A stretch of DNA of 35,933 nucleotides from Dehalococcoidia bacterium. Lineage in GTDB: Bacteria; Chloroflexota; Dehalococcoidia; Tepidiformales; Tepidiformaceae. The notes below the pieces were generated by a model. It was given only the letters and a program-made list of their open reading frames with translations. It was not told the DNA's origin and ran no database searches. A program made the translations under genes and the position numbers. The number at the start of each line of letters is the position of its first letter. Position 1 is the first letter of the stretch. The DNA lies in the NCBI GenBank assembly GCA_009839725.1, contig VXPF01000063.1:1-35933 (forward strand). The letters run 5' to 3'. Positions 1-35,933 of this stretch are shown one piece after another.

Positions 1-120
1 CCCCCCCCCCCCCCCCTCTATTTTTTTCCACCTCAACCCCCCCCACCCCCCCATCCTGTACGGGTCGCGGGCGCGGTTTTGGGCCCCACCCCCCCCCGCT
101 ACGCCCCCCCCCCCGCGCGT
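1..120. other. Homopolymer-rich contig end
   Basis: The first ~120 bases are dominated by runs of C (16 at the very start, more around 38-52 and 86-113) and one run of seven T. This differs from the balanced high-GC sequence that follows and no reading frame here resembles a protein. It is most likely low-quality assembly or read-end sequence. From 120 to about 350 I also see no gene. Confidence 0.5.
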
Positions 121-352
121 CTCGCGGCGCTCGGGCGGACGGCGTCGACCTTCCACGATCCCGACTCCGCCGGACAGTCCGATAGGCGGGCGGGGTGCCG
201 CTGAGTCGAGCTACCTGAGGGAGTTCGCCGTAGCGTCACTATGGCTGGCGGGCCTTGCGTACTCGTCTACGCCACGCAAACCGCCACACGGGACATCACC
301 GGGCGGATGGAGGACTTCGTCTCCCGCCGCGGCTCCGGTCGCCATGATGCTT

Positions 353-409
353 CGACTCGCTGATCTCGCTCGTCCTCAGGAAGTCGCTCATCTCCTCCGC
401 GAACGCCGC
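353..409 (-). pseudogene. Scrap of serine-recombinase C-terminal region
   Basis: About 19 codons read AAFAEEMSDFLRTSEISES. They match AAFAKDMSAFLRTSEITET in the C-terminal region of the recombinase remnant at 8298-9326 (and, more loosely, the recombinase at 7087). Homology stops on both sides: upstream the same frame is a dehydrogenase fragment, downstream it is unrecognisable. It is a recombination scar, not a gene. It shows that a related recombinase once lay or acted here and may mark the left limit of the mobile region. Confidence 0.6.
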
Positions 410-410
410 G

Positions 411-699
411 AGGCGCTGGTAGCGCTCGGCGAACTCCGCGACGAACCTCTCGACCGAGGCAAGGCTCGCAAGGTCGAGCGCCATCAGCTCCGCCTTCGCT
501 CCGGGAACCTCCGCTCTCAGTGCGTCGCGGGCGGCCTGCCCTCGCTCGGTCGAGCGGCGCGCCAGCACCGTCTCGGCGTCCTCGCGCGCCACTGCCTTGA
601 CCGCCCCGAACCGATGCCGCTGTTCCCGCCGGTGACCACGACCAACTTGCTGGTCAGGTCCGGGATGTCGTCGGCGTTCCACTTGTCACGATTCGGCAT
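411..699 (-). pseudogene. Decayed 5' copy of the neighbouring SDR
   Basis: The first 30 codons (MPNRDKWNADDIPDLTSKLVVVTGGNSGIG) parallel the start of the intact dehydrogenase at 803-1645. Then one C is missing on the + strand at about 611 compared with that gene, which shifts the frame. Homology resumes in the next frame (GAVKAVAREDAETVLARRSTERGQ through LASLASVERFVAEFAERYQR) and stops at about 411. The Rossmann glycine motif is present, but the catalytic Tyr/Lys half is absent and replaced by a recombinase scrap. It is a truncated, frameshifted duplicate. A sequencing error could explain the single-base shift but not the truncation. Confidence 0.75.
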
Positions 700-802
700 T
701 GGTGTGTCTCGCTTCCAGCGTCGTGTAGCGCACTCCTGTCAGCTCCTCGGAAGTCGCCCAGGCCCGCCGCGCCACCTCTTCGTCGTGCGATGCGGTAATC
801 GA

Positions 803-1645
803 CTAAACGACGACCGGGTGGCCTCTTGTCTCGTAGAAGCCCGATGGCCCGTAGTACTGGCCACCGGCGGCTTCGGGATCGACGGCGGCACGGAGGGTGG
901 GGAGGGCGCCCATGGCCGCGCTCTGCGCGACCAGAACGTTGACCAGTCCGAACAGCCATCCCGTCCCTGGCGGACGCACTGACGCGGTCCCCAGGTTCGT
1001 CGCCGAACCGCCCGGATGCGCCGCCAGCGATGACGCCTCCACCTCCGCCGCCTCGAATCGCCGCTGCAGCTCGTACGTGAACAGCAAATTGAGGAGCTTC
1101 GACCGGAAGTACGCCCTCCAGGGCCCGTAGTCTCCGCCCTCATAAAGGAAGTTGTCGAAGTCGATCTTGCCCCGGCGGTGCCCCACGCTACTCACGTTCA
1201 CGACCCGCGCTCCTGGCGAGGTCAGTACCAGGTCGAGGAGCCTGCCTGTCAGGGCGAAGTGGCCGAGGTGATTCGTGCCGTTCTGCAGCTCGAAGCCGTC
1301 CTCGGTCTGGCCCCACGGAACCGCCATGATCCCGGCGTTATTGATGAGCAGGTCCAGGCGTGAGGAGCGCTCCGCGAACTCCGTGGCAAACTGCTCGACC
1401 GAAGCAAGGCTGGCGAGGTCGAGCGCCATCAGCTCGGCCTTCGCCTCCGGAATCTCAGCCCGCAGCGCGTCGAGAGCTGCCTTTCCGCGCTCCGGCGAGC
1501 GGCATGCGAGGAACGTCTCCGCGCCCTTGCGCGCGAGTTCCTTCGCGGTCTCGAACCCGATGCCGCTGTTCGCTCCCGTCACGACGGCGACCTTGCCGGT
1601 GAGGTCCGGGATGTCGTCGGCCGTCCACTTGTCACGATTCGCCAT
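803..1645 (-). CDS. Short-chain dehydrogenase/reductase, retinol-dehydrogenase-like
   Basis: A 280-residue classical SDR, the usual length for the family. Seen: N-terminal nucleotide-binding motif TGANSGIG (about residues 23-30), LDLASLASV after the second strand, the NNAG motif (LLINNAGIM), the catalytic Ser region NVSSVGH and the YxxxK pair in AYFRSKLLNLLF. Members of this branch (retinol dehydrogenase 11-14/WW-oxidoreductase type) use NAD(P)H to interconvert carbonyls and alcohols in the cytoplasm; the substrate here is unknown. The ATG at 1645 follows a purine-rich GAGGTGAACG. The C-terminus keeps the YYGPSGFYETRG tail common in such proteins. It transcribes toward its own decayed copy at 411-699, so a tandem duplication occurred here. 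Confidence 0.88.
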   Translation of the reverse strand: MANRDKWTADDIPDLTGKVAVVTGANSGIGFETAKELARKGAETFLACRSPERGKAALDALRAEIPEAKAELMALDLASLASVEQFATEFAERSSRLDLLINNAGIMAVPWGQTEDGFELQNGTNHLGHFALTGRLLDLVLTSPGARVVNVSSVGHRRGKIDFDNFLYEGGDYGPWRAYFRSKLLNLLFTYELQRRFEAAEVEASSLAAHPGGSATNLGTASVRPPGTGWLFGLVNVLVAQSAAMGALPTLRAAVDPEAAGGQYYGPSGFYETRGHPVVV

Positions 1646-2322
1646 CGTTCACCTCGTCCGTTCTGTCGTGCTGCGGATGCTGCAGCGGGAGACGAGGAGT
1701 CGCATTCGCGGTTTCCAGTTCCGGCATCGGTTTCAAGCTCCTCGCTCCGCGTCCAATCCGACGCGCGATCCGGCCCAGCGGCCCCGCTGCCAACGTTCGG
1801 CCGCGATTGTGACCGTCACGCCGTCCTGCGGGGAATACGATGCGTACGTATGTCTCACCACAGCGTACTCCAGCCGCAGCGGGCCTGACCATCGTCGGCG
1901 CCGGACGCACGGACGGGAGACTCCGCCGCAACTTGCCGAGCCTGCTCGAAGACCGACTCGACCGAGTCCGCATCCTCCTCGCCCGCGACAATCTTCCTCG
2001 TCAGGGCGATCAGCCTCCGCCAGACGATTAGCGAGGACGGGAGCCGACAGCCTCAGCGGACGCGCCCAGCTACGAGTTAGTGCGGGGTCTCGATGTGAAC
2101 GCGACCGCCACCCCGGACTTGCACTGGCCAGGTGCCGGTGAGGGTCGAGCACGGGATCGCGGGCGCAGCCGGGGTGGTAGCGCTTGTGCATGCCGCGGCG
2201 GGTGGCCACGCGGTTGGAGCAGGTCGGCGAGCAGGTGCGCGTGTGGGGGCCACGGCCCTCTAGCCCGGCTGAGTTGGTCAGGTGAAAGGCCCCTTGATGC
2301 CGCTGGCCAAGGCTGATGGGCG
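1646..2322. other. Gene-free stretch with one weak coding remnant
   Basis: No convincing gene in 677 bases. On the minus strand one frame between about 2033 and 1855 reads RRLIALTRKIVAGEEDADSV..., which looks protein-like, but it has no start codon after the preceding stop. I treat it as a possible fragment. A second short minus-strand stretch near 2190-2250 has CSPTCSNR spacing reminiscent of a small zinc finger, again without a credible frame. The left end of the accessory region probably lies in or near this stretch, but I found no copy of the 22-bp attachment core here. Confidence 0.35.
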
Positions 2323-2754
2323 TTACCCCTTGAATGCGAAGGGCGTGTAGGCAAGCACCATCTCGTCCGGTACGCCGAAGTGCTCGGCCACCTCCCACGA
2401 GTAAAGACACCCCTCCGCAGCCGCCTCGCGGGGATCCACCAGGAGGCCAAAGGCGAAGTCCTCCGCTTCACGCTCGAAGCCGTGATCGAGATCGGTGTGC
2501 CTCTGTATCCAGAACTGGTTGCCGACGTGGAGGAAGCCGTGACCCACGGCGTGGGCGACGACCCAGCGCGACCACTCCGGTTCGAACCGGTCAGCGACGG
2601 CGATGAAGTTCTCGAGGCGCATCTCCTCGAACACGAGGAACCTTGAGCGTTTCACCACCAGCCCCAGGTGGTCGGTCACGGCCTGGGCGTCAACCTGGCC
2701 GTGCAGCCCCAGCTCCCGCCGCAGTTCCGCACCCAGCTTCGTCGCGCGACTCAT
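2323..2754 (-). CDS. ImmA/IrrE-family protein with altered HExxH
   Basis: A 143-residue protein of the ImmA/IrrE (DUF955) type. In mobile elements these proteins cleave a partner XRE repressor to induce the element. The zinc site is visible as HAVGHGFLHVG near residues 67-77 and the third ligand as EREAEDFAFGLLVDP around residues 94-108. The catalytic Glu expected as the second residue of HExxH is Ala (HAVGH), so metal binding may survive while peptidase activity is doubtful; such variants occur in the family. It starts 6 bases after the stop of the XRE gene at 2761-3117, same strand, so the two are one operon. No strong ribosome-binding site precedes the ATG, which suggests translational coupling. 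Confidence 0.8.
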   Translation of the reverse strand: MSRATKLGAELRRELGLHGQVDAQAVTDHLGLVVKRSRFLVFEEMRLENFIAVADRFEPEWSRWVVAHAVGHGFLHVGNQFWIQRHTDLDHGFEREAEDFAFGLLVDPREAAAEGCLYSWEVAEHFGVPDEMVLAYTPFAFKG

Positions 2755-2760
2755 CGCCGT

Positions 2761-3117
2761 CTACTTCTTCCTGCGCCGCTGCTCGCGCACGAAGTTGATG
2801 AAGTCCTGGATTTCCTTGAGGTCCTCACGGGGCAACCCAGCTACGGAGTTGCGAAAAGAAGCCTCCGCCTCGTCGAGGAGCTCCGCTTCCACCACCTCCC
2901 GCCCGAGCAGCGAGTCGGTGCTCACCTGGCAGCGCGAGGCAAGTTCGACCAGGTGCTCCGCGCTGGGCTTGGTCTTGCCCGCTTCCCAGCACCAGACTGC
3001 GTGGGGGCTGACGCCCAGGAGCTCGCTCACCTCCCTCTGGGTGAGGCCCGCTCTGGTGCGTGCCTCGCGGATGCGGGCTCCGCTCTCCCTCCACTTGTAG
3101 CCCCGGTCTTCAGGCAT
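2761..3117 (-). CDS. XRE-family repressor paired with ImmA/IrrE
   Basis: 118 residues with a Cro/CI-type helix-turn-helix at about residues 14-68 (GARIREARTRAGLTQREVSELLGVSPHAVWCWEAGKTKPS). A short C-terminal helical region ends in KEIQDFINFVREQRRRKK. This architecture with a downstream ImmA-like gene is typical of immunity repressors of integrative elements. The gene is divergent from the small HTH row starting at 3233, and the 115-bp gap between them is the natural operator region. The ATG at 3117 follows AGGGAGAAG at a 9-base distance. Likely role: represses itself and the divergent genes (inference from layout). Confidence 0.85.
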   Translation of the reverse strand: MPEDRGYKWRESGARIREARTRAGLTQREVSELLGVSPHAVWCWEAGKTKPSAEHLVELASRCQVSTDSLLGREVVEAELLDEAEASFRNSVAGLPREDLKEIQDFINFVREQRRRKK

Positions 3118-3232
3118 CTGAACTGCGCTTCTCCCTCTCGTTTGGGCGCCAAGGATACGAACATCCGTTCCTTGATCGCCACCTGAAGAGAAACTACTAT
3201 CCTACCCTTATTGATGTTTAGGGTGCAGAGCG
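3118..3232. promoter_or_regulatory. Divergent promoter/operator region
   Basis: The gap between the divergent XRE repressor and the HTH row holds an inverted pair AAGGA (3151-3155) / TCCTT (3169-3173) with GGAT and ATCC nested inside. For the + strand genes it also holds AT-rich -10-like hexamers TACTAT (3195-3200) and TATCCT (3198-3203). It is the most AT-rich patch of the neighbourhood. Operator function is inferred from position and symmetry. Confidence 0.35.
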
Positions 3233-3472
3233 ATGCGAAAACGCCCCGCGGTCAGGCTCAAACGGGAGGTGCTGTGGAAGCGCCTTGAGGCCCTCAACAC
3301 CTCCCAGGCCTGGCTCGCCCGGGAGGTCGGGATGAGTCACGGCTATCTCTCCACCCTGATCAAGGAGAGACGCGCACCCTCTGGCCCTCTCCGGCGGCGC
3401 CTGCAGGCGGCCCTGGGCATCAGCGACTTCGACGAACTCTTCGAACTGGAGGAACGAGATGAGAACGAGTAG
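3233..3472 (+). CDS. Small XRE/Cro-type DNA-binding protein
   Basis: 79 residues that are almost entirely one helix-turn-helix: LWKRLEALNTSQAWLAREVGMSHGYLSTLIKERRAPSGPLRRRLQAALGI, followed by an acidic tail (ELFELEERDENE). It is the first gene of a four-gene row of small DNA-binding proteins and is divergent from the XRE/ImmA operon. Its last 14 bases overlap the next gene, so the two are translationally coupled. Probable role: Cro-like antagonist or excision/replication regulator of the element (inference). Confidence 0.72.
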   Translation: MRKRPAVRLKREVLWKRLEALNTSQAWLAREVGMSHGYLSTLIKERRAPSGPLRRRLQAALGISDFDELFELEERDENE

Positions 3473-3782
3473 CTACTCCGAACAGCACCCGCCCGCCGCG
3501 CACGGCCTGCAGATTGGTGGTCGCCCGGTTCCCTATGAGACGGGCGAGCTCCCGGAGGACTTCCCCCATCGCCTCTGCCGGCTGAGGGAACGCAGCGGGT
3601 TGACGTGGACCGATTTCGCCGAGGCTGTCGGAGCGGATCCCAAGCAGGTGCTCCGCTGGCGGCACGGGGCGCACCCCTGCGGCGGCTCCCTGCACTCGCT
3701 CCTGCGGGTGGCGGCCCACATACCCGGCGGCGTGCAACTGATCATGGGCGACGACTTCGAGCTGACAGGACGGGAGGACTGA
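3459..3782 (+). CDS. Small HTH protein, paralogue A
   Basis: 107 residues. After a polar N-terminus comes PEDFPHRLCRLRERSGLTWTDFAEAVGADPKQVLRWRHGAHP, a helix-turn-helix of the XRE class, then LHSLLRVAAHIPGGVQLIMGDD. It aligns well with the gene at 3787-4044 (PEDFPQALERLKEASGLTWTELARRLGTNSLTLRRWRSGVRP), so the two are tandem paralogues. The start overlaps the preceding gene by 14 bases and follows a GGAGGAACGAG ribosome-binding site. Exact function unknown. Confidence 0.7.
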   Translation: MRTSSYSEQHPPAAHGLQIGGRPVPYETGELPEDFPHRLCRLRERSGLTWTDFAEAVGADPKQVLRWRHGAHPCGGSLHSLLRVAAHIPGGVQLIMGDDFELTGRED

Positions 3783-3786
3783 TCTG

Positions 3787-4044
3787 ATGCCGCGCAGGCT
3801 CCCCCGTGAAATGCACATCTTCCCCGAGGACTTTCCCCAGGCTTTGGAGCGGTTGAAGGAGGCCTCCGGCCTGACCTGGACCGAACTTGCCCGGCGTCTC
3901 GGGACCAACTCCCTCACGCTCAGGCGCTGGCGCAGCGGGGTCCGCCCTAATGCCCTGCACCTCCTCGCGCTCCAGGATCTGGCGGCCTCGCTGGACCTTG
4001 CCCACCTGCTGCCCGTTGTAAGGGGTTGCCATGCCGGGCAGTGA
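3787..4044 (+). CDS. Small HTH protein, paralogue B
   Basis: 85 residues, paralogue of the preceding gene: EDFPQALERLKEASGLTWTELARRLGTNSLTLRRWRSGVRPNALHLLALQDLAASLDLAHLL. It lacks the extra N-terminal segment of paralogue A. The ATG follows GGAGGACTGATCTG. Its end overlaps the next gene by 14 bases. DNA binding is clear from the helix-turn-helix; the target is unknown. Confidence 0.7.
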   Translation: MPRRLPREMHIFPEDFPQALERLKEASGLTWTELARRLGTNSLTLRRWRSGVRPNALHLLALQDLAASLDLAHLLPVVRGCHAGQ

Positions 4045-4282
4045 GGACCGGACACGTGCAGTCGTCGAGGCGATTGCCTACCACCAGATCGTCTACGGCT
4101 TCCCGCCGACCGTTCGTGAGCTGAAGGACGAGGTCGGGTACCACTCGACATCGGCGATGGCGTATCGGTTGGACCTGTGTGAGAGGCTGGGGCTAATTCA
4201 GCGGGTGCCCCGACTCGCGCGCTCGGTCACCTTGACGGCGGCCGGACGCGCCCTTGCGGGATTGCCCCCGGCGGCTGGCTAG
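4031..4282 (+). CDS. LexA-like winged-helix DNA-binding protein
   Basis: 83 residues that resemble the N-terminal DNA-binding half of LexA: AVVEAIAYHQIVYGFPPTVRELKDEVGYHSTSAMAYRLDLCERLGLIQRVPRLARSVTLTAAGR. The PPTVRELxxxVG...S..A...RLxxLExxGLI pattern is characteristic. The autocleavage/dimerisation half of LexA is absent. It is the last gene of the four-gene row, overlapping its neighbour by 14 bases. Such LexA-N-only proteins are common in phages and integrative elements as regulators. Confidence 0.75.
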   Translation: MPGSEDRTRAVVEAIAYHQIVYGFPPTVRELKDEVGYHSTSAMAYRLDLCERLGLIQRVPRLARSVTLTAAGRALAGLPPAAG

Positions 4283-4427
4283 CCGAGGGAGGTCGCGCTC
4301 TCCCCGAAGGAGTCGCGCGCAGCGGCGGGTAGTCCCGCAAGTCGGAGGGCGGATCAGCGTCTATGTAGCCAGGGGCAACCACCCTGCAACCCCTCAACCT
4401 GCTCCCCGACACCACCAACCACGGTCC

Positions 4428-4457
4428 TTCACGATGCGCCGCTCATGACGTCATAAT
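4428..4457 (+). promoter_or_regulatory. Promoter with overlapping palindrome
   Basis: A TTCACG (4428-4433) and CATAAT (4452-4457) pair spaced by 18 bases lies about 50 bases before the gene at 4506. The perfect 10-bp palindrome ATGACGTCAT (4445-4454) overlaps the -10 element, a position typical for a repressor site. Function is inferred from sequence only. Confidence 0.4.
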
Positions 4458-4505
4458 GGTCGGCATCATCGCCGAGGGAAGCGTCCCTGGCGCAGTAGGG
4501 GAGCC

Positions 4506-4721
4506 ATGCCCGACGACGTGGCCGCGGTGCTCGCCAAGGAGGCGCAGGTGGCTGCCCGCGCGGAGGGGGAGACGGTCTGTCTCACGACCCCCGAGGGGGC
4601 AGCCCTGCTAGCCTCGGAGCTGGTGCGGCGGCACGGCCGCCTGCAGCTGCGCTGGCGTGACGACGAGGGTCAGGAGCAGGCCGCGGTGATCCGCCGGGCT
4701 GGGGGCCAGTTGACGCCTTGA
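4506..4721 (+). CDS. Hypothetical 71-residue protein
   Basis: MPDDVAAVLAKEAQVAARAEGETVCLTTPEGAALLASELVRRHGRLQLRW... with an acidic/charged C-terminus. I do not recognise a family. Coding is supported by a plausible promoter 50 bases upstream, a GTAGGGGAG element just before the ATG and no rival frame. No signal peptide or membrane segment. The adjacent small regulators suggest an accessory element gene. Confidence 0.5.
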   Translation: MPDDVAAVLAKEAQVAARAEGETVCLTTPEGAALLASELVRRHGRLQLRWRDDEGQEQAAVIRRAGGQLTP

Positions 4722-4879
4722 CCGCACAGACCGCCTCGGAGGGGTTGACACTTGACTCGCCGCGCGGCCTCTCGGCTCGAGTAGATGGCGGGTAGGTCCG
4801 TGGGCTTGATTCGGAATTTCACTCCGTGGTTACGGACCGCCTCGCTCTCCCTGATGTAGGCGTCAGAGTCGATGCACGC

Positions 4880-5165
4880 CTACCCGCTGACGATGGCGCG
4901 AATCAGGTTCGTCGTGCGCCCCTCGCTCAGGTACTCGGCCGATTTGTAGCGCACGGCGTACGTGCGGGGCGAGTACTGAATGAGCCTCCCGAGCTTGCGG
5001 ACGAACGCCGTGATGAGAGCGTTGTGGCGCCACCAGGAGGCCACATCATCATGCCCCGTCCGGCACACGCGGATTCGCGTTGACCTCGTCAAAGACCTCG
5101 AAGCGATCGGACTGGCCGCAGATGATGTGCTCGAAGCTAGGGCGGGCGGCGCGACCTCTTTGTGC
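4880..5165 (-). pseudogene. Frameshifted coding remnant, unknown family
   Basis: On the minus strand, protein-like sequence RPSFEHIICGQSDRFEVFDE (one frame, roughly 5150-5060) is continued in another frame by WWRHNALITAFVRKLGRLIQ, YSPRTYAVRYKSAEYLSEGR and TTNLIRAIVSG up to a stop at 4880. The switch lies near 5050. Both halves look like real protein and neither has its own start. I read this as the 3' part of a broken gene. I do not recognise the family. A sequencing indel could account for the shift, but the missing 5' part points to real decay. Confidence 0.45.
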
Positions 5166-5302
5166 CCGAAGGCTGACGTCGACCTGTAGCGATGCCGCAC
5201 AAAGGGGGCTTCTTGCCATGGCTACTGTTCGCGCTGACCATAACATCCAAGAGCGCGCGTCTGTACGAGGGTGCTGGCTGGGTGCGTTTCACAGGAGAAT
5301 CG

Positions 5303-5569
5303 ATGGGCTCCGCCGTGGAGCGCACCGTCGTGGACATGAACCGCAAGGGCTACCGCGTGGCCTTCATCATCCCCGACCAATGGAGCTTTGGACGCAAGGT
5401 GCTCGACGCCCTGGTGTGGGCCTGCACGCTCGGCTTCGTCGCCTGGCAGGAAGGGGGTGCTGGTGATAGGCGAGGCTGGCGATGCCTAGCGAGAAGGGCC
5501 TCAGATTCCGTCCAGCCCGCGCGACCTCATCAGCGCCATCCTGCGGGGGGGCGGCACCGGCAAGCCTAA
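5303..5569 (+). CDS. Hypothetical small membrane-associated protein, possibly frameshifted
   Basis: The ATG at 5303 follows CAGGAGAATCG, the best ribosome-binding site in the region. The first ~50 residues (MGSAVERTVVDMNRKGYRVA..., then a hydrophobic stretch VLDALVWACTLGFVAW) look genuine. The frame is open upstream to an ATG at 5192, but that start lacks a ribosome site. After the five-G run at 5453-5457 the frame turns into low-quality Arg/Pro/His sequence. Dropping one G would instead give GVLVIGEAGDA and a stop at 5489, which reads better. I suspect a single-base indel. Family not recognised. Confidence 0.4.
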   Translation: MGSAVERTVVDMNRKGYRVAFIIPDQWSFGRKVLDALVWACTLGFVAWQEGGAGDRRGWRCLARRASDSVQPARPHQRHPAGGRHRQA

Positions 5570-5805
5570 GCCGAAGGGCTCACCACCCGCCGTCCCCGCA
5601 TGCTGAGTCGTGATACGCTGAAACCGAGTCTCCCCCCATCAAATCTGGGGGCGGGCACCCCTGTAACGGAGCTATGCCATGCCTGGGTGGCAACCGTATC
5701 ACATGGCGAGGGGAATCGTTACCACACCGAACACCTACCTGGGGCGCGCCCGGCCAGTGGATCTCATCGTGCGCCGTGTTGTGCGGGGAATCGAGAGGAA
5801 GCTCT
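5570..5805. other. Leader region with C5A/TG5 hairpin
   Basis: No gene. A hairpin with arms CCCCCA (5633-5638) and TGGGGG (5646-5651) around a 7-base loop lies here, without a following T run, and TACGCT (5614-5619) resembles a -10 box. They could form the leader of the small gene at 5806 or be chance. Confidence 0.25.
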
Positions 5806-5994
5806 ATGGCTAACGTGGAAGACGTGCTGGAGATTGCGGGGCAGGCGGTACACATGCGCACCGTCATCGACCCTCTGGACAAGGAGAACGCAGTTCCCTA
5901 CGCCCTATTCAAGATCGCCGCCGAGCTCGAGGAGCTCAACGACCGCCTACGGGGGCTGGAACGACGGCAGCGATGGCCCCAGCGCCGAGGCTAG
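5806..5994 (+). CDS. Hypothetical 62-residue protein
   Basis: MANVEDVLEIAGQAVHMRTVIDPLDKENAVPYALFKIAAELEELNDRLRGLERRQRWPQRRG. The ATG at 5806 follows GAGAGGAAGCTCT; the open frame extends upstream but that part is not protein-like. The C-terminal half is predicted helical with heptad Leu/Ile spacing and a basic end, so a short coiled coil is likely. Family unknown. Confidence 0.5.
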   Translation: MANVEDVLEIAGQAVHMRTVIDPLDKENAVPYALFKIAAELEELNDRLRGLERRQRWPQRRG

Positions 5995-6411
5995 TCAATC
6001 CAGAACTCTGGCGGGCTGCCTAGTCACTGCCTCTTCGCCGCTCCTGCCGCCACATGCGATGAGCATGGCTAGCAATGGGGATCACGTCGCGTTGCTGTGA
6101 CCCCTGCGGTGTAGGGTGGCGGTTACCTGTCTCCCCTGCGCGGAGATATGCGGTCGAGTTCGCCGCGACGCCGCTTGACGGCGATCGTCGATCCACCCGC
6201 TCTACGTCTGGTTGGGTCTCAGGGCTCGATGCAGTGGACACGGGCGAGGGTTCGCTTGTGAACCCCCTCCGAGGCAGTTCCGCCGGGCTCGCCCGCTCCC
6301 AATACTGAAGCGCGGGAGCCGGAGTGCGGTCAAGTCTGGGCCGCTCTCGCTGTGCATTGCCAGCAGGGCCGCCACGGCTCCCCTGAGTTCGACCACTCAC
6401 GGGAAGACGCG
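5995..6411. other. Gene-free stretch
   Basis: No supported gene in 417 bases. It holds the first copy of a 16-bp near-repeat (6111-6126) and a perfect 6-bp hairpin GGGTTC/GAACCC (6248-6265, loop 6 bases). The frames here are rich in Arg, Ser and Pro and look non-coding. Confidence 0.4.
6111..6126 (+). repeat. 16-bp direct near-repeat, copy 1
   Basis: GTAGGGTGGCGGTTAC matches GTAAGGTGGCGGTTAC at 6669-6684 at 15 of 16 positions, same orientation, 558 bp apart. Copy 2 sits just before the operator of the antidote-type gene. The pair could be a regulator or recombination-accessory site; function unknown. Confidence 0.4.
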
Positions 6412-6612
6412 ATGGCGAGCACGACCGACCAGGGGCCAGACGCTGTCGAGAGGGACGAGACACTCGAGTCCGGCCTGCGGATGCTCGCGCGCCTGATCGC
6501 GCGTGCTCACCTGCGGCGTCAGGGAGTATTGGCCTCCGTTCGCCCCAGCTCTGGCACCCGCGACGACTCCGCCGGAACCTCCCCGTCTCGTCGAGAAGAT
6601 GAGAGCACCTAG
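6412..6612 (+). CDS. Hypothetical 66-residue protein upstream of the recombinase
   Basis: MASTTDQGPDAVERDETLESGLRMLARLIARAHLRRQGVLASVRPS... The ATG at 6412 follows GGGAAG. The central LRMLARLIARAHLRR is an amphipathic basic helix; the tail is Ser/Arg/Asp-rich. Same strand as the antidote-type gene and the recombinase, so it may belong to their transcription unit. Not recognised. Confidence 0.4.
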   Translation: MASTTDQGPDAVERDETLESGLRMLARLIARAHLRRQGVLASVRPSSGTRDDSAGTSPSRREDEST

Positions 6613-6668
6613 GGAGGGGGCCGGCCTCGGGTGCGGACGGCTCGCCCAGCGAAGCACGTCACCGGCGG

Positions 6669-6684
6669 GTAAGGTGGCGGTTAC
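6669..6684 (+). repeat. 16-bp direct near-repeat, copy 2
   Basis: GTAAGGTGGCGGTTAC, one mismatch to the copy at 6111-6126. It lies 5 bases before the GTATC/GATAC inverted repeat and about 65 bases before the HTH gene at 6748. Confidence 0.4.
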
Positions 6685-6689
6685 ATACG

Positions 6690-6705
6690 GTATCCTGTTA
6701 GATAC
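6690..6705. promoter_or_regulatory. Inverted repeat, probable operator
   Basis: GTATC (6690-6694) and GATAC (6701-6705) are separated by 6 bases in an AT-rich patch 43 bases upstream of the HTH gene at 6748. The symmetry and position suit autoregulation by that small HTH protein (inference). AT-rich hexamers inside it could serve as a -10 element. Confidence 0.4.
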
Positions 6706-6747
6706 TTCGAGCAGGTCCGGAGCTCCGCCGCAGCCAGGAGGCAGCCC

Positions 6748-7026
6748 ATGCCGAAGATGGACTTCAAACCGTGGCCCGTGGACGACGCTGCCGCTGCCCT
6801 CAATGCTGCCCTCGCCACCGACGACCTGAGTCGCGTCATGGCCACTCTCGGGACGATCGCTCGGGCGAAGAGCATGCGCCAGGTAGCGGCAGACACAGGG
6901 CTCGGACGGGAGAGCCTCTACAAGTCGCTGGCGCCCACAGGAAGACCCGAGTTCGCCACCGTACTCAAGGTACTTGCCGCCCTCGGCCTTCGGCTGTGTG
7001 TCGTTCCCATTGAGGACGCACGGTAG
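6748..7026 (+). CDS. Antidote-type HTH protein (HI1420/HigA-like), orphan
   Basis: 92 residues matching the 'probable addiction module antidote' family (TIGR02684): DAAAALNAALATDDLSRVMATLGTIARAKSMRQVAADTGLGRESLYKSLAPTGRPEFATVLKVLAALGLRLCVVP. The helix-turn-helix lies at about residues 45-80. The ATG follows AGGAGGCAGCCC. Its usual partner, a RelE-like toxin of the HI1419 type, is normally just upstream, but no such gene is present there or downstream. It ends 60 bases before the serine recombinase, same strand, so it more likely regulates the recombinase than neutralises a toxin. Confidence 0.78.
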   Translation: MPKMDFKPWPVDDAAAALNAALATDDLSRVMATLGTIARAKSMRQVAADTGLGRESLYKSLAPTGRPEFATVLKVLAALGLRLCVVPIEDAR

Positions 7027-7086
7027 GCTCCGCCCCCACCAGGACAACCAGACCAGACTGCCCACCTGTACAGGAAGGAAGACCAG

Positions 7087-8745
7087 ATGAAGCAGCAACC
7101 CTCCCACAAATCCGCCGCCCTCTACGCCCGCGTCTCCAGCGACCGCCAGGACGTCGACCTCTCTGTCGCCGCGCAGCTGCGGGCGCTACGCGACTACGCC
7201 GAGAAGAACGGCTACCTCGTCGCCCGTGAGTACGTCGACGAGGCGGAGAGCGGCCGCGTCGCGGACCGGCCCCAGTTCCGCAACATGCTGGACGAGGCCA
7301 GCGGAGCGAACGCTCCCTTCGAGGAGATCCTCGTCTGGAAGTTCTCGCGCTTTACGCGCAAGCGTGAGCACGCCGTCGCCTTCAAGTCGATGCTGCGCCG
7401 CCGCGGTGTCCGCGTCGTATCCATCACCGAGCCCGCCGATGACTCGCCCACTGGCAAGCTGATGGAGGCAATCATCGAGAGTGTGGACGAGTTTTACAGC
7501 GAGAACCTTGCACAGGAAGTGGTGAGGGGGATGCGCGAGGCCGCCTCGCGCGGCTTCTTCCTCAGCCCGAAGGCCCCCTTTGGCTACAAGCGGGTGAAGG
7601 TTAGGGACGGGATGCGGGAGCGCCCGACTCTGGAGGTCGACCCCGCTGCTGCGCCGCACGTGCGGGAGATATTCGAGAGTTCACTGCGCGGGAACGGCCT
7701 GAAGGAGATCTGCCGCGACCTCAACGAGAGGGGCATCACGAAGAACGGCAGGCGCTGGCAGAAGAACGGCCTCTACTACCTGCTCACCAACGAAGCCTAT
7801 ACGGGGACCGCGGTCTGGGGTCGCAGGACGAAGGGCGACAAGGTTCCGGACCCCGTGCGGGTGGAGGACGCCTGGGAGGCGCTCATCTCCAAGGAGCTGT
7901 TCGACAAGGTGCAGGAGGTGCTGCGGGAGCGGGCCCCGGCGAAGCAACGGCCGGCCCGGGTGGGGAGCAAGTTCCTGCTCAGCGGCTTGTTGCGCTGCGG
8001 CCTCTGCGGCAAGCCCTACACGGGTCAGGGAGCGAAGAGCGGCCGCTTCGGCTACTACGTCTGCGGCACCTTGCTGCGTGAGGGCGCGGGAACCTGCCAG
8101 GCCCGCTACCTGAGTGCGGGCAGGGTGGAAGAGTTCATCATCGCGAAGATCAGGGAGCGCATCCTCACGGATGAGACCATCACGGAGTTGGTAACGCTGG
8201 TGGCCGAGGAGGTGGACGCCATCGCGGGAGAACTCGGCGACCGGCTGAAGGCGATCGAGGCGGAGCTTGCCGATGTGAACGGCAGGTTGCGCCGGCTCTA
8301 CGAGGCCCTTGAGAAAAGCGACCTGACCCTGGAGGCGCTGTCGCCGCGGATTCTCGAGTTGCGGCACCGGGAGGACCAGCTCGCCGCAGCGCGGGAGGAG
8401 GCTGATGCCCAGCTCGCGCATCGCAAGGTGGAACTGCCCTCCACCGAGGAAATCAAGCGGTACGTCGCGGACTTCCGCAGCTTCCTGTGCGAGGGGACGA
8501 TTCCTGAGCGGAAGGCGCTCATCCGCAACTTCGTGAAGGGCATCGAGGTGACCGGCAACGAGGCCACGCTGACGTACACGATTCCGATGCCCTCGGACGG
8601 CGTGACCCGGGAGGAAACCCCTGTTCTCGATTTCGTCCAGTCCGGCCTACCACCTCTCTTGGTTCTCATAAATCCTTCCGGCAGAGCGAACTTGGCGGCA
8701 TCCGCCCCCCTGATGGGGCTGTCTTGCGGCGTTGGCAGCGTGTAG
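7087..8745 (+). CDS. Large serine recombinase (integrase), first copy
   Basis: 552 residues. The N-terminal resolvase domain (about 10-155) has the nucleophile Ser17 in LYARVSSDRQ, then LVWKFSRFTR and PTGKLMEAIIESVDEFYSENL. The 'recombinase' DNA-binding domain follows (about 175-290: APFGYKRV, GLKEICRDLNERGIT, LTNEAYTG). A zinc ribbon comes next (about 300-345, LRCGLCGKPYTG...CGTLLREGAGTC with four Cys), then a coiled coil (about 375-450) and a C-terminal region ending IPMPSDGVTREETPVLDFVQSG. It catalyses integration and excision between attP and attB. The ATG follows GGAAGGAAGACC. The reading frame runs through the 22-bp attachment core at 8644-8665 and stops 26 codons later inside the next element, so its last ~33 residues come from that insertion. 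Confidence 0.93.
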   Translation: MKQQPSHKSAALYARVSSDRQDVDLSVAAQLRALRDYAEKNGYLVAREYVDEAESGRVADRPQFRNMLDEASGANAPFEEILVWKFSRFTRKREHAVAFKSMLRRRGVRVVSITEPADDSPTGKLMEAIIESVDEFYSENLAQEVVRGMREAASRGFFLSPKAPFGYKRVKVRDGMRERPTLEVDPAAAPHVREIFESSLRGNGLKEICRDLNERGITKNGRRWQKNGLYYLLTNEAYTGTAVWGRRTKGDKVPDPVRVEDAWEALISKELFDKVQEVLRERAPAKQRPARVGSKFLLSGLLRCGLCGKPYTGQGAKSGRFGYYVCGTLLREGAGTCQARYLSAGRVEEFIIAKIRERILTDETITELVTLVAEEVDAIAGELGDRLKAIEAELADVNGRLRRLYEALEKSDLTLEALSPRILELRHREDQLAAAREEADAQLAHRKVELPSTEEIKRYVADFRSFLCEGTIPERKALIRNFVKGIEVTGNEATLTYTIPMPSDGVTREETPVLDFVQSGLPPLLVLINPSGRANLAASAPLMGLSCGVGSV

Positions 8746-9326
8746 TGGATGACCGCCTGCCCGGGTCCGACCAGCACCTGCTTCACGAACGAGCGCACGA
8801 ACGCCCGGGTCTCGGTGATTTCACTCGTCCGCAGGAACGCGCTCATGTCCTTGGCGAACGCGGCGATGGTATCGGCGTTGTCGAGGAGATCACGGCGCTC
8901 GGCCAGCACGGCCCGGGCTTCCTCGGCGGCGAGCTCCAGTTGCTGCTGACGCTCCCGGTGTTCCCTGATGCGCTCCGAGGCGTCGCCGCAGTCGAGGTCC
9001 GTGCTCTCGACGAAGCGCCAGACGCGGTCCAGCTTCTTCCGCTCCTCGGCCAGCTCCAGTTCCAGGCTCTCGAGCCGCTCCCGCTGCTCGTGGGCCACAC
9101 CGTCCATCTCCTCGTCCAGCATCCGCACGAGGTCGCGGATGTTGGACTCGGTGAGGATGTGGTCCCGTATCTGACCGATGATGGTCGCCTCGAAGCGCTT
9201 CGCGTTGAGTCTCGGCGTGTCGCAGGCCCCCTTGCCCCGCTTCAGCAGGGACTGACAGACGTAGTAGGTGTAGCGGCCGCTCTTCGCCTCGGCGGCGGTG
9301 AGCGCCTGGCCGCACCGCTCACACAT
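8298..9326 (-). pseudogene. Second serine recombinase, N-terminal half deleted
   Basis: The frame begins inside the zinc ribbon (MCERCGQALTAAEAKSGRYTYYVCQSLLKRGKGAC) and continues with the coiled coil (EQRERLESLELELAEERKKLDRVWRFVEST) and the tail AAFAKDMSAFLRTSEITETRAFVRSFVKQV...YTLPTPQDSPI. The catalytic resolvase domain and DNA-binding domain are gone. Immediately upstream, at about 9326, the sequence becomes the 3' end of a truncated ATPase in a different frame, so a deletion joined the two. At the other end the frame passes through the 22-bp core and continues antisense to the first recombinase until 8298; everything below about 8644 is foreign to it. It cannot be active and would need another integrase in trans. 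Confidence 0.85.
8644..8665 (+). repeat. 22-bp attachment core, left copy (attL)
   Basis: The 22 bases starting GGCCTACC and ending CTTGGTTC recur exactly and in the same orientation at 16477-16498; flanking bases differ at both ends. This copy lies exactly where the 3' ends of the two opposed recombinase genes meet. Large serine integrases typically leave such a repeat at both ends of the inserted element. Confidence 0.75.
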
Positions 9327-11185
9327 GGCCCCTCGCGGATCACCCTTCGCAGGTCGATGGTGGAGCGGGGCTGCCCGAGGACGGCGCGCGCTACCTTGGA
9401 GGAGGCGTAGTAGGAGAGGCGCGTCTGCACCGGCGCGAACGCCTCCGAGCGGTACTCGCGACGCCAGCTGGAGAAGGTGCGCGCCCACCACTCCAGCAGG
9501 TAGGGATCGGAGACCTTCTCCAGGACCCCATCCCGAAACTTCCTGTCGGAGAGCAGGCGCAGCCCGTCGAGGATGGTGTGCTGCTCGTCCGCCGCCGTGG
9601 ACGGGTGGGCGTTCGCCTCGTGCAGCGTCTTGACCGTCTGCTCGAGGATGGACTGCATGCGCGGTCCCCACTGCTCCCAGAGACCCCTGGCCACGCGCAC
9701 GATCGAGTCGGCCGTGCGGTCGCGGTCCGAGAAGACGCGCGTGTCGAGGAGGTTGATGCCGGGAAGGCCTTCCTCCGCGCCGAGGTCGACGAGCCGCACC
9801 TGGTCGATGAGCGACTCGGGCACGTGCCCGAGGAGATCGGCCACGAGATCGGCGTGGGGGTCGACGACGACGATGGCGTCGCCGTCGCGCCCCGCCGCCT
9901 TCTCCAGCAGCTTGTGGATGATGAGGTGGCGCATGAGGGTGGACTTGCCCATCCGCGTGCGGGCCACGTAGAGGTGGTGGCGTCGCAGAAGGTCGCCGGC
10001 AAAGCGGACGGGGCTGGGCCTGCCCGCGGTGGTCTCGCCCACGAGGGCGCCGTCGCGCACGTCGCGTGGTGAGGGAAGGAGCACCTTCGCCCCCGAGCGC
10101 CCCACGAGGTGCGTCTCGTCCCTGGCGCCCGGCGGGTGCCAGAGGCATGCCGCCTCGCGCGCGCCGAGGACGCTGCGGCCGCCGAGGAATCCCCCACCGG
10201 AGGGATGCAGCCGCTCCGGGTCGGGCAGCACGGACCGCACGCGGCTCACGTCGAAGCGCGCCCCCAGGGGGTGATCGAAGTGGCGGTAGGCGGTGGCCAC
10301 CCGCTGGAGCAGCTCCCGCGCCCGCTTGCGCGCCGCCTTGCCATCCCCCTCGGGAAGGATGGCGGTCACCTGGATCTCGGCCTCGAAGGCCCGCTGTGAC
10401 ACCTTCTCCTTGATGAGGGCGGGGTCGTGGACACGGTTGCGGTTGCGCTGCCAGCGCGCCTTCGCCCAGCCCACCAGGCCGAGGACGGCGACGATGCCCA
10501 GCCCCGCCAGGACCGTCTTCCAGAGCTCGCCCGCCTGTACCCAGCGGTAACCCTGCACGGCGCCGAGCACGGCCACCGCGAGGAAGGCCGCCGCCATGCC
10601 GCCGTTCGCGTGTTGGCGCTCCTGGCTGACGGGTGCGGCCGGCTGTTGCTGGAGGGGGAGCGGCGGCTCGAAGGCCTTCGCCGCGTACCCCTGCGCCCAC
10701 CCCGGCCCGAGCGACTGCATCCGCAGCTGGGCCACGACGCGTTCGCCCTCCGCGGGAGCGGAGAGCGCGCCGAGGAGGGCGATGAGGGGATCGGAGCCGG
10801 GGTCAAGGAGGTCGTCGTCGCGGTAGGTGCGCAGGGGGACGTAGTCGGGACCGCTCGATCGCAGCGTCAGCGACCACGCCTGCTCCCCTTCGCGGAGGCG
10901 CAGCGGATCCTCCGCATTCGGCACGTCGTCGATGACGGCCTGGGGGTAGTGGGCGGTGAGCTGGCCGCGCACGGCCTGCTGGTCGAGGCAGCGGGCCATG
11001 AGGGTGACGCCGTCGGCGTTGCCCACCAGCTCGAGGGTGAAGGGCTCGGGGACGGCGATCGCCGCGAGCAGGTTCTCGACCCCGAGGAGGGTGCGCTCGC
11101 CGCTGCGCGGGGGCGTCACCTCGAGGAGGACGGGAGGCTGGGGTTCGGGCCTGCGGGAGAGCAGGTGCAGGGGGTTGAGTTGCAT
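9242..11185 (-). CDS. TraD/VirD4-like DNA translocation ATPase, C-terminally truncated
   Basis: The ATG at 11185 follows GAGGAACCCAGCC. Features: a soluble N-terminal domain, two membrane segments (about residues 197-216 and 222-240), a P-loop ARTRMGKST (about 408-416; the first Gly of the usual motif is Ala) and Walker B AIVVVDPHAD (about 437-446). Then come NLLDTRVFSDRDRTADSI and WGPRMQSILEQTVKTLHEAN, typical of conjugative coupling/transfer ATPases. Homology ends at STIDLRRVIREG (about residue 620). There the sequence jumps into the zinc ribbon of a recombinase in another frame and 27 meaningless codons follow. The lost part should hold the last third of the ATPase core. In an intact element it would pump DNA during conjugative transfer; here it is probably inactive. 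Confidence 0.82.
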   Translation of the reverse strand: MQLNPLHLLSRRPEPQPPVLLEVTPPRSGERTLLGVENLLAAIAVPEPFTLELVGNADGVTLMARCLDQQAVRGQLTAHYPQAVIDDVPNAEDPLRLREGEQAWSLTLRSSGPDYVPLRTYRDDDLLDPGSDPLIALLGALSAPAEGERVVAQLRMQSLGPGWAQGYAAKAFEPPLPLQQQPAAPVSQERQHANGGMAAAFLAVAVLGAVQGYRWVQAGELWKTVLAGLGIVAVLGLVGWAKARWQRNRNRVHDPALIKEKVSQRAFEAEIQVTAILPEGDGKAARKRARELLQRVATAYRHFDHPLGARFDVSRVRSVLPDPERLHPSGGGFLGGRSVLGAREAACLWHPPGARDETHLVGRSGAKVLLPSPRDVRDGALVGETTAGRPSPVRFAGDLLRRHHLYVARTRMGKSTLMRHLIIHKLLEKAAGRDGDAIVVVDPHADLVADLLGHVPESLIDQVRLVDLGAEEGLPGINLLDTRVFSDRDRTADSIVRVARGLWEQWGPRMQSILEQTVKTLHEANAHPSTAADEQHTILDGLRLLSDRKFRDGVLEKVSDPYLLEWWARTFSSWRREYRSEAFAPVQTRLSYYASSKVARAVLGQPRSTIDLRRVIREGPCVSGAARRSPPPRRRAAATPTTSVSPC

Positions 11186-11328
11186 GGCTGGGTTCCTCTC
11201 TATCGGTTGTCCCGCGCCTTCCCGGCGCCACCACGGGCGGCTCTGACAAGAGGACCAGAGCCCGCTCACCGGGACGGGCGCGGACGATCGAGTGTGGGGA
11301 ACCGGGGAGTTTCTGGTAATGGCTTTTG

Positions 11329-11352
11329 AGGGGGCACGTGAACGTGCCCCCT
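11329..11352. promoter_or_regulatory. Perfect 11-bp inverted repeat between divergent genes
   Basis: Arms AGGGGGCACGT and ACGTGCCCCCT flank two bases. The structure sits in the 345-bp gap between the ATPase gene (start 11185, leftward) and the HTH/coiled-coil gene (start 11531, rightward). As DNA it is a near-continuous palindrome suited to a dimeric regulator. As RNA it would form a very stable GC hairpin. The gap also holds an 11-base direct repeat AAAGGCAATCG (11423-11433 and 11552-11562), the second copy lying inside the downstream gene start. Confidence 0.5.
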
Positions 11353-11530
11353 TGCAGGGCCTGCCGTTGCCGAGGGAGATGTGATGTCATGGGCGTGTAC
11401 AGAGAAAAGAAGGAGATTGCAGAAAGGCAATCGAGGTGAGAAACCCAGTCGGTACAGGGGAAAACGGCCCCTACCGGACGTACTCAGTAAGCAATTCGGT
11501 TCCGGAGCGGCTTCCACGCGAAATTGACCT

Positions 11531-12493
11531 ATGCCGAGGCGAGAATTGACAAAAGGCAATCGGAAAGGCGGTCCTGAGGAGGCCGGAATCCCCGCGGGAA
11601 CGCCCGAGGGAGCCGAGCAAGTCAACGGTCAGGAGCAGCCCACTGCTGGCGAGAGCAAGAGCCCGGAGCAGCTTCGACACGAGCGGCTGGTGGCATTGCT
11701 GCGAGAGGTGGCCGAGACCAGGGGCAAGGTGAAGGCGGCGGAGGCGCTGGGCGTCAGCTTCCGCACGCTGGCGAGGGCCGTTGAGTCTGGACGGCTGACG
11801 GGGCGCATGGCCGACGCGCTGGAGCGGCACCTGCGGGAGGTCAAGGGCTCGGTGACGCCGGCGCCGGAGTCAGAGCCGGACCAGGCGGACGGGCTGGAAG
11901 CGCGTGTGAAGCAACTGGAAGTTGAGATGGTGGAATTGCGGACCCGCGTAGGAACCATCCAGGGAGTCGTCGGGGCGCTGCAGGAGGATCAGGCTCAGAC
12001 GCTGGGCCAGTGGGAGCGAAGGCTGTCTCGGGTGGAAGCGCGGCAGGTGACTGCGAACGGGTCGGGAGTGGTGACCTCGCCGGGCGTGAAGGGTGCGTCG
12101 GAAGGGGCGAGCGAGAGGTCGGAGGTGAAGCGGCCCAGGCGTCCCTACCCCCAGCTGGTGACAGTTGAGCCAGAAGGGGGCGAAGAGCTCATCTACGGTG
12201 AGGCGATGCCGGCCATCAACGAGTGGCGAGGGGCTCGGAGGATGCTGGAAGAGGCGAGGCGTCGGTTGGACAAGCTCGACGCTCGCCAGCGGATGTTGGA
12301 GCTGGAGCTCAGGCTGGTCGGTGACCACGAGCTGACCCTACCTCCAGCGGCCTACCCCTGGGACCGCGCTGACCGGCGGGATGAAGTTTGGCGTCGGAAG
12401 CAGTCGATCGAGGACCTGCAGGTGGAGCGCAACCGGGCGCTGATGTGGCGCTGGGTGCGGCGCGTGCTTACCCTGGGGCTGTGGTGGAAGTAG
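11531..12493 (+). CDS. HTH plus coiled-coil protein of the mobile element
   Basis: 320 residues. A Pro/Gly/Glu-rich N-terminus is followed by a Fis/HTH-like segment (RLVALLREVAETRGKVKAAEALGVSFRTLARAVESGRLTGRMADALERHL, about residues 52-100). A coiled coil follows (ARVKQLEVEMVELRTRVGTIQGVVGALQEDQ, about 125-175), then a helical C-terminal half with YPWDRADRRDEVW and a Trp-rich end (MWRWVRRVLTLGLWWK) that may touch a membrane. Divergent from the transfer ATPase. The ATG at 11531 has no ribosome site; a TTG at 11546 after GAGGCGAG could be the true start. Function unknown; regulator or relaxosome-type accessory protein is a guess from context. Confidence 0.7.
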   Translation: MPRRELTKGNRKGGPEEAGIPAGTPEGAEQVNGQEQPTAGESKSPEQLRHERLVALLREVAETRGKVKAAEALGVSFRTLARAVESGRLTGRMADALERHLREVKGSVTPAPESEPDQADGLEARVKQLEVEMVELRTRVGTIQGVVGALQEDQAQTLGQWERRLSRVEARQVTANGSGVVTSPGVKGASEGASERSEVKRPRRPYPQLVTVEPEGGEELIYGEAMPAINEWRGARRMLEEARRRLDKLDARQRMLELELRLVGDHELTLPPAAYPWDRADRRDEVWRRKQSIEDLQVERNRALMWRWVRRVLTLGLWWK

Positions 12494-12636
12494 GGCCTAC
12501 TTGGGCCGGTGTCGTAACGAGTGGAGATGCGGCGCAAGCGCTCGGAGTCAGCGGGAGGAGCGACCTCGCTGCGTTGTGCGTAGGGGTGTGGTCCTAATCC
12601 TACGCCCGCGCCCGGGTGCAGCAGACCGGCGCTAGA

Positions 12637-13095
12637 CTAGGAGCCCGTTCTCCACCACATGAGGACCTTGTCTGGGCGGAGCAGGCGTCCACGGAATGTA
12701 CCGTGCGAGTAGTTTGCCCAGAACTTAGCCGGGATGTCTTCAAGTACGTTCTCCATCCGGGAATTCTCTGCCGTCCATGCGTAGTCAGCTTCGAACGTGA
12801 CCACAGGCACGGCGCATCCATTGATAGGCTTGAGAAGAAGACGGTACTCGCTACCCTTGGGTTCCTCTTCCTCTTCCTCACTGATCCACCAAGCCACGAT
12901 GCGCTCTGGCTCAGTGATCCTCCCGACGAAGTTGCCAGAGTGGCGGTTTCCACGAAAGAAGGCCACTGGGACGTCTTCCCGCTCGTTGATGTAGGTCCCA
13001 TCTGGCTTCGTCGCGGAGTCCGCCGCGATTGAGATGACAGGCAACTCGCACCCGTCAATCGGTTCAAAGAGGATGCGATAGACCTTTGTGGTCAT
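12637..13095 (-). CDS. Small protein made of two tandem ~65-residue repeats
   Basis: 152 residues. Repeat 1 (about 6-70) runs from YRILFEPIDGCELPVISIAAD to FVGRITEPERIVAWW. Repeat 2 (about 83-148) runs from YRLLLKPINGCAVPVVTFEAD to FRGRLLRPDKVLMWW. The repeats are joined by an acidic linker of six Glu residues. The shared signature is YR-LL-PI-GC--PV---EAD ... FWxxxxHxGxFxGRxxxPxxxxxWW. Start at ATG 13095 after GGAGG. No signal peptide. I do not recognise the fold; each unit looks like a small beta-rich domain. It is convergent with the coiled-coil gene. Confidence 0.72.
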   Translation of the reverse strand: MTTKVYRILFEPIDGCELPVISIAADSATKPDGTYINEREDVPVAFFRGNRHSGNFVGRITEPERIVAWWISEEEEEEPKGSEYRLLLKPINGCAVPVVTFEADYAWTAENSRMENVLEDIPAKFWANYSHGTFRGRLLRPDKVLMWWRTGS

Positions 13096-13126
13096 GGCCG
13101 GCCTCCGAGCCTTGTTCCTAGGAAAT

Positions 13127-13143
13127 GAAAAAACTCAAGAGTT
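13127..13143 (-). terminator. Weak terminator overlapping a stop codon
   Basis: On the minus strand AACTC-TT-GAGTT (13143-13132) is followed by a run of T (13133-13128). It includes the TGA stop of the gene at 13135-13344 and precedes the next minus-strand gene. The stem is short (5 bp), so efficiency is doubtful. Confidence 0.35.
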
Positions 13144-13344
13144 CGCTAGCTTGAAATCATCGCGTTGAGCACTGCTTAGCCGCACTGTAACCCGCTCTTC
13201 CCCTTTTGCGGAACGCCAAACCCCGTCGCGAAATTGGTCATCGCCGACGACCCACCTGCCCGTCTCTCTGTCGAAGACCAGGTTCACCGAGTAGATAGAG
13301 CGGTCCTCCCGAAGCGCCGGAGCACGATCGGAGGTAGAGGGCAT
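13135..13344 (-). CDS. Hypothetical 69-residue protein
   Basis: MPSTSDRAPALREDRSIYSVNLVFDRETGRWVVGDDQFRDGVWRSAKGEERVTVRLSSAQRDDFKLANS. The ATG at 13344 is preceded by GGAGATGATGCCGAC. A longer frame back to 13425 exists but would overlap the divergent DUF4062 gene. Alternating hydrophobic residues suggest a small beta-sheet protein. Unknown function; head-to-head with the DUF4062 gene across a 55-bp gap. Confidence 0.45.
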   Translation of the reverse strand: MPSTSDRAPALREDRSIYSVNLVFDRETGRWVVGDDQFRDGVWRSAKGEERVTVRLSSAQRDDFKLANS

Positions 13345-13387
13345 GTCGGCATCATCTCCGAACTCGCGCAATTCCAACCCGGCCCGG

Positions 13388-13399
13388 TACCCTCCAAGC
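13388..13399 (+). promoter_or_regulatory. -10 box for leaderless start of the DUF4062 gene
   Basis: TACCCT (13388-13393) ends 6 bases before the ATG at 13400 and no Shine-Dalgarno sequence is present. This places the predicted transcription start at or next to the start codon. Confidence 0.4.
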
Positions 13400-14527
13400 A
13401 TGAAGGTCTTCATCAGCTCGGTCATCGGCGGGTTTGAGTTGTATCGGGACGCGGCGGCTACCGCGGTTGAAACCCTCGGTTACGAAGTCGTTCGGGCCGA
13501 GGACTTTGGTGCCACCGTAAGTTCTCCGCAGGAGGCTTGCCTTGCTGGAGTGCGCGAAGTTGACCTCACGATCCTGTTGCTTGGGGAGCGATATGGGGCA
13601 GAGCAACCGTCGGGCCTCTCGGCGACCCATGAGGAGTATCGGGAAGCCCAAGGGCGACAACCAGTACTGGCGTTCGTTCAGGAGGGGGTTGACCACGAGA
13701 CTCGTCAGACGGAGTTCATCCGCGAGGTGCGTGAGTGGGAGACAGGTACCCTGACTAGCAGCTTTAGGACAGAAGTGGATCTCCGAGGTGCAGTGACACG
13801 GGGGCTGCACCTCTTCGCTGTCTCAGTTGCATCGGGCTCAATCGATGAGCGAGAGCTTCTCGCGATTGCCGAGGGAGGTGTTGATGACTCCACCGCTTCC
13901 AAGTTCTTCGGCGGCGAGCCAGAAGTCGTCCTGAGTCTCGCACCTGGGCCCCGTCGGGAAATCCTGCGGCCAAGTGAGCTTGAAGATGATTCGCTCGCGC
14001 GGGAACTCCAGCAGGAGGTGCTCTTTGGCACCCACTCGTTGTTCGCAGTCGAATCCGGAGCTTCGACCGAACTCCGCGGGGAACGGCTTGTCGTCTCGCA
14101 GGATCGTGCTTCTGTGGAGATCACCTCGGCGGGAGACATCGTCGTCCGCCAGGCGGCCATGGCAGCGGATCGAAGCTTCACCGAGATACCGGCACTGGAA
14201 GCGGCTCCAGTCCGACCTCGGCAACCGGGGCGACTTCAGCGGTGTCCACCTCTTTCCATCGTCGGAGCACGATGTGCAAGACGCACTCGAGACACGGCTT
14301 GTCGTGCTCAGCCCCGACCATCCCTACAGCTCGCGGGAGGGGACGGACGAATCCCGCGCCGTGGTCGCTGCCACCTCGATCCTGGAGTCGCGCGGGAACA
14401 CACCGCGGCTCTTCCGGAACACGCTTGCGTTCCTCGCTCCCGACGAGACGCGGCTCCAGGAGCTGCAGCAGGGCATCAGCCTCTACCTCGCGTGGAGTTC
14501 GATCCTGCGAGACAAAGAGGCCCTTGA
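13400..14527 (+). CDS. DUF4062-domain conflict-system protein, C-terminus replaced
   Basis: Start chosen at ATG 13400, where MKVFISSVIGGFELYRDAAATAVETLGYEVVRAEDFGA begins; this is the classic DUF4062 N-terminus (a TIR/SIR2-like nucleotide-binding fold seen in STAND and other bacterial conflict proteins). The domain continues with CLAGVREVDLTILLLGERYG and SGLSATHEEYREAQGRQPVLAFVQEG. A C-terminal region follows up to about residue 262 (SFTEIPALE, near 14195). From there the frame is meaningless because the DNA now encodes, in another frame, the end of a DUF499 ATPase. The last ~110 residues of this frame are therefore not its own. Likely a sensor or effector of antiviral defence (inference from family). 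Confidence 0.78.
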   Translation: MKVFISSVIGGFELYRDAAATAVETLGYEVVRAEDFGATVSSPQEACLAGVREVDLTILLLGERYGAEQPSGLSATHEEYREAQGRQPVLAFVQEGVDHETRQTEFIREVREWETGTLTSSFRTEVDLRGAVTRGLHLFAVSVASGSIDERELLAIAEGGVDDSTASKFFGGEPEVVLSLAPGPRREILRPSELEDDSLARELQQEVLFGTHSLFAVESGASTELRGERLVVSQDRASVEITSAGDIVVRQAAMAADRSFTEIPALEAAPVRPRQPGRLQRCPPLSIVGARCARRTRDTACRAQPRPSLQLAGGDGRIPRRGRCHLDPGVAREHTAALPEHACVPRSRRDAAPGAAAGHQPLPRVEFDPARQRGP

Positions 14528-15428
14528 CCTCCCACCGCACCAGGTTCGGCAAGCCGAACAGCAGCAAAGTGCCGCCTCTGGCGCCGTCGATGCCCGCATC
14601 GGGGAGACCTACCAGTGGTTGTTGGCCCCGACTCAATCGACACCGCAATCCGAGGTCGAGTGGCGCGCCATCCGGCTGACGGCTCAGGGCGGTCTCGCCG
14701 AGCGCGCCGCCAGACGCATGCGGAACGACGAACTGCTGATCGCCACGTTCGCTGGCACCCGCCTCCGCATGGAGCTGGATCGTGTCCCGCTCTGGCGCGA
14801 AGAACACGTCGAGGTCCGGCAGCTCCTGGACGACTTCGCGCGCTACCTCTACCTACCGAGGCTCAAGGAGCCGTCGGTGCTGCTTGACGCGATTCGCGAC
14901 GGTCTCGGCCTGATGACCTGGGCGCAGGACTCGTTCGCGTACGCAGACAGCTATGACGAGGGCGCCGGACGGTATCGAGGCGTCCACCATGGCCCACGCG
15001 GTCCCCTCACGGACAGCGACCCGGGCTTAGTCGTCCGCCCCGAAGTGGCCAGGAAGCAACTGGACGCCGAGGCGGTCGCTGCAACCGAGAGTGAAGGGGC
15101 GGAAACGACCTACCCACAGGGTGATGGCGAATACGTGGAGTTTCGAGAGGAGCCCACAACAGAACCACTCCCCGGCATCGAAGATCTGGTCCAGGCAAAG
15201 CGCTACCACGGCTCAGTACGGCTAGATCCGACACGCGTCGGCCGAGATGCCGGCAAGATCGCGGATGAGGTGATCGCGCACCTCGCCGGGCTTACTGGAG
15301 CAGATGTCAGGTTGACGCTCGAAATCGAGGCCGACATCCCCAACGGTGCACCGGAGCAGGTCGTGCGCGTTGTGACGGAGAACAGCAAGACCCTGAAGTT
15401 CGAGGACACCGGTTTCGAGAGCGAGTAG
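14187..15428 (+). pseudogene. C-terminal part of a DUF499 ATPase
   Basis: About 414 codons from YRHWKRLQSDLGNRGDFSGVHLFPSSEHDV to the stop at 15428. They contain the DUF499 hallmarks ETRLVVLSPDHPYSSRE, ILESRGNTPRLFRNTLAFLAPDE and YLAWSSILRD. Also seen are a middle segment YQWLLAPTQ and DELLIATFAGTRLRMELDRVPLW, then a C-terminal RLDPTRVGRDAGKIADEVIAHLAGLTGADVRLTLEIEADIPNG. DUF499 proteins are about 1000-1100 residues with an N-terminal P-loop domain and belong to antiphage islands with DUF1156 methylases. The ATPase half is missing and no DUF1156 gene is present. The 5' end is fused out of frame to a DUF4062 gene. Confidence 0.8.
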
Positions 15429-15722
15429 CGAGCTGGGTCGAGACTCAGGCAACGGCGGGAACAGTTCAAGTGCGGAGGGCTTCATGGGAACAGGCTTCGC
15501 GAGAAGTCAGGAAGGACGCAACGTGCCTCTCAAGGAGCAGAGCCTTGGGGAACTATGTGCCTAAGTGCCCAGCGGCTCCTCAGGGAACGAAGATCCCCGA
15601 GTGAGAACGACCGGCGAATCCACGGAGACCCCTGCCGACCAATGGTCGGTCGACAGAACCCTCACCAACGGCCTGGTTAATCTCATCGCGAAACGGCACC
15701 CTATCGTGGTACGCTAGCACGC
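15429..15722. promoter_or_regulatory. Intergenic region with inverted repeat and -10 box
   Basis: No gene is seen. A perfect inverted repeat CCGACC (15635-15640) / GGTCGG (15644-15649) lies about 75 bases upstream of the next start. TACGCT (15710-15715) ends 7 bases before the ATG at 15723, matching the leaderless pattern at 13388, 26560 and 27086. Confidence 0.35.
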
Positions 15723-15950
15723 ATGTTCTGCGTCAAAGTGGATCTCGAGAAGCGACTCGCCATCCTGCATCTCTGTCGTTGCCAGCATGTCCCGACCTTC
15801 GTTCGACACAACGCTGGAGCTCCGGCAGCCATGGACGCCATGCAGTTTTGGCTTCAGGGCTGCGCGACGAAAAGCGAGGCGGAGCGTCGGGTGAACGAAA
15901 CTCGGCGAAGCACACCTGTCAGCCTCGATACATGTTCGGACTGTATCTAG
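15723..15950 (+). CDS. Hypothetical Cys-containing 75-residue protein
   Basis: MFCVKVDLEKRLAILHLCRCQHVPTFVRHNAGAPAAMDAMQFWLQGCATKSEAERRVNETRRSTPVSLDTCSDCI. Six Cys and three His residues, in pairs such as CRC and CSDC, could bind a metal, but no known motif is met. Support is the TACGCT box at leaderless distance and the position directly before the next small gene. Low certainty. Confidence 0.35.
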   Translation: MFCVKVDLEKRLAILHLCRCQHVPTFVRHNAGAPAAMDAMQFWLQGCATKSEAERRVNETRRSTPVSLDTCSDCI

Positions 15951-15993
15951 GGACTCGGGTACTACGTCCGCAGCTCAGGCGGAGGAGACAGCG

Positions 15994-16221
15994 GTGAGCG
16001 AGACGACAAGCAGGTTCCCGCCCGGCTGGGACGAAGAGCGCGTGCGCCACGTCATTGAGCACTACGAAGGCCAGTCGGACGACGAGTTGGCGGCGGAGAT
16101 CGAGACCGCCTTCGAGGACAGGTCGCAAACCGTGATGGTCATCCCAAGCGATCTCGTTCCTGCTGTGAGGGCGCTCCTCTCTGAGTCCTCCGGTCCCACG
16201 CCGGCTTCCCCTACGCCCTGA
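15994..16221 (+). CDS. Small antitoxin-like protein
   Basis: 75 residues, GTG start with GGAGGAG 6 bases upstream. MSETTSRFPPGWDEERVRHVIEHYEGQSDDELAAEIETAFEDRSQTVMVIPSDLVPAVRALLSESSG. The PPGWDEERVRxVIxHYExQxxDE...AAFE...T.M.IPxxLVPAVRxLL pattern is widespread in small proteins that often sit beside toxin genes; I infer an antitoxin-like role. No toxin follows, because the element ends at 16498. It may be an orphan. Confidence 0.6.
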   Translation: MSETTSRFPPGWDEERVRHVIEHYEGQSDDELAAEIETAFEDRSQTVMVIPSDLVPAVRALLSESSGPTPASPTP

Positions 16222-16342
16222 TGAGGGGTGGCGCGCTCTGTCACCGGTCACCGCCGAAGAACGCTCGGCGGGCATTGCGATAGAAAGCTCCCAGCGTCCC
16301 ACGAAGGCGATAGCTCGGCTCAGCGATGCCACTTGCGGGGCG

Positions 16343-16380
16343 AACAAAACCCCGCCAGCCCCCAGAAAGGAGCGGCGGGG
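16343..16380 (-). terminator. Rho-independent terminator, minus strand
   Basis: Read on the minus strand, CCCCGCC (16380-16374), a 17-base loop, GGCGGGG (16356-16350) and then TTTTGTT (16349-16343). The middle arm could also pair with GCGGGG at 16335-16340 as an alternative fold. It would stop leftward transcription entering the element from the lipoprotein gene or beyond. Confidence 0.5.
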
Positions 16381-16476
16381 AAGATCATTGAGAGGATAGT
16401 CGGAGATCACCGAAGGCGCCTGTCTCAACGTCACAGAGCCACCGCCCACTGGAACGTTCGCACGACCGCGCCCGTT

Positions 16477-16498
16477 GGCCTACCACCTCTCTTGGTTC
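16477..16498 (+). repeat. 22-bp attachment core, right copy (attR)
   Basis: Exact same-orientation copy of 8644-8665 (starts GGCCTACC, ends CTTGGTTC). To its right lies the chromosomal-looking lipoprotein/sulfatase region; to its left lies accessory DNA. It marks the right end of the inserted element. Confidence 0.75.
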
Positions 16499-16646
16499 CG
16501 TCAGTTCCCTCCCGCAGATCATTGTGTCTGGGTCCCCCGTGGGTGTCACCGAGGTAGTCACGGGCCGCGCTCCAAAGGGGTGTCGAACAGTCGCCGGACC
16601 TTGCTACGCAGGCTCGGTGTCGCCCCTGGCCGAAGTCGATGTGCGC

Positions 16647-17513
16647 CTACTGCTGCTCGCGGGTGGCCTCAGCAGCGAGGGCATCGAACATGGCGTTCAC
16701 CCGGCCGAGCTCGCGCTCGCTGGCACACCCGGTGTCTCGCTCGATGACTTCGTACCCATGCCTGGTCTTGAGATTGCCGCTGTCGTCGCGCTCCTCCAGC
16801 CAGTACGTGAAGCTGCCGATCGTGAGCGTTGCTTCGGTGGCCTGATCAAAGAAGGTCACGGTGCCGTCCCACCACTGCCAGACGTCTCCCGGCGACCATT
16901 CGGCAGGGGGCGTGCCGACGCCGTCCGAGTTGGAGTCCCAGGGCCACGCAGTCAGCAATACCCCTTCAGGGATGACGAAGCGCGCCGCTGGCATGGGCTC
17001 ATATCCGTCGCGTCTGCGCACCTGCCATGCCGTACGGCCATCGCCCTTGGCGACCATGCCGTCGCCAAAGGTCGGTGGTCCGTCCCCGGCGTCCACCCAG
17101 GCGTATACCCAGCGCGACGCAACGGGGCCGCCATTTGCCAGCACGCCCCTTATCTCGAAGGGGTAGTACCCGGGCGCGAGCCCGGTGAGACGGTGGATGC
17201 GCACCCCACCACCGCCTGGAATCTCCACGAGGTCACCAGACTTCCTTTCCCGCTCCCACTCGTACCAGCTCTCGCCCTCGGCGAGGGGCTCCTGCGAGGT
17301 GCGGTACCACCACTGCTTCACCTCGGCGCCCTGCCATCGCCACGCCAGCATGAGCTCGCCGCGCTGCCCGTTTGCGACCACCCGCAGGTACACACCGTCG
17401 GTCGCTTCACAGCCCTCGGGCAAGGGGTGGAACTCACTGCTGCACGCGAGGGAAACCACGGCCACAGTCAGCACTCCGAGCACCACGGCGGGTCGCAGGA
17501 CGCTGTCGCTCAC
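16647..17513 (-). CDS. Lipoprotein with Fn3-like plus 'EGDG'-type module
   Basis: GTG start at 17513 chosen because it begins a lipoprotein signal: hydrophobic VLRPAVVLGVLTVAVVSLAC with lipobox LAC. The mature protein (about 265 residues) has a fibronectin-III-like part (VYLRVVANGQRGELMLAWRW ... IHRLTGLAPGYYPFEIRGVL). A second part follows, with MVAKGDGRTAWQVR, AARFVIPEGVLLTAW and FDALAAEA at the end. The same two-part module occurs twice in the LuxR-type membrane protein at 27098-28906. It carries no catalytic motif I can name and would sit on the outer face of the membrane. First gene beyond the mobile element; codon use is typical of its right-hand neighbours. Confidence 0.75.
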   Translation of the reverse strand: MSDSVLRPAVVLGVLTVAVVSLACSSEFHPLPEGCEATDGVYLRVVANGQRGELMLAWRWQGAEVKQWWYRTSQEPLAEGESWYEWERERKSGDLVEIPGGGGVRIHRLTGLAPGYYPFEIRGVLANGGPVASRWVYAWVDAGDGPPTFGDGMVAKGDGRTAWQVRRRDGYEPMPAARFVIPEGVLLTAWPWDSNSDGVGTPPAEWSPGDVWQWWDGTVTFFDQATEATLTIGSFTYWLEERDDSGNLKTRHGYEVIERDTGCASERELGRVNAMFDALAAEATREQQ

Positions 17514-17925
17514 CTCGGCGCCGACGTTTCTTGCCTGCTTCCGTGAGGCTTCAATACAAGACAAGGCCGTCGGTCGCTGCCGATCGATCGCGACCCCCGC
17601 TCCCGTCTCCGTTCTTGCACTCGGACCCTCCCGGTCAACCCGGCTGTTCGAAACTCGCGCCCGGGCCTGTTTCTCCACTCCGCTGCGACGACGAACAGGA
17701 TGCAGAGTACCCCGCCTCATGCCGAAGATGGGGGGGCGTTACAAATCATCACAAGAAGGAGAGCCAAAACTCACGTGACAGTAATGGCTGTGACGGCACA
17801 GTCCCGCGACTCTCCCGGTTCGTGGCTCGTCTCCCGCCCCGGTCGGCCCCTGCCGCTATACTGCGCCGACCCGTGGCGGGGACGCTCCGATAGCGCCGTC
17901 TCCGCCCTCCCCTGCGAGGTGAAGG
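17514..17925. promoter_or_regulatory. Divergent intergenic region; TATACT promoter of the sulfatase
   Basis: 412 bases without a supported gene between the leftward lipoprotein and the rightward sulfatase. TATACT (17857-17862) is a good -10 box giving a start near 17870 and a leader of about 55 bases; no clear -35 box. GAGGTGAAGG just before 17926 is the ribosome-binding site. Confidence 0.4.
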
Positions 17926-20175
17926 ATGAGCAGCGAACCGTATTTCCAGGGCCACATCGGCCGCTACACGAGCGAGTCGACCCCCTGGTGGCCCGATCCC
18001 CCCACGCCGGCCCCCGGAAGCCCCAACGTTGTCTTCGTCATGCTCGACGACGTCGGCTTCGCCCACCTCGGCTGTTACGGCTCCTCCATCGATACCCCCA
18101 ACATGGATCGCCTCGCGGCCAACGGGATCCGCTACCGCAACTTCCACACCACCACCATCTGCTCCCCCTCCCGCGCTTGCCTGCTGACGGGACGGAATCA
18201 CCACTCCGTCGGTATGCGAACCATCTCCAACTACGACACGGGTTTCCCCAGCGCCCGAGGCGCCATCTCTCCCAGCGCCGCCACCATCGCCCAGATGCTC
18301 CAGCAGACGGGCTACAACACGGCCGCCTTCGGCAAGTGGCACCTTGCCCCCATGGCCGACGGTTCGGCCGTCGGGCCCTTCCACGGGTGGCCCCTCGGCA
18401 AGGGCTTCGAGCGCTACTACGGCTTCCTCGACGCGCTCACCGACCAGTTCGCCCCCGAGCTCATCCTCGATAACCGCCACATCCCCTCACCCTCGGACCC
18501 GAGCTACCACCTGAGCGAGGCCATCGTCGACGAGGCCATCGAGTTCGTTCGCGACCAGACCTCCCTCTCGACCAGCCCCTTCTTCCTCTACGTCGCCTTT
18601 GGCGCCTGCCACTCCCCCCACCAGGCCCCACAGGAATACCTCGATAAGTACCGCGGCAAGTTCGACCAGGGCTGGGACGCCACGCGCGAGGCCTGGTTCC
18701 AGCGCCAGCTGGAGCTCGGCATCGTCCCCGAGGGAACGCAGCTCGCCCCCCGCAACAACGGCGTCCCCGCCTGGGACGAGCTTTCCGAGGACGAGAAGGC
18801 CGTGCGCGCCCGTCTGCAGGAAGCGTTCGCCGCCATGCTCGACCACATGGATCACCAGATCGGACGCCTCGCCGACTACCTGGAGGAGACCGGCGAGCTC
18901 GACAACACCCTCTTCGTCGTCGTTTCCGACAACGGCGCGAGCCAGGAGGGCGGTCCCCTCGGGGTCGTCAACGAGGGCCGCTTCTACAACCAGCTTCCGG
19001 CGAGCGAGGAGTACAACCAGGCCAACATCGACGAGATCGGCGGCCCTGCCTCCCACACCAACTACCCCTGGGGCTGGGCGCAGGTGGGGAATACGCCCCT
19101 CAAGCGCTACAAGCAGAACACCCATGGGGGCGGCATCCGCGACCCGCTCATCATCCACTGGCCGGACCGCATCAAGGACGCCGGCTCGATCCGCCCGCAG
19201 TTCCACCACATTTCGGACATCGTGCCCACGGTCCTTGAGGTGCTGGGAGTGGAAGCGCCCGAGACCTACCAGGGCGTTCCCCAGCTCCCCATCCACGGCA
19301 CGAGCATGCTCTACACGTTCGACTCCAGCGAGGAGCCCACGCGTAAGCGCAACCAGCACTTCGAGATGTTCGGCCACCGCGGCATCTGGCACGACGGCTG
19401 GAAGGCGGTCACCTTCCACGCCCCGGGCGGCTCCTTCGAGGACGACCAGTGGGAGCTGTACCACCTCGACGAGGACTTCTCCGAGTGCAACGACCTCGCC
19501 GAGTCGGAGCCCGCGAAGCTCCAGGAGATGATCGAGCACTGGTGGATCGAAGCCGCCAAATACGACGTCCTGCCCCTCGAGGACGGGCTCCGAGGCGCCC
19601 GCGGGACGCCGCCCAAGAAGGGCTCGCCCCAGGACCGCACCAGCTTCGTCTATCGCCAGGGCATGGCCCATACCCCCACGAACGCCGCTGCCGACGTCCG
19701 CAACCGCGACTACACCATCACCGTCGAGCTCGCGCGGGAAAGCGAGGCGCAGGAGGGCGTGCTCATCGCCCACGGCGGGATCACCGGCGGGTACTCCCTC
19801 TTCATCAAGGACAACCGCCTCGTGCACGAGTACAGCTACGTAGGCGAGCGCTACCGCATCGTCTCCGATGCGCCCGTACCCGTCGGCGCGTCAGTCGTCA
19901 CGTTCGAGTTCACGAAGACGGACGAGCTGGCGGGAACGGCCATCCTCACGATGAACGGTCGCCAGGTTGGAAGCGGGGACCTTCCCGCCACCCTCGGCGG
20001 CATGTTCGCCATCGAGGGGCTCGACGTCGGGCAGGACCTCTACACGGCCGTCAGCGAGGACTACGAGGTGCCCTTCGCCTTCTCCGGCTCGATCGCCGAG
20101 GTGCGCCTCGAGCTTGGGAGCAACCAGGTGCTCGACCGCGAGGCCGAGCTGCGCGGCCGCATCATCGCCGAGTAG
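17926..20175 (+). CDS. Arylsulfatase with C-terminal beta-sandwich domain
   Basis: 749 residues. Sulfatase family: metal-binding VVFVMLDDVGF (DD at about 41-42), formylglycine site CSPSRACLLTGRNHH with Cys79, FGKWHL, VVSDNGASQEGG and K/H residues in PLKRYKQNTHGGGIRDPLI. It hydrolyses sulfate esters once Cys79 is oxidised to formylglycine. Residues ~605-745 form an extra domain resembling concanavalin/LamG-like sandwiches (VLIAHGGITGGYSLFIKDNRLVHEYSYVGERYRIVSD...), known in PAS-type sulfatases. No signal peptide is visible, so it is probably cytoplasmic. It ends 9 bases from the stop of the convergent formylglycine-generating enzyme at 20185, its likely activator. Confidence 0.93.
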   Translation: MSSEPYFQGHIGRYTSESTPWWPDPPTPAPGSPNVVFVMLDDVGFAHLGCYGSSIDTPNMDRLAANGIRYRNFHTTTICSPSRACLLTGRNHHSVGMRTISNYDTGFPSARGAISPSAATIAQMLQQTGYNTAAFGKWHLAPMADGSAVGPFHGWPLGKGFERYYGFLDALTDQFAPELILDNRHIPSPSDPSYHLSEAIVDEAIEFVRDQTSLSTSPFFLYVAFGACHSPHQAPQEYLDKYRGKFDQGWDATREAWFQRQLELGIVPEGTQLAPRNNGVPAWDELSEDEKAVRARLQEAFAAMLDHMDHQIGRLADYLEETGELDNTLFVVVSDNGASQEGGPLGVVNEGRFYNQLPASEEYNQANIDEIGGPASHTNYPWGWAQVGNTPLKRYKQNTHGGGIRDPLIIHWPDRIKDAGSIRPQFHHISDIVPTVLEVLGVEAPETYQGVPQLPIHGTSMLYTFDSSEEPTRKRNQHFEMFGHRGIWHDGWKAVTFHAPGGSFEDDQWELYHLDEDFSECNDLAESEPAKLQEMIEHWWIEAAKYDVLPLEDGLRGARGTPPKKGSPQDRTSFVYRQGMAHTPTNAAADVRNRDYTITVELARESEAQEGVLIAHGGITGGYSLFIKDNRLVHEYSYVGERYRIVSDAPVPVGASVVTFEFTKTDELAGTAILTMNGRQVGSGDLPATLGGMFAIEGLDVGQDLYTAVSEDYEVPFAFSGSIAEVRLELGSNQVLDREAELRGRIIAE

Positions 20176-20184
20176 CGGGGCGGC

Positions 20185-21195
20185 CTACAGGTCGCGCGCG
20201 CAGCGGAAGCCTGAGTTGGCGGTCGATGAGTCGGGCGTGTTGCCCGTGCGCGCCGCCACCCGGTACCGGTTGCAGTACGACGCGTGGCAGAGGAACGACC
20301 CGCCACGCTGGACCCGGTGCGAACCCATCGGCGGGCCCGTGGGGTTGTCGCGCGTCCCCTCCGTCTCCTCCCGGTGGTAGTCCGGGCTGAACCAGTCCGC
20401 CGTCCACTCCCAGACGTTTCCCGACGTGTTGTAGAGGCCGTAGCCGTTCGGCTCGAAGCTCGCAGCTGGGGCCGTCCCCGTGAAACCGTCCGCCCCGGTG
20501 TCGAAGTCCGGGAATGTGCCCTGCCAGATGTTGCACCGGTGCTCGCCGTCCGGCTCTAGCTCGTCGCCCCAGGGGTAGACCGCCTGCTCCAGCCCACCTC
20601 TCGCTGCATACTCCCACTCCGCCTCCGTGGGCAGCCGTGCCCCCGCCCATTCGCAGTAGGCCTGCGCGTCGTTCCAGGAGACGTGCACCACCGGGTGCTC
20701 CTCCCGCCCGCGGAGATCGCGGCCCGGTCCCTCCGGCAGGTCCCACCGAGCGCCCGGCACGGCGATCCACCAGGGCGCCTGCACCACCGCGTTGGTCTTC
20801 TCCAGCCGTCGCGCCATCTGCCGCGAGAGGTGCCGCCGGAACACGAACGACCAGCCGAAGCGCTCCGCTTCCGTCTCGTAGCCGGTCGCCTCGATGAATG
20901 CCGCAAACTGCGCGTTGGTGACGGCGTGCGCGTCGACGGCGAACGGCCTGAGCGTGACTTCCCGAACCGGCCCCTCGCCGTCGTGATCGGGCTGGCCGTT
21001 GGGGGGCGCGCCCATCAGGAACGTGCCCCCCGGCAGCTCGATTGCCTCGCCGGAAGCCCCGTTCGATGGACCCGCAAGCTTCCGCAGGGGGGTGGGGTCG
21101 GTTCGCCCCGGTGCTGCCGGCTCCGAGTCGGACCGCGACGGCGCCCACGACGTGGCACTGGGCGTGCAGCAGGCGTCGTCGGGTTCGTGTGTCAC
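20185..21195 (-). CDS. Formylglycine-generating enzyme
   Basis: 336 residues from the GTG at 21195, chosen because GGAGGG lies 5 bases upstream and DDACCTP at the start is typical; an ATG at 21213 is the alternative. FGE/SUMF1 domain: [82 protein letters not shown]. The active-site pair Cys303/Cys308 is in [15 protein letters not shown], and the protein ends SGFRCARDL. Using O2 and copper it oxidises the Cys of the CxPxR motif in sulfatases to formylglycine. Two substrates are adjacent: Cys79 of the sulfatase at 17926 and Cys55 of the one at 24960. Divergent from the ABC importer genes. Confidence 0.94.
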
Positions 21196-21221
21196 GCAGC
21201 CCTCCGCGGGCATACCGAGAC

Positions 21222-21258
21222 TTGCCCCGGTAGCACTTGCGGCGGGTAGAATCCCGCC
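21222..21258 (+). promoter_or_regulatory. Promoter of the ABC importer operon with overlapping operator
   Basis: TTGCCC (21222-21227) and TAGAAT (21247-21252) are spaced by 19 bases. The -10 box is exactly the loop of a perfect inverted repeat GGCGGG (21241-21246) / CCCGCC (21253-21258), an arrangement suited to repression. The leader to the ATG at 21347 is about 85 bases. Confidence 0.45.
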
Positions 21259-21346
21259 ACCTGATGCTGCGCGTCAAGGACGGGCCGGGTTCCCCGCCCG
21301 TACGCCTTCCGAATCTCGCCGGCATCAACCGGGAGGGATACGACCC

Positions 21347-23068
21347 ATGAGTTACCTGAAGGATCGACGAGTAAGCCGCCGGGCCCTGCTGGCCGGCAGC
21401 GGCGCTGCCGCCGCCGGCCTCGGAGCAGCAGCACTGGTGGGCTGCGGCGACGACGACGACGAGGCCCCTGAGCCGGCTGCAACCCAGGCTCCAGCGGCCA
21501 CCGAAGCGGCGGACACAGGCGCAGGCGAGACCGCCACCGAGGCTGCCGCCACCGAAGCCGCCGCCACCGAGGCCGCCGCGACTGAAGCCGCCGCCACCGA
21601 AGCGCCCGCCCCCGAGGGCGGCCCCCAAACCGGCGGAACCCTGCGCGGCTCCGCCCCGACGTTCATCTGGAACACGGGCTTCCCCTACTCCTTCACCTGG
21701 GAGAACGAGCCCTACTTCTCGGTTCTCGAGCCGCTCGTCCGCTACCGCGACAGTCTCGATCCGTTCCCCGTTCTCGCGGACCGCTTCGAGTACAACGACG
21801 ACCGCAGCAAGCTGACCGTCACCCTCAAGCCGGACCTGGAGTTCCACGACGGCTCGCCGGTCACGACCGACGACGTGTTCCACGGCATCGAGGTCATGCT
21901 CGACCCGGAGCCCTGGGGCATTACGGGGCGTTTCCAGATCAGCTCGTTCGCAACCGCTCTCACGCGCTTCGAGGCGATCGACTCGCGCACGATGGAGTTC
22001 GAGTTCGACAAGCCCCGTCCCAACATGACCGACTTCTTCGCCCAGCTCCTCGTCACCAAGAAGGACACCTACCGCGAGCTGCAGGAGGGCAAGAACATCC
22101 AGGGCACCGGCCCCTTCTCCTTTGAGCAGTGGACGCCGGATGTCGGCGCCAGCTTCGTGGCCAACCGCAACTGGCACCAGAGCGCTGTCGAGGGCGGTCC
22201 CTACGTGGACCGCATCGAGCTCCAGAACTTCCCCGACGCGGAGGCGCTGGGCCTCGCCCTCGAAGCGGGCGACATCGACTGGTCGCTCGGCGTGGCGCCC
22301 TCCATCGCGAGGCGCACGGGCCAGGGCTTCCTAGCTCCCAAGGCCGGCATCGTCTACGTGGGCTGTGTGACCAATAGCCCCAAGCTGGTGGACCCCCGCG
22401 TTCGCCAGGCCCTCCTCTACGCCATCGATCGGCGGCGCATGACGGAGGAGCTGCGCGAGGGCTTCGGCGACCTCACGGCCCAGCCGTGGCCGAGCTCCTC
22501 GCCCGCCTTCGACCCCGCCCTCGAGAGCGAGCTCTACGAGCCCGACCGCTCCCGCGCCCTCCTCGAGGAAGCGGGCTGGTCCCAGGACTCGCCCTTGATG
22601 ATCGAGCCGATCCCGGGCACGGAAGTGACCGCCGAGATTCTGAAAAGCAACTTCGCCGACATCGGCGTCGATGTTGAGATCGTCACCCAGGAGATCGGCG
22701 TCTGGGTGGGCAAGCTGCGGCAGCGCGGATTCGTCGACCTGTGGGTCGCCCCCCACAAGTTCTCGAACCTCTCGCCGCTCACCACCATGCAGCAGACCTT
22801 CCCCTACCGCCTGGGGAACCCCAGCTACTACGAGACGGAGACGTACCTCGACATCATCGCCAACCTCGAGCAGCTTGACCCGCTCGGTGAGGAGGCGAGG
22901 GAACAGTACGCCCGTTTCAACCGGATGTGGCTCGAAGACCCATGGCTCCTGCCCGTCCACACCAACCAGCGAATCGAGGTTGCAAACGCCAATGTGAAGG
23001 GCTACGACGAGCACTTCGTCACGATCTTCGAGCAGCCGAACCTGGCGAAGGTCTGGCTCGAGGCGTAA
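21347..23068 (+). CDS. ABC importer family-5 substrate-binding lipoprotein (Tat-type)
   Basis: 573 residues. ATG at 21347 follows GGGAGGGATACGACCC. Twin-arginine motif RRVSRRALLAG, then a hydrophobic stretch and lipobox LVGC, so export by Tat and lipid anchoring are likely. A linker of repeated ATEAA units follows, then an SBP_bac_5 domain: GGTLRGSAPTFIW, LVRYRDSLDPFPVLADRFEYNDDRSKLTVTLKPDLEFHDGSPVTTDDV, GTGPFSFEQW, VRQALLYAIDRRRM. The family binds peptides, nickel or other small ligands. Since two sulfatases and their activator flank this operon, a sulfated or sulfatase-derived ligand is plausible (inference). First gene of an operon with the two permeases. Confidence 0.92.
   Translation: MSYLKDRRVSRRALLAGSGAAAAGLGAAALVGCGDDDDEAPEPAATQAPAATEAADTGAGETATEAAATEAAATEAAATEAAATEAPAPEGGPQTGGTLRGSAPTFIWNTGFPYSFTWENEPYFSVLEPLVRYRDSLDPFPVLADRFEYNDDRSKLTVTLKPDLEFHDGSPVTTDDVFHGIEVMLDPEPWGITGRFQISSFATALTRFEAIDSRTMEFEFDKPRPNMTDFFAQLLVTKKDTYRELQEGKNIQGTGPFSFEQWTPDVGASFVANRNWHQSAVEGGPYVDRIELQNFPDAEALGLALEAGDIDWSLGVAPSIARRTGQGFLAPKAGIVYVGCVTNSPKLVDPRVRQALLYAIDRRRMTEELREGFGDLTAQPWPSSSPAFDPALESELYEPDRSRALLEEAGWSQDSPLMIEPIPGTEVTAEILKSNFADIGVDVEIVTQEIGVWVGKLRQRGFVDLWVAPHKFSNLSPLTTMQQTFPYRLGNPSYYETETYLDIIANLEQLDPLGEEAREQYARFNRMWLEDPWLLPVHTNQRIEVANANVKGYDEHFVTIFEQPNLAKVWLEA
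21531..21602 (+). repeat. 12-bp tandem repeats encoding the ATEAA linker
   Basis: About six imperfect copies of GCCGCCACCGAA/G encode the Ala-Thr-Glu-Ala linker behind the lipid anchor of the binding protein. The length of this linker may vary between strains by replication slippage. Confidence 0.6.
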
Positions 23069-23071
23069 CTC

Positions 23072-24016
23072 TTGCTCGCGTACGTCTTCGCCCGCTTTCT
23101 GCAGGCGATACCCGTCCTCGTGCTGGCGAGCATCGCGGTTTTCCTGATGCTCCGGCTCGTGCCGGGCGATCCTGCAGAACTCCTCGCGGGCCAGGACGCC
23201 ACCGAGGAGGATGTCGTTCGCATCCGGGGCCAGCTCGGGCTGAACGACTCCCTCCCGGAGCAGTACTTCGGCTGGCTCGCGGATGTCTTCCAGGGGGACC
23301 TCGGCGTCTCCTTCGCCCGCGGCCTGCCCGTGAGCCGGATGCTGCGCACCGCTATCCCGCCCACGGTGGAGCTTGCCGTGGCTGCCTATCTGGTCGCCGT
23401 CGTGGTCGGTATTCCCCTCGGGATCCTGGGAGGTATCCGTCCCCGTTCGGGATGGGACTGGACGCTCTCGGGCTTCACGCTCGTGGCCATCGGCATCCCC
23501 GGTTTCCTCCTCGGCATCATCATGCTCTGGATCTTCAGCGTCAGGCTCGATTGGTTCCCCGTGTTCGGCGCCGTGTCCATCCTCGATGATCCCGTCGATT
23601 CCCTCCGTCACCTCGCCCTGCCCGCGATCGCGACGGGGGTGGGAGTGGCCGCCGTTCTTGCCCGCTACACGCGCACCACGATCGCGGAAGTGATGGGGAA
23701 CGACTACGTGCGAACGGCCCGCGCGAAGGGGCTCGCCGAGAGCCGCGTCGTCGTCCGCCACGCCCTCCGGAATTCGATGATCCCCGTGGTAACGGTCATG
23801 GCGCTCCAGGTCGGCGGGCTGCTCGTGGGGGCCGTCATCGTCGAGCAGGTGTTCACCCGCCCCGGCCTCGGGCGCCTGGTCGTGAACGCCATCCAGGCGC
23901 GCGACTACCTCGTCGTCCAGAGCACCCTCATCATCCTCGTGACGGTCTTCATCGGGGCCAACCTGGCCGCCGATATCGCCTACGGCTTCCTCGATCCCCG
24001 GGTGCGCGGACGATGA
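23072..24016 (+). CDS. ABC importer permease, DppB type
   Basis: 314 residues, TTG start 3 bases after the stop of the binding protein, so translation is probably coupled. N-terminal membrane segment (YVFARFLQAIPVLVLASIAVFLMLRLVPGDPAELLAG), about five further membrane segments and the EAA loop ETMGNDYVRTARAKGLAESRVVVRHALRN (here beginning AEVMGND) that docks the ATPase. Forms the transmembrane channel with the next gene. DppB/OppB-family signatures are clear. Confidence 0.92.
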   Translation: MLAYVFARFLQAIPVLVLASIAVFLMLRLVPGDPAELLAGQDATEEDVVRIRGQLGLNDSLPEQYFGWLADVFQGDLGVSFARGLPVSRMLRTAIPPTVELAVAAYLVAVVVGIPLGILGGIRPRSGWDWTLSGFTLVAIGIPGFLLGIIMLWIFSVRLDWFPVFGAVSILDDPVDSLRHLALPAIATGVGVAAVLARYTRTTIAEVMGNDYVRTARAKGLAESRVVVRHALRNSMIPVVTVMALQVGGLLVGAVIVEQVFTRPGLGRLVVNAIQARDYLVVQSTLIILVTVFIGANLAADIAYGFLDPRVRGR

Positions 24017-24915
24017 GCGCGGTCACCCTGGACGCCGAGCTCGAGCTTTCGTGGTGGGGGCGCAAGACCCGCGAGTCGCTGCTCTTCTCGACCATCAACG
24101 GGATCATCCGCAACCCCCAGGGCATGGTCGCGATCATCGGCCTTGTGCTGCTGGTCGTTGGGGCCGTGGGCGCTCCGGTCATCGCCCAGTACGACCCTGT
24201 CGATCAGGGGGCCGCCGGACGCTTCCTGGCCCCGTCAACTGACCACTGGTTCGGCACGGACGAGCTCCGTCGCGACCTGTTCTCCCGCACCCTTTTCGGG
24301 CTGCGAGCGTCCCTCGCCGTGAGCCTCATCAGCGTCGCCGTCGGTACGTCGATTGGTGTGACAATCGGCTTCCTTGCCGGGTTCATCGGCGGGCTTCTCG
24401 AAGCAGCGGCCATGCGCCTCGTCGATGCCTTGCTGGCGTTTCCCGGCCTGATTGCCGCTCTGGCCATCCTCAACATCCTCGGTCCTGGCGTGCGCAGCAT
24501 CGGGATCGCGATCGCGTTCTTCACCATCCCCGCCTTCGCGCGGCTGGCGCGCGCCCAGATGCTCGCCGAGAAGAACAAAGACTATGTGCTCGCGTCCCAG
24601 GCCCTGGGCGCCAGTCCGCAGCGCGTCGTCTTCCGCCACATCGCCATTAACGCCTTCCCGCCCCTCCTCACCCAGATGGCCCTGCTGATGGCCGTGGCCG
24701 TGCTCATCACCGCCGCTCTCAGCTTCCTCGGACTCGGCGACAACCCGCCCGCGCCCTCCCTCGGCGGCCTCCTCAACGTGAGCCGCCAGTACCTTCGCGA
24801 GGCCTGGTGGTACGCCGTCTTCCCGGGCGCCGTCTTCGCCCTCCTCCTCTTCTCCCTCAACCTCCTCTCCGACGCCATCAACGAGGCTTCAAGCCCCTAC
24901 CAGAGGCGTCGCTAA
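24013..24915 (+). CDS. ABC importer permease, DppC type
   Basis: 300 residues; its ATG overlaps the stop of the preceding gene (ATGA). An N-terminal OppC-type segment (GIIRNPQGMVAIIGLVLLVVGAVGAPVIAQYDP) is followed by HWFGTDELRRDLFSRTLFGLRASLAVSLISV. The EAA loop is KDYVLASQALGASPQRVVFRHIAINAFPPLL. Several membrane segments. Together with the DppB-type partner it makes the pore. The DppD/DppF ATPases usually encoded next are absent here; a sulfatase gene follows instead, so the ATPases must be shared or encoded elsewhere. Confidence 0.92.
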   Translation: MSAVTLDAELELSWWGRKTRESLLFSTINGIIRNPQGMVAIIGLVLLVVGAVGAPVIAQYDPVDQGAAGRFLAPSTDHWFGTDELRRDLFSRTLFGLRASLAVSLISVAVGTSIGVTIGFLAGFIGGLLEAAAMRLVDALLAFPGLIAALAILNILGPGVRSIGIAIAFFTIPAFARLARAQMLAEKNKDYVLASQALGASPQRVVFRHIAINAFPPLLTQMALLMAVAVLITAALSFLGLGDNPPAPSLGGLLNVSRQYLREAWWYAVFPGAVFALLLFSLNLLSDAINEASSPYQRRR

Positions 24916-24959
24916 CGGCCATCGCCCGATGGAGCGCTCACCAAACACAGGAGGATCCC

Positions 24960-26480
24960 GTGCCCGCTGACTCCCGCCCCAACATCGTTGTCATCATGGC
25001 CGACCAGCACCGCGCCGATGCCCTCGGCTGCTACGGGAACGACATCATCCGCACGCCCAACATCGATCGCCTCGCGGCCGAAGGCGTGCGCTTTGGCCGC
25101 GCCTTCTGCCAGGGACCCCTCTGCATGCCAGCCCGCTGGTCCCTCCTCACGGGCCGCTACGTCCGCGACCACGGCGTGTTCGAGAACGACTGGGACATGA
25201 CCCAGGACCTCCCCAACCTCGCCCAGCACCTCCAGCAGGCCGGCTACTACACGAGCTGCATCGGCAAGATGCACCTCTTCGCCGACGAAACCCTCGTCTG
25301 CGGCCGCCCCGAGCTCGCCTCCGACCCCTTCGTCACCCCCCGCTACCGCGCCGTCGGCTTCGATGAGCCTCACCCCGGCCCCGAGAAGAACGGCGTCATG
25401 GGCCTCGACTGCGAGTACGTCGACCACCTGAAGGAGCGGGGCCTCTTCGAGAGCTACGGGGAGTGGTTCCACCTGCGCGCCTACCCCAAGAAGACGCGCG
25501 ACCACCTCGGCCTCCCCATGTGGTTCCCCGAGTCCACCCCCCTCCCCAACGAGGACTACCTCGATACCTGGACCGGCCAGCAGGTCGTCGACTGGATCGA
25601 CAACTACGACGGCGACCAGCCCTTCTTCCAGTGGGTCGGCTTCCCCGGGCCGCACGAGCCCCACGACGCTCCGAAGGACTACGCCGACCTCTACCGCAAC
25701 GTCGAGATCCCCACCGGCGAGCGCATTCCCCCCGAGGTCCCCGAGTCGGGTCCCCTCCACACCCTCATGCGCTGGCTCCAGACCACCGCCCAGTGGGAGG
25801 GGCTCACCGACGACATCGTCCAGCTCCTCACCCGCTACTACTATGCCAACATCACCGCCATCGACGACCAGGTCGGAGCCATCGTCGAAGCACTCGATCG
25901 CAAGGGCATCCTCGACAACACCTGGATCATCTACACCGCCGACCACGGCGAGATGATGGGCGACCACTGGATGCTCTGGAAGATGCTCTTCTACGAGCAG
26001 TCCGCCACCGTGCCCCTCATCATCCGCCCGCCCGGCGGCATGGAGAGCCACACCGTCGACGGCATCGTCGAGCACGTCGACGTGACCGCAACGATCGAGG
26101 CGCTGACCGGCATCGCGCCCCTCCCCGACAACGAGGGCAACTCCCTCCTCGGCCACGTCGACGGCAGCGGCGGCCCCACCCGCGATGTTGCCCACAGCGA
26201 GAACTACGGCTTCGGCATGTTCGCCACCGACCGCTACAAGCTCGTCGTCTTCGAGGACACGAAGGAACCCGTGCAGCTCTTCGACCTGCAGGAGGACCCC
26301 GAGGAGAACGTCAACGTCGTCGCCGACCCCGCCTACGCGGACGTGGTCGCCCAGATGCTGAGCGACCACGTCGAGCCCTTCCTTGCGATACCACCAAAGC
26401 GCCCGGCGAAGGGAATCTGGGAGGTTCAGGCCGGCCGCTACGAGGGCAACCGCCACCTCGCGGTGCGCTACCCCAAGTAG
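24960..26480 (+). CDS. Second sulfatase
   Basis: 506 residues from the GTG at 24960, which follows CAGGAGGATCCC; the open frame upstream overlaps the permease and is not used. Sulfatase family: RPNIVVIMADQHRADALGCYG, formylglycine motif LCMPARWSLLTGRY with Cys55 (Ala replaces the usual Ser of CxPSR, still CxPxR), IGKMHLF, YTADHGEMMGDHWMLWK and a C-terminal substrate region. Shorter than the sulfatase at 17926 and without the extra sandwich domain. No signal peptide, so probably cytoplasmic, acting on imported substrate. It ends the importer operon (45 bases after the DppC-type gene). Activation by the FGE at 20185 is expected. Confidence 0.92.
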   Translation: MPADSRPNIVVIMADQHRADALGCYGNDIIRTPNIDRLAAEGVRFGRAFCQGPLCMPARWSLLTGRYVRDHGVFENDWDMTQDLPNLAQHLQQAGYYTSCIGKMHLFADETLVCGRPELASDPFVTPRYRAVGFDEPHPGPEKNGVMGLDCEYVDHLKERGLFESYGEWFHLRAYPKKTRDHLGLPMWFPESTPLPNEDYLDTWTGQQVVDWIDNYDGDQPFFQWVGFPGPHEPHDAPKDYADLYRNVEIPTGERIPPEVPESGPLHTLMRWLQTTAQWEGLTDDIVQLLTRYYYANITAIDDQVGAIVEALDRKGILDNTWIIYTADHGEMMGDHWMLWKMLFYEQSATVPLIIRPPGGMESHTVDGIVEHVDVTATIEALTGIAPLPDNEGNSLLGHVDGSGGPTRDVAHSENYGFGMFATDRYKLVVFEDTKEPVQLFDLQEDPEENVNVVADPAYADVVAQMLSDHVEPFLAIPPKRPAKGIWEVQAGRYEGNRHLAVRYPK

Positions 26481-26559
26481 CCACGTCGGCGACCCCGTGA
26501 CCGGAGATTGCCGCGGGCACTCCTCTGCTGTTGGGTCAACGAGCGTCCGGCAGGCGTGC

Positions 26560-26572
26560 TAGCCTTGCACCC
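26560..26572 (+). promoter_or_regulatory. -10 box for a leaderless start
   Basis: TAGCCT (26560-26565) followed by 7 bases and the GTG at 26573, without a Shine-Dalgarno sequence. Confidence 0.4.
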
Positions 26573-27028
26573 GTGAAGCGCCTCGCCCCCCTCGCCGCCT
26601 CCATCATGGCCGGGCTGGCCTCCGCCTCCGGCGCGGCCATCTGCAGTCCAACGAATCCCCGGTCTGACGAAAGGGTTTGTGTCGAGAGCCTCATCAGGAC
26701 CGCCAGGATGCCTGCGTACTCCTTCCCCTTCGACACGGGGGTGGACCCCGAACTGGCCAGGGCTTTCAACCCCTGGTATCCGGGAACAAGAGAGGTGCCC
26801 GCCCGCCAGCTTGTGCTCCTGCACGACAGCGGTCCTCGCCGCCAGGCCGGCGACCCCGAGCCCTCCCCCGTGCAGCCCGTCGAGGTGAACGCCGAACCCA
26901 TGCGTTCCCTGCCGGTGGCGACCCCGGTACCCGAGCAGCCTGCGCGGCGCGGCATGTCTCCCGTCGTTTGGACGCTGGCAATCGTGTCCATCCTGGCGCT
27001 GCTGCTCCTCTCCTCCCCACCCGTCTAG
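26573..27028 (+). CDS. Hypothetical membrane protein
   Basis: 151 residues from GTG 26573. The N-terminus (VKRLAPLAASIMAGLASASGAAIC) could be a weak signal peptide ending near Cys. The middle is polar (ICSPTNPRSDERVCVESLIRTARMPAYSFPFDTGVDPELARAF), then a Pro-rich stretch and a C-terminal membrane segment MSPVVWTLAIVSILALLLLS. I do not recognise the family. It precedes the LuxR-type membrane protein by 69 bases on the same strand and has its own TAGCCT box. Confidence 0.5.
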   Translation: MKRLAPLAASIMAGLASASGAAICSPTNPRSDERVCVESLIRTARMPAYSFPFDTGVDPELARAFNPWYPGTREVPARQLVLLHDSGPRRQAGDPEPSPVQPVEVNAEPMRSLPVATPVPEQPARRGMSPVVWTLAIVSILALLLLSSPPV

Positions 27029-27085
27029 GGGCCCGGTGGATCCCGTCCCGTTGGGTCGGGTGATGTAATTCCGAGGTTCGACTGC

Positions 27086-27097
27086 TAGCGTGGCCCG
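27086..27097 (+). promoter_or_regulatory. -10 box for a leaderless start
   Basis: TAGCGT (27086-27091) followed by 6 bases and the GTG at 27098, without a Shine-Dalgarno sequence. Confidence 0.4.
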
Positions 27098-28906
27098 GTG
27101 CCACGGAGAGGCCGCCCCCGCCATCCCGGCCTGCTCACGCCCGGCGAGCAGCGAGTCCTTGAGGAGCTGCGCCAGGGCGGCACGAACGCCGAGATTGCCG
27201 TGCGCCTCCGACTCAGCCCGGAGACGGTCAAGACCCACATCGCACGCATGCTCTCCAAGCTCGGCCTTGAGGACCGCCATGAGCTTGCCTCGTGGCGCCC
27301 CGAGTCAGAGCGAAACCGACTGCGTGCGTTGCTCGCGATGCCCATCGCCCTCGGCTCCTTCGCTCGCCCCCTCGTCTGGGCGGGTGCGGGAACACTGATG
27401 CTGGCTGGCGCCGCTGCCGTGGCTGGTGTACTTGTGTTTGTGCCCGGTCAGGGCGAGCCGGAGCCCGCTTCCCCGTCGGCGACTCCGTCCTCAATTGCTC
27501 CCACAGTTGCGGCCACGCCTTCGCCCCAACCCACCCCGGCCGCGACTGTGTCCCCTACGCCCCCCTCACGAGCTACGCCCTCGCCGGAAGACACGTCCCC
27601 GCCCCACGAGCCAGCAGACATCGCCGGCGACTACATCGGCCACCAGTTAACCGAGCTGCTGGTCATCGAAGAGGGGGCCGTCGAATCCCTGCTCCTCGAG
27701 TGGACGGGAGCGCCCAGCGGCGTCACGCACTGGCAGTACCGCTACCGCGAGTGGGCGGGGCAGCCGCTGCCATGGTCAGCCTGGCAGGCTGTTCCCGATA
27801 GCGATGCGGCTACCCGGAGCTACAGGGTGAGCGTACCCCCTGGCGCATACGAGTTCGAGGTGCGTGGCGTGGGCCCCGCCACGGTGGGCTTGTCGTCCGT
27901 GCCTGCGCTGGAGGACCCCTGGCACGACTTCGAATCGTTCGGAATCTCGCGTGAGGCGGGGGAGCCTGTAGGGGTGGGGCCGTCGCGGATGGTGGAAGGC
28001 GACGGCGTGACCGCCTGGTGGGTAGGCAACTTCACCCTCGTAATCCCCGACGGCGTGCGAGTTTTCGGGAAGCCAGGGTTCCAGCAGGCAACATGTGAGG
28101 TCGAATACCCGGACTGCATCACCGATGGTGTCTTTATTTCCCACCACCCCACCGGCTCCACCTTGCTGTTCAGCGTCGATGGTGACCAGGTGGAACGCTA
28201 CATGTCGCAGACCCTGCCCGCGAGCGTGACCGCCGCCGTTAACGCGTTGTTCGACCAACTCATCGCGTCGATGCGGCTGGAAGCGGAGACGCCTGAGCTC
28301 ATGGTCATCAGTGATGGTGCCACCGACGCACTGATCCTTGAGTGGACGGGCGTGCCCCCCGGCACCACGAGCTGGCAGTACAGGCTCTACACACACCTCG
28401 AAGGCCGACTGCTGACCGCGGGCTTGTGGACACACATCCCCAATAGCACGGCCTCAACGCGCAGCTACCGGCTTACCGGCCTCGCCGCTGGCACTGACTA
28501 CGAAGTTGAGGTGCGAGCCATGATCGGAGCGGAAGCCGGGGTCGTCTCGTCGCCGCGATGGCAGTGCTGCCGCTGGTTCACAAGCGGCAGCATCACCGCC
28601 GAGAGCGGAAGGCTCCCCAACATCGGGCGCTATCAGGTGATCGAAGGTGATGGCATCACGAAGTGGCGGGTGTTTGGCCTGGGCTGGCTCGTCACCATCC
28701 CCGAAGGGATGCGAGTCGCCCTCGTGGGCGGGGGCATCGTCGATGGCAGCATGCTGCCGGTGGGCCTCAGGGAGATCGAGAGCAACTCCACCATCATGTT
28801 CGATCCCCTTGATGGGAGCGAGATCGAGCGGAGCATCGACGCCCCTCCAGCGGGAGACGTGGGGGCGCTGTTCGACCAAATCGCCGAATCAGTCGAGCAT
28901 CGCTAG
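27098..28906 (+). CDS. LuxR-type HTH, transmembrane, duplicated ectodomain protein
   Basis: 602 residues, GTG start. Residues 13-66 are a LuxR/GerE helix-turn-helix (LTPGEQRVLEELRQGGTNAEIAVRLRLSPETVKTHIARMLSKLGLEDRHELASW). Residues ~88-116 are one membrane segment, ~117-175 a Pro/Ser/Thr linker. Then two copies of a ~200-residue module follow (about 185-392 and 399-597). Each has a fibronectin-III-like half (LLLEWTGAPSGVTHWQYRYR / LILEWTGVPPGTTSWQYRLY ... YEFEVRG / YEVEVRA). The second half has EGDGVTAWWVGNFTLVIPDG / EGDGITKWRVFGLGWLVTIPEG and ends ALFDQL / ALFDQI. Topology predicts DNA binding inside and modules outside, i.e. a one-component membrane-spanning regulator. The lipoprotein at 16647 carries one copy of the module. 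No response-regulator receiver domain. Confidence 0.82.
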   Translation: MPRRGRPRHPGLLTPGEQRVLEELRQGGTNAEIAVRLRLSPETVKTHIARMLSKLGLEDRHELASWRPESERNRLRALLAMPIALGSFARPLVWAGAGTLMLAGAAAVAGVLVFVPGQGEPEPASPSATPSSIAPTVAATPSPQPTPAATVSPTPPSRATPSPEDTSPPHEPADIAGDYIGHQLTELLVIEEGAVESLLLEWTGAPSGVTHWQYRYREWAGQPLPWSAWQAVPDSDAATRSYRVSVPPGAYEFEVRGVGPATVGLSSVPALEDPWHDFESFGISREAGEPVGVGPSRMVEGDGVTAWWVGNFTLVIPDGVRVFGKPGFQQATCEVEYPDCITDGVFISHHPTGSTLLFSVDGDQVERYMSQTLPASVTAAVNALFDQLIASMRLEAETPELMVISDGATDALILEWTGVPPGTTSWQYRLYTHLEGRLLTAGLWTHIPNSTASTRSYRLTGLAAGTDYEVEVRAMIGAEAGVVSSPRWQCCRWFTSGSITAESGRLPNIGRYQVIEGDGITKWRVFGLGWLVTIPEGMRVALVGGGIVDGSMLPVGLREIESNSTIMFDPLDGSEIERSIDAPPAGDVGALFDQIAESVEHR

Positions 28907-28947
28907 CCTCTCCCGCTCCTTCCGGCAGCACGCCATCGCGCTCTGAC

Positions 28948-28965
28948 CCGCCATCACCGTGGCGG
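28948..28965. terminator. Hairpin between convergent genes
   Basis: CCGCCA (28948-28953) and TGGCGG (28960-28965) around a 6-base loop lie between the stops at 28906 and 29032. No T run follows; position suggests a bidirectional transcription stop. Confidence 0.3.
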
Positions 28966-29031
28966 CCGGCACCAACTCCCTGACCGCCTGCTAGCGATGG
29001 GGAGGCTGCCCAAGCCCCCTAACCTCAGCCC

Positions 29032-29424
29032 CTACGGGATCACCAGCTCCCAGCCGATGCGCAGGTTGGAGCAGTTGTCGTTGATGCGCGGGTTCGCGGC
29101 CATGAGCGAGGCCGTGGTCACGCCGTGATCTTGCGCGATGCGCCAGCACACGTCACCCGGCCTGACCGTGTAGACGCCTCCTCGGGAACCAGTCGTGGCT
29201 GCTGCTGGACGGGCGTCGGTCGTGGGGGTGGTGGCGGCGGGCGTCGTCGGGTCGGGCGTCGGGGTCTGCCGCGTCGCCGGGATCGGCACCTCCCTGGGAG
29301 TGGCTGGCGGCGTGGAGCCGAGGTCGGGCGGGGCGGCGCCCGGACCGCCTTCGTAGCACCCCGCCAGGGAGACAACCGCTGCGAGGACCAGGGCAACTGA
29401 AAGGACCTGGGTGACCCACCTCAT
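29032..29424 (-). CDS. LysM-domain lipoprotein
   Basis: 130 residues. The ATG at 29424 follows GGGAGGAGCAACC. Lipoprotein signal (VTQVLSVALVLAAVVSLAGC, lipobox LAGC), then a Pro/Thr/Ala-rich linker. A C-terminal LysM domain follows (YTVRPGDVCWRIAQDHGVTTASLMAANPRINDNCSNLRIGWELVIP), which in its family binds peptidoglycan or related glycans. The two Cys residues in the domain could form a disulfide. Probably an envelope protein anchored to the membrane and touching the wall. Nothing links it functionally to the neighbouring PKS. Confidence 0.85.
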   Translation of the reverse strand: MRWVTQVLSVALVLAAVVSLAGCYEGGPGAAPPDLGSTPPATPREVPIPATRQTPTPDPTTPAATTPTTDARPAAATTGSRGGVYTVRPGDVCWRIAQDHGVTTASLMAANPRINDNCSNLRIGWELVIP

Positions 29425-29603
29425 GGTTGCTCCTCCCGGGGCTCGCGCCCTGTCCACCGAGTGGAGAGAGCGCACCGCACATCAGGACCGTAGCAACGGA
29501 AGGCTCGAATTACCCCGTCCGTTTTGGGCAATTGGCGACTCTGCTTGCGTCCCGCCCCGCAAGGCTAGACCGGGCGAGATCCCATCCGGCAACAGGCAGG
29601 CTT

Positions 29604-29625
29604 GGAGGGCTCAGCGAAGCCCTCC
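29604..29625 (-). terminator. GC hairpin after the PKS gene
   Basis: GGAGGGCT (29604-29611) and AGCCCTCC (29618-29625) form a perfect 8-bp stem with a 6-base loop, 10 bases beyond the PKS stop codon at 29636. No T run, so termination is inferred from position. Confidence 0.5.
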
Positions 29626-29635
29626 GTTCGGGACG

Positions 29636-32600
29636 TCAGGCGCTCGTCGTGGTGTCGGGCTTTCTCGGCTGCACCCAGAACCGGCGGCGCTGGAACGGGT
29701 ACCCCGGCAGCGAGATGCGTCGCCGCTCCTCCCCCGCGTAGAGCCCCGCGAAGTCGACCGACTCCCCCGCTCCGTAGGCCTCTGCCGCCTCAGCGACCCC
29801 GCCTTCCCCTTCGATCTCCTCGCCAGCGTCGGCCTCGGGTCCCGAGCCAACGTCTCCGGCCGCCACCGCTTCCAGCCCCTCCCGAAGCGATGTGACATCC
29901 CGGAACGTGAGCCCCGCCCTCTGGTCGAAGTGCCGCCGGCCCACCCCGGCCGTGTACGCCATGTCGGCGAGGAGCGTATCGTCCGCCCCGAGCTCATCCC
30001 CACGCTCCTCAAGCCAGGCGAGGTACCGCCCCGCCAGCGCTTGCAGCGCCTCCACCGACCTCGCCGAGAGGGGCAGGAGCCTCTCCGTGCTTTCGTCGAT
30101 GGTGTCAGGCGTGGCCGTGGCGGTGTCGGGCTCGTCGTAGCCCTCCACGACGACATGTGCGTTCGCCCCCGAGATCGCGAACGTGTTGACCGCCGCAACC
30201 GGCGGTCGCTCGGCGTTCACGGGCCACGGCGTCGCCTCCGCGGTTACCTGCACGGGCGCCTTCTCCCACTCGATGTCGGGCGTCGGGGTTTCGAAGTGCA
30301 GGTGCCTGGGGATCACGCCCGCCTTCATGGCGAGCACGGTCTTGATGAGCCCGGCAACCGCCGACGCTGCCTCAAGGTGGCCGATGTTCGTCTTCACCGA
30401 CCCCAGGAGTAGCGGGCGCTCCGCATCCCGGCCCTGTCCGTACACCGATACCGCCGCGTTCATCTCGGCCACATCGCCGATGACCGAGGCCGAACCGTGC
30501 GCCTCCAGGTAGTCGATGTCCGCCCCCGCCAAACCTGCCCGCGAAAGCGCTTCCTCCATCACCCGCATCTGCGCCGGCCCGCTGGGCACGGTGAGGCCCA
30601 ACCCGGCCCCGTTCTGGTTGACCGCCGATCCCCTGACCACCCCCCAGATGCGGTCCCCGTCCGCCTCCGCCTCGCTCAGCCGCTTGAGCAACACGACGCC
30701 GCAGCCCTCGCCGCGGACGTACCCGTCGGCGGAGGCGTCGAAGGGAGCGCATCGCCCCTGCTTCGAGAGCATCGTCGACTCCTCCAGGAACTGGGCCGTC
30801 GCCGTCGCGAGCACGGCGTTCGCGCCGCCCGCGATCGCGAGGTCGATCTCGCCACGCTGGAGGGCCGTCACGGCCTGGTGGACCGCCACCAGCGAGGACG
30901 CGCAGGCCAGGTCCACGGGCACCGCTGGCCCCTCGAGCCCCAGGGTGAAGGCGACCCGCCCGACCGCCACGCCGGCGTTCGTCCCGTAGTAGCTGCCTTC
31001 TCGGCCGGCGGCCGCCGCAACGCGCCGGTACTCGCCGGGGCCCAGCCCCGCGTACACACCCGTACGGCTCCCGCTCAACCCCTCGGGGTCGATCCCCGCG
31101 TCCTCGATCGCCTGCCAGCTCGTCTCGAGCAGCAGCCGCTGCGTCGGGTCCATGCCCCGAGCGTCGATGGGCTGAATCCTGAAGAAGCTGGCGTCGAATT
31201 CGTCGATCCCCTCGAGATACGCCCCCCACCGGTCCCGGGCCCGCTCCGCCGCGGGATCGCCCGCGATCCCGGTCCACGAGCCCGAATCCTGCCGTCCGTC
31301 CGTCACCGCGTTGCCGCCCGAGGCCAGCAGCTCCCAGAAGGCGTCGAGGTTCTCCCCGCCGGGGAAGCGGCAGGCCATCCCCACGATCGCGATCCCTTCC
31401 CCCTCTAACGGAGCGGCCGCACGCCGCTGCCGTGGGCGCTCCCCTGGCGCCGCCGAGACTTCGCCGCCCTCGCCAAGCTCCCCGGCCAGGTGCTCCGCCA
31501 GGCTGGCGATGCTCGGGTAGTCGAACACGGCCGTGTTCGAGACCACGTAGTCGCCGGCGAACGCGCGATTCATCCGGTTCCGCAGCTCCACCGCCATCAG
31601 CGAGTCCATCCCCAGGTCGGAGAAGTCGATCGACGGCATTGGGGTGGTCGGCATCCGCATCACGGTCTGTATCTCCCCCTGCAGGAACCCCACCAGCGCC
31701 TCCTCCCGGTCCTCCCGCGAGGCGTACCGCAGACCGGCGAACAACTCCGCCGCCGAGTCCCCGTCAGCTCCCTCCTCGCCTTCCCCGGTGGCCAGCAGGT
31801 TCTCCAGCAGCGGCGACCGCTGCTCGACGTTCTCGGAGAACACCTGCCAGTCCAGCGAGGCCACCAGCCCCGTCGTCGCGTCCTGCCGCATGAGGCGCTC
31901 CAGCGCCTGCAGCCCCTGCTGGGCGTTGATCCACCCGGTGCCCGCTGCCTCGATCTGCCGCCCGATCCGCTGCCGCTGCTCCTCGGCCTCCCCGATCCCC
32001 TCCCATGCGCCCCAGGCGATCGACTGCCCCGGCAGGCCCAGCGCACGGCGGTGCCCCGCGAGCTGATCGAGGAAGGCGTTGGCGGCCGAGTGGTTCGCCT
32101 GCCCCGGATTGCCGAGCACCCCTGCCACACTTGAGAACAGCACGAACAGGTCCAGGTCGCGGTCGATCGTCGCGCGATGGAGGTGCCACCCGCCCAGCAC
32201 CTTCGGCCACAGCACTTCCTCGAAGCGCTCCCAGCTCTGGTTCGTGAGCGCCGCGTCCGAGAGCACGCCCACGCTGTGGATCACGCCCCCGAGCGGCGGG
32301 TACGCCTCGTCCATGCGCGCCAGCATCGCGTCGATGGCTTCGCTGTCGGTCACGTCCGCAAGCTCCACCTCCACCCGCACGCCTCGCGCCCGCAGCGCCG
32401 CGATCGCCTCTTCCGCTTCGGGGTCCGGATCGCGACGCCCGTTCAGGACGATCACGCCACCGCCCAGCTCTGCCAGCCACCCCGCCACCGCGCAGCCGAT
32501 GCCGCCGAGGCCGCCCGTCACGAGGTAGGTCCGGTCTTCCCGCAACTGCCCCGTCTCGATCGCCGAGTTCGTCAGCACGATCTTCCCGATGTGGCGCGCC

Positions 32601-35600
32601 GCCTGCATGTACTTGATCGCCGGCTCCGCCTCCGCCAGCGGCCACGTGATGTGGTTCAACGGCCCCAGTTCCCCAGCTTCGACTCCCTCCATCACCCGCC
32701 GCAGGGCCGCGCCCGGGACCTCCGGCTCGTCTTCCTTCACCACGTCCACCATGAGGATGAAGTACGTCACGTCCGGCCGCCGCGCAGCCATCTCCTCCTC
32801 CGTCAGGATGTCGACCCGCGCCATCTCCGCGAACCGCCCGCCCTCCTTCAGGCAGGAAAGGCTCGCATCGATGAACCCCGGCCCCGTGAGGCTGTTCAGC
32901 ACCACGTCCACGCCCTCGCCGCCCGTGGCCTCCAGGATCTCCTCCGCGAACGCCGTCTGGCGGCTATCGAAGACGTGCTCGACGCCGAGCGCCCGCACGG
33001 CCGCCTGCTTCGGCTCGCTCGCCGTCGCGAACACCTCGGCGCCTGCGGCCAGGGCCAGCTGCACCGCCGCCTGTCCCACACCGCCCGATGCCGCGTGAAT
33101 CAGCACGCGGTCGCCCGCTTTCAGCTCGACCGCGTCGAACGAGAGCGCCGCCGAGATGAACGCCGTCGGGATCGTCGCGAGCGCGGACAGGGGTACGCCT
33201 GCCGGCGCCCGCGTGATCAGCTCCTCGTGCATCACCGTCTCCGACCGGAACGTCGTCAGCGCCAGCCCCAGCACCCGGTCCCCAACCGCGACCGTCGTGA
33301 CGTCCTCCCCGACCTCGATCACGCGGCCGCAGAACTCCCCTCCCAGCTCGTCCTCGAAGACCCCGAGCGCCACGAACATGTCCCGGAAGTTGAGGCCCAC
33401 CGCCTCCACCGCCACGCGTACCTCGCGCGGTTCGAGGGGTTGTTCGGGCAGCGGCTCGAGCCGCAGCCGTTCGAGTGACCCGCCTGCATCCGGCTTCATC
33501 GCCCAGCCCGTCTCGTCCGGTAGTGGCAGCCGCCCGGGCGCGTCGGCGGCCCGCACGAGGCGCGCCGCCTGCCGCCGCCCCAGCCGGTAGGCGATGTGCG
33601 TCTCGTCGTCGGGATGGAGCAGCTCGTTCGCGATCTCCGCGACCGGCGTCTCCGCTCCCGGATCGAGGTCGATCATCCTCGGCTGCAGCTGGGGTGCCTC
33701 CCGCTCTACCACCTTGCCCATGCCCCACAAGAGTGCCCCTGTCAGCTCCCCGAGCCGCTCTCGCTCCAGCACCTGCCCGCCCCGCGTCAGGAACCACACG
33801 CCCTTCGCCGGTGCCGCATCCGCATCCGACAGCCCCTGCACGAGCGCGAGGGCGCTCGCCGTCGACCGCTTCGCATCCGCGGCAAGCTCACCGGTCGTGG
33901 ACTCCGCCCCGTGGCCATCCAGCGCCAGCAAGTGAACGACGCCGTTCAGCGGCGTGTCTTCGGGCAGCCCCTCGATGAGCGCCCGCCACGACTCCCGGCT
34001 CTCCGTGTCGACGGACGCCTTCACGTCGTCCCCGCCGTCCCTTGCAACGACCACGGTCTGGTTGTGCGCCGCCAGTTCCGCCGCCAGATCGGCCGCAACG
34101 CCGCTCTCGTCCGTTGCCAGGATCCAGGCGCCTGCCGGCTCGGTCACGTCCGCCGGACCCTGCGCCAGGATCACGCCGCGATCCGGGCGGTCCGTCGCGC
34201 CCGTGCCCAGCACCTCCGCCTCAACGAAGCCCGCGTCTCCCAGGGCCTGCTTCCAGACCTCCGGGCTCGCCAGTGCGTGCCGGGGCCGGTACTCGTCGGC
34301 GAACCGCCACCAGCCGTCCAGCTGTCCGAACGTCAGGTCCAGCCACCCCTGCCCGCGCAGGTTCTCCAGCGCCACCAGGTGCCCCGAGGGCGCGAGCACG
34401 TCCGCGCAGTGCGCCAGCGTTTCGTTCAGGTACCGGGTCGCGTGCAGCACGTTCGAGGCGATCACGAGGTCGTACCCGTGCGGGTCGAACCCTTGCTCGA
34501 TGGGGTCCTGCTCGATGTCGAGCACGCGGTAGTCGATCGAGGCCTCGCTCCCGCCGAACAGCCCTTCCGCCTCCGCGAAGAACCCCGCCGAGATGTCCGT
34601 GTAGGTGTAGTCGTAGCCGCCCTCCGGGAGCTCCGGCAGCACCACGGCGGTCGCCGAGCCCGTCCCCGCGCCCACCTCCAGCACCCGCAGCCGCCGCCCT
34701 GCCGGCAAGTCGCGCAGGAGTGTCGAGACCGCGTCCGCGAGCATCCGGTTCGCCGCCCGCGCCACCGGCGCGAGCTTGTACAGGTCGGCCGCGCTCGGCT
34801 CCCCGCTGCTGAACAGCAGGATCAGCGGGTCCTCCTCCCCCGTGAGCACGTCCCCGAGCGCCGCCCCGCTGCGGCGGAACAGCCCGATCTCGGTCGAACC
34901 GTGGTCGTACAGCCCCGCGATCTCATCCGCGAACGCCTGCGGGTCGGCGGGAAGCGCCTCCGGAAGCGGGTCTCCGGCGCCCACGTTCACGACGAACCCG
35001 TCGCCCGCCTCCTCCAGCACCCCCGCCGCCGTCAGCAACTCGCACATGCGGCGGAACACCCGCTGGTGGATGTCCAGCACGTTCAGCCGTTCCCGCAGCG
35101 CCTCCGGCTCGATCGTCTCCCCGGCCTTCCGCTGCCACCCCAGCCCCTCCAGCGCATTCAGCGCTGTCGACCACGCCATCCGCTCCAGGTCGTTCAGCAG
35201 GTCGCCGCGCGTCTCAACCCCGACGCCCTCGCCCCCGAGGTACTCGGAGAACGGAGCCGACTCCCCTGCGACAGCCGCGGGACCGGGCAGGAAGTCGGCG
35301 GGAGGCATGCCGGGCGGCAGGTACCGGTCCTGCCAGATGACCTCGTACAGCAGCTCCTGGACCGACTCCGTCCCCGAGAGCAGCGCCGCACGTGTGGCCC
35401 GCTTGGCGATGGAGCCGTCCAGCCCGCCGATCTCGATGCCCTCCGGCGTGTACAGCCGCAGGTCGCCGCTCAGCACCTCGCGGGGGCTTGTGGCGGCGTC
35501 GTCCCCATTCGCGCCGCCGCCCTCTCGCATGCGGGCATGGCAGATGACCCGCTCAGGCAGCGCCTGCGTCAACCAGAACCGCTCCCATGCGAACGGCAGG

Positions 35601-35933
35601 TAGGTGTCGCCCTCCTCCACGCCCGAGAGCGTTCGCGCCGCCCCCACCACCTGCAGGAGTCCGTCCAGCAGGATCGGGTGCGCCCCCACCCCGGCGCCGT
35701 CCACGCCCTCCGGCAGCGCGACCTCGCCTACGGCCTCCCCGTCCCCGCACCACAGCCGCTGTAGCGTGCGGAACTGCGGACCGAGCTGGATGCTCGCTTC
35801 GGCCCGCGCCCGGTAGAACGCCTGCGGGTCCTCCTCGTCGAGAGAAGCAGTCAACTCCTCCAGCTCGATCCGCTCGCCCGGCGGCGCCCCTCCGCCCGCC
35901 GACGCCTGCCCCTCCGCGTGCAGCGTCCACCCC
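29636..35933 (-). CDS. Type I polyketide synthase, 3' part: DH-MT-psiKR-ER-KR-ACP-KS
   Basis: The frame is open to the right edge, so the gene continues beyond it. Residue numbers count from a TTG at 35854. The 26 codons before it (WTLHAEGQ...) also belong to the DH. DH ~1-160 (HPILLDGLLQ, Asp64). C-methyltransferase ~250-550 (SAM motif VLEVGAGTGS, 391-400). Structural KR ~575-765. Enoyl reductase ~795-1097 (LNFRDMF, HAASGGVGQAA). Ketoreductase ~1108-1290 (TGGLGGIG; GQANHSAANAFLD has His where Tyr is usual). ACP ~1375-1460 (LGMDSLMAVEL, Ser1418). Ketosynthase ~1484-1905 (DLACASS, Cys1651; EAHGSAS, His1786; NIGHLEA, His1826). After the KS come the KS-AT linker (LLPLSARSVEALQALAGRYL..., 1926-2001) and directly the post-AT linker (VDFAGLYAGEERRRISLPGYPFQRRRFWV). 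The acyltransferase is missing, and there is no thioesterase. It builds a methylated, fully reduced chain segment. Confidence 0.92.
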   Translation of the reverse strand, partial: GWTLHAEGQASAGGGAPPGERIELEELTASLDEEDPQAFYRARAEASIQLGPQFRTLQRLWCGDGEAVGEVALPEGVDGAGVGAHPILLDGLLQVVGAARTLSGVEEGDTYLPFAWERFWLTQALPERVICHARMREGGGANGDDAATSPREVLSGDLRLYTPEGIEIGGLDGSIAKRATRAALLSGTESVQELLYEVIWQDRYLPPGMPPADFLPGPAAVAGESAPFSEYLGGEGVGVETRGDLLNDLERMAWSTALNALEGLGWQRKAGETIEPEALRERLNVLDIHQRVFRRMCELLTAAGVLEEAGDGFVVNVGAGDPLPEALPADPQAFADEIAGLYDHGSTEIGLFRRSGAALGDVLTGEEDPLILLFSSGEPSAADLYKLAPVARAANRMLADAVSTLLRDLPAGRRLRVLEVGAGTGSATAVVLPELPEGGYDYTYTDISAGFFAEAEGLFGGSEASIDYRVLDIEQDPIEQGFDPHGYDLVIASNVLHATRYLNETLAHCADVLAPSGHLVALENLRGQGWLDLTFGQLDGWWRFADEYRPRHALASPEVWKQALGDAGFVEAEVLGTGATDRPDRGVILAQGPADVTEPAGAWILATDESGVAADLAAELAAHNQTVVVARDGGDDVKASVDTESRESWRALIEGLPEDTPLNGVVHLLALDGHGAESTTGELAADAKRSTASALALVQGLSDADAAPAKGVWFLTRGGQVLERERLGELTGALLWGMGKVVEREAPQLQPRMIDLDPGAETPVAEIANELLHPDDETHIAYRLGRRQAARLVRAADAPGRLPLPDETGWAMKPDAGGSLERLRLEPLPEQPLEPREVRVAVEAVGLNFRDMFVALGVFEDELGGEFCGRVIEVGEDVTTVAVGDRVLGLALTTFRSETVMHEELITRAPAGVPLSALATIPTAFISAALSFDAVELKAGDRVLIHAASGGVGQAAVQLALAAGAEVFATASEPKQAAVRALGVEHVFDSRQTAFAEEILEATGGEGVDVVLNSLTGPGFIDASLSCLKEGGRFAEMARVDILTEEEMAARRPDVTYFILMVDVVKEDEPEVPGAALRRVMEGVEAGELGPLNHITWPLAEAEPAIKYMQAARHIGKIVLTNSAIETGQLREDRTYLVTGGLGGIGCAVAGWLAELGGGVIVLNGRRDPDPEAEEAIAALRARGVRVEVELADVTDSEAIDAMLARMDEAYPPLGGVIHSVGVLSDAALTNQSWERFEEVLWPKVLGGWHLHRATIDRDLDLFVLFSSVAGVLGNPGQANHSAANAFLDQLAGHRRALGLPGQSIAWGAWEGIGEAEEQRQRIGRQIEAAGTGWINAQQGLQALERLMRQDATTGLVASLDWQVFSENVEQRSPLLENLLATGEGEEGADGDSAAELFAGLRYASREDREEALVGFLQGEIQTVMRMPTTPMPSIDFSDLGMDSLMAVELRNRMNRAFAGDYVVSNTAVFDYPSIASLAEHLAGELGEGGEVSAAPGERPRQRRAAAPLEGEGIAIVGMACRFPGGENLDAFWELLASGGNAVTDGRQDSGSWTGIAGDPAAERARDRWGAYLEGIDEFDASFFRIQPIDARGMDPTQRLLLETSWQAIEDAGIDPEGLSGSRTGVYAGLGPGEYRRVAAAAGREGSYYGTNAGVAVGRVAFTLGLEGPAVPVDLACASSLVAVHQAVTALQRGEIDLAIAGGANAVLATATAQFLEESTMLSKQGRCAPFDASADGYVRGEGCGVVLLKRLSEAEADGDRIWGVVRGSAVNQNGAGLGLTVPSGPAQMRVMEEALSRAGLAGADIDYLEAHGSASVIGDVAEMNAAVSVYGQGRDAERPLLLGSVKTNIGHLEAASAVAGLIKTVLAMKAGVIPRHLHFETPTPDIEWEKAPVQVTAEATPWPVNAERPPVAAVNTFAISGANAHVVVEGYDEPDTATATPDTIDESTERLLPLSARSVEALQALAGRYLAWLEERGDELGADDTLLADMAYTAGVGRRHFDQRAGLTFRDVTSLREGLEAVAAGDVGSGPEADAGEEIEGEGGVAEAAEAYGAGESVDFAGLYAGEERRRISLPGYPFQRRRFWVQPRKPDTTTSA

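Follow-up and report, generated by a model that had tools for sequence, protein, structure and literature searches.

A predicted membrane-anchored LuxR-type regulator with Fn3-IPEG modules and a shared promoter box: a candidate one-component sensor in a Dehalococcoidia lineage

The 35,933-nucleotide window analysed here, a whole contig (C11) of a 2.83-Mb assembly in 160 contigs, encodes a 602-residue protein that joins a LuxR-type DNA-binding head to a predicted membrane span and two tandem modules. On balance it is probably a one-component sensor in the membrane that recognises the promoter of its own gene. This reading draws on the domains of the protein, its one hydrophobic span, its paralogues and their ectodomain swaps, a shared promoter, and a correspondence between promoter box and recognition helix, all of them read from sequence. 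The modular LuxR-headed family, its promoter box, and the previously unnamed second half of each module, for which the name IPEG is coined here, are new. The named relatives are Dehalococcoidia/Chloroflexi MAGs (e.g. IRC3_bin_22, SB0661_bin_22, and APA_bin_86), and the bin names, together with publications on Chloroflexota of sponges that carry Fn3 and LRR genes (PMC8163846, PMC6306507), indicate that the host lineage is probably one of sponge symbionts. We advance tentatively the broader proposal that this sponge-symbiont Dehalococcoidia lineage possesses a LuxR-type membrane receptor family with own-promoter boxes matched to the recognition helices and with exchanged outer domains, including the new-fold IPEG domain.

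Architecture of the regulator and its modules

The contig contains no N, and the frame remains open for 602 codons from its GTG with a coding-like codon-position GC (0.67/0.54/0.79). The GTG start is supported by the -10-like element, which ends 6 nt upstream as it does in the paralogues. A reading as two genes was ruled out by the open frame, the shared architecture, and the promoter at the start, and the layout given in the initial annotation, a GerE/LuxR helix-turn-helix (HTH), one hydrophobic span, a Pro/Thr linker, and two tandem modules in a single gene, was confirmed (Table 1).

Table 1. Features of the regulator locus and related genes in the window.
Feature	Position	Strand	Basis
Second Fn3 + IPEG gene, diverged, lipoprotein-like, without HTH	16650..17720	-	Module profile, E 4e-11
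Small ORF with C-terminal hydrophobic segment, upstream neighbour	26531..27028	+	53% identity, 155 aa, to homologue
Promoter box GTCGGGTGATGTAATTC, A-type	27055..27071	+	Motif comparison with family genes
-10-like TAGCGT, 14 nt after box, 6 nt before GTG (leaderless)	27086..27091	+	Spacing
Regulator gene, 602 aa, GTG start	27098..28906	+	Open frame; start backed by promoter spacing
Basic N-terminal arm RRGRPRHPG, AT-hook-like RGRP core	27104..27130	+	Inspection only
GerE/LuxR HTH (residues 13-65), recognition helix SPETVKTHI	27134..27292	+	Pfam GerE; NarL-HTH alignment
Single predicted membrane span, residues 97-115	27386..27442	+	Hydropathy script; N-in from arginine distribution
Pro/Thr/Ser-rich linker, residues 116-182	27443..27643	+	Sequence; common to most paralogues
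Module 1, Fn3-like + IPEG (IPEG 27986-28282)	27644..28282	+	Module profile 5e-72; IPEG half E 1.7e-21
Module 2, Fn3 (28292-28540) + IPEG (28634-28903)	28286..28903	+	Pfam fn3, module profile 3e-84, AlphaFold
LysM lipoprotein-like gene, convergent neighbour	29032..29475	-	Pfam LysM 7.1e-13
G-type box AACGGACGGGGTAATTC of LysM gene	29507..29523	-	Only other full box with -10 in contig

The head was assigned to GerE by Pfam (E 1.5e-14, 53.7 bits against a gathering cut-off of 23.5), and it aligns with the NarL HTH (chain 1je8) and also matches other DNA-binding heads. Pfam listed GerE and other HTH families up to E 10, Trans_reg_C not among them, and detected no receiver domain (Response_reg, REC). 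The GRP of the N-terminal arm is invariant across the 11 family genes of this genome; Pfam AT_hook gave no match to the arm. PADLOC matches span the HTH alone, and a defence-system reading was rejected.

The predicted span is the sole hydrophobic segment of the protein (Kyte-Doolittle mean 2.20), with arginine-rich sequence before it and acidic or neutral sequence after it, an arrangement that would place the HTH in the cytoplasm and the modules outside. With its long flexible linker and single span, the protein would also suit regulated proteolysis, in which ligand binding by the modules would trigger a cut close to the span and set free a soluble HTH regulator. We consider this quite unlikely, given that regulators like ToxR and CadC work while membrane-bound (PMC10269533).

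One profile matches both modules (residues 183-395 and 397-602), but since both had been included in it, these matches show register and not independent detection. The two are ∼38% identical to one another and similarly close to modules of other proteins. The first half is Fn3 according to Pfam (fn3 at residues 399-481 of module 2, E 1.4e-9, 38.5 bits against a gathering score of 25), profile comparison with PDB chains, and fold (Foldseek matches to Fn3 structures), module 1 being assigned through the shared module profile only. The second half, IPEG, comprises ∼90 amino acids with the marks (E)GDG..W, IPxG, SGS, and LFDxIxAS, and the motifs EGDG-x-T-x-W and IPDG/IPEG are present as initially described. 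AlphaFold returned confident models of the whole of module 2 (pLDDT 91.4, pTM 0.86) and of IPEG alone (pLDDT 91.7, pTM 0.81). IPEG had no match in Pfam, NCBIfam, or PDB sequences, and its model had none by Foldseek in PDB below E 0.5 or in BFVD below E 0.3, for which reason its identification with a known domain was rejected. The initial reading of the first half as Fn3-like was supported, as was that of the second half as lacking a named family. The refuting condition set there, a match of the modules to a named domain family, holds for the Fn3 half of each module and not for the other.

Within the genus, 8 of 9 genomes encode IPEG, compared with 0 of the 29 other genomes of the family; across the class, the total is 25 of 393 sampled genomes. 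The carriers elsewhere are lipoproteins and secreted proteins with LRR, Fn3, or another unnamed domain, and complete Fn3-IPEG modules joined to an HTH occur only in the 602-aa regulator, in one genome; L088 and L089 combine an HTH and a span with a weak partial IPEG match (E 0.002). The second Fn3 and IPEG gene of the contig has a lipoprotein-type signal and a tree end branch of 4.65, and is not preceded by the promoter box.

The paralogue family and its promoter box

A genome search with the protein identified at least 11 genes in this genome (the regulator included) that have the 115-aa stretch of head and anchor in common but differ in their ectodomains, among which are RCC1, peptidase-like, LRR, and propeller types. 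Many more such genes exist in the genus, and the initial description of a LuxR head in the membrane as unusual fails here. Across 48 family members, Pfam found GerE in all 48, RCC1 in 13, PD40 in 4, SH3 in 4, CarboxypepD in 3, LRR in 2, and fn3 in 1, namely the present regulator. Ectodomain type switches at least 12 times on the head tree, which has weak support in the clade of the regulator. L095 shares 83% DNA identity with the regulator over 225 nt of box and start region, including an identical 17-nt box, and has an ectodomain of RCC1 repeats instead of Fn3-IPEG modules.

When the heads of the 11 genes are aligned, 25 columns are invariant, and every one of them precedes the span. This conservation bears on the possibility that the outer part, in adhesion or matrix binding, is the real function and the HTH a remnant. 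Fn3 and IPEG are indeed also present on HTH-less lipoproteins, and L216 (313-2415), from another family of the class, retains a box-like promoter and a MERNRGGR start like that of the regulators while lacking an HTH match, so that it resembles a regulator whose head has been lost. However, no other part of the family is as well conserved as the HTH, which matches NarL and other DNA-binding heads, and we regard a remnant HTH as highly improbable.

The family genes share a recurring element, consisting of a box CGGGTRRGGWAAHYC, 14-15 nt, TANNNT, 6 nt, and the start codon, in otherwise unrelated flanks. As a putative leaderless promoter, CGGGTRRGGWAAYYC-N14/15-TANNNT-N6-start, it precedes 36 of the 39 family genes of the genus, a few of the 36 deviating from TANNNT at the -10; the box is also found upstream of family genes in other genera. 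The three genes without it are members of the most divergent head group. The standard box is absent from L024, L108, and L104, regulators with divergent heads, and L024 and L108 carry GGGCCKTCCTGCGGAGCGCTG in its place. In the SPYTVKYH subgroup (L164, L166, L167, and L168), a second box-like copy is located ∼18-20 bp upstream of the first, a spacing near two helical turns. The box has no clear dyad, and a palindromic operator is not claimed because the dyad score is weak.

The pattern CGGGTRRBGWAAHYC had 30 matches in nine genomes, compared to 2 for the reversed control. In 0.96 Mb of genus DNA, a sample biased toward the regulator family, 26 of 90 leaderless-type starts scored 9-10 of 10 for GGGGWAAHYC, and 0 did so after shuffling. 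The composite pattern was matched 24 times in this genome, compared to 2 in controls, and most of the inspected clear-frame genes behind it encode proteins that are secreted, located in the membrane, or lipoproteins. The contig has exactly two full boxes accompanied by a -10. One belongs to the regulator and the other to the convergent LysM gene, whose promoter (29478-29523, minus strand) fits the composite pattern without mismatch and is kept with one mismatch in G007. The box of the regulator occupies the -35 position of its promoter. As a general rule, the box as a plain housekeeping -35 was rejected, since leaderless metabolic genes have the same -10 without a box. Two further candidate relations were discarded: the ectodomain type of a regulator matches that of box-bearing surface genes inconsistently, and most module-bearing lipoproteins, considered as targets of the present regulator, lack the box.

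Two box types could be distinguished by the base in column 8, which is related to residue X of TV(K/R)XH in the recognition helix: T or S occurs with A (13 of 13) and Y or F with G (28 of 28). Residue X aligns with the position adjoining a lysine in NarL, and we take it to be the equivalent of V189, which contacts a base in NarL-DNA structures. In this genome the A-type pattern GGGKGABGWAAHYC has five matches, all of them before family genes (reversed control 0), and 9 of its 12 matches across the genus are at family genes, the other three having no promoter-like context. Once the membrane segment was allowed for, the distance between boxes was correlated with the distance between HTHs (partial r 0.44, by a permutation that corrects only partly for relatedness), compared to 0.10 for the spacer and 0.17 for the flank. 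Box base 8 follows the recognition-helix residue, though possibly through one switch: the change between T/S and Y/F can be a single event on the head tree, and the perfect match may therefore represent one or few independent changes.

The position of the box, where a sigma factor reads the -35, suggests a different explanation, in which it serves an alternative sigma factor as -35, or else is bound by a common regulator, to drive a surface-protein regulon, and the membrane LuxR proteins are members of the regulon that bind elsewhere. Lipoprotein, secreted, and membrane genes that lack an HTH are preceded by this promoter too, and the GGWAAY of the box resembles some ECF -35 elements. G-type boxes precede HTH-less genes, so some other reader would act on boxes of this type. 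Nevertheless, the -10 is of the housekeeping TANNNT type, the A-type box precedes family regulators only, and base 8 splits exactly according to HTH class, a split that a common reader does not predict. We therefore regard this explanation as rather unlikely.

Genomic setting and proposed working

Five relatives share the left flank of the locus (ABC transporter and sulfatase) at 87-91% identity, and the likeness stops at the sulfatase stop codon. In G005 both flanks are present and enclose 2.1 kb with other genes and no regulator, which indicates that the regulator occupies a variable slot. The small upstream ORF is a possible partner of the regulator; its homologue in G007 is convergent to a different family regulator (L146). 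Elsewhere in the contig, two sulfatase genes (17926-20175 and 24807-26480) lie on either side of a peptide/oligopeptide ABC transporter, a large serine recombinase adjoins a DUF87/HerA-like ATPase gene in a possible mobile element (7087-11269), and a polyketide synthase with DH, MT, ER, KR, ACP, and KS domains (29636-35932, minus strand) runs off the contig end.

In the sensor that we favour, the LuxR/NarL-type HTH would lie in the cytoplasm, one span would cross the membrane, and the Pro/Thr stalk would hold the two Fn3-IPEG modules outside the cell. Ligand binding or clustering of the modules would change HTH dimerisation, and this in turn would alter how the HTH holds the -35 box in the leaderless promoter of its own gene, giving a local feedback loop. 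The family varies through swaps of the outer part, with head, anchor, and promoter kept. Topology, dimerisation, binding of the HTH to its own box, the sign of regulation, and a ligand are inferred, and with them the mechanism from ligand to promoter.

If true, the family would amount to a prokaryotic repertoire of receptors, each a single protein, that recognise surface ligands. For membrane one-component regulators, neither ligands nor targets are easily identified. Comparison of head, promoter, and outer part across ∼40 family genes yields testable candidate operator sites without prior expression data. The family also hints at how uncultured Chloroflexota, probably associated with sponges, may perceive their environment via Fn3, LRR, and RCC1 surface domains, and IPEG adds a confident model with no match in the libraries searched.

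Comparison with known systems

The first half of each module is like Fibronectin type III (PF00041), but is followed here by IPEG, which has no known relative. The head belongs to the same HTH family (1je8, GerE) as the soluble NarL/LuxR regulators, whereas the present protein has no receiver or autoinducer domain and is predicted to be membrane-anchored. With ToxR and CadC it shares a cytoplasmic DNA-binding head, a single span, and a C-terminal outer sensor, as far as predicted, which supports the ToxR-like layout initially proposed and makes the suggested direct line from envelope to DNA plausible. ToxR and CadC heads are winged-helix Trans_reg_C domains. Here the head is GerE, and a ToxS-like partner would be hypothetical; the regulator thus resembles the ToxR type in its presumed working but is not one.

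Demey et al. (2023, PMC10269533) describe the transmembrane transcription regulators, a kind established well enough to count further against the supposed rarity of the layout. The characterised examples include ToxR, CadC, BcrR, and others, and LuxR and GerE are not mentioned in the main text of that work. Like them, the 602-aa regulator combines a DNA-binding domain with at least one membrane span, in its case predicted, in one protein with no receiver or kinase, and its sequence would place it among them. It differs from the characterised members in its LuxR head, and in belonging to a family whose outer parts are exchangeable and whose genes share a promoter box.
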